Below, piece after piece: positions 1 to 64,000 of a stretch of DNA of 64,000 bases. Within the stretch, counting starts at the first letter, position 1. The number at the start of each line of letters is the position of its first letter. Made by a program: the position numbers and the translations under genes. The notes under the pieces were generated by a model. The model ran no database searches and was not told the DNA's origin. It saw only the letters and a list, made by a program, of their open reading frames with translations. Origin of the DNA: Bacteroidota bacterium (GTDB lineage Bacteria; Bacteroidota; Bacteroidia; Chitinophagales; Saprospiraceae). The stretch is from contig WGNL01000005.1 of NCBI GenBank assembly GCA_016124585.1, positions 62,001-126,000 of the forward strand. Reading direction: 5' to 3'.

Positions 1-282
1 ATCGCGATTTGCGCCAAGGGTTTCTGCCGCAGAGTAGAGGTAAAGACCATGCCCTGCTTCATCCTGCACTTTGGCCAACAAGATGAGCTTCCGGCGGAGG
101 GATGGTGCCCTAGTAATCCAGTTACCTTCAGGCAACATCCCTACGATTTCGGAATGAGCGTGCTGTGAAATCTGCCGAATCAAGGTCTTCCGGTAGGCAT
201 CCGGCATCCAGTCTTTTGGTTCTATTTTAATTTCTTCGTCAATTTTAGACTGGAATAACGCTTCAAGATTCAAGCTAGTCAT
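1..282 (-). CDS. paaA: 1,2-phenylacetyl-CoA epoxidase subunit A, N-terminal part (cut by window edge)
   Basis: PaaA is the catalytic diiron subunit of the ring-1,2-phenylacetyl-CoA epoxidase of aerobic phenylacetate breakdown. The reverse complement reads 94 codons from ATG at 282 to the window edge without a stop. The translation has the family blocks [35 protein letters not shown] and [20 protein letters not shown]. Glu45 and the E75-x-x-H78 pair fit the first diiron ligands of the family. Only about the first third of the protein is present, so activity cannot be judged. A perfect minus-strand -7 element lies about 40 bases upstream, which suggests this is the first gene of a paa operon continuing to the left. 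Confidence 0.93.
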
Positions 283-322
283 AATTTGGTAAGGCTGAAG
301 TAGAAAATACAATTTCCGTCCG

Positions 323-349
323 CAAAGGTAATGAATTTTTGGCTACAAA
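323..349 (-). promoter_or_regulatory. Bacteroidota-type promoter for paaA
   Basis: On the minus strand there is TTTG (349-346), a 15-base spacer, and TACCTTTG (330-323), a perfect TAnnTTTG -7 box. The spacer is a few bases shorter than the usual 17-23. Transcription would start near 316, giving a leader of about 34 bases to the paaA ATG. Confidence 0.5.
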
Positions 350-532
350 AGCGAACAAGTGTTCGGAAAAATAAATTTTTATTTATTCAGTGATGCTATA
401 AATATAAGACGCCAATTCTGTTTGTAATTCTGGAGTCATTGAATGTGGTGGGAAATGTATTTGAGGCTTAGTTTACTTTTTCAGAATAATGTTTGCGGCT
501 AAGTGTTTATTTAACAAAATGATGAATTTATT

Positions 533-562
533 TTTGCCAAATGGAAGTTCTGTTTACTTTTG
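533..562 (+). promoter_or_regulatory. Bacteroidota-type promoter, TTTG-N18-TACTTTTG
   Basis: TTTG at 533-536 and TACTTTTG at 555-562, 18 bases apart, match the phylum consensus exactly. The nearest downstream gene starts at 859, so the leader would be about 290 bases, which is unusually long. The site could instead drive an unannotated short RNA. Confidence 0.5.
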
Positions 563-858
563 TACCGTAATCCTCGCCACTTGGAAGCTCAATTTTTTGC
601 TTAGTATATTGCTATTTTTTGTCATGTTATAGTAAATATGTGATATCTCCTCTTGATTTCAATTGCTTACCCAGATTTTTAAAATAAGTAGTAAAAGTTC
701 ATTGGCTTAGCAAAGCCATGGGATTTTTTTGCACTTGCTTAAGTGTAATTAATCTCTAATAACAATGTGGTGGTATACCACTTTGATAAAATTTTTGTTT
801 ACGATGAGCAGTCGTAAATGGGTTAATTGTTCGTTTAAACTAGAATCTTCTTAATCGC

Positions 859-2139
859 ATGACAAAACAAAATAACAGTCAGGTAGAAATGGTCAATCAG
901 TTGGCCTTTAGACTAAGAGAAATGGGCGTGATACACTTAAACCTAGATGATGAACCGATGTCCGACAGGCGCATCATAAATCTGGAAGGTAGGGAAGTGC
1001 TTAATTTTTCTTCATGTAACTATGTCGGCCTAGAGGCTGATGAGCGACTTAAGCGTGCCGCAATCGATGGTATTGAAAGATTTGGAACGCAATACTATTG
1101 TGTTCGTGCCTACACTTCATTGAATTATTATGAAGAATTGGAAGCACAAATGAAACAGATATTTGGATTTCCAGCGATTGTGATGCCTACAACAATGTTA
1201 GGCCACCTTTCTTGTTTGCCATCTTTGGTCAGTAGTAATGATGCTGTAATCTTGGACCACCAAGTTCACACTAGTGTCATAATGACTTCTAAAATTTTGA
1301 AGGCTAATGGCACTCATCTTGAAATGATTCGCCATAATAGGATGGACTATTTGGAATCCAGAATTCAGAAGCTGAAACAAGATTATCGGAAGATTTGGTA
1401 CCTGGCAGATGGTGTTTACTCGATGTATGGAAATTTTGCACCTATGGGTGATTTGTACGAGTTAATGAACAGATATGAACAATTCCATTTATACATCGAT
1501 GATTCTCATGGAATGAGTTGGACAGGAAAGCATGGTTCAGGTTCTGTTTTGGAGCGTATGCCATTTCATCCTCAATTGATTTTGACCACTTCATTGGGCA
1601 AGGCATTTGGGGCATCCGGTGGGGTAGCCGTTTTTCATGATCAACATACTCGAGAACTGGTAAGGAATACTGGGAGTCCACTTATTTTTACGGGGCCGCT
1701 TCAACCTGCTACTTTAGCTGCTGCCGTTGCCTCTGCTAAGATTCACCTTAGTGATGAGATCGTTGGGATGCAGGAAAAGCTAAAATCAAACGTTGACTAT
1801 TTTACTGCTAAAGCAAAGTCTTTGGATTTGCCATTCATTAGCAAAGGTGATACACCCATCTTTTTCCTTGGAGTTGGGCGATTTGAAGTGGGTGGTAAAC
1901 TGGTCAAGGCACTCCTTGATGCTGGCTTCTTCTCATGCATCGCATGTTATCCTAGTGTCCCTTATAATAATACCGGTATTAGGTTCTTGTTGACACTAAA
2001 CCACTCAAAAGCAGATATTGATAACCTGCTTGAAACAATTGCGCAGTTATTGCCCGGTATTCTGGCATCAGAAAATTTTTCTGTGGAACAAATTATGAAA
2101 GCCTTTAATAAGGAGTCAATTTATTACGATAAAAATTGA
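859..2139 (+). CDS. Alpha-oxoamine synthase family PLP-dependent acyltransferase (KBL/BioF/SPT/CqsA-like)
   Basis: The protein has 426 residues and a fold-type I PLP enzyme layout. It shows a DHQVHTSV block with His137 in the position that usually stacks on the PLP ring, the cofactor aspartate motif DDSHG (214-218), and the Schiff-base lysine K248 in TTSLGKAFGASGG. Family members condense an amino acid with an acyl-CoA or acyl-ACP and release CO2; products include KAPA, aminoketobutyrate, ketosphinganine and the CqsA-type signal precursor. The sequence does not closely follow the Bacteroidota serine palmitoyltransferases I remember, so the substrate is left open. No biotin genes lie nearby. 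A membrane histidine kinase follows 65 bases downstream on the same strand, which suggests cotranscription. Confidence 0.8.
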   Translation: MTKQNNSQVEMVNQLAFRLREMGVIHLNLDDEPMSDRRIINLEGREVLNFSSCNYVGLEADERLKRAAIDGIERFGTQYYCVRAYTSLNYYEELEAQMKQIFGFPAIVMPTTMLGHLSCLPSLVSSNDAVILDHQVHTSVIMTSKILKANGTHLEMIRHNRMDYLESRIQKLKQDYRKIWYLADGVYSMYGNFAPMGDLYELMNRYEQFHLYIDDSHGMSWTGKHGSGSVLERMPFHPQLILTTSLGKAFGASGGVAVFHDQHTRELVRNTGSPLIFTGPLQPATLAAAVASAKIHLSDEIVGMQEKLKSNVDYFTAKAKSLDLPFISKGDTPIFFLGVGRFEVGGKLVKALLDAGFFSCIACYPSVPYNNTGIRFLLTLNHSKADIDNLLETIAQLLPGILASENFSVEQIMKAFNKESIYYDKN

Positions 2140-2204
2140 TTTGCCTAATTGGCAGAAATATTGCACTACTTGCATTGAGAACATCAAAAATCAATTGAGA
2201 GTAG

Positions 2205-3581
2205 ATGCAGAGTCTAAATAGAATTATGAATTTTTTAGCGATGAAGTACGACTATTACTTCATCGCTAAAGAATTGACTCATTCTCCGCTAAGCCTCCGG
2301 AAAGCTCGTGTACTTGTTTTCATCCACTTATTTTTAATATTTATTGCCTTTTCCTTTGCAGTTGCAAATGCTTTTTATCCAAGTGTTGATAGCCCAGCAA
2401 CTTTGCTAGGGGTGCTCATCGGGTTGATTCTAACCTTCATTTTTAAACGATTTGGCAATTTTTGGGTTTCAGGCAATTTGCTAGCATTTATCCTATTTCT
2501 ACTTTTCCTTGAATCTGTATTTGCTACGGGGGGGCTGTACTCTGACAACTTGTTGTGGATGATGGCAACGCCGCTAGTTGCTTTGCTTTTTGCCAATTCC
2601 AGATCTGGTATGGTATGGTTGGCAATCCTAATTGGAGTTACAATTTATTTATATGTTTTAGATATCCAATCACCTGGCTTTTATAAGAGCCAAACTGAAA
2701 GTTTGGATGGACTTTATTACCTCATCACTTATTGTGGTTTATTTGTTATGTTGATTGGCATCGTTCTCATTTTTGCTACCGGCCAGTCAATGATCATCCG
2801 AGCATTGGATGAAAAACAAAAGGAACTCTCCAAGCAAAAGGCCGAACTCTCCCGGCAAACTCAGGCGCTAATTGAAGCCGAAGAAAAACTAACAGCCATC
2901 AACAAGGAACTTGAACAGTTTGCTTATTCAGCCTCACACGACTTGAAGGAACCCCTCCGCATGATTGGTAGCTATGTAACGCTCATCAAGCGAAAACTAG
3001 GTGTTGACCTTGATGAGAGCACACAAGAATACATGGGATTCATTACTGGAGGAGTGAGCAGAATGGAAAAAATGCTGAACGACCTGCTTCAATATTCTAG
3101 GTTAGGGCGAAATTCAGAGCAACTGAAAGATTATGACCTCAATGATACACTTTTGGTCGTGATGCAAAACTTGATGACTTCCATGGAGCGAACCGACACA
3201 GCTATCTACAGCAATAAACTACCAGTTGTACGTTCTTCCTCTGTGGAAATGATTCAGCTTTTTCAGAACCTTATTGCGAACTCAATCAAATTCCGTAAGC
3301 CAAATACGGCACCGGTAATCGGCATTACTTATCATGAGGAATCGGAGCAGCACCGATTCATGTTCATGGACAACGGTATTGGTATTCCAGAAAAAAGCCG
3401 TCAATCAGTCTTCAATATCTTTGAAAGATTGCACTCCATTCAGGACTATGAAGGGAGTGGCATTGGCCTCGCAACTTGTAAGAAAATTGTGAACAACTTA
3501 GGAGGCACCATTTGGGTAGAACCTGAAAAACTAGACGGCACTACGTTTGTTTTTACAATACCAAAGACAAAAGACAACTAA
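2205..3581 (+). CDS. Six-helix membrane sensor histidine kinase
   Basis: The protein has 458 residues. Six hydrophobic segments, at about 38-60, 66-82, 88-108, 113-130, 134-151 and 171-193, form an N-terminal membrane bundle. It includes the motif TGGLYSDNLLWMMATPLVAL, reminiscent of six-helix sensor modules of some kinases and cyclases. A coiled coil (about 198-235) leads to HisKA with phospho-acceptor H245 in SASHDLKEPLR, then HATPase_c with FQNLIANSIKF, DNGIGIP, FERLH and GSGIGLA. All catalytic boxes are intact. No response regulator is adjacent. The gene follows the oxoamine synthase and I saw no separate promoter, so the two probably share a transcript. The ligand is unknown. Confidence 0.88.
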   Translation: MQSLNRIMNFLAMKYDYYFIAKELTHSPLSLRKARVLVFIHLFLIFIAFSFAVANAFYPSVDSPATLLGVLIGLILTFIFKRFGNFWVSGNLLAFILFLLFLESVFATGGLYSDNLLWMMATPLVALLFANSRSGMVWLAILIGVTIYLYVLDIQSPGFYKSQTESLDGLYYLITYCGLFVMLIGIVLIFATGQSMIIRALDEKQKELSKQKAELSRQTQALIEAEEKLTAINKELEQFAYSASHDLKEPLRMIGSYVTLIKRKLGVDLDESTQEYMGFITGGVSRMEKMLNDLLQYSRLGRNSEQLKDYDLNDTLLVVMQNLMTSMERTDTAIYSNKLPVVRSSSVEMIQLFQNLIANSIKFRKPNTAPVIGITYHEESEQHRFMFMDNGIGIPEKSRQSVFNIFERLHSIQDYEGSGIGLATCKKIVNNLGGTIWVEPEKLDGTTFVFTIPKTKDN

Positions 3582-3602
3582 GCATTCGAAAGTATGAGTA
3601 CT

Positions 3603-4124
3603 TCAATCAAAAGAACTTCGACCCACCGCATCTAGATTGATACCGCTGTAATAATTCATATTGATGTCTTTTCTCCACTTTACAAAATAAGTTATTTGGC
3701 CTGTGTGATAAGAGAAGTGTTCGATTACATGAACTAGCACACTTATGCCATTTTCCGTAAAACCCTGTATTTCAACGGTCTGTAGTAGCTGCTCGGCAGT
3801 TAACTTATTTAGCACCTTGTCCACTTCTTCCATCAATTCATCCAAGTGCCTGACTAATACGGAAGTTGGAAATGGTCCCCGCTCGTCAAATTCTTGTTTT
3901 CTCTGACGGTTATCGGTATAGCCTCCCAACCCACTCAACAGCCACTGACGAACATTTCCACAAAGGTGTAGCACCAGATTGCCGACACTGTTGCTGTTTT
4001 CATTGGGTCGGTACCATATTTCTTCAGTGTTTAATTCAGACAGACATTTCTTGATGCGAGGCAAGTTTTCTTCTATCAACCTTCGGTGCGCTTCACGAAC
4101 AAGCAATTCTCGATATTCCTCCAT
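3603..4124 (-). CDS. DinB-like four-helix protein (DUF1572-like)
   Basis: The protein has 173 residues and is all alpha. It carries the histidine pattern of DinB/YfiT-type metal-binding bundles: a histidine in NLVLHLCGN (about 54) and a second cluster HVIEHFSYHTGQI (about 131-143). NSVGNLVLHL and FSYHTGQITYF are typical of small DinB_2/DUF1572 proteins of Bacteroidota. Some relatives are thiol-dependent transferases; the substrate here is unknown. The gene converges on the upstream kinase and ends 21 bases from its stop. The ATG at 4124 is the only sensible start. Confidence 0.75.
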   Translation of the reverse strand: MEEYRELLVREAHRRLIEENLPRIKKCLSELNTEEIWYRPNENSNSVGNLVLHLCGNVRQWLLSGLGGYTDNRQRKQEFDERGPFPTSVLVRHLDELMEEVDKVLNKLTAEQLLQTVEIQGFTENGISVLVHVIEHFSYHTGQITYFVKWRKDINMNYYSGINLDAVGRSSFD

Positions 4125-4279
4125 CTTTGAATTATTAATTTAGGACACAAGATTAAAAAAAAGAACCCACCTCGTCCCGATTTTTATGTTTTGAGCTACC
4201 TTTCGGCTTTGGCTTTTGAGGCTTAAAAGTTGGTTCAATTACATAAGTATTTGATTGTCAACAATAAAAAATCTTTTCG

Positions 4280-4756
4280 ATGATGAAAATATTTAATCTA
4301 TTGATGCTTGTCATGCTCTTTGCATCTTGTGATCCTTATCATTTTGATGAAACCGTTTTTATTGAACTGAAAAAAGACCCCTGCTTTGGGGTTTGTCCGG
4401 TTTACAGTTTTAAAATTGAAGGAAAAGGTATTGCGAGCTTTACAGGGATGCGAAATGTGGAGAAGGAAGGAGAATGGAGCCGACAGCTATCTCCTGATGA
4501 AACCAATGCCATTTTTTCTGCCTTTCAGCAAAGTAAATTTTCAGAATTCCAGGATGAATATACTTCGCAAGTGACGGACTTGCCTACTACCTGGATCACC
4601 TACCACGACGGTGCAACTACAAAAACAATCAAAGACTACTACGGCTCACCTGCTGCATTGAAGGACTTAGAGAAAATGGTTGAAACTTTGGCTGAAGAGG
4701 ATACAGGATGGGAAAAAAAGGAAGAACCATCTGCTTCTCCAGAAATTAGGAATTGA
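4280..4756 (+). CDS. DUF6438-like lipoprotein
   Basis: The protein has 158 residues. A short hydrophobic leader ends in a lipobox-like LFASC (cysteine about 17), so it is probably an envelope lipoprotein. The mature part has the DUF6438-type opening ELKKDPCFGVCPVYSFKIEG with a conserved Cys pair (CFGVC), a glycine-rich strand, and a later YYGSPAALKDLEKMV block. The family's function is not known. The start has two adjacent ATGs (4280, 4283) and I kept the first. It is followed 48 bases later by the EI24-like gene. Confidence 0.7.
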   Translation: MMKIFNLLMLVMLFASCDPYHFDETVFIELKKDPCFGVCPVYSFKIEGKGIASFTGMRNVEKEGEWSRQLSPDETNAIFSAFQQSKFSEFQDEYTSQVTDLPTTWITYHDGATTKTIKDYYGSPAALKDLEKMVETLAEEDTGWEKKEEPSASPEIRN

Positions 4757-4804
4757 TTTTTATATTTTTGTTATGACTACATTTTTCACCAACCGCTACC
4801 TGTA

Positions 4805-5680
4805 ATGTCGGCAGAACCTGACAATCACGAAAGCAATCCTAGCTATCTCGACAAAGGAATTGACATTCTGCATCAATTCATCGGTACACTTCTCATGCAT
4901 AAAAAAGCCGTTGAATTTATCCGAGAACAAAAACCTTGGCGAGGTATCCAGCAACTTGGTTGGGTGCTTTGGGCGATGATCATTGCTGGGGCTATACTTA
5001 GCTATCAATTTTACCAAGAAATAGTAGCTAAAATTCAGCAATTCCATTCCGAACAACTGACGTTTTCTGCCAGTTTGGCATCAGTTTTTTCTATAGAAAA
5101 GCTAGCTTGGGTTGTACATGGCAGCCGCAAGTACCTCATTATGATTGTAATGGAACTGGTGGTGTTTTACATCATCCAGCGGACGCTTGAGATACGAACA
5201 GGGCGTAAGCCAACGCTCACCACCAAGGCTTTTATCGATGCTGAATTTCGCATACTTTCTTCCACAATTTTGGCTTGGGTCTTCGAAACTTTCACCCGGT
5301 TCATGGTGGTCAACTTGGCTTTGGGGATACTGGGAATTGAATGGTTGAAACAACCCGCCGGTTTTCTTATCCAATGCTATTTTCTTGGTTTTGCGATGGT
5401 AGACAATTACCACGAATGCTTTGAACTTAAGGTTTCACAGAGCGAGCGGCGTACCCGGAAAGTGGCAATTGGGGTAGCTCTGGGCACCGGAGTTGTTACG
5501 CAAATACTAATGTACGTGCCAATCTTGGGTGCATTTGCTGCATCAGTGATTTGTGCGGTGGCCGCTACACTGGCAATGGAACGCTTTGCTCCAATTTCAG
5601 AAGCAGAACATTTATTACTCCTTGCAGAGCAGCAAAAAAGAAAAGAAAAAAAGCCACGAGCAAAGCATGCCAGTGAGTAA
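4805..5680 (+). CDS. EI24/CysZ-like multi-pass membrane protein
   Basis: The protein has 291 residues. Hydrophobic segments lie near 48-68, 107-128, 153-178, 182-200 and 222-255. The segment with CYFLGFAMVDNYHE resembles the YFxGFxMxDY region of EI24/CysZ-type proteins, but the similarity is partial. The C-terminus is short and strongly basic (QQKRKEKKPRAK), probably cytoplasmic. The next gene, DUF697-SHOCT, begins 153 bases downstream on the same strand. CysZ relatives transport sulfate, but there are no cysteine-biosynthesis neighbours, so I do not assign that role. Confidence 0.55.
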   Translation: MSAEPDNHESNPSYLDKGIDILHQFIGTLLMHKKAVEFIREQKPWRGIQQLGWVLWAMIIAGAILSYQFYQEIVAKIQQFHSEQLTFSASLASVFSIEKLAWVVHGSRKYLIMIVMELVVFYIIQRTLEIRTGRKPTLTTKAFIDAEFRILSSTILAWVFETFTRFMVVNLALGILGIEWLKQPAGFLIQCYFLGFAMVDNYHECFELKVSQSERRTRKVAIGVALGTGVVTQILMYVPILGAFAASVICAVAATLAMERFAPISEAEHLLLLAEQQKRKEKKPRAKHASE

Positions 5681-5833
5681 GCTTCATGTATTTTTATTCC
5701 GAAAGTCGGTAAAACGCTCTGACCTGTCGAAGAAAAATGGCGTCGGCAAATTAGCTTTCGTAAACTTGAAACCTGATTTAAACAGCTGGAATAAAGGCGA
5801 ACTGCCTAACGCCAATTTTCAAAAAATCTCAAA

Positions 5834-6568
5834 ATGGAAGAATTTATCAAATCAGCAGCCGAAGGGCTTAAATCAAAAGTTATGAATGACTTCAAAGACG
5901 TAAAAAACGAACGTGAGAAACATGCAGAAACAGTTGTGCGGAACCACGTAATGTTCAGCATGGGTGCTGGCGCAATACCTGTGCCTGTTGCCGATGTATT
6001 GGCTGTCAGTGCTTCGCAATTGGATATGATTCGCCAGCTCTGCAAGGTTTACGACATCGATTTTAGTGAAACCCAAGGTAAGGCCATTGTCAGTTCATTG
6101 ACCACATCTACCCTGGCCAGGATGGGAGCAAAAAGCCTCTTAAAGTTCGTGCCGGTGGTTGGTTCTGTAGTGGGAGGGGTTGTGAATGCAGTGATGGCAG
6201 GTGCTTCAACCTATGCGCTTGGGCAAGTCTTCAAATCGCATTTCAGCACTGGCGGTACCATCCTCGATTTTGATGCGGAGCGTCTGAAAAAACTTTACAA
6301 AGAGCAATTTGAGAAGGGCAAAAAAGTAGCCGATGAACTTCGTAAGCAGCAGGAAGCTAAGCAAAAAGCTGAAGAAGCTGCCGGTGCTGCTGCTACAACA
6401 AGTGAAGAGGACTTTGTTCCAGATCCAGTAGCCACTACTGCCATTGATGCTGAAGCGGCAGCCGATGCCACCGTGCTTACCCGCCTTAAAGAACTAGGTG
6501 AACTCAAAGCGGCTGGTATCATTACCGATGCCGAGTTTGAAAAAATGAAAAAACGTATTTTAAAATAG
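5834..6568 (+). CDS. DUF697-type membrane-associated protein with C-terminal SHOCT domain
   Basis: The protein has 244 residues. Positions about 35-150 match the DUF697/YcjF-type hydrophobic domain, with GAGAIPVPVADVLAVSASQLDMI and a glycine-rich hairpin FVPVVGSVVGGVVNAV. A charged coiled coil (about 150-185) and an Ala-rich linker follow. Residues about 213-244 form a SHOCT domain (LKELGELKAAGIITDAEFE), a short oligomerisation module usually at protein termini. DUF697 domains are often fused to GTPases; this one is free-standing. It is probably a membrane-associated scaffold. A strong hairpin closes the gene. Confidence 0.8.
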   Translation: MEEFIKSAAEGLKSKVMNDFKDVKNEREKHAETVVRNHVMFSMGAGAIPVPVADVLAVSASQLDMIRQLCKVYDIDFSETQGKAIVSSLTTSTLARMGAKSLLKFVPVVGSVVGGVVNAVMAGASTYALGQVFKSHFSTGGTILDFDAERLKKLYKEQFEKGKKVADELRKQQEAKQKAEEAAGAAATTSEEDFVPDPVATTAIDAEAAADATVLTRLKELGELKAAGIITDAEFEKMKKRILK

Positions 6569-6573
6569 AAAGG

Positions 6574-6634
6574 GAGAGCTTGGGTGATTAGGATGCTGAA
6601 ATTTATTTTCAATGGCTTAATCACCCAAGCCCTC
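6574..6634. terminator. Bidirectional hairpin between convergent genes
   Basis: A 13-bp perfect stem, GCTTGGGTGATTA (6578-6590) with TAATCACCCAAGC (6618-6630), has a 27-base loop. It extends by three GAG/CTC pairs across one mismatch. It sits between the stop of the DUF697-SHOCT gene and the stop of tsaD, so it can end transcripts from both sides. Confidence 0.65.
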
Positions 6635-7637
6635 AAAATGGCATCCTTGCCACGGGCGCAGTATCCTGCCCCGCAAACTCACCATTTAAATACTTGTAGT
6701 ATCCTGTCACTGCTATCATAGCGGCATTATCGGTGCAGTATTCAAAATTGGGAATATACGTTTTCCAGCCTTCCTTTTTACCTAGTGCCTCCAATCCATT
6801 CCGTAAGCCAGAATTGGCAGAAACACCACCAGCTATTGCAATTTCCTTAATACCAGTTTGGCGAACAGCTAGTTTCAGTTTCTTTAGCAAAATCTTTACG
6901 ATGCGGTCTTGGACAGAGGCGCAGATGTCAGCCAAATTTTCATGGATGAAATTGGGATTTTCCTTGGTTTCTTTCCGGATAAAATAAAGTATGGAGGTTT
7001 TCAAGCCGCTAAAACTGAAATTAAGGTCAGGAACTTGAGGCTCTGGAAACTGGAAAACGGGTTGGCCAGTCTGCGCCAATTTATCGATCAACGGGCCAGC
7101 AGGGTAGTCAAGCCCGAGCATCTTTCCCGTTTTGTCAAACGCCTCCCCTGCTGCATCGTCGATGGTCTGCCCAAGCACTTCCATTTCCAAGTGATTTTTA
7201 ACCAACACGATCTGAGTGTGACCGCCAGACACGGTGAGGCATAGAAAAGGTAAGGCAGGCTTGGGAGCTTCGGCAAAATGTGCCAACACATGTGCCTGCA
7301 TGTGGTGAACTTCCAACAATGGAATATCGAGGCTGAGTGCCATCGCTTTTGCAAAGGAGGCTCCAACCAATAAAGACCCTATCAGCCCTGGGCCTTTGGT
7401 AAAAGCGATGGCCGAAAGTTCCTTTTTTGAAATGCCTGCATTGCGGAGCGCCATTTCAACTACTGGCAAAATATTTTCCTGGTGAGCACGAGAAGCTACC
7501 TCCGGCACTACACCACCGTACTGCTGGTGCACTGCTTGGCTTGCCACCACATTGCTTAGTATCTCGCCATCCTTAAGGACTGCGGCGGCGGTATCGTCAC
7601 AAGAAGATTCAATGGCCAAAATAATTATTGTGCTCAC
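6633..7637 (-). CDS. tsaD: tRNA N6-threonylcarbamoyladenosine transferase TsaD
   Basis: TsaD transfers the threonylcarbamoyl group from TC-AMP to A37 of ANN-reading tRNAs, together with TsaB and TsaE. The 334-residue length is normal. It has the ASKHA-fold opening AIESSCDDTAAAV, the KGPGLIGSLLVG phosphate loop, the metal-binding HMQAH with His112 and His116, SGGHTQIVL, and the late AIAGGVSANSGLR and CTDNAAMIA blocks. The reading frame starts at a GTG at 7637, directly before STIIILAIESS; no ATG lies between it and the conserved N-terminus. A very good minus-strand promoter lies at 7711-7741. Confidence 0.97.
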   Translation of the reverse strand: MSTIIILAIESSCDDTAAAVLKDGEILSNVVASQAVHQQYGGVVPEVASRAHQENILPVVEMALRNAGISKKELSAIAFTKGPGLIGSLLVGASFAKAMALSLDIPLLEVHHMQAHVLAHFAEAPKPALPFLCLTVSGGHTQIVLVKNHLEMEVLGQTIDDAAGEAFDKTGKMLGLDYPAGPLIDKLAQTGQPVFQFPEPQVPDLNFSFSGLKTSILYFIRKETKENPNFIHENLADICASVQDRIVKILLKKLKLAVRQTGIKEIAIAGGVSANSGLRNGLEALGKKEGWKTYIPNFEYCTDNAAMIAVTGYYKYLNGEFAGQDTAPVARMPF

Positions 7638-7710
7638 CCAATAGATTTTTTATTTGTTTATTATACTTTTATGCCCTGAACGAATCTGCTCACTGCAGTA
7701 GAACTTACTG

Positions 7711-7741
7711 CAAACATAGCCTAAGCATTAAGAGGAACAAA
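7711..7741 (-). promoter_or_regulatory. Promoter of tsaD, TTTG-N19-TATGTTTG
   Basis: On the minus strand TTTG (7741-7738) and TATGTTTG (7718-7711), with a 19-base spacer, match the Bacteroidota consensus exactly. The predicted start is near 7704, giving a leader of about 67 bases to the tsaD GTG. Confidence 0.7.
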
Positions 7742-7831
7742 AAAGAGATTTCAGCAGTAGCGCAAAACCCTAGTTGAATATTCAGCATGAATGCCTGATA
7801 TTCAAAGCATTGTGAAAGTGTTCAGCTAATT

Positions 7832-7861
7832 TTTGCTGCTACAATCCATTCAATAACTTTA
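7832..7861 (+). promoter_or_regulatory. Possible promoter of the bactofilin gene
   Basis: TTTG (7832-7835), an 18-base spacer and TAACTTTA (7854-7861, one mismatch to TAnnTTTG) lie just before the bactofilin ATG. The leader would be only about 10 bases, so this is tentative. Confidence 0.35.
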
Positions 7862-7877
7862 TCCAAAACAACACAAG

Positions 7878-8261
7878 ATGCTCGGTGCAAAATCAAAGCA
7901 AACAAACGAGAAGACCCTAACAGTAGTCGCAAACGCCTCCAAAGAATCGCAAGACACCTGTGTGGTGGCAGCGGGTACGACTATTGAGGGCAAGTTTAAC
8001 TCAACTGAAAATGTACGGCTAGACGGTCAAGTTAAAGGCGAAGTTAAATGCGCACTCCGATTGGTGATGGGGGAAACAGGCCGAATTGAGGGCAATGTTC
8101 GCACTAAGGACGCCATCATCATGGGAACCATCGAAGGTGAGTTGATTGCCGAAGGATTGCTTCACCTTAAAAGTACGGCGGTTATTCGAGGCACTATCTC
8201 AGCCAAAAACATGACCGTAGATGAGGGAGCCCGTTATGTAGGGGAGTGTAAAATCGGGTAA
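7878..8261 (+). CDS. Bactofilin family polymer-forming cytoskeletal protein
   Basis: The protein has 127 residues and is close to a minimal bactofilin. The right-handed beta-helix core runs from about residue 35 (VVAAGTTIEGKFNSTENVRL) to the end. It has regular short strands such as DGQVKGEVKC, GRIEGNVRTKDAIIMGTIEG and AVIRGTISAKNMTVDEGARYVGE. Bactofilins self-assemble into nucleotide-free filaments and scaffold envelope enzymes or motility proteins. The short N-terminal tail is polar with no transmembrane segment. The gene stands alone between the tsaD promoter region and the next small operon. Confidence 0.92.
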   Translation: MLGAKSKQTNEKTLTVVANASKESQDTCVVAAGTTIEGKFNSTENVRLDGQVKGEVKCALRLVMGETGRIEGNVRTKDAIIMGTIEGELIAEGLLHLKSTAVIRGTISAKNMTVDEGARYVGECKIG

Positions 8262-8499
8262 ATACCAACTTCCAATTTTATTTTGAAAAAAACACTAAGC
8301 GATACACCCTGATTTTGAAGATTTGCATCTATCAAAGCTGGGAAGGTCTGTAATTTTGGCTCGATAAGAAGAAAAGCAAGCCTATTCTTTTAAAAATCAA
8401 ACTTCTCTCCTTTTCAAAACCGGATGAATACTTAAAATTGCGGCACGAAATGCCGTACAACTAAAAAAAACTTCTAACATTGCATCAAAACAAACCGGA

Positions 8500-9084
8500 A
8501 TGAAAAAGAGAACGATTTTTAATGCGTTGATGTTCCTGCTCATCCTTGGCCTTGGGTTCATACTCTACAAGCAAATCCAAGAACCTATCGCTTTTCAGTT
8601 GACAAAAGAAAAACGGGAAAAAGCAGTGACAGACAAACTTGTCAAAATCCGTAAAGCACAGGAAGCCTATCGTGGCGTCACTGGTAAGTTTGCACCTTCC
8701 TTCGAAGCCTTGACAGAAACCCTTACAAATGGTCGTTTTACAATTGTCAAGGTAAATGGTGATGCAGATGACATCAACAAAGTGAAGATTACTTACGATA
8801 CTTCTTATGTCAATGCGCTGGATTCCATCAAGACAATGGGCATTGATCTTACGGATATAGACCTTGTGCCTTATGGTGAAGGTGCAAAGTTTGAAATCCA
8901 TGCCGACACGGTTACCTACCAATCTGCGCTAGTGGATGTGGTTCAAGTTGGCACACCTTATTCAACTTTCATGGGCGAGTTCAAGGATCCAAAATTCAAG
9001 AAGTACGATGAAAAGTACGACCCAAAGAAGAAAATCAAATTTGGCGACCTTAACAAGCCTATCTTAACTGGAAGCTGGGAGTGA
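8500..9084 (+). CDS. Conserved single-pass membrane protein upstream of DUF3822
   Basis: The protein has 194 residues. A single N-terminal transmembrane helix (about 9-24) has basic residues on its N side, so the rest is probably periplasmic. The ectodomain starts with a helical, charged stretch (LTKEKREKAVTDKLVKIRKAQEAYRGVTGKF) loosely like the post-helix region of pseudopilins. There is no prepilin cleavage motif, so I do not call it one. Its stop overlaps the GTG start of the next gene by 4 bases, which indicates translational coupling. No function is assigned. Confidence 0.65.
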   Translation: MKKRTIFNALMFLLILGLGFILYKQIQEPIAFQLTKEKREKAVTDKLVKIRKAQEAYRGVTGKFAPSFEALTETLTNGRFTIVKVNGDADDINKVKITYDTSYVNALDSIKTMGIDLTDIDLVPYGEGAKFEIHADTVTYQSALVDVVQVGTPYSTFMGEFKDPKFKKYDEKYDPKKKIKFGDLNKPILTGSWE

Positions 9085-9935
9085 GTTACGACATCCTCGA
9101 ATCAGACTTCAACAAGAAATTATCAACTGCTTACCAACTGTCCATCCTAATTGGGATGGACAGTTTGGTTTATTTCGCTTTTGATACCAATAACAACAAT
9201 GCCTTGTTGTTGAGGGCAATACCCTATGTTCAAATGCCAGGGACCGAGGGGTTTAGTCTGACAGATGAGCTTAAGAAAATTTTTGCGAGGGAAGACCTGC
9301 TCAGCTATCTTTTCCGAAGGGTGAAAATCACTATGCCGGATGTACAGCCAGTGCTCGTGCCAGCTCGTCTTTACAATGAATACGAGAAAACCACTTACTT
9401 CACTGAGCTAATGAGCCAAGGCCATTCAGACAGCATCCAGAATGATGAGGTTGAAGAATTGGCCCTCCAAATCCTGTATCCGACCGACCCTACCTTGATG
9501 GCGCTGTTGAAAAAACAATTCCCTACAGCAAAGTTCTACAACAACGCCACACCTTACCTGCTAGGTTGCCGCAAAACCATCGACGAGGAGCGCACCCACA
9601 ACCTTTTTGTACATTTCACTAAAAAAAACATCTACATCTCGCTCTTCGACAAGAAGAACCTACAGTTTTCTAATTCCTTCAAATACCAAACGGCAGGTGA
9701 TGTGCTTTACTACGTCTTGCTAACCTACAGCCAGCACAGCCTTGACCCAACGCAACAACCACTGAATATTTCCGGCCAACTACTCGAAAACGCAGAGGTT
9801 TACAAAACACTTTTCCGTTACATCGGTGAAATTCGGTTTGTACCATTTCCCAACTTCCTGAATTTTAGCCGAAAATTCAATGAAGTACCTCCACATTTCT
9901 ACTTTGATTTATTCTCGCTGGCGCTTTGCAAGTAG
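9081..9935 (+). CDS. DUF3822 family protein
   Basis: The protein has 284 residues and resembles the Bacteroidota-specific DUF3822 family, an actin-like ATPase-type fold usually encoded next to rsmD. Visible features are the two-lobe pattern, with STAYQLSILIGMDSLVYFAFD near the N-terminus and ERTHNLFVHFTKKNIYISLF at about 170-190. The start is GTG at 9081, overlapping the preceding TGA in GTGA, and no upstream in-frame start exists. The biochemical role is not established. The DUF3822-rsmD order here is the arrangement I know from the phylum. Confidence 0.8.
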   Translation: MSYDILESDFNKKLSTAYQLSILIGMDSLVYFAFDTNNNNALLLRAIPYVQMPGTEGFSLTDELKKIFAREDLLSYLFRRVKITMPDVQPVLVPARLYNEYEKTTYFTELMSQGHSDSIQNDEVEELALQILYPTDPTLMALLKKQFPTAKFYNNATPYLLGCRKTIDEERTHNLFVHFTKKNIYISLFDKKNLQFSNSFKYQTAGDVLYYVLLTYSQHSLDPTQQPLNISGQLLENAEVYKTLFRYIGEIRFVPFPNFLNFSRKFNEVPPHFYFDLFSLALCK

Positions 9936-9970
9936 TTGTCAGGAATCTACATTTTCTTAACCCATCTTTT

Positions 9971-10534
9971 ATGCGCATCATTTCTGGCAAATTCAAAGGC
10001 AGGCGATTCAACCCTCCAGCCGATAAGTGGCCTACTCGTCCAACTACTGATGTCGCAAAAGAAGGTCTTTTCAATATTCTCCAGCATAGCCTCGATTTTG
10101 AAGACCTCAAAGTGCTGGACCTTTTTGGGGGCACTGGCAATCACAGTTACGAGTTCATTTCCCGTGGGTGCGAGGATGTCACCTACGTGGACAAATTTCC
10201 AGGTTGCGTAAAATTTGTGGAACAAACAGCTAAAGCGCTTGATATTCAGCAGTTTATTAAAATCGTAAACGCCGATGTGTTTAAATTCATAGAACGGTCA
10301 GTTGTAAAATACGATTTCATCCTTGCTGACCCACCTTTTCAAATGCCAGCCATCGAGACCCTTCCAAATTTGATTTTTGAAAAAAACATGCTCCACCCAG
10401 GCGGTCAATTCGTTTTGGAACACAACTACCTGCATCAATTTGAAATGCATCCCCGCTATGTACAGCAGCGCAATTATGGTGGCACTATCTTCAGTTTTTT
10501 TGAAATGCCAATTGATGCACAAGCTCAGGACTAA
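9971..10534 (+). CDS. rsmD: 16S rRNA (guanine(966)-N2)-methyltransferase RsmD
   Basis: RsmD methylates N2 of G966 in 16S rRNA during 30S assembly, using S-adenosylmethionine. I start at ATG 9971 because the conserved N-terminus MRIISGKFKGRRF begins there; an in-frame ATG at 9926 would overlap the DUF3822 gene. The 187-residue product has RPTTDVAKEGLFNIL, SAM motif I VLDLFGGTGNHSYEFISRG (most relatives have FAGTG) and the catalytic ADPPF (usually DPPY). The phenylalanine is a conservative change often seen in this phylum's RsmD. It probably shares a transcript with the two genes before it. Confidence 0.93.
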   Translation: MRIISGKFKGRRFNPPADKWPTRPTTDVAKEGLFNILQHSLDFEDLKVLDLFGGTGNHSYEFISRGCEDVTYVDKFPGCVKFVEQTAKALDIQQFIKIVNADVFKFIERSVVKYDFILADPPFQMPAIETLPNLIFEKNMLHPGGQFVLEHNYLHQFEMHPRYVQQRNYGGTIFSFFEMPIDAQAQD

Positions 10535-10612
10535 CTCGTCACTGTCTTTTTAAGAAAGTCATTTGGTAGAAATAGCTGACCTCTATATCCAATGACGATT
10601 CTATTTTTTTGC

Positions 10613-10620
10613 TAAATTTG
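10613..10620 (+). promoter_or_regulatory. -7 element before the kelch gene
   Basis: TAAATTTG matches TAnnTTTG. No good TTTG lies at the right distance upstream. Transcription would start near 10627, about 65 bases before the ATG at 10692. Confidence 0.35.
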
Positions 10621-10691
10621 GGCATCCATCTAAAGGCGTTCCGTCGCTTTTTTCAATTAGCACTATTCTTCCCTCCGCCCAAAATTTTGTG

Positions 10692-11996
10692 ATGAACAAA
10701 GCACTTTGCCTGCTTTTACCTTTATTGTTATTGGTAAATGCGGCTATTTCACAGTACACTTCCCTTGCCCCATTGCCAGAGGCTACCTCTAATAATGCCG
10801 TCGTCGCAGCTGTGTCAAACGGCAAAACCTACGTCTACTCCTTCTGTGGCATCGACTCCACCAAAGCTTTTTCAGGCATTCATCTCAATGCTTGGCGCTA
10901 TGATTTGCAAGCCGACGAGTGGGCGTCCTTGCCACCGGTTCCCGATCCAGCGGGTGGAAAGATTGCCACCGCTGCCAGCCTCCTAAAAGGCAAGATTTAT
11001 GTGACAGGCGGCTACCATGTTGCCCAAAACGGCAACGAAACGAGCAGCAACAAAATACATGTTTTTGACCCAGCTACCAGTGTTTGGTTGCCAGATGCCG
11101 CTCCAATTCCTACACCAATTGATGACCATGTACAAGCTACTTGGCGAGACAGTTTATTGTATGTCGTAACTGGTTGGAGCAACACGACCAATGTTCCCAA
11201 CGTGCAGATTTTCAACCCAACGACCAATACTTGGCTGCCTGGCACTTCCGTTCCAAATAATACCAACTTCAAAGTGTTTGGTGCTAGTGGGGTCATCATC
11301 GGTGACACAATTTATTATGCAGGTGGTGCCCGTACTGGCTCGAATTTCCCTGCCACCAGTTTTTTCCGCAAGGGGTTTATCAACCCGGACGACCCCACTC
11401 AAATTGAATGGACTGGCTATGATTCTCCTGCCGCAAAAGGTTATCGCATGGCTGCTGCTACTTTTGGCAGCCGACCCATTTGGCTTGGCGGCGCTGATGT
11501 CACTTATAATTATGATGGCATAGCCTATAATGGTTCGGGCGGCGTTGTTCCCCTCAACAGGACGACCCTTTACGACCCAGCTAATGACAATTTTTTCCAA
11601 ACCAACGGAAATATACCTGCTGTAATGGACCTTCGTGGCGCTGCGCAAATAGCTGACAATGTGCTGATTATCGTGGGAGGTATGACCGCTGGCCAGCAAG
11701 TGACAAACCAAGTTTGGCGGCTATCGCTTGATGACTTGACCGAGGTGAATGACACGACCAGTGACGCTGATTTTTTTAATGTTTACCCAAATCCAACGTC
11801 AGGTGGCTTGACCGTTGAATTTCCCGGTAATTTTGAATTGGAAGTTTACAACCAATCCGGCCAACTTATGATTTATGAAAAAGGAGAAGGGGGAGTACAT
11901 TTTTTTACCCATGAACTACCGACAGGCATGTACTATGTAGACTTGTTGGCAGAGGATGGATGGCGGGGTTCTAAGCAATTTTTCGTGAAGCAATAG
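10692..11996 (+). CDS. Secreted kelch-repeat protein with type A T9SS sorting domain
   Basis: A signal peptide (about 1-21, LLPLLLLVNAAISQ) is followed by a six-bladed kelch-like propeller to about residue 350. Recurrent blade motifs are GKIYVTGGY, IHVFDPATSVWLP, LLYVVTGW, VQIFNPTTNTWLPG, TIYYAGGA and VLIIVGGM. The C-terminal 75 residues form a T9SS type A domain: FNVYPNPTSGGLTVEF, then VYNQSGQL and LPTGMYYVDL. The protein is therefore probably exported through the type IX system to the surface or medium. A GTG precedes the ATG by one codon; I chose the ATG. The kelch domain usually binds protein or sugar, and its ligand here is unknown. Confidence 0.88.
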   Translation: MNKALCLLLPLLLLVNAAISQYTSLAPLPEATSNNAVVAAVSNGKTYVYSFCGIDSTKAFSGIHLNAWRYDLQADEWASLPPVPDPAGGKIATAASLLKGKIYVTGGYHVAQNGNETSSNKIHVFDPATSVWLPDAAPIPTPIDDHVQATWRDSLLYVVTGWSNTTNVPNVQIFNPTTNTWLPGTSVPNNTNFKVFGASGVIIGDTIYYAGGARTGSNFPATSFFRKGFINPDDPTQIEWTGYDSPAAKGYRMAAATFGSRPIWLGGADVTYNYDGIAYNGSGGVVPLNRTTLYDPANDNFFQTNGNIPAVMDLRGAAQIADNVLIIVGGMTAGQQVTNQVWRLSLDDLTEVNDTTSDADFFNVYPNPTSGGLTVEFPGNFELEVYNQSGQLMIYEKGEGGVHFFTHELPTGMYYVDLLAEDGWRGSKQFFVKQ

Positions 11997-12116
11997 AAGC
12001 TGGAAGTCAGTTCGGCAGCTGTTTGGCAGTATCTGCAATATTTTAAAGTTAAGAGTTTGCATATGGCCAGGGAAGCCGCTGAAATTAAACAACGGACAGG
12101 CTAAAAGGCTGCCAAT

Positions 12117-12947
12117 TCACTTAATTGCCTCCACATACAGCATTGGAACGGTCATCTTTAGTTCGCCGTCCCAGTCAGCCTGTTCATTCAATTTTTTTTC
12201 AAGGTAAGCGAAAACCCGAACTTCCTCTTCAGGAGGCACCAAGCTGCGCCAACTCGGCAAAAAACCGATGACAATTAGGAAATGGTTTAAAAATGCCGAA
12301 CCACTGACAAAGCGCATGTGAAACTTGTCCCGCACCATTTTGACGATGCTAAAACGGGCTTCTTCCAACAAATCACGAATCGACTCGTCTGTACCCCTGT
12401 GTTGCACATGGGTTTTTAGTTTTGGCAAACAATCTTCCAGCCCCAATTCACGCAACGTGGACTCAAACACCGTGTAAAACTCCATGAAATGCCCTTCGAT
12501 ATTGGTGGTGAGGCAAAGCCGCCCGTTCTGTTTGAGCACCCGTCGGCATTCCTGCACGACCTGGGCTGGCTCGTCAAAATTGTTGATGCCCAAGTTGCAG
12601 GTAACAAGGTCAAAGACTTGGTCAGCAAAGGGCATCTTGGCGGCATCGCCCAGTACAATTTCAATACTGGGCAAAAGCTGGTGGTGGTCTTTTTTCCAAT
12701 TTGCCCGCTCTACGGCGGCGGCCCAAGGGTCAATCCCCGTGACTTGGCTACTGGCATCTAGGCGGTTGGCCAACTCAAAAAGCGGGAAACCTGGGCCGCA
12801 GCCCACGTCCAACAGCGATACACCCTTGCGGAGTGGCACTTGCTCCAGCAGCATTTTACCGAAATAAGAAGACCAAAGCGAAAGCTCCTCTAACAAAAGC
12901 ACTGTGTCGGGACTTTCAATGGGGAAGTTTTTTTCGAGGAAGGTCAT
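12117..12947 (-). CDS. Class I SAM-dependent methyltransferase (Methyltransf_11-like)
   Basis: The protein has 276 residues. Motif I is SLLDVGCGPGFPLFELANRL, the acidic loop is TGIDPWAAAVERA, and motif III/IV is PFADQVFDLVTCNLGINNF followed by ECRRVLKQNGRLCLTTN. This is the UbiE/COQ5-type arrangement. The C-terminal 110 residues are a family-specific cap with a conserved-looking FLNHFLIVIGFLPSW. There is no pathway context: it sits alone between a secreted kelch protein and a tail-collar protein. The substrate is unassigned. Confidence 0.82.
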   Translation of the reverse strand: MTFLEKNFPIESPDTVLLLEELSLWSSYFGKMLLEQVPLRKGVSLLDVGCGPGFPLFELANRLDASSQVTGIDPWAAAVERANWKKDHHQLLPSIEIVLGDAAKMPFADQVFDLVTCNLGINNFDEPAQVVQECRRVLKQNGRLCLTTNIEGHFMEFYTVFESTLRELGLEDCLPKLKTHVQHRGTDESIRDLLEEARFSIVKMVRDKFHMRFVSGSAFLNHFLIVIGFLPSWRSLVPPEEEVRVFAYLEKKLNEQADWDGELKMTVPMLYVEAIK

Positions 12948-12987
12948 GTATGTTTGTTAATCTGAGTGGCTGCTGCCGAAATCCCCG

Positions 12988-12995
12988 CAAAACTA
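12988..12995 (-). promoter_or_regulatory. -7 element for the methyltransferase gene
   Basis: The minus strand reads TAGTTTTG, a perfect TAnnTTTG box, about 41 bases upstream of the methyltransferase ATG. The -33 position is weak (TTTC, 16-base spacer). Confidence 0.35.
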
Positions 12996-13182
12996 AAAAA
13001 CAATGGTTTGTGAAAAAGTTTGTTTTGGACAAAATGATTTATGTCAAATGAAATGAATAAAAGCCGTCATCTGTAGAAAGGAATGCTCGTCAGTACGCCT
13101 TTTTGGCAATCATTTACTACATTGCAGCAAGCCCAATCTTTATTAGCCAATGCTTATTACCTAACAAAACAATCTATCAAAC

Positions 13183-13704
13183 ATGGAACCATTCATCGGA
13201 GAAATCAAACTATTTGCAGGCAACTTCGCCCCACGTGGCTGGGCATTTTGCGACGGCCAATTACTTCCCATCAATCAATGGCAAGCACTTTTTAGCATCC
13301 TTGGCACCATTTACGGCGGCGATGGACGAACAACTTTTGCAATGCCAGACTTAAGGGGTAGGGTAGCTATTCATCGAGGAACCGGGCCTGGCTTGAGTGA
13401 CTATAATATAGGAGAAAAAGGCGGAGAAGAAACGGTCACTTTGACCATTCCACAGCTTCCCATCCATAGCCATACACTCAATGCCAACAAGTACAATGGC
13501 GACACTTCCGATACGCCCGGCTCATCACTGGCCGACTCGAAGGGCAGTGACCGGGACTACAACAAATCCGGCACCGTGAATACGCAGATGTCTTCTAATT
13601 CTATTGGCAATACGGGCAGTGGACAGGCCCATGAAAATAGACAGCCATACTTGGCCTTAAATTATATCATTGCTATGCAAGGTATTTATCCGGCGAGGAA
13701 TTAA
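13183..13704 (+). CDS. Phage tail collar domain (microcystin-dependent protein-like) protein
   Basis: The protein has 173 residues. It begins with the tail-collar signature: EIKLFAGNFAPRGWAFCDGQ, LLPINQWQALFSILGTIYGGDG and FAMPDLRGRVAIHRG. It ends with QPYLALNYIIAMQGIYP, the closing motif of MdpB-type proteins. Homologous genes occur both in contractile tail or fibre modules and as isolated chromosomal genes. Here it is isolated: no sheath, baseplate or other tail gene is in the window. A 13-bp hairpin closes the gene. The role is unknown, possibly an adhesive surface or tail-tip protein. Confidence 0.88.
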   Translation: MEPFIGEIKLFAGNFAPRGWAFCDGQLLPINQWQALFSILGTIYGGDGRTTFAMPDLRGRVAIHRGTGPGLSDYNIGEKGGEETVTLTIPQLPIHSHTLNANKYNGDTSDTPGSSLADSKGSDRDYNKSGTVNTQMSSNSIGNTGSGQAHENRQPYLALNYIIAMQGIYPARN

Positions 13705-13742
13705 CCACTAATTTAAATAAATTAACATGGATAAAAGGGGGG

Positions 13743-13772
13743 GCAATTATTCCGTCAGAACGGAATAATTGC
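13743..13772 (+). terminator. Perfect 13-bp hairpin after the tail-collar gene
   Basis: GCAATTATTCCGT (13743-13755) and ACGGAATAATTGC (13760-13772) are exact inverted repeats with a CAGA loop. The downstream T-run is weak, so this is a terminator or 3'-end stabiliser. The stretch GGGGGGG just upstream is also notable. Confidence 0.6.
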
Positions 13773-13834
13773 TAAACATTACATCAAGGGTAAGCTGTAA
13801 AAATTTAAAATACCACAATAGTGTTTTCAATTTT

Positions 13835-14476
13835 TTAAAGTCCAACAGCTGCCCTAAAATCGGCATTGCTAGGCTTGACTGCTGAAGTGAAAAAATGTGT
13901 CAAATTGCCGTTTTCATCCACAACGTATTTACAGAAATTCCAAGTCGGCGCTTGGTTGTTCCATCCATTCAGTTCTTTGTGGGATAACCATTTGTAGAGT
14001 TCGTTTTGCATTGCCCCTACTACGTCGGTTTTCTCAAACATTTGAAAACTGACATCATAATTATTGGCGCAAAACTGGGCAATGTCGTGGTTAGAACCTG
14101 GCTCCTGGCTACCAAAATTATTGGCCGGAAAGCCAAGTACCACGATATTGTCGCCATATTCTTCATGAAATGCCTGCCAATCAGCATATTGTGGTGTGTA
14201 GCCGCATTGCGAAGCAACGTTCAGCACAACGACTTTCTTCCCCATGTATTTTTTGAAATTAATGAGTTCGCCACTGACTAAATCTGGCATTTTAAAATCG
14301 TAAAATGCGGATTGCGTCGCTTCGTTTTCTGTATCAGTATTTGGGTCAACCACATTCAGGTTAGCGCTGTCAGTGCTTTCCATCGTTGGTGTTTCCACGA
14401 TTGGAGCAATGGAATCATCCTTAGAGTTGCAAGCAAAAAAGAAAGAAATAAGTAAGGAAAACAACAGGTATTTCAT
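13835..14476 (-). CDS. Glutathione/thioredoxin peroxidase family lipoprotein
   Basis: The protein has 213 residues. A short leader ends in SFFFACNS, a lipobox-like site with Cys16; an acidic linker follows, and the GPx fold begins near residue 58. Peroxidatic Cys91 sits in NVASQCGYTPQY, glutamine Q125 in FPANNFGSQEPG, and W179-N180 in TWNFCKY, which completes the catalytic set. Cys136 in IAQFCANNY is in the place of a resolving cysteine, so it probably uses thioredoxin-like reductants rather than glutathione. The lipobox suggests an anchored, envelope-located peroxidase, less common than the cytoplasmic form. Confidence 0.88.
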   Translation of the reverse strand: MKYLLFSLLISFFFACNSKDDSIAPIVETPTMESTDSANLNVVDPNTDTENEATQSAFYDFKMPDLVSGELINFKKYMGKKVVVLNVASQCGYTPQYADWQAFHEEYGDNIVVLGFPANNFGSQEPGSNHDIAQFCANNYDVSFQMFEKTDVVGAMQNELYKWLSHKELNGWNNQAPTWNFCKYVVDENGNLTHFFTSAVKPSNADFRAAVGL

Positions 14477-15105
14477 GTTGTGGGTATTTAATTTGAAAAT
14501 CGTTACAACTGGATATACGAGCAGGTGGATGGTTTCGGTTTTCTGTTAGTGCGGTTTTATACAATTCCTTTGGATAGGTAAGTTTATTAATATCCTACTT
14601 TATGTGTCAAAACATATATCCTATGGAGAACTATGCTAATACCCCATCCATAATTATACCTTCATGTTTATGACTATTGTAATTATTTTTTGATGTTAAA
14701 CCCCCCCATCTTGTACGATGTATATGCCAATAATGTAAGCAATTTGTTCGGACTAAATGTCAAACCCAGCGTGCCCATTATTCCCGTATAGCGATAGTTG
14801 TGGCCAAGTAAAAAGCCCAAAACCTAGTTCAGATTTTGGCCAGGATTCGCATTGCGCAGCAAGTAAACTGCAATATGCAAGCAGTAATATAATGATTAAA
14901 TATAGAAGTTTGAGCATGAAAAAAGTAGTTCGGTGGATATTGGTAAGTACTGCAAAACGGAAAGGTAACGTTGGTTCACTTGCAACAATTAACCAGTAAC
15001 AAAACCACCAAAGCAAGGCAAAAAAACATCTCCTTCTTGACTTTCAGCCAGTTGATAGTTACATTCGTGCATCTTTTACTTCAATAATCACTAAACGCTT
15101 ATCTT
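14477..15105. other. 629-base AT-rich region with a probable gene remnant
   Basis: It separates the peroxidase gene (minus) from the acidic T9SS protein gene (plus). It holds a minus-strand broken ORF with a signal peptide (14683-14917) and a run of seven C followed by an imperfect palindrome (14707-14720) similar to one at 29831-29844. A weak plus promoter-like TACATTCG (15060-15067) lies about 39 bases before the ATG at 15106. Confidence 0.5.
14683..14917 (-). pseudogene. Short secreted-protein ORF, probably a frameshifted remnant
   Basis: From ATG 14917 the minus strand encodes a clear signal peptide (MLKLLYLIIILLLAYCSLLA) and then CESWPKSELGFGLFTW, and it stops at 14753 after 54 residues. 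A +1 shift just before that stop continues an open frame reading SPNKLLTLLAYTSYKMGGF to a stop at 14683. No family was recognised. It could be a small intact secreted peptide, but the continuing frame suggests decay of a longer exported protein. Confidence 0.3.
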
Positions 15106-16782
15106 ATGAAGAATTTTCACTACTGTTTTGTGCTGGTCTTGATGGTTTGCATGTCATTTTACAGTGCCAATCTGCAAGCTCAACAAGAGGACTTTTCCAT
15201 TTATGAACCCGCAAGTCCAACCATTCTTGACAAACTGTACTCCGAAAGTCTGAGGTCGATTGGAGCTTCGGAAGCGCAAATTGAGGCAGTTTTATTAGCA
15301 GGCGATCAATATTATGAGCAACTGAATGAGCTGCAATATGCTTTCATTTACCACGAGGACTTGGATGAAGAGGAAGCCAATATCGAAGCAGCACTTATCA
15401 ATAAGGTTCGGGAAATTTTGACGGAGAAGCAGTTCGCTGATTTGGAAAAATACAGCTACAACTACGACGACGAAGATGATGACGTTATTTTCGATGGCAG
15501 CAACTGGGATGAAACGGCATTTGTCAAAGCTGCCACTGAATTTTTCAAGTCTGAGTTTGAGTTTCTGGACATCAGCCAAGAACAGGCAACTGCTTTGGCG
15601 CAAAAGCAAGCTGGCATTTTCAAGGAAAACAAATCAGCGGAATATGAGGAACTTATGGCACTAACCTTTAAGGAGGTGCTTACGCCAGAACAGTTTGAAA
15701 AATATGCGATTAATAAAACTGAACAGAAGGCCATTGCAGAACAGCAGGCATTGGAAGAAATGGAGATGGAAAATGCAGATATGGATGAAATTTCGGAAGA
15801 TGTCAGCATTGAGGAGGTTATTCAGGAAGACCAATCAATTACGGAAGAGGAAAGCTATGTCGATGTTGATGAATTAAACGAGCGGATGGCTAAAATTGAG
15901 GAAAAGCGTCTGCAAAGAGAGGCGGAACAACTTGCTTTTATGAAGACAATGATGGCGTCTTTTAAAACCTATTTTATCCCAGAGCGTGCCATTATCCGGG
16001 CAAAAATAGAAGCCAGTATTAGCGCTGAAGACCTTGCCGTTTTGGAGGGTTTAAGAACTAAATATGCAGCATTAGTTGCTGAATACGAACAAATCATAGC
16101 GGAACGATATAGCTTATCAGGTCGGGAAGTCTCTGAAATGGAAAAATATACGATAGAGGCAAAAATATATGCTGAAAAGGAAATCCTAAACTTTGATAAA
16201 AGCCAAAGAACAAATGTGTTGAAAGAAATGGTGCAGGCAGACCGGGCCACCTTTAATTTGTGCAAGGAATTGGCCAGCCGCTACGATAAAGTGATGGACG
16301 ATGCCGCAAAAGAAACGGACCTGCTCATAGTGGCTTGGTTCATGCAATTGGTTCCGCAGCTGCCCGAATCGGTAGCTATGCCTGAGAATGTCCAAGAAGA
16401 AATCAGGAATGAAATCATCAAACCAGTGTATGACACCAAGGAAGTGGAGTATTATCGCAATATTGCTTTCTTGCTAGTAAGGCCGGGCGAATACAATCCT
16501 TCCGATTTGCAGTCCAACCGCCTTATCCATGAATTGTCGGCATTTCCAGTTCCCGCCAAGGATTTTCAAAAATTGAACTTTACCCTAGCTGCTGATGGCA
16601 TCGTCATTATTGATATTGTATCACAAGATGGAAAACTGATTAAGCAGGTTCAAAATGGCAATATGACCAAAGGTGTCCATCAAATAAATGTGGATATACA
16701 GGATTTGCCAGCTAGGGCGTTTTTCTACCGCATCTCAAATGCGCAGGGGACTTCCTTGGTGAAGTCTATCAAAGCAAACTAG
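15106..16782 (+). CDS. Acidic secreted protein with LTxxQ-like motifs and a C-terminal T9SS-like domain
   Basis: The protein has 558 residues. The signal peptide is about 1-25 (ending NLQAQQ). The mature part is very acidic and mostly helical, with an extreme Asp/Glu patch YNYDDEDDD (about 122-130) and a coiled coil at 205-285. Two motifs, REILTEKQF (about 103) and KEVLTPEQF (about 196), look like the LTxxQ motif of Spy/CpxP-like periplasmic proteins, each after a helical pair. The C-terminal about 80 residues (AFPVPAKDFQKLNF, IVSQDGKLIKQV, LPARAFFYRISN) form a T9SS type A-like sorting domain. I do not recognise the family as a whole. It may be a surface chaperone-like or cation-binding protein. 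Confidence 0.65.
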   Translation: MKNFHYCFVLVLMVCMSFYSANLQAQQEDFSIYEPASPTILDKLYSESLRSIGASEAQIEAVLLAGDQYYEQLNELQYAFIYHEDLDEEEANIEAALINKVREILTEKQFADLEKYSYNYDDEDDDVIFDGSNWDETAFVKAATEFFKSEFEFLDISQEQATALAQKQAGIFKENKSAEYEELMALTFKEVLTPEQFEKYAINKTEQKAIAEQQALEEMEMENADMDEISEDVSIEEVIQEDQSITEEESYVDVDELNERMAKIEEKRLQREAEQLAFMKTMMASFKTYFIPERAIIRAKIEASISAEDLAVLEGLRTKYAALVAEYEQIIAERYSLSGREVSEMEKYTIEAKIYAEKEILNFDKSQRTNVLKEMVQADRATFNLCKELASRYDKVMDDAAKETDLLIVAWFMQLVPQLPESVAMPENVQEEIRNEIIKPVYDTKEVEYYRNIAFLLVRPGEYNPSDLQSNRLIHELSAFPVPAKDFQKLNFTLAADGIVIIDIVSQDGKLIKQVQNGNMTKGVHQINVDIQDLPARAFFYRISNAQGTSLVKSIKAN

Positions 16783-16797
16783 ATTTTGGATAATTTG

Positions 16798-16844
16798 AAA
16801 ACAGGAAGCCCATCGTTAGTTACTGGCGATGGGCTTCCTGTTTT
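16798..16844 (+). terminator. Strong Rho-independent terminator
   Basis: An 18-bp perfect stem has left arm 16798-16815 and right arm 16827-16844, with an 11-base loop. It starts with AAAACAGGAAG and ends in CTTCCTGTTTT. It lies 15 bases after the stop of the acidic T9SS protein. Confidence 0.85.
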
Positions 16845-16873
16845 AGAGCTTTACTTTTTCGTTAACACAACTA

Positions 16874-16909
16874 TTTGCCTGCAAACGCCTTATTATTTGC
16901 TTATCTTTG
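16874..16909 (+). promoter_or_regulatory. Promoter of the ABC-F gene
   Basis: TATCTTTG (16902-16909) is a perfect -7 box. The nearest TTTG (16874-16877) is 24 bases upstream, one base beyond the usual spacing. Transcription would start near 16916, which places the paired palindromes at 16932-16988 inside the leader of the ABC-F mRNA. Confidence 0.5.
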
Positions 16910-16931
16910 CAACCTTTTTCAAAAAAAAGGT

Positions 16932-16988
16932 AACACGGACTGCCAGTCCGTGTTGACAAAACAAAAAATCACGGACTGGCAGTCCGTG
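16932..16988 (+). repeat. Two inverted copies of a REP-like palindrome
   Basis: Copy one (16932-16954) has arms AACACGGACTG and CAGTCCGTGTT around a central C. Copy two (16970-16988) has arms CACGGACTG and CAGTCCGTG around a central G, so it is the inverted version of copy one. Each can fold alone, and the two can also pair with each other. The layout resembles paired REP elements (BIMEs). It ends only 11 bases before the ABC-F start codon. Confidence 0.75.
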
Positions 16989-16999
16989 CTACAGCAAAC

Positions 17000-18640
17000 A
17001 TGATTACCGTAGATAATGTAGGCCTCCAGTTTGGCAAGCAAGTATTATTCGATGAAGTGAACCTGAAGTTCACCCGTGGCAACTGCTACGGTGTCATCGG
17101 TGCCAACGGGGCGGGCAAGTCCACTTTCCTTAAAATCCTTTCTGGTGAAATCGAGCCGAACCGGGGCAGCGTCAGCATTGACCCGGGCAACCGCATGGCG
17201 GTGCTGAAGCAGAACCACTTCGAGTTCGAGGAGGAGACCGTGCTGAACACCGTGCTGATGGGCCACAAGGAGATGTACCGCATCGCCGAGGAGAAGAACG
17301 CCATCTACATGAACCCCGACGCCAGCGAGGCCGATGGCCTGAAGGCTGCCGAACTCGAAAACGAATACGGCAATATGGGTGGATGGACAGCAGAGAGCGA
17401 TGCCGCCGAACTCCTCAGCAACATGGGCATCAAGGAAGACCTTCACTACAAGCTGATGAAGGAACTCACCGGCCCAGAGAAGGTGAAGGTGTTGCTGGCG
17501 CAAGCGCTTTTCGGTAGCCCCGACCTGCTGTTGCTCGATGAGCCTACCAACGACCTCGATGCTGAGACGGCCACTTGGCTCGCCGATTTCCTGGCCGGCT
17601 ACGAGAACACGGTCATCGTCGTATCGCACGACCGCTACTTCCTCGATATGGTCTGCACCCACATGGTGGACATTGATTTCCGGAAGATTAAAATCTTCTC
17701 TGGCAACTATACTTTCTGGTACGAGACCAGCCAGCTCATGATACAGCAACGGGCGCAAAAGGATAAAAAGACGGAGGCCAAGCGGGCAGAGTTGATTGAG
17801 TTCATTGCTCGATTCAGTGCCAACGCTTCCAAATCACGCCAAGCGACCAGCCGCAAAAAAGCTTTGGAAAAGCTGAATATTGATGAAATGGAGCCGTCGA
17901 GCCGCAAGTATCCGTTCATCCATTTCCGTATGGAACGGGAGCCTGGCGACCAGCTACTTCGGGTGAATAACCTGAGCAAGCATGACCAAAACGGCGACCT
18001 GCTGTTCAGCAACCTGAGCTTTACCTTGAACAAGGGCGAAAAAATTGCGCTGCTGAGCCGCAACACCACCGCCGTCAATATGCTTTATGATGTGTTGGCG
18101 GGCGAGGTGGAACCGGATAGCGGTACGGTGGAGTTTGGCCAAACCATTACAGTGGGCTACCTTCCAAACGAGAACACGGAGTTTTTCACTGATAAAAACG
18201 ACCTGAACCTTGTGGATTGGCTTCGCCAATATTCCAAGGAAAAGGACGAGCAGTTCATCCGGGGCTTCCTCGGTCGGATGCTTTTCAGCGGCGAGGAGGT
18301 TTACAAGCAATCAAGTGTCTTGTCGGGTGGTGAAAAAGTGCGTTGCATGTTGTCGAAGGCGATGTTGGGCGGCCCCAATTTTCTGCTCCTGGATGAGCCG
18401 ACGAACCACCTCGACCTCGAATCCATCACTGCACTGAACAACGCCCTCGTGGAATTCAAAGGTAACTTGATTATGACTTCGCATGACCATGCGCTGCTTT
18501 CTTCCGTGACGAACCGCATCATCGAAGTCGGGCCAAAGCACTATATCGATAGCCTGATGAGCTTTGACGATTATATAAAATCGGACAAGATGCGGACACA
18601 GCGGGAGGCTTTGTATGCTGGTATGGAAGTGCCAGCTTAG
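17000..18640 (+). CDS. ABC-F family ribosome-associated ATPase with one degenerate nucleotide site
   Basis: The protein has 546 residues: two ABC domains without membrane segments, joined by a basic linker (about 235-300), which is the ABC-F layout. These proteins bind the ribosomal E site and rescue or tune translation; some protect against antibiotics. Domain 1 has Walker A GANGAGKST (K40) and Walker B LLLLDEPTNDLD, but a poor signature, LTGPEK (156-161). Domain 2 has a normal signature, LSGGEKVR (about 440), and LLLDEPTNHLD. Its Walker A reads LLSRNTTAVN (351-360) and lacks the lysine. Site 1 is thus intact and site 2 is degenerate on both faces. I recall similar wording in Bacteroides homologues, so this is probably a subfamily trait. 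Codons in 17080-17700 are markedly GC-rich. Confidence 0.92.
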   Translation: MITVDNVGLQFGKQVLFDEVNLKFTRGNCYGVIGANGAGKSTFLKILSGEIEPNRGSVSIDPGNRMAVLKQNHFEFEEETVLNTVLMGHKEMYRIAEEKNAIYMNPDASEADGLKAAELENEYGNMGGWTAESDAAELLSNMGIKEDLHYKLMKELTGPEKVKVLLAQALFGSPDLLLLDEPTNDLDAETATWLADFLAGYENTVIVVSHDRYFLDMVCTHMVDIDFRKIKIFSGNYTFWYETSQLMIQQRAQKDKKTEAKRAELIEFIARFSANASKSRQATSRKKALEKLNIDEMEPSSRKYPFIHFRMEREPGDQLLRVNNLSKHDQNGDLLFSNLSFTLNKGEKIALLSRNTTAVNMLYDVLAGEVEPDSGTVEFGQTITVGYLPNENTEFFTDKNDLNLVDWLRQYSKEKDEQFIRGFLGRMLFSGEEVYKQSSVLSGGEKVRCMLSKAMLGGPNFLLLDEPTNHLDLESITALNNALVEFKGNLIMTSHDHALLSSVTNRIIEVGPKHYIDSLMSFDDYIKSDKMRTQREALYAGMEVPA

Positions 18641-18812
18641 CCTTCAAAGATTGGAAAGCCCGCAGGGATTTTTAAGCTTCTTTTCGACTTTAGGCTTAAA
18701 AAACGCTTCGGTTATTTGAATGTGGAAGGAATGGAAGACGGCTTAATCCGTTGCAAAGATAAATTGTTGAAAAAATAAACATCCCAACCAAGCAAAGGGT
18801 AAAAAAATCTAA

Positions 18813-18820
18813 TACATTTG
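18813..18820 (+). promoter_or_regulatory. -7 element before the 18920 gene
   Basis: TACATTTG is a perfect TAnnTTTG box followed by GCGCCCGC. The -33 region is poor. A start near 18827 would give a leader of about 93 bases. The 279-base gap between the ABC-F gene and 18920 also holds a weak 9-bp hairpin (18669-18702) and a minus-strand TATCTTTG (18761-18754) with no gene to drive. Confidence 0.4.
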
Positions 18821-18919
18821 CGCCCGCTGAAAAACAAGACACTGTAGATAAGTTAGACGGAAAGCCAGGACACACATTATGAACAACTACATTTCCTAAC
18901 TTTCTAACTCGTAAATTGA

Positions 18920-19225
18920 ATGCAACAGGAATACCAATTCATGGTGGATTTCACGCTTCCAAAAGTATTGTCCGAAGAATTCTTACGCCAGATACCGCAC
19001 CAGCGGGCCAAAGTCAATAAACTTTTCCGGGACGGCAAGCTCGTCAATTATGCCCTTTCCCTTGACAATTCAAAGATTTGGGCAACTGTCAATGCCAATT
19101 CGGAACTGGATGTATTGCAGTTCATTTCGCAGCTCCCGCTTACCCGTTTCATGCGGTACAAAATCAGCCTGCTCACTTTTTATTCTGGTGTAAACGCCGA
19201 GGCCCCCGTTTTTTCAATGAATTGA
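18920..19225 (+). CDS. Small protein with muconolactone-isomerase-like ferredoxin fold
   Basis: The protein has 101 residues. The order strand (YQFMVDFTL), helix (EEFLRQIPHQRAKVNKLFRDGKL), strand (VNYALSLDNSKIWATVN), helix (SELDVLQFISQLPL), strand (YKISLLTF) is that of dimeric alpha/beta-barrel proteins of the muconolactone isomerase/YCII type. The helix-2 block LDVLQFISQLPL and the later TRFMRYKIS are typical of uncharacterised Bacteroidota members. No catechol pathway genes are nearby, so an isomerase role is not supported. A second ATG eight codons in is possible. Confidence 0.55.
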   Translation: MQQEYQFMVDFTLPKVLSEEFLRQIPHQRAKVNKLFRDGKLVNYALSLDNSKIWATVNANSELDVLQFISQLPLTRFMRYKISLLTFYSGVNAEAPVFSMN

Positions 19226-19245
19226 TTTTTCACGGATGCTGGCGA

Positions 19246-19974
19246 TTATTTCCGAAGCGAAGCAGCGGCTTCAATGTCTAGCAATACGCTGGAATTTGCG
19301 TGTTGTCGGATGATGCTGGCTGGCATTTCATTTCCAATCGGTCCTTCCAGCACCTGTTTCATGATTTCTGCTTTCTTTTGACCGTTGGCCAACATGAGCA
19401 CCTGCTTTGCCTCCATCAAGTGCGCCAGCCCAAGCGTTATGCCGTATTTCAGTTCGGTGGCTTCCTGAAAATACTTCTGCCCGACATTCAAAGTGATGTC
19501 CTCTAGCAATTGCACATGGGCATAGTTCTCGAAGGAAACGCCCGGCTCGTTGAAGCCGATATGGCCGTTCATGCCCACACCAACTAGCAGCAAATCAAGG
19601 CCGCTCCGCTCCGAAATGAAAGCGTTCATGCGTTCGCATTCGCCCTGCAAATCCTCGTTCATGGCATCGAATGTATTATAGTTTTCCTTCGGCAAATTCA
19701 ATGGCAAAAAGACATGACGGTGCATAAATGCTTGGCAGCTTCCCTCATTCTCAGGCGGAATGCCTACCCACTCATCAAAGCCGGCAAACTGGAGCTGGCT
19801 GGTGTCCACATTGCTCTCCCTGCATTTTTCACAGAAAAGGTCATAGGCCAATCGGGGCGAATCGCCTGAGACAATGCCGATGAGGCAGTCCGGTTTTTGC
19901 TGTACGGCTGCAAGCATGGCGTTGGCCGCATATTCCGAGAGGGTTTGGTAATCGTTAAATATCTTGAGCTGCAT
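19246..19974 (-). CDS. nagB: Glucosamine-6-phosphate deaminase
   Basis: NagB converts glucosamine 6-phosphate to fructose 6-phosphate and ammonia in amino-sugar catabolism and cell-wall recycling. I chose ATG 19974 (MQLKIFNDYQ), which gives 242 residues; an upstream in-frame extension to 20058 adds 28 residues unlike the family. Motifs are LIGIVSGDSPRLAYDLF (phosphate loop), FAGFDEWVGI, and the active-site GVGMNGHIGFNEP. No nagA or sugar transporter is adjacent. It lies 100 bases downstream of an orphan regulator on the same strand and may share its transcript. Confidence 0.9.
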   Translation of the reverse strand: MQLKIFNDYQTLSEYAANAMLAAVQQKPDCLIGIVSGDSPRLAYDLFCEKCRESNVDTSQLQFAGFDEWVGIPPENEGSCQAFMHRHVFLPLNLPKENYNTFDAMNEDLQGECERMNAFISERSGLDLLLVGVGMNGHIGFNEPGVSFENYAHVQLLEDITLNVGQKYFQEATELKYGITLGLAHLMEAKQVLMLANGQKKAEIMKQVLEGPIGNEMPASIIRQHANSSVLLDIEAAASLRK

Positions 19975-20074
19975 GAATCGCAAATTGGTGAGGGCGCAAG
20001 GTATTGCGAATTGTTTTATTGTTGAATTGTTTTCGAGGTTCGGGTAACAATCTAACAATAGAACAATCTTGCTC

Positions 20075-20728
20075 TCAAATGACGCCTTTTTTTCTTGCGG
20101 CTTCCACAGCTTCCACCTTGTTGTGTACTTGTAATTTCCGGTAAATATTCTCGATATGCTTCCTCACAGTGCCCGTGCTGATGTGCAGGTTTTGGCCGAT
20201 TTGTTCGTAGCGCAGGCCCTTGCTGAGTTGTTCCAGCAGTTCGATTTCCCGCTCGCTGAGGTCGTGGTCGGGCTGACTGGGCATGGGCTGTGCAGGCGTT
20301 TTGCGCAGCAACAAAAGCGCCTTACGGGCAATGGCGGGCGACATGGGTGCCCCACCTTCCATCACTTCCGCCAGTGCCCGGTGCAAAACCTGCGGCGGTT
20401 CGTCCTTCATCAAATAACCATCGGCTCCGGCGAGGATGGCATTGAAGATATTCTCATCGTCGTCGAAGACGGTAGCCATCACGATTTTGATTTGTGGGTG
20501 CTTGGCTTTGAGTGCGGCGGTCGCCGCAATGCCGTCCATCACGGGCATCTGGATGTCCATCAACACGATGTCGGGCAGGCTAGGCATGCTTGGGAGCTGA
20601 TTTAGCAAATCTTGCCCGTTCAGGGCATGGCCTGTCACCTTAAAATCAGATGACATTTCCAGATTCTCACGCAGCATCTTGGCGAGGCGGGGGAGGTCTT
20701 CGGTGATATGTACGTGCAGTGGTCTCAT
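20075..20728 (-). CDS. Orphan NarL/FixJ-type response regulator
   Basis: The protein has 217 residues. The receiver domain (1-about 120) has the acidic pair E10-D11, the phospho-acceptor D58 in IVLMDIQMPVMDG, T85 in MATVFDDD and K107 in YLMKDEPP. The LuxR-type HTH (about 150-213) reads LSEREIELLEQLSKGLRYEQIG and HISTGTVRKHIENIYRKL. No kinase gene is next to it. Its best partner class is a HisKA_3 kinase; an unpaired one lies at 34891-36651. A -7 box and a perfect palindrome lie just upstream. Confidence 0.92.
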   Translation of the reverse strand: MRPLHVHITEDLPRLAKMLRENLEMSSDFKVTGHALNGQDLLNQLPSMPSLPDIVLMDIQMPVMDGIAATAALKAKHPQIKIVMATVFDDDENIFNAILAGADGYLMKDEPPQVLHRALAEVMEGGAPMSPAIARKALLLLRKTPAQPMPSQPDHDLSEREIELLEQLSKGLRYEQIGQNLHISTGTVRKHIENIYRKLQVHNKVEAVEAARKKGVI

Positions 20729-20746
20729 TTATCATTGGAAGTTGGG

Positions 20747-20754
20747 CAAAGTTA
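20747..20754 (-). promoter_or_regulatory. -7 element for the orphan regulator
   Basis: The minus strand reads TAACTTTG, a perfect TAnnTTTG, 19 bases before the ATG at 20728. I see no clear -33 TTTG. Confidence 0.4.
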
Positions 20755-20843
20755 TCCATGTTGGACTACTTCATAACGCTCGATACGCTTCTAAATAGCG
20801 ATTCGAAATACATCGTCTGCCTCCATTATTTTTAAAGCTAGGA

Positions 20844-20867
20844 TGGGACAGCAATATTGCTGCCCCA
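20844..20867. repeat. Perfect 14-bp palindrome extended by flanking arms
   Basis: CAGCAATATTGCTG (20849-20862) is its own reverse complement, with TGGG and CCCA extending it across one mismatch. With no loop it fits a dimeric protein-binding site better than an RNA hairpin. It is about 120 bases upstream of the regulator ATG. Confidence 0.5.
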
Positions 20868-20980
20868 ATCAGCATTTTGCGCCGACGGTTTTCATTTGAG
20901 TTGGATGGGAAGTATGCAGGGAAATTGGTCAAACCCGCCAGACAGCAGGGCCGCCCGACGGGATTTTAGTTGACCGACTT

Positions 20981-21493
20981 TTATTGTTTTACATATTCAA
21001 ACCTATCTGAAAGGCAATCCGGATTTTTTAGGGAAGCGGAGACTTCTTGGCGAAATGCTGCTGTACTCGTCACGGCATCCAAACCGCCGACCAATAATCC
21101 AACATCATGGATGACAAGTTTTTTACCATCAAAACTGTACTCGTACAGGAAGTAGCTTTCATTGGATGACTCTGCACCTTGTGAAAAAAGGAAATTGTGG
21201 CCGTCAAGTTTTGAGCCCCAACTGAAGAACTGGGTATCGTCAGACATGAAATTCTCCCCTTGGTCCAGCACTTCAACGCTGTAAGTGACTGCATCGGCTT
21301 TGCTGATACGGACTTCCAGAATTTCAGCATCCTTCGATTGGCATTTCCAAGTACCGAGCAGCTTGCTGTCCACTTTTTCTTTTTGGTTTTCTTCGCAAAA
21401 CGGGTATTCCACGCCAACCGGACAGCCAGCCGTGAAAATGGAAATGGCTGTCAGCAAAGTCAGCATTAGAATGGGATGAAAGGATTTTTTCAT
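20981..21493 (-). CDS. Hypothetical lipoprotein
   Basis: I chose ATG 21493 (MKKSFHPILM), which gives 170 residues with a lipobox-like IFTAGC (Cys24); the open frame continues upstream to 21559 without signal character. The mature part opens with YPFCEENQKEKVDSKLLGTWKC and goes on as beta-rich sequence (ILEVRISKADAVTYSVEV, LYEYSFDGKKLVIHDVGLL). This looks like a lipocalin-type barrel in which LLGTWKC is the usual opening strand. No specific family was recognised. The gene follows the DUF6498-like gene on the same strand. Confidence 0.6.
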   Translation of the reverse strand: MKKSFHPILMLTLLTAISIFTAGCPVGVEYPFCEENQKEKVDSKLLGTWKCQSKDAEILEVRISKADAVTYSVEVLDQGENFMSDDTQFFSWGSKLDGHNFLFSQGAESSNESYFLYEYSFDGKKLVIHDVGLLVGGLDAVTSTAAFRQEVSASLKNPDCLSDRFEYVKQ

Positions 21494-21556
21494 GAAAATG
21501 GGATGATTTACAACTTTGAAATATTCAGCAATTTGGGGCAGTATTCTTGTTCTTCG

Positions 21557-21577
21557 CAATACGATAGGTTGCGTATT
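21557..21577. repeat. Copy 1 of a 21-base semi-palindromic repeat flanking the DUF6498-like gene
   Basis: The sequence begins CAATACGAT and ends TTGCGTATT; the outer AATACG and CGTATT pair around an 8-base loop. It differs from the copy at 22459-22479 only in the three central bases (AGG against GAA). It ends on the stop codon of the gene 21577-22305. Confidence 0.6.
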
Positions 21578-22305
21578 TACATCATCTTTTTCAGTTCCTC
21601 AAAGTCTTTTTCAGCCTTAGGGTCACCCTTGGTCAGAAAGGCTTTCAGTTTTTCATTATTGATGAAAAAGAAAAACAAATCGATGGCAATGGTGACCAAT
21701 ACCAAGATGATGATATAGGAATTTGCGCCAGCAAATAATATGATGAAACCACCGAGTATGACGGTTAATTGCTGGGTCAAAATACGCCGGAATGGCTGAA
21801 AAAACAGGGCTTCCGATGGAGTGAAGGCATATTCGCTGCGAATCACTTCCATGAAAAAACGGACGGTTTGGAGGAAAGTGAATGACAGCACCACCCAGGC
21901 CAATTCGCCCTTTGCAGCTTGATACATGCTTGTGAAAATGCCCTCTGGAAAAGCTTCATTGGCGAAGCCTCCCAACACAAAAAGCTGCACAAAACAGAAA
22001 AAACCGAAAAACACCAGCATGAACAATGGAAGGCAGGATGCGGGCATTCCTTGCCCTTTGTTCATTCTCGCAATTTCGGCCGCCCGGCTTTTGGTTTCAG
22101 GTTCATTGCCCCAGCGGTAGTTCACGTACCAGAGCCGCAACGCATGAAAAACAATGGCAATGATGGTTTCGAGAAAATAAGCCAGTATCAGCAGCTTGGC
22201 ACTCCAGCCGAGGTAGAGTATTCCGAAGAGCGGAATGGCGTTGAAAATGACGATTTGCGCCAATTGCGAAATTCGGGTATAACGGGATTTCTCCAATTCT
22301 GACAT
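21577..22305 (-). CDS. DUF6498-like multi-pass membrane protein
   Basis: The product has 242 residues from ATG 22305; the open frame extends to a TTG at 22323, which I think less likely. About five to six hydrophobic segments are visible: VIFNAIPLFGILYLGW, KLLILAYFLETIIAIVFHAL, FMLVFFGFFCFVQLFVLGGF, LAWVVLSFTFLQTVRFFMEVI and a C-terminal pair around TVILGGFIILFAGANSYIIILVL. The YFLETIIAIVFHALRLWYV block resembles DUF6498 proteins. It ends in an acidic/basic tail. No function is known. The gene is bracketed by two near-identical 21-base repeats. Confidence 0.6.
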   Translation of the reverse strand: MSELEKSRYTRISQLAQIVIFNAIPLFGILYLGWSAKLLILAYFLETIIAIVFHALRLWYVNYRWGNEPETKSRAAEIARMNKGQGMPASCLPLFMLVFFGFFCFVQLFVLGGFANEAFPEGIFTSMYQAAKGELAWVVLSFTFLQTVRFFMEVIRSEYAFTPSEALFFQPFRRILTQQLTVILGGFIILFAGANSYIIILVLVTIAIDLFFFFINNEKLKAFLTKGDPKAEKDFEELKKMM

Positions 22306-22458
22306 GGAATTTGTTTTTTTCAATACTGAAAAAAGCTTGCCGGAAACCAGCTAACGCCAGTCCCCGGCCTGAATCCACGAGTTTGGTTTAGGGATTGCTT
22401 CGAAGTTGGGAGGGTGCATAGGATTTGCTGCAAATTGAAGGGTTTTCACCATCGCCGT

Positions 22459-22479
22459 CAATACGATGAATTGCGTATT
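22459..22479. repeat. Copy 2 of the 21-base semi-palindromic repeat
   Basis: It has the same orientation and the same outer arms as the copy at 21557-21577 and lies 902 bases away. It sits in the 270-base gap between the DUF6498-like gene and the hybrid sensor, 44 bases before that sensor's -33 element. Confidence 0.6.
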
Positions 22480-22522
22480 AGACCAACTTTGGCTAATAGA
22501 TAGCCATCCGTTCCAAATGGAT

Positions 22523-22554
22523 TTTGAAATGAAAAATGATTTTTTCTACCTTTG
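22523..22554 (+). promoter_or_regulatory. Promoter of the hybrid two-component sensor gene
   Basis: TTTG (22523-22526), a 20-base spacer and TACCTTTG (22547-22554) match the consensus exactly. The start is expected near 22561, about 20 bases before the start codon. Confidence 0.75.
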
Positions 22555-22583
22555 AAATTGCCATGTTCTGACTTTGTGTTGTG

Positions 22584-25500
22584 ATGGAAAACCACTTGAG
22601 AAAAAATCTACCTTCGCTTACCCAAGTTCTTTTGTTTTCATCGTGCTTCTTCGGCGCAATGGGGGTGTATTCCCAAAACATCCAATTCGAGCGTATCCCC
22701 AATGAACTGGGGCTTTCCCAGAACTTCATCGCTGCCCTGTGCCAGACCAAGGACGGTTTTATTTGGGTCGGCACCAAGGACGGGCTGAATCGTTTTGATG
22801 GCTATCATTTCAAGACTTACCAGCACGATCCGGCTGATTCAACCTCCATTTCCGACAATTACATCAAAGTCATTTTCGAAGACCAGCAAGGGAGGCTCTG
22901 GGTCGGCACCACCAATGGTTTGAACCTCTTTGACCGGAAAACCGGAAAGTTCCATCGGATAAATGGCCCGGTGGAAGTAGTTCGACCCAATGTGCCGATT
23001 AGCGAGCATTTCAAAGGCCTTAGCCACGGAGACATCAATTGTTTCGTACAGGATTTTGAGGGTAATTTTTGGATGGGAACGATGCAGGGTGGAGTGGTGA
23101 AAATGGAATTACCTGAAGGATCTTCCGATTTGACGAAGGCGGAATTCACGGTTTTTACCAAAACGGAGGATGAAAACAGCTTGTGGGACTTTCCGGTCAC
23201 TAGCATGGGATTGGCGGCAAACGGGGATGTTTGGGTAGCTGGTTTTGGGAAAACCAGCATCATAAAACTTGGCTCCGGTAGCACCTCCTACCAAATTCAA
23301 CGGCTCTATTGGAAGGACTTCAATCCGGATTGGAAAAGGTACAGCCAAAACGATTTCAAGTACAATGAAAACGGTTTTGAACTGAAGGATGAACGTTTCC
23401 TCAAATTGTTTGCAGATGGTGAAAACAATATCTGGGTGATGACAGCAGGCGGATTTGGAAAATGGGACGCAAGGCAGGGCAAGTTTGAAGCGTATGACCT
23501 GAACATCAATCTGAGCGATTACAAAGTGCTGCCGTTGGCGGGTGTCAATGGCTCCAGTATTTTTGACCAAAATGGCCATATCTGGCTGACGGGTGGCTAC
23601 GGAATCGTGGTGTATGATACCTTGACACACAAGATTCTGCTCAGGAATCATCAACATGACCGAACCGATATTGGCTTGCCGCCCGATGCAGGGGGCAGCT
23701 CCATCTTGAAGGATAAATTTGGAAATATATGGCTGGGAACCAACGGGAAAGGGCTTTACAAATACTCGCCAACCATCCATAAGTTTGATGGGCAAAACGG
23801 CACCTTGCAATGGAACGAGGGCAGTGTCCGCTCTATCATCGAAACCAATGACAGCATCATTTGGGTCGGCCTCAACAACCTCCACCTTTACCGCATCAAC
23901 CGAAACACGGGGCTTGGCAAAGTAATCATGCTGGATCGACAACGCTGGTCCAGGACTTTCGAGGATGAGTTCGACCATATCTACAGCATGGCAGAAGATG
24001 GCCAAGGCAATTTATGGCTCTGCGGTCAACGAGGGCTTTTCAAGTTTATGCTCCGCAACGGGGAAATCGAAGACTGGAATTTTTATGAATTTCAGGATTT
24101 GAAGGCATTGGGCAAAGTCAGCACCGTGCTGGATATTCATTTTGATACGAAAGGCCAGCTATGGCTGCTCACGCCTTACGAATTTGGGCGATTCGACCCG
24201 ACCACTGGGGCCTTTGATGGCCATAATTATCTTGAAATCGTCAAAGGAGAGCGGCTGCAAGGGGGCTATTTCTGCATCCACCAAATGGCGGACGAAACAT
24301 TCTGGCTGGGAACGCACTGGGGGCTGCTGCACTATTTGCCGAAGAAAGAAAAATTCATTTTTGTAACGGGCAATCCACAAGACCCGAACAGCCTGAGCAA
24401 CCCCGTCGTGAACTGCATCCAAGCTGACCCCCAGGAACCCAACCGGGTGCTTTGGGTCGGTACGCAAGGTGGTGGGCTCAACCGTTTTGACCTGACCAAA
24501 GGTATTTTCAAAAATTACAAGGTAGAAGATGGGCTGCCGGACAATGTGGTGTACGGGATACTGAGCGATAAGGAGGGCAGCCTATGGCTGAGTACCAACC
24601 AGGGGCTATCTAAGTTCAATCCCACGTCAGGCCAATTCAAAAACTACACGACCAAGAATGGACTTCAAGACAATGAATTCAATTCATGCGCCTATTTCAA
24701 AAGCAAGAATGGGGAATTGCTTTTTGGAGGAATCAATGGGTTCAACGTCTTTAGCCCTGAATCGGTAAAGGATGACACGATTCCATCCAATGTGAAATTC
24801 ATCGGCTTGAAAATAGCCAACAAACCGATGGATTTCAAGACACCAAATTCGCCGCTCCGAGTGCCGATAACGGAGACCCAGAACCTCACTCTTTCCTGGA
24901 AGGACAAGATATTTTCCATTGAATTTGCTTCGCTCGACCTCTCTGCCCCAGAGCGCAACCAGTACGCTTACCGCTTGGAGGGCTTTCACAACGATTGGCA
25001 GTACATCGGAGCGGAGCATAGCGCAACGTTCACCAATCTCAACCCCGGCCATTATGTTTTTAGGGTAAAAGCGACCAACCACGACGGTGTCTGGAACGAA
25101 GAGGGCGCTGTCTTGAAAATCACCATCCTGCCGCCTTGGTGGGCCACTTGGTGGGCGTATTTGGCCTATGCCCTGATTTTTGCAGGCTCCGTTTATGCGC
25201 TGTACAAATTCCAGCTTCAGCGAAAACTCGAACAGGCCGAAGCCGAGCGCCTGAAGGAAATGGATGTGCTGAAAACCCAGCTTTATACCAATATCACCCA
25301 TGAATTCCGCACGCCGCTGACCGTCATCATGGGTATGGTGGACAATATCAGCGGCCATGAAAAAGAGCGGAAACTCATCCAGCGCAATAGCCAAAACCTC
25401 CTCCGTCTCATCAATCAACTGCTCGACCTGTCCAAGCTGGATGCTGGCACGATGAAATTGGATTTGGTGAGGGGAGACATCATCAATTACCTGCAATACC

Positions 25501-26867
25501 TGACGGAATCTTTCTACTCCATGGCGCAGGAGCGGAAGATAAAGCTGACTTTTTATTCAGAAGCACAGCAGTTGCTCATGGATTTCGATGAGGGTAAAAT
25601 ACAACACATCGTTTTCAACCTCCTGTCCAATGCCTTGAAATTTACGGGGGAAGGCGGCAAAGTGGTGCTTCATGCCAATCAGGTGGAAGAAAATGACCAG
25701 TCTTTTTTGAAGCTAAAAGTTCAGGACACGGGCATCGGCATTCAGGATGAGCAAATCCACCAAATCTTCAACCGTTTTTACCAAGCAGACAATTCATTGA
25801 CCCGCAGGGGCGAGGGAACCGGCATCGGTTTGGCGCTGACGAAGGAACTGGTGGAACTGATGGGCGGCAACATCACAGCTCAAAGCAAATTGGGCAACGG
25901 CACTACTTTTACGATACTGCTCCCGGTGCGGGTATCGGCGGCAGAGCAGCAGGTTTCAAAAAGCCTAAAACCTGTCACTGTTGATATGCTACCTGCGCCC
26001 AAGGAGGTTTCGGAACCAGTTTTATCCCAAAACAATGGCCATGAGGACGAGGGAAAACCTGTGCTGCTGGTCATCGAGGACAACCCCGATGTGGTCACCT
26101 ACATCGTTGGTTTATTGGAAAAAGATTACGCAGTCCTAGTGGCAAAAGACGGCCAAGCGGGCATCGAAAAAGCGCTGGAATCTGTGCCCGACATCATCAT
26201 CAGCGATGTGATGATGCCTGAAAAAGACGGTTACGAAGTCTGTGAAACGCTGAAGAACGATGAGCGCACCAGCCACATCCCCATCATCCTGCTCACAGCC
26301 AAATCAGAACAATCCGACCGTCTCATTGGCCTTCGAAAAGGCGCCGACGCTTACCTGATGAAGCCGTTCAACAAGGATGAACTGCTGGTGCGGCTGGAAA
26401 AATTAGTGGCGCTGCGGCGGGTTTTGCAGAAGAAGTATGGTGATTGGAGACTGGTGATTGGTGATGCGGGCGGGCAGGTTTCGTCCCTCAATTTTGGCTC
26501 AAATGAAAAGAGAGATCCCAGTCAAACTATCACGTCAGTAGAGCCAACACTGGAGGATATTTTCCTTCAAAAAATCCAAAAAGTCATCGAGGATAAGATG
26601 GACGATACGGAATTGGGCATCGTCCACCTCTGCCGGGCGGTGAGCCTCAGTCACACGCAGGTTTTCAGGAAACTAAAGGCACTTACTGGTGAAAACCCGA
26701 CCCTTTACATCCGTAAAATGCGCCTACAAAAAGCGGCGGAACTGCTGAAAACCGCTGACCTGAACATCTCCGAAATCGCTTATGCTGTGGGTTTCTCCGA
26801 CCCGAATTATTTTTCACGTGCTTTTTCCGAGGAATTTGGAGCACCCCCGAGTGAAATGCGGAAGTGA
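22584..26867 (+). CDS. Hybrid two-component system protein (propeller sensor, kinase, receiver, AraC HTH)
   Basis: The protein has 1427 residues from ATG 22584 (a GTG precedes it by one codon). The signal peptide is about 1-32. Two-component-regulator propeller repeats follow to about 770, as in GFIWVGTKDGLNRFDG, GRLWVGTTNGLNLFD and GSLWLSTNQGLSKFN. Then come a Y_Y_Y domain (about 785-850), one transmembrane helix (about 857-878), HisKA with H906 in NITHEFRTPL, HATPase_c with GEGTGIGLAL (about 1078), a receiver with D1208 in IIISDVMMPEKDG, and an AraC HTH (about 1340-1427). In Bacteroidota such proteins sense glycan fragments in the periplasm and switch on polysaccharide loci. No SusCD or glycosidase genes are here, so the target is elsewhere or not a glycan. 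Confidence 0.95.
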   Translation: MENHLRKNLPSLTQVLLFSSCFFGAMGVYSQNIQFERIPNELGLSQNFIAALCQTKDGFIWVGTKDGLNRFDGYHFKTYQHDPADSTSISDNYIKVIFEDQQGRLWVGTTNGLNLFDRKTGKFHRINGPVEVVRPNVPISEHFKGLSHGDINCFVQDFEGNFWMGTMQGGVVKMELPEGSSDLTKAEFTVFTKTEDENSLWDFPVTSMGLAANGDVWVAGFGKTSIIKLGSGSTSYQIQRLYWKDFNPDWKRYSQNDFKYNENGFELKDERFLKLFADGENNIWVMTAGGFGKWDARQGKFEAYDLNINLSDYKVLPLAGVNGSSIFDQNGHIWLTGGYGIVVYDTLTHKILLRNHQHDRTDIGLPPDAGGSSILKDKFGNIWLGTNGKGLYKYSPTIHKFDGQNGTLQWNEGSVRSIIETNDSIIWVGLNNLHLYRINRNTGLGKVIMLDRQRWSRTFEDEFDHIYSMAEDGQGNLWLCGQRGLFKFMLRNGEIEDWNFYEFQDLKALGKVSTVLDIHFDTKGQLWLLTPYEFGRFDPTTGAFDGHNYLEIVKGERLQGGYFCIHQMADETFWLGTHWGLLHYLPKKEKFIFVTGNPQDPNSLSNPVVNCIQADPQEPNRVLWVGTQGGGLNRFDLTKGIFKNYKVEDGLPDNVVYGILSDKEGSLWLSTNQGLSKFNPTSGQFKNYTTKNGLQDNEFNSCAYFKSKNGELLFGGINGFNVFSPESVKDDTIPSNVKFIGLKIANKPMDFKTPNSPLRVPITETQNLTLSWKDKIFSIEFASLDLSAPERNQYAYRLEGFHNDWQYIGAEHSATFTNLNPGHYVFRVKATNHDGVWNEEGAVLKITILPPWWATWWAYLAYALIFAGSVYALYKFQLQRKLEQAEAERLKEMDVLKTQLYTNITHEFRTPLTVIMGMVDNISGHEKERKLIQRNSQNLLRLINQLLDLSKLDAGTMKLDLVRGDIINYLQYLTESFYSMAQERKIKLTFYSEAQQLLMDFDEGKIQHIVFNLLSNALKFTGEGGKVVLHANQVEENDQSFLKLKVQDTGIGIQDEQIHQIFNRFYQADNSLTRRGEGTGIGLALTKELVELMGGNITAQSKLGNGTTFTILLPVRVSAAEQQVSKSLKPVTVDMLPAPKEVSEPVLSQNNGHEDEGKPVLLVIEDNPDVVTYIVGLLEKDYAVLVAKDGQAGIEKALESVPDIIISDVMMPEKDGYEVCETLKNDERTSHIPIILLTAKSEQSDRLIGLRKGADAYLMKPFNKDELLVRLEKLVALRRVLQKKYGDWRLVIGDAGGQVSSLNFGSNEKRDPSQTITSVEPTLEDIFLQKIQKVIEDKMDDTELGIVHLCRAVSLSHTQVFRKLKALTGENPTLYIRKMRLQKAAELLKTADLNISEIAYAVGFSDPNYFSRAFSEEFGAPPSEMRK

Positions 26868-26895
26868 ATTTGAGGGGGATGTAACTATTGAATTT

Positions 26896-27579
26896 TCAAA
26901 CGCCACCTCTAAACCAAAACGTCTCAGGATTGACGGCGACCAGTTCGTTTTGTATGGCATAAATCACTAAGCCAGCCACATTTTTGCAGCCCAATTTCTG
27001 CAACATATTATTGCGGTGACCATCCACGGTGCGGGGGCTGATGAAGAGTTTTTCCGCAATTTCCGGCGTCGTATATTCCTCACATATCAGTTGCAGGATT
27101 TCTTTTTCTCTGTCGGAAAGCTGCACCCCAAAAGGATTGGACAATTTGGGCTTTGTTTTATGCACCATATTTTCCCGAATAACTTCCAGTACTTCCCGAT
27201 TATAGCAAAAACCGTTGGTATATACTTCAGATATGGTTTTTTTCATTTCCTCTGGCGAGGAGTTTTTGGCTAAATATGCCGCCGCTCCTATTTCCAGCAT
27301 ATTGGTGATAAATGCTTTGCTGAAATAAGTGGACAATACTATGAATTTTAAACTTGGATAATGCTCGTGGATATATTTGGCGGCATCCACGCCATTTAAT
27401 TTTGGCATATTCAAGTCCAAAAGCAAAATATCCGGTAGCGTCTCTGCATTTTTTAATTGCTCCAATAAATGCTCGCCGTCCGTGGCTTCAAAGGCGATTT
27501 CAATTTCATCCCCAGCCAAGAGCATTATCAATCCTTTTCTGAAAAGAGCCTCATCATCGGCGATAGCTAATTTTATCAT
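26896..27579 (-). CDS. NarL/FixJ-type response regulator paired with the kinase upstream
   Basis: The protein has 227 residues. The receiver has D8-D9, phospho-acceptor D55 in ILLLDLNMPKLNG and K105 in YLAKNSSPEE. The LuxR-type HTH is in LSDREKEILQLICEEYTTPEIAEKLFISPRTVDGHRNNML (about 158-197), a complete four-helix set. It starts 6 bases after the stop of the HisKA_3 kinase gene and is the last gene of a four-gene minus-strand operon. It converges on the hybrid sensor, with 28 bases between the stops. Confidence 0.93.
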   Translation of the reverse strand: MIKLAIADDEALFRKGLIMLLAGDEIEIAFEATDGEHLLEQLKNAETLPDILLLDLNMPKLNGVDAAKYIHEHYPSLKFIVLSTYFSKAFITNMLEIGAAAYLAKNSSPEEMKKTISEVYTNGFCYNREVLEVIRENMVHKTKPKLSNPFGVQLSDREKEILQLICEEYTTPEIAEKLFISPRTVDGHRNNMLQKLGCKNVAGLVIYAIQNELVAVNPETFWFRGGV

Positions 27580-27585
27580 GGTGTT

Positions 27586-28380
27586 CTATTTTAAGTCATT
27601 TGGATAATTGTAAAGGATATTCATTTCCATGCCTTTGCCTTTTGAGGATTTTAAATCATAATCAGCGCCAATCATTTTCAAGCGGCTTTCAATATTTTGC
27701 ATGCCTAGGCCGGGTTTATGGTTTTCATCATGCTGGTCAAAACCCTTCCCATCTTCCCGGTATTCCAGTTTTATGTTTTGTTGATTTTGGTGGAAAAGGA
27801 TATGGATATTTTCGGGCTCTCCATGTTTGATGGAATTGCTGATTAATTCCCGCAATACCCTGAACAGGTTCAGTTCGACCAGTTTGTCGGTTGGGCGAGC
27901 ATCGGTTTGTTTGGTTTCGAGGGAAATATGGAGGGAGGCCGTCTGGCGGCAACTTTCGCAGAGCTCCACGATGGCCTCTTTCAGGCCAAATTTTTCCAAA
28001 ATAGGTGGCAACAAATCATGTGAAATCTGGCGGGTACTGGCGATGGTATCGTTGAGCAGGCCGAACAATTCCTTGGCCGTAGTCTCATCTGCGGCTTTCA
28101 GTCGGTGCAGCCCGAGGTTGATGATATTGAGCTTCGAACCGATGACATCGTGCAGGTCCTTGGCAATGCGCTGCCGTTCGTTTTCCTGTGTTTCGATGGT
28201 GCTGTACAACAATTGCTCCTGGTGCCGCAGCTTTTCTTCTTGTGCCTTGGCCTGTTCGGTTTGGAATTTCCGTTGCGAAAAATAAAAAAACAGCACAAAG
28301 GCTAACGCCAGCAACAACATCACAGCGATGCCCACCGACATCAGTAGGAAAACTTCTTTGGTCTCGAAGCCACTTTCCAT
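27586..28380 (-). CDS. HisKA_3-family sensor histidine kinase
   Basis: I chose ATG 28380 (MESGFETKEVFLLM), which gives 264 residues; the frame is open to 28437. One transmembrane helix (about 11-34) is followed by a coiled coil and the dimerisation/phospho-acceptor helix with H77 in RIAKDLHDVIGSKL. HATPase_c then has ELISNSIKHGEP, YREDGKGFD and GLGMQNIESRLKMIGA. There is almost no sensory domain, so the input probably comes from the adjacent seven-helix membrane protein. The start overlaps the 3' end of that gene by 40 bases, and the regulator follows after 6 bases. All three should be made together. Confidence 0.9.
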   Translation of the reverse strand: MESGFETKEVFLLMSVGIAVMLLLALAFVLFFYFSQRKFQTEQAKAQEEKLRHQEQLLYSTIETQENERQRIAKDLHDVIGSKLNIINLGLHRLKAADETTAKELFGLLNDTIASTRQISHDLLPPILEKFGLKEAIVELCESCRQTASLHISLETKQTDARPTDKLVELNLFRVLRELISNSIKHGEPENIHILFHQNQQNIKLEYREDGKGFDQHDENHKPGLGMQNIESRLKMIGADYDLKSSKGKGMEMNILYNYPNDLK

Positions 28381-29021
28381 AGGCTGAACAGGATAAGAAT
28401 TTGAAAAATCAGGAATAATAGGCTGTTGAGCATCCAAAAGCCATATTGAACAGTACGGGAAGAATTATTTTCTAGCAAAACGTTTGAAAACATAAAGATA
28501 AAAAAGCTGCCAGCATTGTATATTATTACCGCCATGCTAACTACACAACTAGCAAATTGTGCAGGTTCAGACAAATTTATCTTTCCGAATACGCTGAATA
28601 GATGGTAAATTCCATATCCCATTAAAATGGCCTGCACTAGAGTTTTTGCATTGGAATTGAACTCAGTTAAAGGCTGAAAGAACACTGAATTAAGAACTAT
28701 GAATAGGGATACTAGAATTACGAAAACATAAAAATATTTTGAGAAAATTTGCCTTTCTCTTAAGGTCGCTCTGTAGTAAAATGAAAAAGAAATGAATTCA
28801 AGTAAGGTGTAGATATGCAACAATGGCAAATTGTTGATATGCTGATAATACAAAGTCGTGGCAACAATTTCAGTTAGTATATCTATTATCAGAAATATGC
28901 CCAAAGCATAAAATGCTTCAGGCATATTCTTTCTGTTTCCAAAGTATATGATTACATTAGCGAAAAGACATGCTTTTGCTATATTTGATAAAGCAAGTGC
29001 TATGGTTTGAAATATTTCCAA
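28341..29021 (-). CDS. Seven-helix membrane protein of the kinase operon
   Basis: The protein has 226 residues with about seven hydrophobic helices (near 4-26, 36-55, 66-84, 92-112, 123-143, 154-176, 190-213). The frame opens with TTG at 29021; the first ATG would remove helix 1, so I keep the TTG. There is no catalytic motif. Small membrane proteins like this often precede HisKA_3 kinases in Bacteroidota. Because the kinase has almost no sensor region, this protein is a plausible sensing subunit; that is inference from gene order and overlap. Confidence 0.65.
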   Translation of the reverse strand: MEIFQTIALALSNIAKACLFANVIIYFGNRKNMPEAFYALGIFLIIDILTEIVATTLYYQHINNLPLLHIYTLLEFISFSFYYRATLRERQIFSKYFYVFVILVSLFIVLNSVFFQPLTEFNSNAKTLVQAILMGYGIYHLFSVFGKINLSEPAQFASCVVSMAVIIYNAGSFFIFMFSNVLLENNSSRTVQYGFWMLNSLLFLIFQILILFSLWKVASRPKKFSY

Positions 29022-29041
29022 AAGTTGGGCAATTTAGCTCT

Positions 29042-29515
29042 TCATTGTAACCCATCACAAAGTGTTGGGCAAGGTGTTGAAAAATCGAAATAAACAGCAC
29101 CTTCACTCCGTGGTTTTTTGTCGCTAAACATTAAATCAACTATTCCAATACTATCATTAGGGTTTTCGATGTTCAATATTCCATACACATCCTTACCCCC
29201 GAATAATGATAACATTTCTCTCACTTCATCTTTAGGCAGGTGGAAAAAGACCACATCGGCGTTGTCAACTCTAGCCTTACTATTCAATCCACATGTTGCA
29301 ATATTTACAATCATTCGATCGGCATAAGCTTCATATCTGTGAACAGCTTCTTCTTTAGAAATTGTATCTCTCAATGTAACATTGCTTTGTTCGTTCTTTA
29401 CATTATTTTCTACGGTAGTTACCGCAGGCTCTTTCTTTGCAGAAAGCAAATACAGAAACGCTCCCGCCGCAATCACAAAAAGCAGTGTCCAAAGGTTGGG
29501 TTTTAAATTCATCAT
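29042..29515 (-). CDS. Hypothetical membrane-anchored protein, first gene of the kinase operon
   Basis: The protein has 157 residues. One N-terminal transmembrane helix (about 8-25, LWTLLFVIAAGAFLYLLSA) is followed by a hydrophilic, probably periplasmic domain. It has a conserved-looking DRMIVNIATCGLNSKA, a KDVYGILN strand and a closing STPCPTLCDG with two close cysteines. No family was recognised. It ends 20 bases before the seven-helix protein gene, so it may supply a ligand-binding or signalling part of that system. The start ATG-ATG at 29515 is clear. Confidence 0.6.
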   Translation of the reverse strand: MMNLKPNLWTLLFVIAAGAFLYLLSAKKEPAVTTVENNVKNEQSNVTLRDTISKEEAVHRYEAYADRMIVNIATCGLNSKARVDNADVVFFHLPKDEVREMLSLFGGKDVYGILNIENPNDSIGIVDLMFSDKKPRSEGAVYFDFSTPCPTLCDGLQ

Positions 29516-30096
29516 GACGTTTTGTTTTTAGTTAAGAAAATTGATTTCGAGTTTAGAATGCCGAAGGTAGCCACCCTCCAACCACCGCCCAAGCCTTGTC
29601 GTCCAAAACAGGTATTTCTACCTGTCCATTCGGTTACTTCTACCTGAATTGACAAAAGCCGTATTTCACTCCTTCCAAGGCTGCACTTTCCGCCGGAAAT
29701 TTGCAGTATCAAATGTATTCAATCGGCTTGCAGCTTGGTGTTACCCGTGAAAATTTTGAAAAAGCAAGATAAGGGTCAATGCAAGACGCAAAATATTGAA
29801 TTTCAATGCTTTGTAAATAGTTGTAGCAGCCATCGTGCACGATGAGTGCTGAAAATTCCTTGGTTTTGCAATCTCAGTCCAGTCCTTTGCAACCAAGGTG
29901 CAGGGGTTTGCGGGGGCAGTGATACCATATTTGCCTTACCCCTATCGGGGAAAACAAATGAAAACATTCACCCTACGACAGGCAAACACAAAAGGGCCTA
30001 TTCGCTGCCTCACGCTACCCTGCTTTATTAGTTCCATTTCAAGTAAACACTTAAGCATAACAAGTCGGTATTACTTAAAATTTAAACCTGAACTAA
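29516..30096. other. 581-base region between divergent operons
   Basis: No supported gene is present. It holds an operator-like set of TACCTG half-sites (29609-29646), a perfect 14-bp palindrome CATCGTGCACGATG at 29831-29844, and a small CCCC-TATC-GGGG hairpin (29939-29950) in a G-rich stretch. Short ORFs here have no coding character. Confidence 0.5.
29609..29646. promoter_or_regulatory. Operator-like repeats upstream of the kinase operon
   Basis: CAGGTA-TTTC-TACCTG (29609-29624) is a perfect inverted repeat. A third half-site, inside a repeated TTCTACCTG (29616-29624 and 29638-29646), follows exactly 22 bases later, about two helical turns. It lies about 95-130 bases upstream of the operon's first ATG. 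Confidence 0.4.
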
Positions 30097-30543
30097 ATGA
30101 AAAAAATGATACACAGCGTGCTAGGCAAATCTATTTTGTTGAAGACGCCAAAAGCTGAACATTGCCAATTCATTAGCCAACTGCTAAGAAGCGCAAATGA
30201 ATCCCCAACCCAACTACACAGCCTCAATTTTAAAAACCTAAATATCCAGGCTGAGCTCCCTTCCCATTTGGAGGCTTGCCTGGGCGTATACGATTACCTG
30301 CTTCCCGGAGAACTGCCATGCTCCATCCAAGTTGCCAGGTTTGGCACTGGACTTAGGGTCATCCTAAAAGGTAGCATCCCTTTGGAACTGCGGCAAATGG
30401 CTACCGACGAATACCAATCCGACATACTAAATCGCCGATTTGCGTTCATACGAAGCAAGGATGGTAGTGTATCGGGCATGGTGGTGGAAAGCATATTAAG
30501 ATTCGAAGAACACATAAATATCAATGCCCCTAAAATTCATTGA
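30097..30543 (+). CDS. Hypothetical protein
   Basis: The protein has 148 residues with no signal peptide or membrane segment. It has mixed alpha/beta character, with a conserved-looking GVYDYLLPGELPCSIQVARF and a glycine-containing strand GLRVILKGSIPLEL in the middle. I do not recognise a family. It lies 50 bases before the first receptor-flanking secreted protein on the same strand and could be the start of that transcript. Confidence 0.5.
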   Translation: MKKMIHSVLGKSILLKTPKAEHCQFISQLLRSANESPTQLHSLNFKNLNIQAELPSHLEACLGVYDYLLPGELPCSIQVARFGTGLRVILKGSIPLELRQMATDEYQSDILNRRFAFIRSKDGSVSGMVVESILRFEEHININAPKIH

Positions 30544-30593
30544 CACCTAAAATCAAGGCTTTATTTTTTTACCAACTTCAAATTCTAACAATT

Positions 30594-31436
30594 ATGAAAA
30601 AGCTTACCAAATCAACAATCTGGACCACCATTTTTTTACTCTCTGCCTTTTTCCTCTCCGCACAGAGCGGCAACGAGCACTCCTACTCCCATGTGGATTA
30701 TATGAAGGTGAAACCTGGCAATCATAGTGATTACCTGAAAGCGGAGAAAGCTTGGAAGAAAATCCATGAAGCGAATATCAAGGCTGGTAAATATGATTAT
30801 TGGAGTCTCGCCCGTGTCGAATATCCTGGCGGTGATGACCCAGAATACAACTACACCACCCGTATCCGCTTCAAAAACCGCAAACAACTGGCTGACTTCG
30901 TCGAAAATTTTGACATACCGGATAACCTTAGCTCCATCCTGACACCGGAAGAAATCAAATTGGTCAACCGCACCAGTGAGCTTCGCACCCGTGTAAAATC
31001 GGAAGTATGGCAGGAAGTGGACGGCCAATATCCCGAAGAGCATCGTGACATCAAGGTTGTCGTCTTCAACTACTTGGATTATGGAGATACCTACAATCCC
31101 AACGAACTGGAGCGGGTACAGCAGGAAATCTGGAAGCCCGTCGAAAAGGAACTCCAGGCTGCGAACAGGCAAAACGGGTGGGCATTTGTGTACAAAGTCA
31201 TGCCTACTGGCACCTCCGAAAACTACGCTTACGCCACAGTGGATATGTACGGCAGCATGGAACAATACCTAAATGTAGGCGATGATTACATGTCCTATTT
31301 CAGCAAGGCCCACCCAGGCGAAGATGTGGGCAAGCTCTTGAAAGAGACGGGAAACGCATGCAAACCCTATCGTCAGGAACTTCGCATTATCCTTGACAGA
31401 ACAACATCGCCCACCGATACGGCGACAAAAAAATAA
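30594..31436 (+). CDS. Secreted protein with two dimeric-barrel-like halves (paralogue 1)
   Basis: The product has 280 residues from ATG 30594 (MKKLTKSTIW), with a signal peptide ending near FFLSAQ. Two halves of about 115 residues look alike. The first opens HVDYMKVKPGNHSDYLKAEK and continues WKKIHEANIKAGKYDYW. The second opens VVVFNYLDYG and continues EIWKPVEKELQAANRQNGWA. The order strand, helix, strand with PxG before a YxYxT strand recalls ABM-type dimeric alpha/beta barrels. The bridging TRVKSEVWQEVDG matches DRVKSEIWREQDG in the gene at 34025, so the two are paralogues. Function is unknown, perhaps small-ligand binding in the periplasm. Confidence 0.7.
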   Translation: MKKLTKSTIWTTIFLLSAFFLSAQSGNEHSYSHVDYMKVKPGNHSDYLKAEKAWKKIHEANIKAGKYDYWSLARVEYPGGDDPEYNYTTRIRFKNRKQLADFVENFDIPDNLSSILTPEEIKLVNRTSELRTRVKSEVWQEVDGQYPEEHRDIKVVVFNYLDYGDTYNPNELERVQQEIWKPVEKELQAANRQNGWAFVYKVMPTGTSENYAYATVDMYGSMEQYLNVGDDYMSYFSKAHPGEDVGKLLKETGNACKPYRQELRIILDRTTSPTDTATKK

Positions 31437-31464
31437 TATCGTTTCATCATTACCCAAGGCTTTG

Positions 31465-31485
31465 GCCGAAAACTGGTTTTTCGGC
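31465..31485 (+). terminator. Hairpin between the secreted protein and the receptor gene
   Basis: GCCGAAAA (31465-31472) and TTTTCGGC (31478-31485) form an 8-bp stem with loop CTGGT, followed by CTCTTTTTTA. It sits 25 bases before the receptor ATG and may act as a terminator or attenuator. Confidence 0.5.
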
Positions 31486-31510
31486 TAAACCTCTTTTTTA
31501 AATCATCCGC

Positions 31511-33946
31511 ATGAAAACAATTTTCAAAACTATCGCCTGGACTACCCTTCTGCTATGGGGCACTATTCATCAACTCGCTGCACAGACCAAGATATCCGGG
31601 ACAATTTTGTCCGTCCAAGGCCAGTCATTGCCTTTCGTCAATGTGTTGCTCTTGAATGCACAGGATAGTTCCCTCGTCAGGGGGGAAATCACGGACAACG
31701 ACGGCAGTTTTTCATTCGAAAATATCGCTGCAAAAGACTATCGGCTGCTGCTCTCGATGGTTGGATATTCGAACAAATATTCCCCAAAAATCCAACTGAA
31801 AGCCGGGCAGCAACTGACGCTGGAACCCTATGTCTTGCAAGAAAATGTGGCACAACTGAACGCCGTGGAAATTGTGGCGAAAAAGCCGCTTTTTGAACAA
31901 AAGATTGACCGCTTGACCGTCAATGTGGCGACTAGCATCACCTCCGCAGGAAGCACAGCGCTAGAAGTGTTGGAGCGCTCGCCGGGTGTACTCGTAAATC
32001 GTCAGCAAGGCGGCATTTCCTTGCTCGGAAAAGAAGGTGTTGTCGTGATGATTAACGGTAAAATCAACCGGATGCCAATTTCTGCCGTGGTGGATTTTCT
32101 GGCGGGAATGCCTTCCAACAACATCGAGAAAATCGAACTCATCACCACGCCACCCGCCAATTTCGATGCAGAGGGCAATGCTGGGTTCATCAATATCGTA
32201 CTCAAGCAAACTGCTGATTACGGGCTGAACGGTTCCTACTCCCTCACGGGAGGCTACGGCAAGGGCGGTGGGTTGGCCAACGGCAGCGTCAATTTCAATT
32301 ACCGCAAGGGGAGGCTGAACCTGTTCGGGGATTATTCCTATTTCCGGCAAGCAATTTTTCAAGAACTGAGGAACGGTAGGTCGGTGGATTTTGAGAATGT
32401 TGAAACGAAAAGCTATACAATCCAGAAAAGGGATGCTTTGGAAAACGACCACAACGGGAAACTGGGATTGGATATACAATTGAGCAAAAAAACAGTGGTA
32501 GGAGCGCTATTTTCCATTTATAATACCCATTGGACAATGGTTTCAAACAACACAGCCACTTTCACAAAGAACAGTGCACTGGATGAGGTTGTCAAATTGG
32601 TGAACAATGAAACCAATAATTGGCGGCATTACGGTGCTAATTTCAATATTCAGCATACTTTCAAAGAAGGCGAAACACTCACTTTCGACGCTGACTACCT
32701 TTACTACAAGGACAATCAGCCTATCGATTATGTGAATTCTTACTTTGATGAATCAGGAAATTATATCGGTGAAGATTTAACTTTTAGCCGTAAAATCACC
32801 CCGTTGGACATTGCCGTTGCCAAGTTGGATTATGCCAAATCTTTCAACGAAAAACTGAATTTTGAGGTTGGTCTAAAAGCTACTGATTCCCATTTCACGA
32901 ACGATGTTTTCGTGGAATACAACCAGGGGGCAGGTTGGGAAACAGATGAACAACTGACGTCCAAGGCCAACCTGATGGAAAAGGTGCTGGCAGCTTACTC
33001 AACGCTGGGTCTTAAATTGAATGAAAAAACCAGTGTAAAAATTGGGCTGCGCTATGAGTTTACAGACTCCAACTTGGGCACAGCGCAAGAGGCCAACATC
33101 GTGGATCGGGAGTATGGGAAATTCTTCCCCAGCCTATTCATCTCAAGGGATTTTAATGAAAAGAACTCAGCCAATATCAGCTATACTCGCCGCATCACCC
33201 GGCCTAGCTTCAACGAATTGGCGCCCTTTATCCTGTTTAATGACCCGTTCACGTTCACTTCAGGGAACTCAGCCCTTCAACCCGCCATTGCCAATGCCGT
33301 CAAACTGGATTATCGGCTTTCGACGGTACTGTTCTCCCTGCAATTCACGAAGGAAGATAGTTCCATTGCACGGTTCCAGGTCCATATTGACCCAACCACC
33401 AATCGCCAACTGAACTATGCTGAAAACCTGAAAGATACAAAGGTGGCTTCCTTCACTGTGTCCTTCCCAATTAATCCCACACCTTGGTGGAGTATGCAGT
33501 TCAGCGGTACCGCCATATACACAGCGCTGCGCAGGTACTATGAGGAGAGCTTATACACGTTCAGTCAAAAGGGCTTCAATATTTTTGCTTCGCAAACCTT
33601 TACGCTACCCAAGGATTTCTCTTTTGAAATTTCTGGCAACTATAACTCCAAACGACTATTTGGCTCCTACACTGTCAAGCCTCATGGAGCGCTGAATTTT
33701 GGTGTACAGAAAAAGTTCAGGAACGACAAAGGCACCTTGCGACTTGGTTATGACAATATTCTTGGAACCCAAGTATTCAGATATTCCATTAAGATTCCTA
33801 GTGAAGGGGTGAATGCATATGGCAGGCTGCAATTTGTGAACCCACTAATCAAGCTCACCTACACCCAAAATTTTGGCAACAAAAAGCTGAAAAGCCAACG
33901 CAAGCGGGCAACTGGCTCGGAAGAGGAACGGGGTCGGGTGAATTGA
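31511..33946 (+). CDS. TonB-dependent outer-membrane receptor (OMP_b-brl_3 type)
   Basis: The protein has 811 residues. After the signal peptide (about 1-25, ending QLAAQ) come a CarboxypepD_reg-like domain (about 27-105: ISGTILSVQGQSLPFVNVLL, GEITDNDGSFSFENIAA), a plug domain (about 120-235: ALEVLERSPGVLVNRQQGGI, IEKIELITTPPANFDAEGNAGFINIVLK), and a beta-barrel rich in aromatic strand ends. The plug motif ITTPPANFDAEGNAG is typical of the outer-membrane-beta-barrel family of Bacteroidota. No SusD partner is present. Two related secreted proteins flank it. It ends in a basic tail (KSQRKRATGSEEER), so the C-terminal strand is not at the extreme end. Confidence 0.88.
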   Translation: MKTIFKTIAWTTLLLWGTIHQLAAQTKISGTILSVQGQSLPFVNVLLLNAQDSSLVRGEITDNDGSFSFENIAAKDYRLLLSMVGYSNKYSPKIQLKAGQQLTLEPYVLQENVAQLNAVEIVAKKPLFEQKIDRLTVNVATSITSAGSTALEVLERSPGVLVNRQQGGISLLGKEGVVVMINGKINRMPISAVVDFLAGMPSNNIEKIELITTPPANFDAEGNAGFINIVLKQTADYGLNGSYSLTGGYGKGGGLANGSVNFNYRKGRLNLFGDYSYFRQAIFQELRNGRSVDFENVETKSYTIQKRDALENDHNGKLGLDIQLSKKTVVGALFSIYNTHWTMVSNNTATFTKNSALDEVVKLVNNETNNWRHYGANFNIQHTFKEGETLTFDADYLYYKDNQPIDYVNSYFDESGNYIGEDLTFSRKITPLDIAVAKLDYAKSFNEKLNFEVGLKATDSHFTNDVFVEYNQGAGWETDEQLTSKANLMEKVLAAYSTLGLKLNEKTSVKIGLRYEFTDSNLGTAQEANIVDREYGKFFPSLFISRDFNEKNSANISYTRRITRPSFNELAPFILFNDPFTFTSGNSALQPAIANAVKLDYRLSTVLFSLQFTKEDSSIARFQVHIDPTTNRQLNYAENLKDTKVASFTVSFPINPTPWWSMQFSGTAIYTALRRYYEESLYTFSQKGFNIFASQTFTLPKDFSFEISGNYNSKRLFGSYTVKPHGALNFGVQKKFRNDKGTLRLGYDNILGTQVFRYSIKIPSEGVNAYGRLQFVNPLIKLTYTQNFGNKKLKSQRKRATGSEEERGRVN

Positions 33947-34024
33947 TAATGCTCACCTCAAACAGCCTATATTTTTTAAATCAAGCATTCAACTTTTAAT
34001 TTTTTCACAATTAAATCATTTAAG

Positions 34025-34807
34025 ATGAAAGCAATAATTTCAATGTTCGCACTGGCAGTTTGCTGCTTTTTTTACAACTCCTCCCAAGCGCAAGGAGGTT
34101 ATGTTTTGGTGGATTATATGAAAATAAAGCCCGGTATGTATGATAAAGCAATGGAATGTGAAAAAATATGGAAGGAAATACATATGAACCGTAAGCAACA
34201 AGGGAAAATCACAGGCTGGCACATTGAGGAAATGATAGTCCCGGGTGGAACAAGCAGCGAATATGATTACCTCGCTGTCACTTTCGTAAAAAATTGGGAT
34301 GATATTGGGCATCTCTGGGACAACTGGGCAGCCGAACAAAAAGCATTGCCAGCTGATAAAAAAGCCATTGTCGAAAAAACGGATACCTACCGTGACCGGG
34401 TAAAATCAGAAATATGGCGGGAGCAGGATGGCATTTTCAAAAAGGATTTTAAAGGTGCCAAATATGTCGTCGAAAACTTCTTCAAAGTGCCAGCCAATGG
34501 CTGGGACGATTACCTCGAAATGGAGACCCGTTTCGTAAAGCCCGTCCATCAAAAAAATATTGACATGGGCAATCGAGCTGGCTGGGTTTTGGGTTTTGTG
34601 GTAGCACCTCAGGGCTCAGATATGCCCTATGATTGCTCAACCGTTGACCTCTTCGACAAATGGGAGGATATAGACAATGAGCAGGACGGCAAGGCTTGGG
34701 AGGCCATTTATCCAGGCATGAGCAATGCTCATATTGGCCACCGGATTGAATCAACTAGGACACTTGTGCGAACCGAAATCCGTGAGGTGGTACAGGCGAC
34801 TGACTAG
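34025..34807 (+). CDS. Secreted protein with two dimeric-barrel-like halves (paralogue 2)
   Basis: The protein has 260 residues. The signal peptide is about 1-22 (ending NSSQAQG). Half one opens VLVDYMKIKPGMYDKAMECEK and has EIWKEIH-like WKEIHMNRKQQGKITGW. Half two opens VVENFFKVPANGWDDYLEME and has FVKPVHQKNIDMGNRAGW. Each half then has a (V/A)xPxG turn and a YDxxTVDLF/YDYLAVTF strand. It is clearly a paralogue of 30594-31436 and carries the same RVKSEIW bridge. It starts 78 bases after the receptor gene and is closed by a strong terminator, so the three genes form one block. Confidence 0.7.
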   Translation: MKAIISMFALAVCCFFYNSSQAQGGYVLVDYMKIKPGMYDKAMECEKIWKEIHMNRKQQGKITGWHIEEMIVPGGTSSEYDYLAVTFVKNWDDIGHLWDNWAAEQKALPADKKAIVEKTDTYRDRVKSEIWREQDGIFKKDFKGAKYVVENFFKVPANGWDDYLEMETRFVKPVHQKNIDMGNRAGWVLGFVVAPQGSDMPYDCSTVDLFDKWEDIDNEQDGKAWEAIYPGMSNAHIGHRIESTRTLVRTEIREVVQATD

Positions 34808-34811
34808 CATA

Positions 34812-34856
34812 AAAAAGGCAGGAGGTGGAATGACACAGTCGGCCTCCTGCCTTTTT
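34812..34856. terminator. Strong bidirectional terminator
   Basis: A 14-bp stem, AAAAAGGCAGGAGG (34812-34825) with CCTCCTGCCTTTTT (34843-34856), has a 17-base loop. It has A-runs on the left and T-runs on the right, so it serves both the plus-strand block and the minus-strand kinase at 34891. Confidence 0.85.
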
Positions 34857-34890
34857 GGTTACTTGGGGTGTAAAATTGTATTTCCCATTT

Positions 34891-36651
34891 TCAAAAGGGC
34901 ATTTCCGCTGTCACAACAGTTCCATTTTCACCACTTGAAACTGCCAATTTGCCGCCCAATTCCTCAATACGGGTTCGCATATTTCCCAACCCATTCCCGG
35001 TTGGCTGCTGCTGAGTGTTGAACCCTTTTCCGTTGTTTATGACGCTCATTTTCAAATAATTGTCTGAGATGCTGAAAGCGACTTTAATATCACTTGGTTC
35101 AGCGTGTTTCAATGCGTTTGTGATTGCTTCTTGCGCAATGCGGTAGAGGTTTAGTGTCTGCGAAGGGGAAAGCAGCAAGCTCATCTCAGTCATGTCAAAA
35201 TCAACAGGTAGCGGCGTCGCCCGCACTGCAAAATCCCCAATCTTCTCCGCCAACTGCTGCACCGTGAACTGCTCGTGTCGGATGGCCCATATTGTCTCTC
35301 GCAGCATCCCCATCGCCTGCCGGGCATTGCCACCGATGGCCTCCAGTTCCTGTTTTTCCTTATTATCATTGGACTGAAAAGCCTTGCGGGACAAGGTGCT
35401 GCCGATGATGGTCAACTCTGCGCCCAAGTTGTCGTGGAGGTCACGGCTGATGCGGAGGCGTTCCTCCTGCAAGCGGTTCGCAGCTTCGGAAGTGGCTAGT
35501 TCTGCCTGCAATTCAGCTTCTCTTCTTTTTTGGCGTTGCTGGCGTAAAACGGACCAAAAAACACCCAAGGCAGCTAGGAAAAGAACCCCTGCCAATAGCA
35601 GGAAAGCATTCCTCCGTTGCAGCTTCGCTTCCTGACGGACCAGTTCTTTTTCTTTTTTTTCAGTCTCGTATTTGGTCGCCATTTCAGCGAGCTGCCTGCT
35701 GCGCTCCTCGTTGAACATGCTGTCCTTCAAAGCATAGCTTTTTTGTAGCCACTCCATCGCAAGTGCATCGCTGCCCATGGCAGAATGGCAGTCGGAAAGC
35801 ATCATCATCACGTGCCGCCTCAGGTCATTGTACCCGATGGCTTCCGATTTGTGGAGCGCCTCCAAGAAGTAGGGCAGTGCCTTGGACGGATTCCCCGCTT
35901 GTAATTGCGTTTCACCCATGTTGTTGATGGTGATGGCCTCCCCGTGTACATCGCCCATTCGTTGCCGGATACCTAATGAACGCTGGAGCAGGGATACGGA
36001 TTTTTCATAAAATCCCCGCATCGTGGCCACGGCGGCCAAGTTGTCGAGGGCATAGCTTAGCCCTTTCTGGTCGCCGCTTCGTTCCAGTAAATCCAGTTCT
36101 TGGTTGAAATTACGCTCAGCCTCGTCCAATTTTTCAAGTTCCAAATACACCACACCTCGAATGTCGTAGGATGCCGATATACAGGCCGTGTCCCCTGCTT
36201 CCATGCAGAGTTGGATGGCTTTTTCGAGGTTGGTCAGCGCTTTTTCGTGTTGTCCAGTTTTCTTGAAATAATTGGCCATTTCCCGAAGCAGGTCTCCTTC
36301 GCCAACTAGGTCTTTTTGGCCTTCGTAAAGGTCAAGAGAATGCTGGTAAAAATCTAGTGCCTTCTCGTAGTCGCCTTTTAGGTAATGTACTACGCCTAGG
36401 TTTTTCAACGTGAGCGCTTCTATTGTAGGCAAATTTTGGCGCTTTGCAATATCCAACGCCTGTTGGCCAAGCGCCACCGCCTTGTCAAAATCGTTGGAGT
36501 AAAATGTATAGAACTGCTCGTTGATGAACTCGGCTTGCTGCTGCTCACTCATATCGGGCAACAACGCAACCAAGCTGTCGGCGGAAGACTGTGCTGACAA
36601 AGCTGGTGCTAGGCATATCAGCAGAAAATACAGGATGATATGAGAATTCAT
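34891..36651 (-). CDS. Orphan TPR-containing HisKA_3 sensor histidine kinase
   Basis: The protein has 586 residues. The signal peptide is about 1-20. About seven TPR-like repeats (40-310) include LKNLGVVHYLKGDYEKALDFY and NNMGETQLQAGNPSKALPYFLEAL. They are followed by a coiled coil, a transmembrane helix (about 349-369), the acceptor helix with H406 in RISRDLHDNLGAEL, and HATPase_c with EAITNALKHAEP, INNGKGF and GNGLGNMRTRIEELGG. The TPR part is periplasmic, so it may bind a peptide or protein. No response regulator is adjacent. It may pair with the unpaired LuxR-type regulator at 20075-20728. Confidence 0.92.
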   Translation of the reverse strand: MNSHIILYFLLICLAPALSAQSSADSLVALLPDMSEQQQAEFINEQFYTFYSNDFDKAVALGQQALDIAKRQNLPTIEALTLKNLGVVHYLKGDYEKALDFYQHSLDLYEGQKDLVGEGDLLREMANYFKKTGQHEKALTNLEKAIQLCMEAGDTACISASYDIRGVVYLELEKLDEAERNFNQELDLLERSGDQKGLSYALDNLAAVATMRGFYEKSVSLLQRSLGIRQRMGDVHGEAITINNMGETQLQAGNPSKALPYFLEALHKSEAIGYNDLRRHVMMMLSDCHSAMGSDALAMEWLQKSYALKDSMFNEERSRQLAEMATKYETEKKEKELVRQEAKLQRRNAFLLLAGVLFLAALGVFWSVLRQQRQKRREAELQAELATSEAANRLQEERLRISRDLHDNLGAELTIIGSTLSRKAFQSNDNKEKQELEAIGGNARQAMGMLRETIWAIRHEQFTVQQLAEKIGDFAVRATPLPVDFDMTEMSLLLSPSQTLNLYRIAQEAITNALKHAEPSDIKVAFSISDNYLKMSVINNGKGFNTQQQPTGNGLGNMRTRIEELGGKLAVSSGENGTVVTAEMPF

Positions 36652-36752
36652 TGTGATAAATGAACGGGAAAATGGGCGTCTTGTTCTGCTTTTGCGAACC
36701 TCTTCCGATGAAATTTTGACAAAATTTTGCTCCTCAACTTCTCAGGTTTTTC

Positions 36753-39700
36753 CTAGTCCACAACTACCCACTTTTGTGTGAAAATTCCATGCTCGTTGGA
36801 CAGCGTAATCAAGTAAACCCCTGATACTTCAGGTGCAGTCATCGGTATCAGAGAGTTACCCTCAGCAAGTGTTAGCTGTAGATTGCGTAAACGTTTGCCC
36901 GTTAAATCAAATAGCTGAAAGTCAATGCGTTGTGAAAGATTTGACTGAATTGCCAATTGGCCAAGACTGCCCCCAAAAATTGGATTTGGCAAAAGTGTAA
37001 CATGCCAAGCAGTGCCCATTTTTTGAGAGGCAGTATTCAGGAAATCCACCATGAACGTATGCATTTGTTCACAACCCGCCCCATCGGTCACTAAAAGCGA
37101 ATAATTGCCGGGAGGCACATTTTCGAGGTTTTGGCTGGTGGCTCCGTTGCTCCATAAAAAGCTGAATGGGCCGATGCCACCGACTGTTTCCAGATAAATA
37201 CTGCCATCGCTTGCCGTTGGGCTGCTGGCTGCTAGGATTGTGTCGAGCATGATTTCAAAAAGTGGTTGTCCCGTGATGCTGGCGATTGCTGTGGCGGTGC
37301 ATCCGTTGGCGTCAGAGGTAGTTACTTGATAAACTTCAGTCTCACCGGGAGTTGCCGAAACGTCCAAGAGAAGGGCCTCAGTTTGTCCATTGTTCCACAA
37401 AAAATCAAATGGTGGTGTACCACCCATCACCGTTGTGGCAATGGTGGTAACTTCATCAGCGCAGAGCAGGTAGTCGCCCAATTGTATGCCAACCGAGAGC
37501 AAATCAGGCTCAGAAACGAGGATGCCAGTTGTGTCGGTGCATCCGTTGACATCAGTGATGGAGACAACATGCCAGCCAGCATCGAGTTGCTGGGCGGTCT
37601 GGTCAATTTGCCCATTGCTCCAATCAAACTGGTAGCTTGGTGTGCCGCCACTTACCTGCACCGAGGCTTCCCCATCCATATTTCCAAAACATGAAATATC
37701 GCTCCCTTCGATGTCCAGTGTCAGAACGGTTGGTGAAGAAAGTACAATGGAAGTGCTTTTTGTACAACCACTGGCATCCGTCACGCTAACTAGGTAGGTG
37801 CCTGCGGTAAGATTCGAGAGCAAGGAATCTGTCTGCCCGCCTTGCCATTGCCAAGCGAAGGGCGCTGTGCCGCTGAGGGCTTGCACTGCTATCCACCCAT
37901 CGTCCGAAACACCATTGTCAGGGTGACAGGAAACTGTGCCGCTGCTGTTGTCCAAGGATAGGTCGCCAGCCAAATAGACCAATTCAGACGCTGATGTCTC
38001 GCACCCGTTGGCATCCGTGACCGTGACTGTGTAACTACCTGGGATGTTGGTGCTCAAATTTTGACTGGTACTGCCATCGCTCCATAGGTAATTGAGCGGT
38101 GGAGTTCCCCCAAAAGTGTACAGGCTGACCTCGCCAATCGGGTTTGTCTGCCAGCAAGAAATATTTGTAGCCGTTGTTCCTACTTGAATGTCTATTGGCT
38201 GATTCAGAATCCGACCGAATTGTTTTGTGCAGCCATTCGCATCGGTTACCGTCAGAAAATAGTCTCCAGCGGTCACATTTTCTAAGCTCTGGGCAGTGCT
38301 GCCGTCTGACCAGTGGTAACTCAAAGGCCCGACACCGCTGATGGGTTGAATCAGTATCGACCCAGTTCCTTCATAACAAGGGATGGGTACGACTGTGATT
38401 TGTATGGAAATGGGGACAGGTTCACTGAGGTTTTGGGTAAATATTGCAGAGCAACCAAGTGCATCCGTCAACGTCAGGCTGTAGTTGTTGACCATGACAT
38501 TTTCGAGGTTCTGGGAACTGCTTCCGTTGGACCACGCAAAACTGTAGGCACCTGTGCCGCCAATGGGTTGAGTGAAAATAGAACCTTTTCCACCGTTGCA
38601 CTGGATAGGCGTCACGCTGATTTGTAAATCAAGTGCATCTGGTTCTTCCACCGTTGCAGTGGTGGTGTTAGTGCAGCCGCTCGCATCGGTCACGGTGGCA
38701 ATATAATTGCCTGCTATGAGGCCAAAAATATCCTCCGTTGTCTCACCATTTGACCAAACAATATCGAAAACACCTGCTCCGCCTTGGATGCTCAAATCCA
38801 CTGCGCCGTTCGTTCCTCCGAAACAACTCACAGGGGCAGTCGTGGTGGAAAGGCTAAATGGGACAGTAACCGTAACGGTAGTTTCCGCAGTTGAAGTACA
38901 ACCATTGATATCCGTTGCGGTGAGGCTATAAGTACCTGATTGCGTGGGGTATATTGCATTTGCTGTCTCTCCGCTTGACCAAGAATAGGTAAAAGGGGAA
39001 TTCCCATTCACTGTTGCGACAATGGCTGCGGGGGTGCTGCAACCGCCGTCGGTAGCGCTGAGGCTAAGATTGGGCGGCATGTTTACCATCACCTGAATGA
39101 AATCGGTAAAAACACAAGCACCTGTGGTCGCAGTCACTTGGTATGTCGTGGTGGTGCTTGGGCTGGCAGTTGGCATGGGGCAATCGGTACAGGAAAGGCC
39201 CACCGATGGTGACCATTGCACGGCGTCATAGCCCGGTGCAGAAAGGGTAGTGGATTCGCTGGCGCAAATCTGTCGGTCACTGCCCAATTCCACCGGGGTG
39301 GCTTGCGTGAGGGTAACTCCCACGGTATCGGACTGTGCGATGCCGCACTGGTCTAAAGCATTTACCCAAAAAACACCCGAAGTGGTGGCTATAAAATTCT
39401 GCAAATTAGACCCATCCTGCCATTGGTAGCTGTGAAACTCGACACCAGCATCGAGCATTGCGCTGGGTTGGTTGCAAAGGCTGAGGTCGTTGCCAAGGTT
39501 CAATAAGGGAGGTTGGTAATTGAAGGTTTTGCTGCCAAAGTTGTTGGCATAGTTGCATTCAAGTGCTGGGCTGTTGGGCAGCAAGTAGGGTAGTGGGGCA
39601 GTGCCGTCGTCGTTTGCAACCGCAAAAATGACGTTACTCGGCGAGGCATTTATCGGAAAGGTAAACGCTTGGCAGCCTCCAATTGGAATGGCCATGTTGG

Positions 39701-41303
39701 TCAGGGAGGTGGACAAGAGCTGGACACTAGGCAGTCTTGGGTCGTTTTTGTAAAATGTGATTGGAATACCTGTCGGCAATGGGCTTTGGCCATTGTTGCA
39801 TAGGGTGATGTTGATGCTGGTGCTACCATTTGCGCAAGCAAAACCATCCACTAGCAAAGTAGCGTCAGGGGCTGTGCAAAGGGGCGATTCCTCGATGAGC
39901 ATGTATTGGTTGGAGGACGGATTGACCAACACATCTGTTTGGCCGGAAGGCCAGTTCACCACCACGCTGTCCACCTGCGTGTAGTTGCCGAGACCAAAAA
40001 AAGCAGTGAGCGAGTTTGAAATACCGTAGCTCTCGCCAGCCCTGATTTCCCGAACCTGCATACCCCATGCACCATATGCTTTTACCCTAGCCCCAACGCC
40101 GTTGCGGTTGCTGGCGGTACCTTGCAAACGTACTGCCAGCCAGTGCTTGGCATTGCCGTTGTTCATCCAGAGTTTGTCATTAACATTGGAAAAATTGCTG
40201 CTGGTGTATAGGTCGAGGAACCCATCGTGGTTCAGGTCGCCCACGCAAAGTGAGTTGGCCGTGGCAATGGGGTAAGAGATTTCAGTGAAGGTCTTGTTCC
40301 CATTGTTCCGGTAAAAATGCGGGATACCTGCCGTGATGATGTCCACATAGCCATCGTTGTCAAAATCACGCATGAGGCATTGAATATAATAACCGGGGGC
40401 GCCGAGGCCTGCTGTGGCAGTGATGTCGTTGAAATGTCCGGTGCCATCATTTTCAAACAACTGCATTTGATAATCGTGATTGGCAATGACCAAGTCAAAA
40501 TCCCCATCATTGTCAATGTCCTGAAAATCGGCAGCCCAGGACTGCCATCCGACATTGATGCCGTATGTGGCAGCTGCCTCGGTGTAGTTTCCATTTCCAT
40601 CGTTGACAAAAAGGGCGTTGATACGCCGTGGGTCTGCGGGGTTGGTAACGCCGCCCCTGCACTTGGCAATGTAGAGGTCCAGGTCACCGTCGTTATCAAA
40701 ATCCGTCCAAGTGGTGCCGTAGTTGCCAGAATTGTCGGATGGCGGGGAAGTGGCCATATCAATCCAGTTATCGGCATTGAAAAAATTACCAGAACCGTTG
40801 TTTCCCCAGATTCGACTTTCCCCGTCGTCATGGCAGGCGAAGATGTCAAGCAGGCCGTCGTTGTTGATGTCTGCAAAATTAGAACCTTGCACAAAGATGC
40901 CGTTGCCCGGCAAATAAGATATGCCGTATCCGCCGCTACTGTTGGAGAGCACGACCTTTACCCCGTCGTAGTAGCCGCCGAACATCACGTCACCGTAGCC
41001 GTCGTTGTTGGCATCGGCAACGACCATTGCCCATGCCTCGTCCGGAGCGCTGGTGATGGTGGCATGGCTGAACGGTTGGTTGCTGCCTTGTTGGTACTCA
41101 ATGAAAAGCAGGTTGCCTTGGTGCAGGCGTACCACGTCGTCCTTGCCATCGTTGTTCATGTCTGCAATGGCGAGTGGGCTGGAGCTTTTCACGCCATTGG
41201 CATTGAATAAAAGATTGGTCCGGTCGGTGAAGCTGATTTGCGCAGCAAGGGAAAGATGGATGGTAAAACTGAAAACCACCAACATAGCGTGTCTTTGAAT
41301 CAT
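36753..41303 (-). CDS. Giant secreted FG-GAP / ASPIC-UnbV / SprB-repeat protein with T9SS domain
   Basis: The product has 1516 residues. I chose ATG 41303 because the signal peptide MIQRHAMLVVFSFTIHLSLA starts there; the frame is open to 41570. Residues about 25-400 hold seven FG-GAP/VCBS calcium-binding motifs such as DANNDGYGDV, DFDNDGDLDL and DLNHDGFLDL, followed by an ASPIC/UnbV domain (GVGARVKAYG, RAGESYGIS, VVNWPSGQTD). Then come a CARDB-like domain, two LGxDxxLC immunoglobulin-like modules, and about nine SprB-type repeats of the form SWSSGETxxxIxxLxxGxYxxTVTDxxGC. A type A T9SS domain (SGVYLITLSNEHG, ending KWVVVD) closes the protein. It is probably a cell-surface adhesin. Its C-terminal half is paralogous to that of the next gene. 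Confidence 0.9.
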   Translation of the reverse strand: MIQRHAMLVVFSFTIHLSLAAQISFTDRTNLLFNANGVKSSSPLAIADMNNDGKDDVVRLHQGNLLFIEYQQGSNQPFSHATITSAPDEAWAMVVADANNDGYGDVMFGGYYDGVKVVLSNSSGGYGISYLPGNGIFVQGSNFADINNDGLLDIFACHDDGESRIWGNNGSGNFFNADNWIDMATSPPSDNSGNYGTTWTDFDNDGDLDLYIAKCRGGVTNPADPRRINALFVNDGNGNYTEAAATYGINVGWQSWAADFQDIDNDGDFDLVIANHDYQMQLFENDGTGHFNDITATAGLGAPGYYIQCLMRDFDNDGYVDIITAGIPHFYRNNGNKTFTEISYPIATANSLCVGDLNHDGFLDLYTSSNFSNVNDKLWMNNGNAKHWLAVRLQGTASNRNGVGARVKAYGAWGMQVREIRAGESYGISNSLTAFFGLGNYTQVDSVVVNWPSGQTDVLVNPSSNQYMLIEESPLCTAPDATLLVDGFACANGSTSINITLCNNGQSPLPTGIPITFYKNDPRLPSVQLLSTSLTNMAIPIGGCQAFTFPINASPSNVIFAVANDDGTAPLPYLLPNSPALECNYANNFGSKTFNYQPPLLNLGNDLSLCNQPSAMLDAGVEFHSYQWQDGSNLQNFIATTSGVFWVNALDQCGIAQSDTVGVTLTQATPVELGSDRQICASESTTLSAPGYDAVQWSPSVGLSCTDCPMPTASPSTTTTYQVTATTGACVFTDFIQVMVNMPPNLSLSATDGGCSTPAAIVATVNGNSPFTYSWSSGETANAIYPTQSGTYSLTATDINGCTSTAETTVTVTVPFSLSTTTAPVSCFGGTNGAVDLSIQGGAGVFDIVWSNGETTEDIFGLIAGNYIATVTDASGCTNTTTATVEEPDALDLQISVTPIQCNGGKGSIFTQPIGGTGAYSFAWSNGSSSQNLENVMVNNYSLTLTDALGCSAIFTQNLSEPVPISIQITVVPIPCYEGTGSILIQPISGVGPLSYHWSDGSTAQSLENVTAGDYFLTVTDANGCTKQFGRILNQPIDIQVGTTATNISCWQTNPIGEVSLYTFGGTPPLNYLWSDGSTSQNLSTNIPGSYTVTVTDANGCETSASELVYLAGDLSLDNSSGTVSCHPDNGVSDDGWIAVQALSGTAPFAWQWQGGQTDSLLSNLTAGTYLVSVTDASGCTKSTSIVLSSPTVLTLDIEGSDISCFGNMDGEASVQVSGGTPSYQFDWSNGQIDQTAQQLDAGWHVVSITDVNGCTDTTGILVSEPDLLSVGIQLGDYLLCADEVTTIATTVMGGTPPFDFLWNNGQTEALLLDVSATPGETEVYQVTTSDANGCTATAIASITGQPLFEIMLDTILAASSPTASDGSIYLETVGGIGPFSFLWSNGATSQNLENVPPGNYSLLVTDGAGCEQMHTFMVDFLNTASQKMGTAWHVTLLPNPIFGGSLGQLAIQSNLSQRIDFQLFDLTGKRLRNLQLTLAEGNSLIPMTAPEVSGVYLITLSNEHGIFTQKWVVVD

Positions 41304-41604
41304 GACCTTGTTGTTTTGATGAATCGTTTTGGCAAATATAGCGTAGCGAATTTGCTTATTCAGGCGAATATCAAGGACTACTGATTTAACATGTGTTATG
41401 GCATCATCTTCACTCCAGCGAAGTGAAATCTTTGTAGAACTTGAAATTATTGCGGGTTTCCGCTCCAAGAGCAGCACCTTCCGCTGAAACGAGTTCGCCT
41501 TTTGTCTCAAATTTCTATAAAATGTAAGTCCTACAGACTTGACTATCAGTTTTTTATTGCCATAATTCACATTGATTAGGTTTTGAAAATTACTGCCATT
41601 TCCC
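41304..41604. other. 301-base gap between two giant T9SS genes
   Basis: It carries no supported gene; the minus-strand frame open through 41303-41570 lacks signal or domain character. Visible elements are a -7 box (41333-41340) and a hairpin TTCACT (41409-41414) with AGTGAA (41422-41427) around CCAGCGA. I see no strong terminator after the metalloprotease gene. Confidence 0.5.
41333..41340 (-). promoter_or_regulatory. -7 element before the FG-GAP/SprB gene
   Basis: The minus strand reads TATATTTG (41340-41333), a perfect TAnnTTTG, 29 bases before the chosen ATG. This supports the 41303 start over the longer frame. The -33 region is weak. Confidence 0.45.
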
Positions 41605-44600
41605 TCATTCTATCACCACCCATTTCAAGCAAACTACTTCTTGTTCATTTGACAGCACAACTAGGTAAACCCCAGCTGCCGCAGGTGAGGCTATATCTTT
41701 CACAAACAAGCCTGCCGGAATTTCAAGCTGCTCTTTCCAGAGCGCTTTGCCCGTGATGTCAAACAATTGCAAATCAATTGATTGGGGGGCATAAGTTTTC
41801 AGGATAAGTTGAGAAAGTCGCCCCTGCTGTGTTGGGTTCGGCAGGAGGCTAACTTCCCAAGCAGGTGCTGCTTGCTGTTCTGCTGCTGACAAGAATCCAA
41901 CTGTGAAACTCATTTCCTGAAGGCAGCCTTCCGAATCCGTGATAGTTAGGGAATAGTTGCCAGCTGCTACGTTTAGGAGGTCTTGTGTATTGATGCCATT
42001 GCTCCACAGGTAATTAAATGGGCCGTTACCGCCCACGATATCAATCGAAATGATACCATCAGTAGCGGAAGGACTGCTGGCTGCTATGATAGTGTCAAGC
42101 ACCACAGAATAAGGCGGCTGTGCCAAGATGCTGCCCATTGCCAAGGCTGTGCATCCATGGGCGTCCGTGGCGGTCACGGTGTAGGTGCCTGCGGTCACGC
42201 CTGAAATTTGGGCACCCCCGCTGCCATTGTTCCACAAATAACTAACTGGTGGTGTGCCGCCAGTGGCCGAAGCAGTGATGGCTCCCAATTCATTGGGGCA
42301 AACGATACCATCGGCAGGCATGGCGGCAGCGATCAGCAGTGGTGGTTGAGAAACTAGCACACCTGTAGTATCCGTACATCCGTTCTCATCGGTGACACTG
42401 ACGGTATGCCAACCTGGTGTAAGCTGTGTGGCCGTGGCCGTAGCTTGAGTGTTGCTCCAAAAATAATGGTAGCCAGGCGTGCCGCCACTTACTGTGGCGG
42501 TGGCCGTGCCGTTCATTGCGCCAAAACAATTCACATCGGTACTGCTGGCAGTGAGCGCCAAGGCAGTTGGGGCAGTGATGGTAAAACTGAGGTCATCGGA
42601 ACAACCATTTGCATCCGTGACGGTCACGCTGTAACCGCCACTAGACAAGCCAGTAATCTGAGGGGTGGTTTGTCCATCTGCCCAAAGCCAAGAAAAAGGT
42701 GCCAGGCCATTGGATGACATTACGGTAGCTATACCATCGGAGCCGTCATGGCAAGAAATAGGGCTGACGGTAATGCCCAAGTTGAGTTGCCCCGCCACTG
42801 CAACCATCGTGGTGGCAGTAGCAATACAGCCATTTGCATCGGTGACAGTAACACTAATCGGCCCGGCTGTAGCAACGGAAATGGAGGATGAGTCTTCGCC
42901 ATTTGACCAATTAAAGCTGTAGGGCTCTAAGCCGCCACTGGCCAACACGCTTGCTTCGCCCATGCCTCCCGTGCAAGTTAGAGGCATCGTTTGCAGGGTG
43001 AGCACGATGCTATTAGTAACAGTGACAGATGCAGTGGCGATGGATTCACAGCCATTGGCACTGGTGGCGGTCACGCTGTAGCTTCCTGAGCTTGCAGGCA
43101 TGATGGAACTCCCGGTAGCGCCAGTTGACCAGATGAGACCAACAGGTGCCGTGCCCGATACAGCCACACTTATTTGAGGAATATTGAGGCAATCGCCGTC
43201 TTGAGCTGTTATTGTTAGAACAGGTTTTTCTTCCACAAAAACACGGATGGAATCGCTCACGAAACAGTTGCCATCGGCAGCGGTGACATAGTAAGTAATG
43301 TCGCTGCTGGGGGATGCCGTTGGCGAAGAACAGTCGACGCAAGAGAGGCCAGCAACGGGCGACCACTGCACATTGGTATAGCCCGGCACTTGGAGTTGAA
43401 TGTTTTCTCCTTCGCAAATAGTTCGGTCATTGCCCAGTTCGATGCTGGCGGTTTGGTTCAGCGAAATGACAACGGTATCTGACTGCCAATTGCCGCAGCC
43501 GTCCCAAACGTCCACCCAATAGGTACCGGGGCCAAAGGCGGTGAAGGTGGAATCCGTGCTGCCATCTTGCCAGCGGTAGCTGCTGTAACCCTCACCAGCA
43601 TTGAGCTCAACGATGCTATTGCTGCAAAGGCTGCGGTCGGGGCCGAGGTCGAGACTTAGACTTTGGTGATTGAAGACGAAGCCATCGAAATTGTTTTCAA
43701 AATAACATTCCTGTACGTTGGTGACGGGGAAATTGGCAACAGCGTAGGGCAGGCTGTGCGACCCATCATCGTTGGCCACGACGAAGACAGGGGCATTGAA
43801 AACTGCCAGCATTTTCACCGAAAAGGAAACGCAAGAATCAACGGGGACGGCTGTTTGCGAAAGCGAAACCTTTTTCAAAACGGCACCCGATTGGCGTGGG
43901 TCATTTTGGTAAAAAGCGATCGGCAAATTGACAGGAAGAGAGTTGCTGCCGTGGTTGCAGAGCGTGAGCCAGACTTGGAGGCTGTCACCTGCGCAAGCGA
44001 TGCTGTCCACGGTGACTAGCACATCTGGCACGGGCATGTTCGGGTCGAAGTTTTCATTGAAAATGGGCCACTGTGCCCGGCTTGAATTGAGCGGACGCTT
44101 GCCGCTGCCAAGCGAGGGGATTTCGAGGTGGTGCAGTTGCTGCTGCTTTGGGATGCTGAGGTCATCGTTGACATTGACACCGATGTAGTTGAACTGGTTC
44201 CAGACGGCCCGTGCAGGCGACCAAGGTTGGCCATCACTTTTGAAAACGTATAACCTGCCCCGGTAGTCAGGTTGCCCGAACACGTAAGGTGGCAGATAGC
44301 CCACCGTCACCACCTCGGTTTCACCGTCGGCATCGATATCTGCTACCACGGGGCTTTCGTCCAAAGTCTGGGAATTGCAGACCATTTTGACCCAATTGCG
44401 GTCGGCATCCACCCCGGCAGGCAGCGGCAGTGGGCCACCGTAGAGGATGCGGAAATACCGTTCATCCCGGTAGGCGACTTCGTCGTAGCCATCGCCGTTG
44501 AAGTCGAAGCAGCTTGGCCCGGCAGCGCTGGAAGCATCCTGCGTGTTCACCGACCACCAGTAAGGGGTGTTCGGGTTAGTCATTGCTTGTTGCAGGTTGA

Positions 44601-47600
44601 AACTTGTCAGTTTGGCATTGGAGGGGAAAATGATTTCGGGGAAATCCTGCTGGAAGCCAGCCGTTTTGTCGTCGAATACATTGGCGATGCTGACCGTGAA
44701 AAACTGCTTGTCCACGATGGGGTTGAAATCAGGATTGGTGAAGCTGGCGAGCAGCCCGTTTTTGTTCCAAACATATAGCCCAGCGTTGGAATTGGCACCG
44801 TGTCGCCCGACGGTCACGATGTCCAGAATGCCATCGAGGTCGAGGTCGGCGACATAGTTGTAACCATCCTTGAAATTGCCAGTTGGTTCAAGGGCGTTCA
44901 AGCTGCGGGCTACTTTTATTTCCACGCCATCGCCATCCAGTGGGTCGAGGTCAACAGAGTAAATATAGGCACCTGCCACCAGTTCGAGGCCCTCGCAATC
45001 AGGGTCGCCGTTGCAGTCGCTGACGGAGAGCAGGTCGGCGGCAATGGAGGAGGTGGTGCTGACTCCGTTGAAGCCACTGTGCTGGCCACCGATCAGTTTT
45101 CGCTTGAGTAGCGGTGCATTCGGATTTGTGAAATCGAATTGGAAGACGTGGTCACCGCTGTAAATTTCGGGTCTGCCATCGCCGTCGAAATCGGCCATGC
45201 CGAGGTGCCCAGCGAACCATTCGGTCTGCAAATCTGAAGTAGCGAGCAGTGTCATTGGCTGACTATTGCCGGGTATGAAGTTAGTGTAAACCCGAATGCG
45301 CCTGTCCCAACAGACCACGGCCAGTTCGGGGATGCCGTCCGAGTTCACGTCGCCGACGCACTGGGCTGTGCTGCGCTCGGACATAAGCTGCGGGATGTTC
45401 AGCACATCAGGGTTGGCGGCGTTAGAGCCGTCGCCCTGATAAATGAGCAGCTTGCCAACGGTGGTCTGGTTGAGGTTGTCGGAGATGCCCTCCGCCACGA
45501 TGATTTCTGGTATTTCGCCGTTCTGCGGGTCGAGGTTTGCCACGATGGGCGTGTTGTTGATGCCTGGCAGATTGACGGGACTTTGCCAAGCCAACCGAGC
45601 CGTGACGGGCGTATCAGAGGAGATGCTAGGCTGGCAATCAGCGCCGTCGAAGCACTGGCAGTCGGAGTCGAAGCAGTCCACGTAGCCATCTTCATCGTCG
45701 TCGAGAGCGTTGGTGCAATCTTCTGGGCATGGAATTTCTATGGTGCAAACGGGCTGCTTGGAAATTGGATTGGCAATTGGAAGTTCCACAATGGGGGAGT
45801 TGGTCACTGACAGGGTTTCTGATGTAATCGTAAAAAGTGAAGGCTGTTCAGAGAGTGGGTAATCCTCTGCAATGATATCCTCCATTGGGTTGGTTTCTGC
45901 GCAAGTTTGGAGATGGCCAGCCGAGTCGAGGTCCAGGGAAGAGATTTTATCGACTGTTGATTGCACCCAAGCAAACAACATTCCGTCTTTTTCCGTGAAT
46001 CTGCCGATATAAGGTGTAGTGTTGCCATTAAATTTGAATTGCTCCACAAAATCAAGGCTGCCGTCGCTCCTAAAGGCAGCGATGGAACTGAACACATTGA
46101 GGGCGGTATACTTGGCGAGATACCCACCATCGGGTTTTGCAATCACAGCACCAGCAATTTCTAGCTCGGATCCAGTGTATCTTCCAATTTTTTTAACCCA
46201 TTCGATTTCCCCGGCTTGATCAATCTTCATGATGAGGAAATCATTGTTGCTGTTTGGCAGGTTCACTCTTCCCGCAGCGATGAATCCTCCATCCGGTGTT
46301 GCGTCCATGTTTCTGAGTTCTATAGGGTCGTTATTTCCTGTGACGGCATATCGTTTGGAAAGGATGATATTTCCTGAAAAGTCCATTTTTATGAAACCTG
46401 CTCCCCTTGGAAACCCAAAATTTCCAGCTAACCATATTGCATTGCTATCCTTGCTCATGGCCGTGGCATATGTGTAAAAGTCAGGATCCATGAGATATAC
46501 TTTGGTCCATTCTACGCTTCCATCCTCATCGAATCCTACTGCCATAAGTTTGTCAGGGATGTCACTGTGGCTGATAGCAATTACCTTGTTCCCTACGGGC
46601 TGTAGTACAACGTCATAACCGCTGCTGGGGAACCCAATCCTTTTGGCCCATTCTACTGTTCCATCTGCTGATAATTTGCAAAGTTTATTTTGGATAATGC
46701 CATCTGAGACCATGCTGACCACACATCCACCGTCAGCGGTGGTGTGCAACCCACCCAACCCGTTCGTAGGTACTTCTATTTTTTTGTTCCATATCACGTC
46801 TCCTGTGGGGCTGAGTTTCGTGACCACTCCATTGGGATAAAGGTAGTTGTCAAGGTAAATGCCGCCGCCCTCATATTGGTCACCGAAAAAGATATAGGGG
46901 TTGGTTCCGCCCGTTAGTGTCCAAGTCCATTCTCCTGAAACACCTTGGCAAGGCCCATCTTGTAGGACTTTCACGCCGAGGGTCGTTTCGTCTCCACAGT
47001 AACTTCCATTTGCTTGCAGCAAAACTGTATAATAACCCGCATTGCTAAAAGCATAACTAAAATCCGCCCCCGTACTCACACTCACCCCATTGATAAACCA
47101 CTCATACCCCGTCGCCCCAGCGCTTGTATTGGTGCAAACGAGCGTCTCGCCCACCTGTAATTCCGTCGAATTCACCGTAAATCCTGCTGTCACCCCGCAA
47201 TTTACTTGGACATTAGCCTGCGCCTTGCCCAAGCAGTTCAGGTCGGCGTTAAAGGCACGAAGCTCCACCACGAGATTGCCCGTGCCAAGGAACTGGTAAC
47301 TAAAATCGGTGGTCGTAGCTTCTAGGTTGCCGTTCACATACCACTCGAAATTGGTGGCACCGTTGGTCTGATTCGTGAAATTGACCACATCCCCTGCCTG
47401 CACGACCGTTGCCGAAGGCAAAAAAGCAGCGGCAATGGGCAAGGTGCAAGGGTCTTTGCAGCCTTCCGATTCCAGCAAACTGCTTCGAAACCCTTCGATG
47501 GACAGGCGCATCCGCCCGGCTTGGCCTTCCGTGAAATTGCGGTAGCAACCAAAGGGCGAGTAGTCCATGAAATTCTCCGTTGCATCGTTCACATCGGTGC

Positions 47601-48435
47601 TGAAAGGATTGTTGGCGCTGGCATCGTCAGCATCAGTGCCACAGGAATTATAGACGCAGTTGGTATGCGTGGCTTGGTCGGGTGGAGTATCGCAGACCCG
47701 GTCGCCAGCAGTGGTGCAGTCGTCGTTGGGGCAGCCACTCTCGAAAGTGTGGTAGAGGTTCAAGTAATGCCCGATTTCATGGATGAAAACAGCGTCCTCC
47801 GCAGCGTTAGTGCCGAAATATTGTGCTTCGCAAACCATGCCGTCGTAAGGCTGGCCATGTGCCGAAGCGAGATAGGCATAGCCTGCCACCCCCGGTCCGC
47901 TGGATTGGCTGTCAATCGCCTTCACTACCCAGACGTTCAGGTACTGCGTGGGATCCCAGCGCACGAGGTCTTTCATTGCTTGGTCTTGCGTTTCCTTGAC
48001 GAGTTCGGTCAGGGTTGAAACCGTGCGGGTAATGCCGTTGGTCAACTGGCCATCTGGGGTTCGGCGGGCGAGGCAGAACTGGATTTGTGTATTTGTACCA
48101 TCGCCTTGTTGAGCGTAGTAGCCCTCGTGCGCAAACGCTTGGTTCAGGTGCTCAATAGCCATGAAGACTTGCATATCCGGTATGTTTTCCGAACCGCCAT
48201 TATGAATGATATGTACGACCACAGGTAGCACGTAAGGTAGTGCCTCCGATTTTGCAGTACCACCGCCTACTTTTTGAGCCAAAAATAGTTCCTCTAATTG
48301 CTGCTGCTGATGCAGTAGCACAGGACGGGTCTGCATCATTTCATTGCTGCCGCATGTGAGGTTGGGGGCTGTCTGAGTGGCCGCCCAAACTGGCAAAAAC
48401 AACAGGTATAGGAAAAGGAAACGTTGATTTTTCAT
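41605..48435 (-). CDS. Giant M43-type metalloprotease with PKD, FG-GAP and SprB repeats and T9SS domain
   Basis: The protein has 2276 residues. The signal peptide is about 1-20. The pappalysin/cytophagalysin-type (M43) protease domain (about 70-325) has the zinc site H219-E220-IG-H223-YLNLY-H229, the CDTPPDQ loop and the Met-turn NFMDYS (M290). Two PKD-like domains (about 330-500) follow, then a long region of KLSPTGDVIWNK-type propeller repeats (about 500-870), and an acidic CxNALDDDEDGYVDCxDxDC calcium-binding motif (about 920). FG-GAP-like motifs (DVNSDGIPEL, DFDGDGRPEI, DLDLDGILDI), a CARDB-like part, LGxDxxxC modules, about seven SprB repeats and a type A T9SS domain ending CLKWVVIE complete it. 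It is predicted to be exported and to degrade protein at the cell surface. Confidence 0.93.
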   Translation of the reverse strand: MKNQRFLFLYLLFLPVWAATQTAPNLTCGSNEMMQTRPVLLHQQQQLEELFLAQKVGGGTAKSEALPYVLPVVVHIIHNGGSENIPDMQVFMAIEHLNQAFAHEGYYAQQGDGTNTQIQFCLARRTPDGQLTNGITRTVSTLTELVKETQDQAMKDLVRWDPTQYLNVWVVKAIDSQSSGPGVAGYAYLASAHGQPYDGMVCEAQYFGTNAAEDAVFIHEIGHYLNLYHTFESGCPNDDCTTAGDRVCDTPPDQATHTNCVYNSCGTDADDASANNPFSTDVNDATENFMDYSPFGCYRNFTEGQAGRMRLSIEGFRSSLLESEGCKDPCTLPIAAAFLPSATVVQAGDVVNFTNQTNGATNFEWYVNGNLEATTTDFSYQFLGTGNLVVELRAFNADLNCLGKAQANVQVNCGVTAGFTVNSTELQVGETLVCTNTSAGATGYEWFINGVSVSTGADFSYAFSNAGYYTVLLQANGSYCGDETTLGVKVLQDGPCQGVSGEWTWTLTGGTNPYIFFGDQYEGGGIYLDNYLYPNGVVTKLSPTGDVIWNKKIEVPTNGLGGLHTTADGGCVVSMVSDGIIQNKLCKLSADGTVEWAKRIGFPSSGYDVVLQPVGNKVIAISHSDIPDKLMAVGFDEDGSVEWTKVYLMDPDFYTYATAMSKDSNAIWLAGNFGFPRGAGFIKMDFSGNIILSKRYAVTGNNDPIELRNMDATPDGGFIAAGRVNLPNSNNDFLIMKIDQAGEIEWVKKIGRYTGSELEIAGAVIAKPDGGYLAKYTALNVFSSIAAFRSDGSLDFVEQFKFNGNTTPYIGRFTEKDGMLFAWVQSTVDKISSLDLDSAGHLQTCAETNPMEDIIAEDYPLSEQPSLFTITSETLSVTNSPIVELPIANPISKQPVCTIEIPCPEDCTNALDDDEDGYVDCFDSDCQCFDGADCQPSISSDTPVTARLAWQSPVNLPGINNTPIVANLDPQNGEIPEIIVAEGISDNLNQTTVGKLLIYQGDGSNAANPDVLNIPQLMSERSTAQCVGDVNSDGIPELAVVCWDRRIRVYTNFIPGNSQPMTLLATSDLQTEWFAGHLGMADFDGDGRPEIYSGDHVFQFDFTNPNAPLLKRKLIGGQHSGFNGVSTTSSIAADLLSVSDCNGDPDCEGLELVAGAYIYSVDLDPLDGDGVEIKVARSLNALEPTGNFKDGYNYVADLDLDGILDIVTVGRHGANSNAGLYVWNKNGLLASFTNPDFNPIVDKQFFTVSIANVFDDKTAGFQQDFPEIIFPSNAKLTSFNLQQAMTNPNTPYWWSVNTQDASSAAGPSCFDFNGDGYDEVAYRDERYFRILYGGPLPLPAGVDADRNWVKMVCNSQTLDESPVVADIDADGETEVVTVGYLPPYVFGQPDYRGRLYVFKSDGQPWSPARAVWNQFNYIGVNVNDDLSIPKQQQLHHLEIPSLGSGKRPLNSSRAQWPIFNENFDPNMPVPDVLVTVDSIACAGDSLQVWLTLCNHGSNSLPVNLPIAFYQNDPRQSGAVLKKVSLSQTAVPVDSCVSFSVKMLAVFNAPVFVVANDDGSHSLPYAVANFPVTNVQECYFENNFDGFVFNHQSLSLDLGPDRSLCSNSIVELNAGEGYSSYRWQDGSTDSTFTAFGPGTYWVDVWDGCGNWQSDTVVISLNQTASIELGNDRTICEGENIQLQVPGYTNVQWSPVAGLSCVDCSSPTASPSSDITYYVTAADGNCFVSDSIRVFVEEKPVLTITAQDGDCLNIPQISVAVSGTAPVGLIWSTGATGSSIMPASSGSYSVTATSANGCESIATASVTVTNSIVLTLQTMPLTCTGGMGEASVLASGGLEPYSFNWSNGEDSSSISVATAGPISVTVTDANGCIATATTMVAVAGQLNLGITVSPISCHDGSDGIATVMSSNGLAPFSWLWADGQTTPQITGLSSGGYSVTVTDANGCSDDLSFTITAPTALALTASSTDVNCFGAMNGTATATVSGGTPGYHYFWSNTQATATATQLTPGWHTVSVTDENGCTDTTGVLVSQPPLLIAAAMPADGIVCPNELGAITASATGGTPPVSYLWNNGSGGAQISGVTAGTYTVTATDAHGCTALAMGSILAQPPYSVVLDTIIAASSPSATDGIISIDIVGGNGPFNYLWSNGINTQDLLNVAAGNYSLTITDSEGCLQEMSFTVGFLSAAEQQAAPAWEVSLLPNPTQQGRLSQLILKTYAPQSIDLQLFDITGKALWKEQLEIPAGLFVKDIASPAAAGVYLVVLSNEQEVVCLKWVVIE

Positions 48436-48623
48436 GTTTCAATAATTTGCTATTGCTGGAGCTGGCACAAGGTAATTTGGATAGTTTTTGTAATTGTATC
48501 AGATGCATAGCAAAAGCCAGATTTGACAAATAAATATCAAAATCAGGATTGATGTATTTTGGGAAAAAGGTAGTCTCTAATCTTGTCATGTTGTGATGGG
48601 AACACCTTGATCATTGAGTATAT

Positions 48624-51095
48624 CTACCGCACCAGCGTCACATCGCCATGTTCCTTGATCACCCCACAAAATGTGTCCACTGTGATGATATAAACATACA
48701 CTTCTGAAATGCAATCCTTGTCATGGTCTTTGCCATCCCAAGGCTCTGTGGAATCATGTACAATGTTGCCCCAGCGATCGTAAATCTTGAAGTCCAGTAC
48801 CCTGAATTCGTAGTGGCTGACAGGGTAAAACTGGTCGTTCATGCTGTCATTGTTTGGGGAGAAAGCATTGGGCATTTCAAAGAAACCGCATTTAGGTAAA
48901 CAATCCTGTGGGCCAACTGTGACCTCCTGTCGGCAAAGCGGCACACCCGCATCCACTGCTGTGAGGGTATAAGTCGTGATGCTGTCGCCGTAAAGTGGCC
49001 CGACTAGCGCGGGAAGGTCTGCGTAAGCGAATGTGCCGAGGATTGCGTCGTTTAGGTCAGTCACGGTGAAGGAGTCGCTAACCGAGTTGGCATCTAGGTT
49101 AATTTCCACCAAAAAAGTTGTGTCCTCGCATTCCTGTGGCATTGCAGTCAGGTTGCTAATGACACAATCCGGGCAATTATAATTCAAGGTATAAGGCTGG
49201 CTGGCGCAAATAAGTGAATCGTTTGTCATCACAGTTAGCACTACTGAACCGGAGTCGCCAGCGTTGATGACTGGAATGTCACCTACCACGGTAAGGTATT
49301 GGGCACAGGCCGAATCAATGTTCAGGGCAATATTGCATGGTTCCTGCACCGTTGAGACGAAGGGAAGAATGTCAGTGGCCAAAACCTTGATGGTCACCTC
49401 GTCCGTCAGCACGATACTTGGGTCTTCTTCGCAATTGGCTGTGACCGTGAAAGTGTAGGTAGCGGGCGCACAATCCTGATTGGATAAGAGCACATTTTCA
49501 GGGTCAATTGTATTGCCGTTTTGGTCAGTCCAAGTTGGAGTCACGGGCGAATTTCCACCTTCCACGTAGTATCCTAAACTAATGGACGACCCACTGCAAA
49601 TGACCGTATCGCTTGCAGTGGCGACAATTTCGGTTGGGCAGACAATGGCACAATCGCATTGCACGAACACCTTCACGTCGCCACCGACACCCTTGGGGTC
49701 GGTACCGTTGTTGCTGACCACTCCGTATGAAATGGCGCCAATTGGTGTGGCCGGATTTCCCGTGCTGCCAAAATTGTTCGCAGCTACCAGGCAAAGGCCA
49801 TGCGGTCCATCCTCGTTCAAAATATCAGCACTTGAACTAATGAACTGCAAAGCTGGGCCAGTATTACTTTTCAAGATAGATACGCCACCGTAAGCTTCGC
49901 TGCTTCCACCCAAGCTGCCGGGATAGCCTGTATAAATGACCCCGATCAAATTGTTGTAGATACCCGCATTTTGGCCCAGCAAAAATGCCAGCCCACCGTG
50001 GTTGTAGGAGCTGTGTAAAGAGGAAAAACAGCCCATTCTACCACCTACTAGCATATCTCCGGTCGGAGTAATTTCAATATCGGACAAGTAGATAACGTCT
50101 CTAAGGGCATGCTCTGCACCCATTTCCATTTGGAAGGTTTCGGTGCCGGTGTAATTGTCCCAAGTTGCACCAGCTGGCAAACTGGTATTGTTGATGATTC
50201 CGACAAAACTGCCATCAGTGTTGAGCGGAATCGAATAGATTTTTGGTAGTGGGCCGGAGGTAGGACTCGTGTAGCCGCAGGTACCAAAATATAATTTTGA
50301 GGCATCGGCATTTAATTCGATGCCATAGGGAATGTCGTTTAAATCATTGGGTTCGCCAGGTGCACCTGTGTCATAGAGGCCTGGGTCGTAGGAGTCGAGT
50401 ATGTTGCCGTTTTCATCAAGGCGATAGATGCGGCCATCTTCAAAATTGGTGACATAAAATTGTTTGGTAAGATGGCTAAAGACAAGGTTGCCCAGACCAG
50501 GGCCTGTATTTCGTACAATATTTATAATGCCTTCACAGGTACGGTTAAAGAATGTGTCCACCTGTTGCGGCAGCACTGAGAAAACACTTGCCTGACCGGT
50601 TTTCCCATCAATTTTATAGACCGTGCCGGCGGCCTCTGCGCTCTCGGCTCCACCCCCAATATCGCCATATCGGATTATGGATTCCGTAAAGAAAAAATAG
50701 GAGCTGTAGTTGGACGAAGCAGCGATATAAGTATTGCCGCAGCGATCCATCGTAATGCCAAATACATTGCCTATAGAATCGATTCTCCAAGATGGGTGGT
50801 GATACATTTCTACTTGGCTGCTAACATCCAGCCGCCCGGCTGCGGGTAATACGCCTTTAAGGTTCATCAACCCAAAAGTATAGCGTTGGAGTAGGGGGAC
50901 ATCCTTGGAGGTGCCGCAGGTAATGGCTGCAATGCTGTTGGTGATGATGCTCTGGCAAGCGGGATCAACTTGCCATGGCAGCCCATTGGGCTGCGCCGAT
51001 GTATCATTTGAATTAACTAAAAGACAAGATGCAAGCGCCAAAATTTGTATGAATGCCTTTCTGAATGGCTGGGATGAAGCTGGGATAATGGCCAT
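48624..51095 (-). CDS. Secreted protein with type B T9SS (gliding-associated CHU_C-like) domain
   Basis: The product has 823 residues from ATG 51095 (MAIIPASSQPFRK), with a signal peptide ending near SNDTSAQ. Residues about 60-480 look like a beta-propeller, with repeated blocks such as GNTYIAASSNY, KQFYVTNFEDGRIYRLD and GIELNADASKLYFGT. They are followed by Ig/PKD-like modules with many cysteines (CSGSSISLGYYVEGGNS). The end is a classic type B sorting domain: FEMPNAFSPNNDSMNDQF, DFKIYDRWGN and PWDGKDHDKDCISEVYVY. Type B proteins are usually surface-anchored by the PorU-independent branch. This is the only type B protein in a window of type A ones. Confidence 0.88.
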   Translation of the reverse strand: MAIIPASSQPFRKAFIQILALASCLLVNSNDTSAQPNGLPWQVDPACQSIITNSIAAITCGTSKDVPLLQRYTFGLMNLKGVLPAAGRLDVSSQVEMYHHPSWRIDSIGNVFGITMDRCGNTYIAASSNYSSYFFFTESIIRYGDIGGGAESAEAAGTVYKIDGKTGQASVFSVLPQQVDTFFNRTCEGIINIVRNTGPGLGNLVFSHLTKQFYVTNFEDGRIYRLDENGNILDSYDPGLYDTGAPGEPNDLNDIPYGIELNADASKLYFGTCGYTSPTSGPLPKIYSIPLNTDGSFVGIINNTSLPAGATWDNYTGTETFQMEMGAEHALRDVIYLSDIEITPTGDMLVGGRMGCFSSLHSSYNHGGLAFLLGQNAGIYNNLIGVIYTGYPGSLGGSSEAYGGVSILKSNTGPALQFISSSADILNEDGPHGLCLVAANNFGSTGNPATPIGAISYGVVSNNGTDPKGVGGDVKVFVQCDCAIVCPTEIVATASDTVICSGSSISLGYYVEGGNSPVTPTWTDQNGNTIDPENVLLSNQDCAPATYTFTVTANCEEDPSIVLTDEVTIKVLATDILPFVSTVQEPCNIALNIDSACAQYLTVVGDIPVINAGDSGSVVLTVMTNDSLICASQPYTLNYNCPDCVISNLTAMPQECEDTTFLVEINLDANSVSDSFTVTDLNDAILGTFAYADLPALVGPLYGDSITTYTLTAVDAGVPLCRQEVTVGPQDCLPKCGFFEMPNAFSPNNDSMNDQFYPVSHYEFRVLDFKIYDRWGNIVHDSTEPWDGKDHDKDCISEVYVYIITVDTFCGVIKEHGDVTLVR

Positions 51096-51247
51096 ACTTT
51101 TTTGTTTTTGTAAACGGTTGTAAATCAATCAATAAAAGCTGGTTACAAAATACCGAAAGGCGAAGGTAATGCGACACTGCTAGGTCGATAAATCTTGGCT
51201 AAAGAAATAAACCGATTGTCATTATTTTGGCAATGGGTTATTGTTAT

Positions 51248-51973
51248 TTAATCAGGAGAACTAATATCGACCATTGTCCTTACTCTTCCCTCGACGTACA
51301 ATTGCTGCTTCCCAGCGGCGTGTTCGTCCGTGGCAAAAGAGGTGATTTCATATTTTCCATTGCCAATGAAGCTGATTTTAGGGAGTTTGGAAGGAATTGA
51401 CCAAGGGCATTCTATCAAATATTTTTCGAGCTGGGCAGCATCCGTGGTGGGGTCTTCATTTTCAAACCTGACAACATAGGTGAATTGGTACAGTTTGCTT
51501 CGTTGCACTGATTTGGATAATACAGCCTCGCCAATATGACTGTATGGCAATATGATGGTTTCACCTTCTTTGCTCCGCAAATGAAGATTCCGGGGGCCGA
51601 TGCGTTCAATAGTGCAACTGCTGCTGCCATAGCGCATGCTGTCTCCGATATTTGCATGATTTTCAAAGCGAAAAAGCAAGCCTGGTAGGAAATCTTTCCA
51701 CAATGTGCGGCCAGACAATAAGATAAGGCCGATAATAAATAAGCTCATATATGGGCTGACGATAAATACCCGATAAGCTGTAAAAGTCAAGAACAGCACC
51801 CAAGCAATCAACTCACCTCTGAACAACCACAAATCAAATCGGCGATATGATTTGCGGTTTTTAATAAGGGGCAATACATATTGCCTGCTCAGTCTGAATA
51901 CCAGAAACAATATCACCGCCATAAGTGCCAGCAATATCAACAAGGCTATTGGAATTGGTTTTATCTCCATCAT
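51248..51973 (-). CDS. Small MscS-like mechanosensitive channel protein
   Basis: The product has 241 residues, starting at ATG 51973, which overlaps the preceding TGA in ATGATG. Three hydrophobic segments (about 5-26, 48-66, 74-92) lead into an MscS-type beta domain with FENHANIGDSMRYGSSSCTI and ERIGPRNLHLRSKEGETIIL followed by PYSHIGEAV, the conserved PNS/PYSxI-like block. The third helix lacks the usual Ala/Gly ladder, so pore gating may differ from E. coli MscS. It is translationally coupled to the cotransporter-ATPase gene, implying one physiological task such as volume or ion control. Confidence 0.78.
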   Translation of the reverse strand: MMEIKPIPIALLILLALMAVILFLVFRLSRQYVLPLIKNRKSYRRFDLWLFRGELIAWVLFLTFTAYRVFIVSPYMSLFIIGLILLSGRTLWKDFLPGLLFRFENHANIGDSMRYGSSSCTIERIGPRNLHLRSKEGETIILPYSHIGEAVLSKSVQRSKLYQFTYVVRFENEDPTTDAAQLEKYLIECPWSIPSKLPKISFIGNGKYEITSFATDEHAAGKQQLYVEGRVRTMVDISSPD

Positions 51974-54900
51974 ATCATCTCTTTTTCTTTCAACCATTTT
52001 TCCAGATAGTGCCGGAATTCAGGTTTTAATACATACCAATCATTGGCGTGTTGTTCTATTATTTTGGACTTTATTAATTCGTCAGTAGTATGGTCAAGCC
52101 ATGCTAGAGTCTCTTTGTCGAATATGTGTGCCAATTGGGTTTTTGATAGTGATTTGTGCAAGTATAATTGCAATAGCAAATAATGCCAAGCACTGTCTTT
52201 TAATCTTGGGAATTCTGCATCAATTGGGTACTTTAGTTCAATGATTTCACCTTCTGTTACTTGTAAATTCGCCAACCAAAGCCGTAATGCAAACCCAACG
52301 TTGCCTGCAGAAAGTTTGTGGATTTGGGCAAAGAGCTTATACCTTGTACTTTCTGAAAGCTGTTCTTCTTTCTGACCTTGGTATTCGATTCGTAATCCTC
52401 CTGTTGTATGTCGGTTCCAAATTACTCGTTTTAATAATTCACGAGACAACGGCGTTAGTATTATCGTTGCAATTAGTGCACTATCAATATTCGTTGTGCG
52501 TCGCAATATCTTGAGCGTATGCAGATTGCAGTTTAATATGAAATTATGGCGCCGTCCGAATTTTCGAATAATATCAGTTAGGGCATTCAAGTTGATTTCG
52601 CCAGCTGGCGCTTTCAGCCACCAAGTTTCAATATCATCCAATAAGATAGTAGCACCTGGTTTTAATATGCGTAATACTGCATCGGGAGGGCCTTCCAATC
52701 CAGTTGCCTGTTCAAAAGCAGTCTGCAAAGGGTTTGCCGTCACTGTTGTAAAAGTAGGAGGTGCCACACGGCATATCTTACCCTTTAGCATCTGTTGGGC
52801 AATGTATTCAGAAAAGTATGTCTTTCCACTTAAGGCCTCACCCGTAATCATAATGCCGCCGGATATCCCTTCCGTTATCTGATCCAATGCATTTCTAACT
52901 TCCGCTATTTCTGTTTGTCGGCTTTCTTGCTTTCTGCTGAGGTTGAGGTGTTTCCCAGAGAATAATTGACAATAATAAAAAGGAAGTTTGGCAGCGGTTT
53001 CTTTGTCAACTGTTATTTTATCTACAAAACTGCGAAGAATGTCACGGTCGTCCCGTAGGGCTTCATGTTCCCGTTCGAAGGTGGCCATGGCCACGTCTTC
53101 CTTTCGCCTATCGATAAAATCTATGAGTGTTTTAATCTTTCCTTGAACAATGTTTTCTGCATTTTCTTGCCATACTTTTATGCCTTTTCTACGTCCATCT
53201 AAACGGACATATTGTAGCAGTTCCTCCGCTTCAGAAACAATTCGACTGATAACCATTCTTCCTGCCGTAGCATCATATCTTTCATTAATCTCAAATGTGA
53301 AGTTTCGAATTATCGTCTCCGCCATATCCCTGTTGGCGGCAAATTCAGTACTGGCTTTTTCAATAATATCAGGTAGTATGGTTATATTGTCTTCTTCCTT
53401 GGCAGTGTCGATTCCATAGGCCAATAAGCTGGTATTGTTAAATACACTACTACTCACTTGGTTAAGTTGGAGTCCAAGTATAGAAAGCTTTTCTTGGAAA
53501 GGGGATATGAAATTCGTTTCAATTAAATAATCGGCGATTTTTGCGATGGATAATTTAACTGTTTCAACGCCATCCCCTTGTTCTTCCATGAAGACATCCA
53601 ATGATTTAGCGTCCATTAATTCCACCTCCTCTGGTAATTTTTGACCAATGGCACGAAGACTTTCCATCATCGATTGAGAAACCATTTCTGTAGTTTCAAA
53701 TTCACCTTCGTGCGATTGAAATGGAAGGGAGGATATACTGGACAACTGCTGTTTTTCCAGCTTATCTTTTACTTTTTCCAATGACTTTTGAAATGCTGTT
53801 ATTTTGTTTTTTATCCTTTCTTCATAATCAGCCTGTACTTTTTGAATAGCTATCTGTTTGGTGTAATATAATTTTGAAATAGCCTGTGAAAGTTGCAAGC
53901 CCGTCTCGAATTGTTGGTGAATTAAGCCTTGGTTGCGAAACCAGTTTAAAGTATATCCATTCACTATTGTTTTATCGGCTATTACTTTCTTGTTATTCAA
54001 CTTACTTTCAGCTGAGACTATCTGTTTGTTAAAGAAGGGTTCAGGTGTTGTAGTAGCTAATTGATTGCATATTTTTCGGTCAGAATTGCGGAGCAGCAGC
54101 AATGGTTTCTGCACAATTTCCAACACAGATTGGCGTATTTTGCTGAATTCTTCCTTTAAATCGGCTATTAAAACTTCTGTATTGGTAGCTGGTTCGGCAC
54201 GTTCTCTCCACTGTTTTACAAAAGATCTAATTGACTTGCTGCAACGAATGATAAGCACTGCATTGGCTGTGCCCATTTCGTATAATGCTTTATGCAAATT
54301 ACTATTGCCTTTTGCAGTTTGATAGTATTCCAAGGCATTTCGCCATTTAATGGACCTTACTTTTCCTGCATCATCAAATGAAAAGGAGGCTGGTGCTGCT
54401 GCCACCATGTTTTTTCGGTCGTTCAGGTATTTATTAATTCCATCGGAAAGAATGTTTTTAAGAATCGGCAACTCGTCCTGCTTGAATTTCCGGGAAACTT
54501 CTATAACTGCATTAATATTGGCCAATGCCTCTATCTTATCTTGCCGACTATTAATAAATTTGGATAGCGCCTCTTCAATTTCAATTGTGAATTGTAAATA
54601 TTGTTGTTGTATAGTTGCAAGGGTCTGATTTGCAAAGTCGCTAACAGCACTGTCCATCTCCTCCTCCAAAGCGTTGATAAGATGTGCCAACTGAGCTTGT
54701 GCAGGTAGTTTTAAAGCTGTCACTTTATCCTGCAATTCGGCTTGGTAGTCTTCTTTTTTCTCTATTTCATGAATGGCCAATTTTGTTACTTCAAACCTAG
54801 TGGATGCCTTGACCATCAACGTGGTGCCAATGACGCTAACCAATTCCGTTGTTTTCTCCACAAAAAATGCCTCTTCACCTGGGTTTATATTCGGAATACC

Positions 54901-56937
54901 TGTGAATATCAAATCGGCATCAGCAGATATAACCTTCATTAACTCATAGTATGGAATTTTATCCACCTCATTATTAATCACTTTTATTTCGGCTTCCATC
55001 CGATACTCGTCCAAAAGCCGCTGGATTCTGTTCTCGATGACCTTTCGGTCAACATTGTAGCTATTTATTAATAGTACTCTTATTTTGGCATGGCGCCAAT
55101 CCGGTGATGCAACGATGAATTTTGCTAAATGCAGCATTAATTCTGCATTATTGCTGAGTCCCCGCCACCATAAGTCTATTTGTTCTTTTTTTCGAAAGCC
55201 CCACCGTTTATCATAATCTAGGTATAATACATTATAATCTAGGTCGATCAATCTTTGGGTCATTTCAGCAAACCATACTGGATCCTGCGTATTCTTTGCC
55301 CATCCCATCAGGACAGTATTGGGGTCGATGCCCGAAAACCCGAATGTGGTAGCAATGGTTTCAATGCCTTTGAACACATTATTTACCTCAATTCGCCGAC
55401 CGAAAATGCCATATTTCTGCAAAAGTTCATCCCTAACATTTTGGTCGTGCTTCGTGAATAATACCTCCGACCCACTATTTTCCACTAGGTCAAAGTTCGT
55501 GACCATGCCTGCCTGACCTGCCAGCGCCCTACTGAATTCGAGCATGTGAACCCTTTGTTCTGATATGCCGCTGAATAATAAGATATTGGGTTTCCAGTTG
55601 CGCTTATGGTCCTCCGCCGACTCCATGCGCTTCAAGCCTTTTTTTACGACCGTTGACCAAACGCTCTGCCATATGTCACCTGTGCCGAGGGCTATTTGTT
55701 TGCGTTGCAACCATACGAATATGCCTCCAATAATAATAAAAGCGGCAATCATTGCTACCATATCCAGTTTGAACATGACAATGAAAGTGGCCACAAACCC
55801 TGTAAAGCCTACCCATTTATTGACCCTGAAAGTTGGTTTAAAATCTGAACTTGCCCAACTTTCCAAAAAGAAGGAAATATTGATAAAACTATAAGCGGCG
55901 AGGTAAAACATGGACACCACTCTCGCAATCATATCCAGCTCTCCAATAAGGATGCCTGCTTCCGCAATAATCACTGTCAGAATAAGCGCATTTCGGGGTT
56001 CGTTATCCGATCCTACACCCTTGCCAAATAGTTTAGGAGTAATGCGGTCAACGGACATCGCTTGTAATATTCGTGGTCCGCCAAGGATTCCTCCCAGTGC
56101 CGATGACAAGGTAGCACCCCAAATCCCTGCCACCACAGCAGGAGCAAAGAGCGCTATTTTCATCATGATATTATTGTCCGTTTTGAGGATGTCTGGCCTG
56201 ACTTTCATGCCTACGAAAACCACCAAGCCAAGATAAATTACAAAACCTACGGCGATGGCTGCAATCGTCCCCTTCGGGATGTCTTTTTTCGGGTTGGCCA
56301 AATCACCTGACATGGCAATGCCAGCCGTAAAGCCCGTCACTGCCGGGAAGAAAATAGCGAAAACAGTTTCCATTGAAACCCCGTTTTCCCCACCAAAGGC
56401 TGGCACGCTTTCTGGCACGAACGGTGAGTGGCCAAAAAATATGGCTGCCAGCGAAATGGCAATGGCTGCCATGATAAAAAACTGGGCACGAATGGCGATG
56501 GAGGTACTGATGAAAGCCAGAACTGTTAGGGCCAACAGCGTCAAACTGCCCGTGCTGCGCAACCCGTTAATGGAAGTGTCCAAGCCTAGATATGCGTTGA
56601 AACTCTCGCTGAAACCAACCAAGTAAAGTGCAATACTGAAAGCCGTGCCTGTAAAAAGTGTCATTCCGATGGCCCCACCAATCGGGAGCCCAAGGCTTCG
56701 AGAAAGGACATAATAAACACCGCCCGCCCCCACTTTTTTATCTGTGGCAATTGACGAAATGCTGAGGCCAGTACTGATGGAAATCACATGCGCAATGATG
56801 ACTATGATCACCGCACCCCAAATCCCTGCATTGCCGACGACCCAGCCTAAGCGCATGTACATGATGACGCCTAAAATGGTCAACAATGATGGTGTGAACA
56901 CGCCGTCGAAGGCGCCAAATTTTTTTTGTCCTGCCAT
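51970..56937 (-). CDS. SLC12-like cation-chloride cotransporter fused to a helical region and C-terminal P-loop ATPase
   Basis: The protein has 1655 residues. Residues 1-about 412 form an APC-superfamily permease with about 12 helices and strong similarity in style to bacterial Na-K-Cl cotransporter-like proteins (GVFTPSLLTILGVIMYMRLG, GGVYYVLSRSLGLPIGGAIG, FFPAVTGFTAGIAMSGDL). Residues 445-712 match the SLC12 cytosolic domain (NWKPNILLFSG, DYNVLYLDYD, LIFTGIPNINPGE). Residues about 715-1310 are helical and coiled-coil rich. Residues 1350-1500 are a P-loop NTPase: Walker A G1366-EALSG-K1372-T1373 and Walker B ILLDD (1431-1435). A lid-like region and a winged-helix-like tail (about 1575-1645) follow. 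The single frame is uninterrupted. An MscS-like gene overlaps its stop by 4 bases. The permease part is much more GC-rich than the rest. Confidence 0.88.
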   Translation of the reverse strand: MAGQKKFGAFDGVFTPSLLTILGVIMYMRLGWVVGNAGIWGAVIIVIIAHVISISTGLSISSIATDKKVGAGGVYYVLSRSLGLPIGGAIGMTLFTGTAFSIALYLVGFSESFNAYLGLDTSINGLRSTGSLTLLALTVLAFISTSIAIRAQFFIMAAIAISLAAIFFGHSPFVPESVPAFGGENGVSMETVFAIFFPAVTGFTAGIAMSGDLANPKKDIPKGTIAAIAVGFVIYLGLVVFVGMKVRPDILKTDNNIMMKIALFAPAVVAGIWGATLSSALGGILGGPRILQAMSVDRITPKLFGKGVGSDNEPRNALILTVIIAEAGILIGELDMIARVVSMFYLAAYSFINISFFLESWASSDFKPTFRVNKWVGFTGFVATFIVMFKLDMVAMIAAFIIIGGIFVWLQRKQIALGTGDIWQSVWSTVVKKGLKRMESAEDHKRNWKPNILLFSGISEQRVHMLEFSRALAGQAGMVTNFDLVENSGSEVLFTKHDQNVRDELLQKYGIFGRRIEVNNVFKGIETIATTFGFSGIDPNTVLMGWAKNTQDPVWFAEMTQRLIDLDYNVLYLDYDKRWGFRKKEQIDLWWRGLSNNAELMLHLAKFIVASPDWRHAKIRVLLINSYNVDRKVIENRIQRLLDEYRMEAEIKVINNEVDKIPYYELMKVISADADLIFTGIPNINPGEEAFFVEKTTELVSVIGTTLMVKASTRFEVTKLAIHEIEKKEDYQAELQDKVTALKLPAQAQLAHLINALEEEMDSAVSDFANQTLATIQQQYLQFTIEIEEALSKFINSRQDKIEALANINAVIEVSRKFKQDELPILKNILSDGINKYLNDRKNMVAAAPASFSFDDAGKVRSIKWRNALEYYQTAKGNSNLHKALYEMGTANAVLIIRCSKSIRSFVKQWRERAEPATNTEVLIADLKEEFSKIRQSVLEIVQKPLLLLRNSDRKICNQLATTTPEPFFNKQIVSAESKLNNKKVIADKTIVNGYTLNWFRNQGLIHQQFETGLQLSQAISKLYYTKQIAIQKVQADYEERIKNKITAFQKSLEKVKDKLEKQQLSSISSLPFQSHEGEFETTEMVSQSMMESLRAIGQKLPEEVELMDAKSLDVFMEEQGDGVETVKLSIAKIADYLIETNFISPFQEKLSILGLQLNQVSSSVFNNTSLLAYGIDTAKEEDNITILPDIIEKASTEFAANRDMAETIIRNFTFEINERYDATAGRMVISRIVSEAEELLQYVRLDGRRKGIKVWQENAENIVQGKIKTLIDFIDRRKEDVAMATFEREHEALRDDRDILRSFVDKITVDKETAAKLPFYYCQLFSGKHLNLSRKQESRQTEIAEVRNALDQITEGISGGIMITGEALSGKTYFSEYIAQQMLKGKICRVAPPTFTTVTANPLQTAFEQATGLEGPPDAVLRILKPGATILLDDIETWWLKAPAGEINLNALTDIIRKFGRRHNFILNCNLHTLKILRRTTNIDSALIATIILTPLSRELLKRVIWNRHTTGGLRIEYQGQKEEQLSESTRYKLFAQIHKLSAGNVGFALRLWLANLQVTEGEIIELKYPIDAEFPRLKDSAWHYLLLQLYLHKSLSKTQLAHIFDKETLAWLDHTTDELIKSKIIEQHANDWYVLKPEFRHYLEKWLKEKEMI

Positions 56938-57034
56938 AATTTAAAATCCAAGCACAATCTAAATGCCCCAGTTTTCAAAAAGACAATAATAGGATTTTAA
57001 TTTTAATCGACTATTGGCAAGACTTTGAGCAGAA

Positions 57035-57074
57035 AAAAAATGGCTGTAGGATATGGTTCCTGCAGCCATTTTTT
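57035..57074 (-). terminator. Terminator after the large CARDB/LRR T9SS gene
   Basis: A 12-bp stem, AAAAAATGGCTG (57035-57046) with CAGCCATTTTTT (57063-57074), continues inward through GGA/TCC pairs. On the minus strand it ends in a T-run and lies about 35 bases past the stop of the gene ending at 57109, isolating it from the transporter gene. Confidence 0.8.
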
Positions 57075-57108
57075 GCTTGCTCAAATGAATGGTTTTCAAG
57101 TGCAAGTT

Positions 57109-60100
57109 TTACTCCTCCCAAACCTTCAAAAACCGCCCATAAGCAGGCAGTCCCATTTTCTCGCCTCTGGCAATGATGTTGTAGGCTCCTGATTTCCAAT
57201 CATTTACCATTAGTTCAAAGATGTTTTGCCCCTTTTCCAACTGCACCTCCATTGTCTGGACGAGCTGCCCTTGTTGGTTGTAAAACGCCATCGTAGCGGC
57301 CTGTTCGTGGAGGGAATACATATCCAGTGTGACCATGTATTGCGCTGGATTTGGGTAAATGCGGTCAAAGTTCAGACGTTGGCGGTTGTCGCTGAGTATC
57401 AAAGAGTTGATGCCATTGTTCCCACTGAAGCTGTTGATGCTAACGGTCGCCTCGTCATCCTCGTTCGGTGTGGGGGAGGTACCGTTGTTAGGACTGCTGT
57501 CCGAGTCCGTTTCGTTGCAGGCAAACACTTGGGCATAAGGGTGGAGCGCATTGCTGGTCAGCAAAAAATAACTTACAGTGATGGTTGCCGATTCGCCAGC
57601 GGCGAGGTCGCCAATGTACCAATGCTCATTGCCAAAGGCATTGAAAGCACCCTTCGATGCTGTGAATTCATTTCCCCCTTCGTAAACAACCCCTGCTGGT
57701 CGTGGGAATGCCACTTCCACACCCGTTGCAGCTTGCCCGCCCGCATTCTTGATGGTCAATTTTACGGGAAACGATGTGTAAATGCCGGGGCTTGGGTTCG
57801 TGGCTGTCATGGCCAGTTCAAGGTCAATGCCTTGCGGGGTGCAGTTGTCCACAATATCCAACTGACTGTTGCAGCCATTGGGGTTGCCTGAGATTTCAAT
57901 GACACCGCTTACCCCATTTGCACTCAAAACTGGATAGAGACCGCAGCAATCGCTCAGCACGGCATTGTTCCGAACCCGTAGCGAGTTGAGGCTAGTGATG
58001 CTGCTGAGGGCATCCAAGTTTTGCAAAAACTCGTTGTCCTTGATGTCCACGGCATACATGGAGGTCACGTTCTGCAAGCCTTGCAGGTTGGTCAGTTTGT
58101 TCGTGCCATTGAGGAACAAAGTGCCACCGATGCTGGTCAAATGGCTCAGTCCATGCAGGTTTTCAAGCAATGGATTGTCGTCCAAAATCAAAGTGCTTTG
58201 CAGCGCCGTGAGTTTTGAAAGTTGGTCAAGATGCAACAGGGCAGGATTTTGCGTTAGCAAAAATTCACCCCGAACGATGGCCAAATTATCCAAGCCAGTG
58301 AGCGTCTGGAGGTTGGTATTTCCTTGAATTCTCAAGTAGTTGGCGCCTGTAATGCCTTCGAGGCCGTGTAAATTGGTGAGCGCCGCTTGGCTTTCGATAA
58401 CAAGCGGTAAAATGGCATCACTGTGGAGGTTTGCCAACGGTGAAAGGCTCGCCAACACAGGATTGCCGCTCATCAGCAAGCCGCCAACGGTTGTCAGGTT
58501 GTTGAGTCCCTCAAGGCTGAGGAGTGTGGTGTTGTTCTGAATTTCCAGAAGGCCAGAAATCCCAGACAGGCTGGCCAGTGGCGTCAAATCCACAATATCC
58601 GCCCCTTCGATTCGCAAGTTACCATTGACGAAATCGCAGCCCGGAAATGCATCCACTTCGGCTTGCGAATTAAGGATATAGTCGTTGTTGCAAACAACCC
58701 CCGTCACGGCTATCGGGCTGCTCACAGTGTTGTTGTTTTCGTTGCCTTCGGCAATGGCGTTGCCCACGTCCGCCTTCACGATAAGGTAGTAATTGCCAGT
58801 GGCAAAGCCAGTCGGCAAGTCGAAAGACCCTGTTCGGTTAAAACTGCCGACCGCCGTGTTCTGCTCTGGAATGGTCGCAAACGCATAGTCGTCAGTGCTC
58901 AGCACATTGTCCGTCGATAGGAAGCTACCGATTTGATAGCTGCCCTGCACAGCTGCGTTTCCAATGTTTTTGAGGGTAAAGGTGAAGTTGCCAAGTCCAG
59001 GAGAGATGGAAGCTGGAGCTGTTAAGCCACTCAAAGTTAGATCAGGCTGGGAAGGTGGTGGAGGCGGCGGTGTGCCAGTGCTGGATGCCTCGTCGTCCTC
59101 GTTCGGCGTAGGCGGTGTGCCGTTGTTCGGGGTGGAATCGGCGTCTGGTTCATTGGCAGCTGTCACTTGGGCGTACACGACGGGGAGGGTGTTTTGAAGC
59201 AAAAAATAGTTGACAGTCAGTGTAGCGGTAGCACCCGGTGCAAGTGTCTCGACAACCCACTCTTGTGAGGCCAGAGCTTCAAAACTGCCTTGCGAAGCAG
59301 TAAATTCATTGCCACCCGTGTACACTACACCGTTGGGTTTTTGGCAAACAACCTTCACGCCCGTAGCGGGAATGCTACCTGAATTGGTGATTTTAATCGC
59401 CGTTGGATAGCTGGTGTAAATCGGAGCAGTGGCAGGGCTGGTGACAGTGAGGGAAAGGTCAATGTTCCCACTTGGCGGCGGTGCCTGCACTGTGATGGGG
59501 ATGAAAATTTTGTTGTTTGTCTCGTTGGACTCAGCGACTACTTGGTCTTTGTCGATAAAAAGAATCAAAAAATAATTGCCAGCAGATACAGTCGGTATTG
59601 TGAAATTCAGGGGGCCATAATTCTGTTGTGCATTAGCGGCAAAAGAGTAGGAAAAACTGCTGCCACCAACGAGCACGTCCGCATTGTCGAATTGATTATC
59701 CGTGGACAAATAAAGCGAATGGGTCAAACCAGAAAGCCCAGAAATGCTGGCACTGCTGTTATTGGTCACGGTGAAACTGAAAGGATAGGTTTGGTTCGGA
59801 TTCACCGTGTTTGGAGCGGTTAAATTGGAAGCAACCAAATCGGGAAGACTGGCCGAACAGGCTGGCGGGGCAGTCACGGTCAGGGTTTGTGTACAATCAG
59901 AATTCAATGAGTCGGTAAATTTCAGCGTCACATTGCCGCCACTGATGGGCATGTTCGTAATGTCGAAATTGACCCCATAGGCAATGCCGAGTGTCTGATT
60001 TGTCGGTTGTATCAGCAAATTGTACCCGATGCTTTGGAGAGTGTTGATGGCAGAGACTGTGAAACTAAAATAATCATCCGAGACAATATTTGGCGTGCCG

Positions 60101-62346
60101 TTATCATGGCATGTAGCCGTGGAAACATTGGCGACCAATGCGCAGCTCCCATAAACTGTAAATACTTGACTGCTCGCTTGGTTGTTGTTTTCATTGCTTT
60201 CAGCTACAGTATTCGCTTGGTCCGCCACAACCACCAAGTAATAATTCCCCGGCGTGAGCGAACTGGAAAGCACAGGGCTTGGCGACAAATTAAGGGAAGC
60301 TCCTGCCGCCAAACTTTGCTGCGAAAGGCTGGAAAGCAGAACGCTGTTGGTCGTCAAAGTCGGCGTGCTGCTCACATAGATTTTTACATCGAAGCCGCTG
60401 GGAGCAGCGCCTGTGCCCAAGTTTGAGAGCGTGAATGTAACAGGTAAATGTGAGCCTGCCTGTACGGTATTGGCATTGATGGTCAGTAGGGTAACGCTTG
60501 AAATATTGAGGTCTGGATTGCCCGTAGGTGCATTCTGATTGCAGACTTGAATGTCATCAATAGTGGCGCATTGGCTGCCTTGTTTCCAAACCAAAAGATG
60601 CACGTAGGCTGCACCCGTTGGTGCCACAGCTTGCAGGTTGTAAAGCTGGTAAGTATTACTGTAAATGTTTTGGACGTCATTCCCTGTGGTCAAAGGGGTA
60701 AAGGAGGCATTCAAAAACCTCAGTTCCACGCTCGCATTGTTCGGTGGGTTATCCGATTTTGCCCAAAAGGAAGCTGTAAACGTCTGCCCAGCCTGGGCTT
60801 GGTAAATCTGGCCAATACTGCCCGGAGCTGTACCGCAAATCCTTGCTGCACTAGCGCCGGTTTTGGCATCATTGGTGGTCACCACATTGCCAGTGACACT
60901 CCAGCCAGCCAATCCATTTTCAAAACTTGGATTGACAATCAAGTTGGTGCAACCTCCAAATACTTGGCAACCGCATCCCGCCACATCCGAGATGGGAGAG
61001 GCAACCGCCACTGGGGTGACCGTCGTGGATGAGAGCGAATAGCTGTTGCTTAGTGGAATCATATTCGAAACAGCACTATATGGGTTTGTCAAATTGGTGG
61101 TAGTCACCTGTACATCTTTCACAAAACTGCAGCCCGCACCCAGTACTTCGCCATTCATGGACATTTTACCAAAAAGAATATCGTTGCTGTTGTCAAAAGC
61201 GTTGGAATGCCCCACAAAGTAGATATGGCCATCGTGGTAAGCAATGGAGCGGCCAGTCTCGTTTTCAGGACTGCCAATGGCTTTCGCCCATATCATTTGG
61301 CCCTTTCGGTTCACCTTCATGATGAAAATCTCGGTTTTACCCGATTGGGTAAATGTGCCGGAAACCACATACCCTCCAGGGACGACCACTACATTACCTG
61401 CGTTGTGGTTGTTGCCTGGCAATTGGTAGTTTTTTGCCCAATCAATATTTCCGTCCAGTGTAGTGGCGAATAGCTGGAAACTGTAATCCGCATCAGTAGT
61501 ACCGTTCAGGTTGCCGTGCCCAAAAACGATGAAAGTGTCATTGACTTCCTCCATCGAATAGGCGTAAGTCCGGGCATTGGCCGCTTGGTCCCGGATATAG
61601 CTTTTCGTCCAAATCTGGTTCCCCGTCAAATCCAATTTTGAAACGGCAGCCCTTATTTTTTCCAAACCACTTCCGTACCGCTGAACGTTGGCAGTATAGC
61701 AGCTACCATTTTTCACAATGACATCCAAGAAGACATCGGTTGGGCCGTTGTTGTAGGATTTTTGCCAGACTAGGCTGCCGTTGTTCTTGTTCACTTCCAG
61801 TGCCAGATTGTCAGCGCCGGTGGTGCCTGGTTGCATCATTCCCACCACTATATAATTGCCGTTTGGTAACTGAGCCAATGACTCGAAACGGGCATTCGTG
61901 AAATTGGTCATTTTTTTATTCCATAGGATGGACTGGCTTTGGTAGTCGTACCGCATGATGAAACTGTAGGAGGACGGGTTGATTACATCACGCCCTACAG
62001 CGACCAATTTGCCCTCCGAATCAATCATCAAGTCATACACAAAGTCGTCCCCTGTGCTGTAATTGAAAGTGCGTTCCCAAATCACCTCACCAGTGGGGGT
62101 GGCCATCGTAATCGAAGCTGAATTGCCTTTCGAGCCACCGATGAGGAAATTCCCTTCGGGGGTAGGAATGATTTTAAAGGCACGTTCCGGAACGGCATAT
62201 TCCCCAATCTTGCGAATGAAGGTGGTGTCGCATCCTTGGGCTGCCATTTCATTTACGAAGGAAAAAAGTGTGAAAATGCAGGCAAACAGGAGTGGCATTT
62301 TCGCCAAAAAAGTCTGTGACTTAGAGAAAAAATGTAGCTTGTTCAT
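57109..62346 (-). CDS. Giant secreted protein: propeller, CBM-like, CARDB and leucine-rich repeats, T9SS domain
   Basis: The protein has 1745 residues. The signal peptide is about 1-36. A propeller-like region with repeated IxWxK(x)Y and GGxxxVSG motifs reaches about 450. A CBM_4_9-like domain (about 466-605: NLIVNPSFENGLAGWSVTG) follows. Three CARDB-like domains (about 609-730, 832-955, 1095-1218) have SESNENNN-type strands. Two DUF11-like segments flank proline-rich spacers. A leucine-rich region with about nine L-domain repeats (about 1215-1500: LRIQGNTNLQTLTGLDNL and similar) precedes a T9SS domain ending AYGRFLKVWEE. It is probably a surface-exposed binding protein. Its C-terminal 90 residues closely match the next gene's. 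Confidence 0.88.
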   Translation of the reverse strand: MNKLHFFSKSQTFLAKMPLLFACIFTLFSFVNEMAAQGCDTTFIRKIGEYAVPERAFKIIPTPEGNFLIGGSKGNSASITMATPTGEVIWERTFNYSTGDDFVYDLMIDSEGKLVAVGRDVINPSSYSFIMRYDYQSQSILWNKKMTNFTNARFESLAQLPNGNYIVVGMMQPGTTGADNLALEVNKNNGSLVWQKSYNNGPTDVFLDVIVKNGSCYTANVQRYGSGLEKIRAAVSKLDLTGNQIWTKSYIRDQAANARTYAYSMEEVNDTFIVFGHGNLNGTTDADYSFQLFATTLDGNIDWAKNYQLPGNNHNAGNVVVVPGGYVVSGTFTQSGKTEIFIMKVNRKGQMIWAKAIGSPENETGRSIAYHDGHIYFVGHSNAFDNSNDILFGKMSMNGEVLGAGCSFVKDVQVTTTNLTNPYSAVSNMIPLSNSYSLSSTTVTPVAVASPISDVAGCGCQVFGGCTNLIVNPSFENGLAGWSVTGNVVTTNDAKTGASAARICGTAPGSIGQIYQAQAGQTFTASFWAKSDNPPNNASVELRFLNASFTPLTTGNDVQNIYSNTYQLYNLQAVAPTGAAYVHLLVWKQGSQCATIDDIQVCNQNAPTGNPDLNISSVTLLTINANTVQAGSHLPVTFTLSNLGTGAAPSGFDVKIYVSSTPTLTTNSVLLSSLSQQSLAAGASLNLSPSPVLSSSLTPGNYYLVVVADQANTVAESNENNNQASSQVFTVYGSCALVANVSTATCHDNGTPNIVSDDYFSFTVSAINTLQSIGYNLLIQPTNQTLGIAYGVNFDITNMPISGGNVTLKFTDSLNSDCTQTLTVTAPPACSASLPDLVASNLTAPNTVNPNQTYPFSFTVTNNSSASISGLSGLTHSLYLSTDNQFDNADVLVGGSSFSYSFAANAQQNYGPLNFTIPTVSAGNYFLILFIDKDQVVAESNETNNKIFIPITVQAPPPSGNIDLSLTVTSPATAPIYTSYPTAIKITNSGSIPATGVKVVCQKPNGVVYTGGNEFTASQGSFEALASQEWVVETLAPGATATLTVNYFLLQNTLPVVYAQVTAANEPDADSTPNNGTPPTPNEDDEASSTGTPPPPPPSQPDLTLSGLTAPASISPGLGNFTFTLKNIGNAAVQGSYQIGSFLSTDNVLSTDDYAFATIPEQNTAVGSFNRTGSFDLPTGFATGNYYLIVKADVGNAIAEGNENNNTVSSPIAVTGVVCNNDYILNSQAEVDAFPGCDFVNGNLRIEGADIVDLTPLASLSGISGLLEIQNNTTLLSLEGLNNLTTVGGLLMSGNPVLASLSPLANLHSDAILPLVIESQAALTNLHGLEGITGANYLRIQGNTNLQTLTGLDNLAIVRGEFLLTQNPALLHLDQLSKLTALQSTLILDDNPLLENLHGLSHLTSIGGTLFLNGTNKLTNLQGLQNVTSMYAVDIKDNEFLQNLDALSSITSLNSLRVRNNAVLSDCCGLYPVLSANGVSGVIEISGNPNGCNSQLDIVDNCTPQGIDLELAMTATNPSPGIYTSFPVKLTIKNAGGQAATGVEVAFPRPAGVVYEGGNEFTASKGAFNAFGNEHWYIGDLAAGESATITVSYFLLTSNALHPYAQVFACNETDSDSSPNNGTSPTPNEDDEATVSINSFSGNNGINSLILSDNRQRLNFDRIYPNPAQYMVTLDMYSLHEQAATMAFYNQQGQLVQTMEVQLEKGQNIFELMVNDWKSGAYNIIARGEKMGLPAYGRFLKVWEE

Positions 62347-62437
62347 AAGTTTTGTAAGAATTGCCAGCCCAACTCTAAAAAGGCGTCAGGATAGCGGGTT
62401 TATAATTGAATTTCGATTGGTGCAAAGCAAAATAGCC

Positions 62438-62458
62438 CGACCTTCTCAGGTCGATAAA
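62438..62458. promoter_or_regulatory. Hairpin and AGGTCGATAAA motif upstream of a T9SS gene
   Basis: CGACCT (62438-62443) and AGGTCG (62448-62453) pair around TCTC. The 11-base string AGGTCGATAAA (62448-62458) also occurs at 51182-51192, about 90-100 bases upstream of another T9SS gene in the same orientation. Confidence 0.35.
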
Positions 62459-62532
62459 AATGCCAAGGGAACTTTCTGGTAAAAACGTTTTGAATAGTCG
62501 GCAGCGAAAGGCCAACAGTGATTAAGACCTTG

Positions 62533-62540
62533 CAAAGCTA
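62533..62540 (-). promoter_or_regulatory. -7 element for the gene ending at 57109
   Basis: The minus strand reads TAGCTTTG, a perfect TAnnTTTG, positioned between the terminator of the upstream gene and this gene's ATG. The -33 region is weak and the leader would be about 180 bases. Confidence 0.35.
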
Positions 62541-62581
62541 ATCAGAAAACATTTCTCCCCACATCCTTCTTCCTCAAAAAG

Positions 62582-62619
62582 AAGCAACTGAATAGACAAA
62601 TTGGTCTATTCGGTTGCTT
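62582..62619 (-). terminator. Terminator of the partial T9SS gene at the right edge
   Basis: A 16-bp stem (62582-62597 with 62604-62619), with one G-T pair and a 6-base loop, is followed on the minus strand by CTTTTTG. It lies 19 bases past the stop of the gene at 62638. Confidence 0.8.
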
Positions 62620-62637
62620 AGGTAATTTGCTTGGAAA

Positions 62638-64000
62638 CTATTCCTCCCAAACCTTCAAAAAACGCCCATAAGCGGGCAGCGCAGTTTCGTCTCCCCTCGC
62701 TATCACATTGTAAGCGCCTGATTTCCAGTCATAAACCAGCACTGGCACGGCGTTGTTGCCCTTGTCCAATTGCAGTTTCATCGTGTGCACAGGACGGCCC
62801 AATTGGTCATAAAACTCCAAGGTCGTAGCCTGTTCCAAGGGCGAAAATATGTCCGCTGTGACCAGATAACTGGCGGGGCTAGGGTAGAAGCGGTCAAAGC
62901 TGAGCCGCAAGCGGTTTTCAGAGCGATAGATAGCTGTTCCGTTACTACTGCCAACGCTGTTGACATTTACATCCTGTTCAAGGTAGCAAATTTCACCCCA
63001 ACCATTGTCAATCAGCTTGATTTGCAAGTGATAGATGCCAGCGTTCAGGTTGTTGATGATTAATGGGTTGGTGCAGTCATCAAGACATTGGTAGGCCAAC
63101 GTCCAGTTTGGGTTGAAGACCTTGATTAGCACGTGTGGTGCTGAAAAATCACTGATGGCCAACTGGTTTGTGCCTGGCAAGATATTTATAGCGGCGCAGC
63201 CGACAGGTGGGGTAGTGCCACCGATTACATTTACAGGGGACATGACGATGTTGTTGCTCTCGTTGCTCTCAGACACGACATTGCTAGCATCGGCTACCAA
63301 CATGAATTGGTAGGTGCCAGTTGCGATGCTTGAAGGTAAGGCATAGCTGATGCTCTGTTGCGAAGCAATGCCGGGAGTATGGTTCAGACCGCTTACGTTA
63401 CCGATAACGATATCAGTCGCAGGACTGTAAACATTGTCCGTGGAAAGCACAAGTTTAAGGTCAAAATCTGTTGCAGGAGCTGTGCCGAGATTTATCAAAA
63501 AAGGATAAATATTGCCAGTCCCTCCGGCCTCGGCGGTGGTCGGGGAAGTGCCAGAAACCACAATGATTGAGAGGTCTGCCTGCGGGTCGGCAGGTTCCAC
63601 ACAGTTCATTGCCTCCACGAAAATAGCGTTGTTCTTTTCTGAAAGAAATACCAGTTCATCCCCCGATAGTGCAATCCGACGCACACTGCTGGCATCGGAA
63701 AGTTTGATATATTTTGTCCAAATGGTCGTTCCTCCCTGCGTTTTCACCACTTTCACCACATTTGTATTGATGTATACGCCACTAATCATTGATACATTGT
63801 AAGAAGCTGTGATGATGCTGCCGTCTGGGGCGTTCAGTTCCCAGTTGTGGTATCCTGAACCGAAGCCCATGGAAGATTGCAGTCCCGTACTGTAGAGGTG
63901 AGCTGTCACAAATTCGTTTTCGGTGAAATGACCTTCCCGGTAATACATGCTGTAACAAGCGCCTCGGTGGCAATAAAAAGTAAGCGATACCTTGACCATG
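62638..64000 (-). CDS. CARDB-domain T9SS protein, C-terminal part (cut by window edge)
   Basis: At least 453 residues are visible and the frame is open to the window edge, so the true start is outside; the ATG near 63999 is not taken as the start. A CARDB domain lies at about residues 140-255 (ADLSIIVVSGTSPTTAEAGG, VVSESNESNNIVMSP). A short beta module follows (INILPGTNQLAISDFSAPHV), then a type A T9SS domain with LSFDRFYPSPASYLVTADI, ending AYGRFLKVWEE, the same terminus as the neighbouring 1745-residue protein. Tandem duplication is likely. The ligand is unknown. Confidence 0.85.
   Translation of the reverse strand, partial: MVKVSLTFYCHRGACYSMYYREGHFTENEFVTAHLYSTGLQSSMGFGSGYHNWELNAPDGSIITASYNVSMISGVYINTNVVKVVKTQGGTTIWTKYIKLSDASSVRRIALSGDELVFLSEKNNAIFVEAMNCVEPADPQADLSIIVVSGTSPTTAEAGGTGNIYPFLINLGTAPATDFDLKLVLSTDNVYSPATDIVIGNVSGLNHTPGIASQQSISYALPSSIATGTYQFMLVADASNVVSESNESNNIVMSPVNVIGGTTPPVGCAAINILPGTNQLAISDFSAPHVLIKVFNPNWTLAYQCLDDCTNPLIINNLNAGIYHLQIKLIDNGWGEICYLEQDVNVNSVGSSNGTAIYRSENRLRLSFDRFYPSPASYLVTADIFSPLEQATTLEFYDQLGRPVHTMKLQLDKGNNAVPVLVYDWKSGAYNVIARGDETALPAYGRFLKVWEE

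Follow-up and report, generated by a model that had tools for sequence, protein, structure and literature searches.

An SLC12-type cotransporter fused to a P-loop NTPase and paired with an MscS-like channel gene: a candidate controller of monovalent-cation flux in a Bacteroidota bacterium

The window, i.e. the whole 64,000-nucleotide stretch of Bacteroidota DNA analysed here, carries on its minus strand a very long gene followed by a short one. The long gene (51970-56937) is read as one frame of 1655 codons that opens at an ATG and is not interrupted by a stop, in which an SLC12 cotransporter is followed by a long cytosolic helical region and then by a P-loop NTPase; it is present as a single copy in the window's own genome. 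The short gene (51248-51973), encoding an MscS-like protein, begins within an ATGA at the stop of the fusion gene, and its longest frame extends to an ATG at 51997. The features are as follows.

51970..56937, minus strand: SLC12-helical-ATPase fusion protein, 1655 aa; a single open frame (57 such fusions, this one included, have an ATPase domain that can be read)
55702..56937, minus strand: SLC12 permease domain, residues 1-412 (Pfam AA_permease, 160.7 bits; phmmer match to NKCC1; NKCC1-aligned ion-site residues conserved)
54802..55650, minus strand: SLC12-type cytosolic domain, residues 430-712 (TIGR00930 to residue 671; KCC chains to residue 664; Pfam SLC12 20.2 bits, cut-off 27)
53011..54801, minus strand: long helical region, residues 713-1309 (AlphaFold2 model; no transmembrane segment by hydropathy; aligns with relatives)
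51973..53010, minus strand: predicted P-loop NTPase domain, winged-helix-like at its C-terminus, residues 1310-1655 (whole-tail Foldseek search; alignment)
52819..52842, minus strand: Walker A motif GEALSGKT, residues 1366-1373 (GxxxxGK[ST] intact in 54 of the 57 fused proteins)
52618..52647, minus strand: Walker B-like motif ILLDDIETWW, residues 1431-1440 (D1435 kept in 45/57, E1437 in 51/57, W1439 and W1440 in 52/57 each)
51985..52194, minus strand: winged-helix-like C-terminal element, residues 1582-1651 (our reading of the modelled secondary structure)
51248..51973, minus strand: predicted MscS-like channel subunit, of 241 aa if started at the ATGA or 249 aa if started at the ATG at 51997 (Pfam; PDB profile; AlphaFold2; Foldseek; ATGA overlap)

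The uninterrupted frame, the Walker A motif with K1372 and the ATGA overlap had been described in a sequence-only reading of this DNA, and all three hold; K1372 is invariant in the 16 rows of the first alignment. The same reading gave the Walker B motif as ILLDD, which is present in the window but is kept only in part elsewhere, as the first D is D in just 21 of the 57 fused proteins; the second (D1435) and the glutamate two residues on (E1437) are more constant.

Residues 1-671 of the fusion protein match SLC12 in Pfam, NCBIfam and PDB chains. The AA_permease match lies far above its cut-off of 24.6 bits, and solved structures are matched as well, at E 2.5e-77 for chains of NKCC1 and about 1e-71 for those of KCC, with a phmmer match to NKCC1 (E 2.6e-78) and an APC-type permease domain that can be aligned with solved SLC12 structures. 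TIGR00930 is matched with an E-value of 7e-114, at 381.9 bits against a strict model cut-off of 953.4, and the Pfam SLC12 C-terminal domain also falls below its cut-off; because of these two curated thresholds, the permease is regarded as a diverged bacterial SLC12 relative rather than a typical member. When the residues of the NKCC1 K+ and Na+ sites, as listed in PMC7889885, are compared with the fusion protein, I21, Y105, P198 and T201 are kept at the K+ site, with N298 of NKCC1 replaced by T20, and L19, A275, S278 and S279 are kept at the Na+ site, with W300 replaced by L22. Y105, P198, T201, A275, S278 and S279, as aligned with the sites in that list, are invariant wherever readable in 69 tailed rows. 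At the Cl- site positions of NKCC1, G23, V24, G202 and Y349 of the fusion protein are kept and the others changed. The residues aligned with ion sites resemble those of a Na-K-Cl (NKCC) transporter rather than a K-Cl one, and a KCC-type assignment taken from the family name was rejected because the serines of the NKCC1 Na+ site are kept; NKCC-type coupling is uncertain owing to the replacements by T20 and L22. The protein shares with NKCC1 and KCC both the permease and the cytosolic domain, but it has about 940 extra residues with an NTPase, has an MscS partner, and lacks the long N-terminal tail of NKCC1, with the alignment beginning at NKCC1 residue 281.

The tail following this domain (residues 713-1655) was modelled with AlphaFold2 at a mean pLDDT of 83.4. 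A search for a hydropathy peak in residues 713-1309 revealed none, and this helical region aligns with the same region of standalone relatives of about 1000 aa and of relatives of about 1500 aa. In the NTPase part, residues 1340-1387 match AAA_16 weakly, below the Pfam cut-off, and no NTPase family of Pfam or NCBIfam scores above cut-off for the window protein. The sequence-only reading had suggested comparing the structure of this end with STAND, ORC/Cdc6 and AAA folds, and the model of the whole tail indeed matched Orc1/Cdc6, RuvB, Apaf-1 and CED-4 in Foldseek, the best match being 2qby (E 4.7e-6, TM 0.50 by target length); as the query was the helical region and NTPase together, the helical region has no fold match of its own. 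The sequence profile of the ATPase reaches Orc1/Cdc6 at only 6.4e-5, over part of the domain, and ClpC and Hsp104 chains in the PDB score alike. The model ends in helices and two strands (tail-model residues 870-939), read by us as a winged helix. Fold matches, this putative winged-helix-like C-terminus and an LDDxE.WW-like Walker B region make the NTPase resemble STAND and Orc1/Cdc6 proteins (Apaf-1, CED-4, Orc1), from which it differs in being joined to an ion transporter. STAND-type Walker A and hhhhDD-type Walker B regions are both found, but GN[IV]G stands where STAND proteins have GxP, a motif that precedes their winged helix: the G is kept in 57/57 fused proteins and a P two residues on occurs in only 5/57. 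The Walker motifs suggest nucleotide binding, not gating.

The product of the short gene is predicted to be an MscS-type channel subunit, with both the beta domain and the fold of that family. MS_channel_2nd is matched at 27.3 bits (Pfam cut-off 20.2), and a profile of the protein and its counterparts finds MscS and YnaI chains in the PDB (best E 5.5e-13). The AlphaFold2 model (pLDDT 82.5) has helices at 9-36, 40-72, 74-87 and 89-103, followed by beta and alpha/beta parts, and Foldseek matches it with MscK, MscS and YnaI (E 6e-11), at a TM of only about 0.35 due to poor whole-chain superposition. The likeness to MscS, YnaI and MscK covers the helices, including the split third one, the beta domain and the alpha/beta domain. 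The partner differs from these channels in being short (about 240 aa), in its median identity of 20% among 15 fused loci, and in being encoded together with an ATPase.

A scan of genome contigs with the diverged tail found nothing, whereas alignment of the conserved permease succeeded, giving the best 80 of 564 relatives. The 57 fused proteins whose ATPase domain is readable come from many assemblies and are counted without L034, L041 and L042 (cut or broken) and L040 (no SLC12); the duplicates L166, L168, L169 and L236 were left out of the fused totals. The isolate Agaribacillus aureus BMA12 (L215) is among the carriers of the pair, and tail-less genes occur in Maribacter and Winogradskyella. 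In L041 (also L169), the tail frame is interrupted by a stop. The possibility raised earlier that permease and ATPase are separate genes in close relatives, with an assembly error here, fails: the same architecture recurs in many assemblies, an artefact was rejected on that ground, and the relatives are not split, the one exception being L040, which has no SLC12 at all. Nor did the full-length protein prove to be a family already known, given that no full-length match was obtained in Pfam, NCBIfam or PADLOC. It had also been asked whether an MscS gene always follows; it is a conserved partner, lying within 1500 bp downstream in 50 of the 55 distinct fused loci with readable downstream DNA, but not a constant one, as none was found in the available downstream DNA of the other five (L179, L196, L206, L208 and L225). 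Gaps between the two genes, measured from longest frames (n=49), are no longer than 60 bp in 46 cases, and 23 pairs overlap or abut. An earlier scan had matched 66 of 199 genomes, and MscS adjacency was assessed for its best 30 loci (the window's included) and for a small number of further ones. Neither ATPase nor MscS was found beside 27 tail-less relatives (23 with at least 700 bases of downstream DNA, four with less) or beside the plain SLC12 loci L086 and L089-L099, and four SLC12 proteins (L207, L211, L216 and L217) have long tails with no recognisable ATPase. These four proteins and the five loci without MscS indicate that the parts can exist apart.

Fused permeases and the plain permeases nested among them form one clade in a quick FastTree phylogeny with long outgroup branches, which argues for one old fusion with several later losses of the tail; plain SLC12 descendants persist without the ATPase module. 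Median identity among fused loci is 64% for the permease, 20% for MscS and 15% for the helical region (L034, L035, L036, L041 and L042 left out), a very fast divergence of the latter two that is unusual for a housekeeping regulator. Across 48 loci, with MscS rows cut to their last 255 residues, ATPase similarity correlates with MscS similarity at a rho of 0.70 (0.64 allowing for the permease), and with permease similarity at only 0.38. Although the permease shares a chain with the ATPase and MscS is a separate protein, it is MscS whose divergence the ATPase follows more closely.

The ATPase module also occurs outside SLC12 proteins, where it adjoins an MscS-like gene in 48 of the 51 distinct loci examined (repeats among L043-L050 left out), with the order reversed five times, so that the module is usually paired with MscS and the fusion is one version of this pairing; many loci have ATPase and MscS with no recognised transporter in the same operon. 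Only strong module matches, at 33 loci, were followed, and a tally of 371 of 395 genomes was set aside, because most of its weak matches (about E 1e-6, in frames of some 850 aa) seem to be AAA+ proteins of other kinds, as the profile also matches ClpC and Hsp104 chains in the PDB. In a second lineage, of about 1500 aa, the tail aligns end to end with that of the window protein (E 2e-39, 888 columns) and the ATPase module follows a membrane domain. This type lies in an operon with MscS, TrkH and TrkA at 6/6 loci, TrkH and TrkA scoring above the Pfam cut-off in each, and its membrane domain matches Na_H_Exchanger above the cut-off of 26.2 bits in four of the six (72.0-79.8 bits). A Pfam exchanger match is absent from the membrane domain or N-terminus in the other two (L135 and L147) and in L156 and L155; at L156, TrkH (181 bits) is accompanied by a double TrkA, and L155 is flanked by no MscS or TrkH gene. 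L157 lacks MscS; its run of overlapping genes includes an Na_H_Exchanger gene (71.7 bits). No solved structure was matched by a profile of the 414-aa operon gene and its relatives, and the members scanned have no Pfam exchanger match. TrkH/TrkA and Kef-type K+ systems, which have nucleotide-binding regulatory domains, resemble the unit in placing such a domain on or beside a monovalent-cation transporter, and TrkH and TrkA themselves occur in the operons of the second lineage; here, however, the regulator is an Orc/STAND-like NTPase with a 600-residue arm, where those systems use an RCK/TrkA domain, and an MscS channel accompanies it. CbrA-type proteins are secondary transporters fused to a histidine kinase and are similar in welding such a transporter to a signalling enzyme, but both transporter and enzyme are different and there is no channel partner.

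We consider it somewhat probable that the two-gene unit is a nucleotide-dependent controller of monovalent-cation flux, in which uptake is coupled to MscS-mediated release in osmotic or ion homeostasis. The SLC12 symporter would carry Na+, K+ and Cl- inward, and about 600 residues of cytosolic helices, together with the Orc/STAND-like P-loop NTPase and its winged-helix-like end, would form a C-terminal regulatory arm. The NTPase would act as a nucleotide switch and would not drive transport. Whether it is bound to ATP or ADP would depend on cellular energy or turgor, and this state would be passed to the permease via the helical arm and to the MscS channel via direct contact, so that uptake and release would be set against each other. 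What the sequences show directly is the fusion and how old it is, the pairing of the two genes, motif conservation, the recurring link with other monovalent-cation transporters and the ATPase-MscS co-divergence; from these we infer direct contact, transport direction, nucleotide gating and turgor or osmolarity as the signal. The earlier idea of uptake and release in one unit fits the second lineage, with its TrkH, TrkA, MscS and exchangers, but the coupling itself is conjectural.

Several other explanations may be weighed against such a controller. The ATPase could be an AAA+ assembly or quality-control factor that acts on the MscS ring and the transporter in the membrane by loading, remodelling or scaffolding, and does not gate flux; its fold resembles that of AAA+ machines, it co-diverges with MscS, and many loci have the pair with no recognised transporter. 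However, Pfam showed no domain for substrate handling in any of the proteins scanned, and an ATPase stably fused to membrane-transporter domains of two different kinds is more readily seen as a permanent subunit than as a chaperone, making this role unlikely. Membrane defence, in which a STAND-like NTPase would sense infection via the fast-evolving arm and open an MscS death pore, the transporter being an anchor or a guarded target, accords with the presence of Apaf-1 and CED-4 among the fold matches, with how very rapidly the helical region, the ATPase and MscS diverge relative to the conserved permease, and with repeated loss of the tail. Against it stand the repeated link with SLC12, Na/H exchanger, TrkH and TrkA, the single copy in the window's genome and the single old origin of the fusion. 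PADLOC had no match for the window's two proteins at E-values of up to 1, nor any for four of five relatives scanned, the fifth (the ATPase of L040) having three weak matches (best 6e-4), and tblastn with the window's tail found no match among 72,556 plasmid records or among 50,697 from phages, a weak test given how fast the tail diverges. The defence role entertained in the sequence-only reading is left unsupported by these scans; it was rejected as first choice on the PADLOC, plasmid and phage negatives, and we hold it to be more unlikely still than an assembly factor.

An intact Walker A motif in nearly all fused proteins might suggest that the ATPase energises transport, turning a secondary symporter into an ATP-driven pump. 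Such a pump is highly improbable and was rejected: the fold matches are of the Orc/Cdc6/RuvB/STAND kind and not ABC or P-type pumps, the permease residues aligned with gradient-coupled sites are kept, and tail-less relatives with the same permease persist. That the arrangement has no functional link at all, being an accidental fusion with a chance neighbour or an assembly artefact, could draw on the loci without MscS or ATPase and on the broken tail frame of L041 (also L169), but it is scarcely credible in view of the many assemblies contributing fused proteins, their permeases in one clade, the MscS gene kept at 50 of 55 fused loci and the recurrence of the module in a second transporter context.

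The flux-controller reading may be extended, tentatively and with less conviction than for the window's own unit, to a widespread class built on an Orc/STAND-like ATPase module. The nucleotide state of this module would gate MscS-type channels, and on at least two occasions it would have become linked to a secondary transporter (an SLC12 protein and an Na+/H+ exchanger), setting K+ and Na+ uptake and release together. No such class was found in the families or literature searched, and no title or abstract opening describing an SLC12-ATPase and MscS unit was found in a collection that includes few subscription papers. If the reading is correct, MscS-type channels would gain a dedicated ATPase partner and, in these bacteria, would be ATPase-gated and not only tension-gated. 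Bacterial SLC12 relatives appear to have received little study, and the permease has human relatives that serve as drug targets; if an SLC12 protein is indeed tied to an ATPase and a release channel here, the coordination of uptake and efflux in volume control would become directly testable in a two-gene system. The same ATPase module is joined to two unrelated cation transporters. In the window's genome, a search for three other K+ uptake families found neither Kup nor KdpA and one TrkH, and the genome holds only nine MscS-domain genes.

The sequence-only reading had described one unbroken frame joining an SLC12-like permease and its cytosolic domain to a helical stretch and a P-loop NTPase. 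The frame was confirmed in the window:

51970-56937, minus strand, SLC12-helical-ATPase frame, 1655 codons, starting with ATG and free of internal stops

SLC12 matches were found for both the permease and the cytosolic domain, in agreement with that description. Hydropathy shows no transmembrane segment in residues 713-1309, which form long helices in the predicted structure; the model gives residues 1310-1655 as a P-loop NTPase domain that finishes in a winged-helix-like element (mean pLDDT 83.4 for residues 713-1655). The same reading had suggested comparing the 1310-1655 region with STAND, ORC/Cdc6 and AAA folds, and Foldseek placed the model of residues 713-1655 near Orc1/Cdc6, RuvB, Apaf-1 and CED-4 (best E 4.7e-6). 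The ATGA overlap noted earlier is present: it contains the stop codon of the fusion and the start of an MscS-like gene, identified as such by a Pfam match and a PDB profile search (E 5.5e-13). The AlphaFold2 model of the MscS-like protein has helices at residues 9-36, 40-72, 74-87 and 89-103 ahead of its beta and alpha/beta parts, and matched MscK, MscS and YnaI in Foldseek (E 6e-11, TM about 0.35).

The fusion is not restricted to the window. When the tail was searched across the family, relatives turned up in frames of up to 1689 aa, together with shorter proteins of about 800 aa. In a class-wide search with the permease, matches of at least 55% identity sat in frames of 1638-1738 aa, with the sole exception of G585 (732 aa), and those of 42% identity or less in frames of 618-795 aa. 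Among the best 80 of 564 relatives in a broad genome scan, the ATPase was present in 44; 27 were plain SLC12 proteins of less than 800 aa, and the other nine were either cut at a contig end (five) or long-tailed with no recognisable ATPase (four). SLC12 proteins of the long-tailed kind (1196-1345 aa) occur at loci L207, L211, L216 and L217. An assembly artefact, with the two parts encoded separately in close relatives, was rejected, as long fused frames recur in these relatives and all searches combined gave 57 fused proteins in which the ATPase domain is readable. The best 80 carry the labels Bacteroidota (Saprospiraceae, Flavobacteriales, Bacteroidales and others), Chlorobiota, Calditrichota, Gemmatimonadetes, SAR324, Marinimicrobia and Proteobacteria, the rarer phyla calling for caution because most of these genomes are metagenome bins. 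A FastTree phylogeny of 104 permeases groups 64 fused rows, 28 plain ones and five long-tailed ones in a single clade (local support 99), within which 23 plain rows, 20 of them labelled Flavobacteriaceae, make up a nested tail-less group; a few Bacteroidales rows also lack the tail. The plain proteins stop shortly past the junction common to the fused proteins. The simplest reading of these sequences is that the fusion arose once, long ago, and that the tail was later lost several times. Locus L040 encodes a 923-aa protein that starts at the SLC12-tail junction and is accompanied by an MscS; no SLC12 was found in its genome (G118, 91% complete), and the SLC12 part has perhaps been lost in this case.

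Whether the MscS-like gene always follows the fusion had been left as a question. It does so in 50 of 55 distinct fused loci with readable downstream DNA, and is missing there from five (L179, L196, L206, L208 and L225), four of which fall together on one branch, among rows labelled Chlorobiota and Bacteroidales. The total combines a first set including the window (17/17 with readable downstream DNA, a broken ATPase piece intervening at L041) with broad-scan loci having at least 700 bases downstream (MscS within 1500 bp in 37/42, counting L244, where it sits in an overlapping frame); four loci are common to both. Neither MscS nor ATPase lies beside any of the 27 plain SLC12 proteins, 23 of which have at least 700 bases downstream, nor beside the plain loci L086 and L089-L099. 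The absence of the tail coincides with the absence of MscS.

The ATPase module is also found apart from SLC12. In proteins of about 800 aa, the second helical half and the ATPase are shared with the tail (hhalign E 2.4e-42, 535 columns); larger ones of about 1000 aa share nearly all of it (E 1e-48, 870 columns). An MscS-like gene adjoins the module in 48 of 51 distinct non-SLC12 loci (43 downstream, five upstream). A profile built from the MscS partners of the fused loci, which took in the partner at L040 and no other from these loci, matched each of them at E 2e-10 or better. At L156 the MscS is present with a longer overlap; L155 and L157 have no adjacent MscS-like gene. A short ATPase version of 428-433 aa, without the long helical region, is encoded at L141 and L142, again followed by MscS, and L139:1779-5917 carries two more MscS-like genes beyond the one after its ATPase.

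Proteins of about 1500 aa combine an N-terminal membrane domain with a tail that can be aligned from end to end with the window's (E 2e-39, 888 columns). All six such loci (L133, L134, L135, L145, L146 and L147) have the same gene order: a 414-422-aa membrane protein, the fusion, MscS, TrkH and TrkA, the last two exceeding the Pfam cut-off in 6/6. The membrane domain scores above the Na_H_Exchanger cut-off in L133, L134, L145 and L146 (72.0-79.8 bits vs 26.2) and has no Pfam match in the near-identical L135 and L147. The 414-422-aa protein can be aligned to the N-terminal domain of the fusion, and gave no Pfam exchanger match among the members scanned. L156 encodes a 1465-aa protein with an unmatched N-terminus, accompanied by TrkH (181 bits) and by a double TrkA; the 1540-aa protein of L155 has no TrkH or MscS gene next to it. 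At L157:3877-7981, genes for a 749-aa ATPase, a weakly EI24-like membrane protein and an Na_H_Exchanger protein (71.7 bits) overlap in a run without MscS. This second fusion to a monovalent-cation transporter, together with operon links to a third family, is the strongest sign of function.

At the positions aligned with the NKCC1 ion sites listed in PMC7889885, the residues Y105, P198 and T201 (K+) and A275, S278 and S279 (Na+) are invariant across 69 tailed rows wherever they can be read, and almost invariant among plain bacterial SLC12 rows. N298 and W300 of NKCC1 are replaced by T20 and L22. The permease can be predicted with moderate confidence to import K+ and Cl- in an Na+-dependent manner. 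In the window's genome there are one TrkH and nine MscS-domain matches, the window's own among the nine; searches for Kup and KdpA in it found none.

Among 15 fused loci the permease has the highest median identity (64%), ahead of the cytosolic domain (47%) and the ATPase (26%), with MscS (20%) and the helical region (15%) the lowest. Across 48 loci, ATPase similarity correlates better with the similarity of the separate MscS protein (rho 0.70, or 0.64 once the permease is accounted for) than with that of the permease to which the ATPase is fused (rho 0.38). Direct ATPase-MscS contact would explain this co-divergence, joint replacement of tail and MscS would explain it too, and the correlation may be a technical effect of fast-evolving parts.

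On balance, we slightly favour a nucleotide switch that would set the importer against the MscS-type release channel, the balance between them serving osmotic control. A bolder reading, in which a class of ATPases gates MscS channels and transporters jointly, is tentative. That the ATPase acts as a chaperone seems doubtful, and an ATP-driven pump very unlikely. A defence system is improbable and a weaker explanation than osmotic control: PADLOC left the window's proteins unmatched, cation transporters repeatedly accompany the module, and plasmid and phage collections yielded no copy, in a search that was weak given the divergence of the tail. The full-length architecture matched no family in Pfam, NCBIfam or PADLOC, and no description of the fusion-MscS unit was found in the literature by title or abstract opening, with incomplete coverage. 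Nucleotide-binding regulators of K+ transporters are already known.

The unit is flanked by very large genes (window 41605-51128 and 57109-62346; 2276, 834 and 1745 aa), which do not look related to it; the 834-aa product carries a CHU_C type IX secretion domain at its end.
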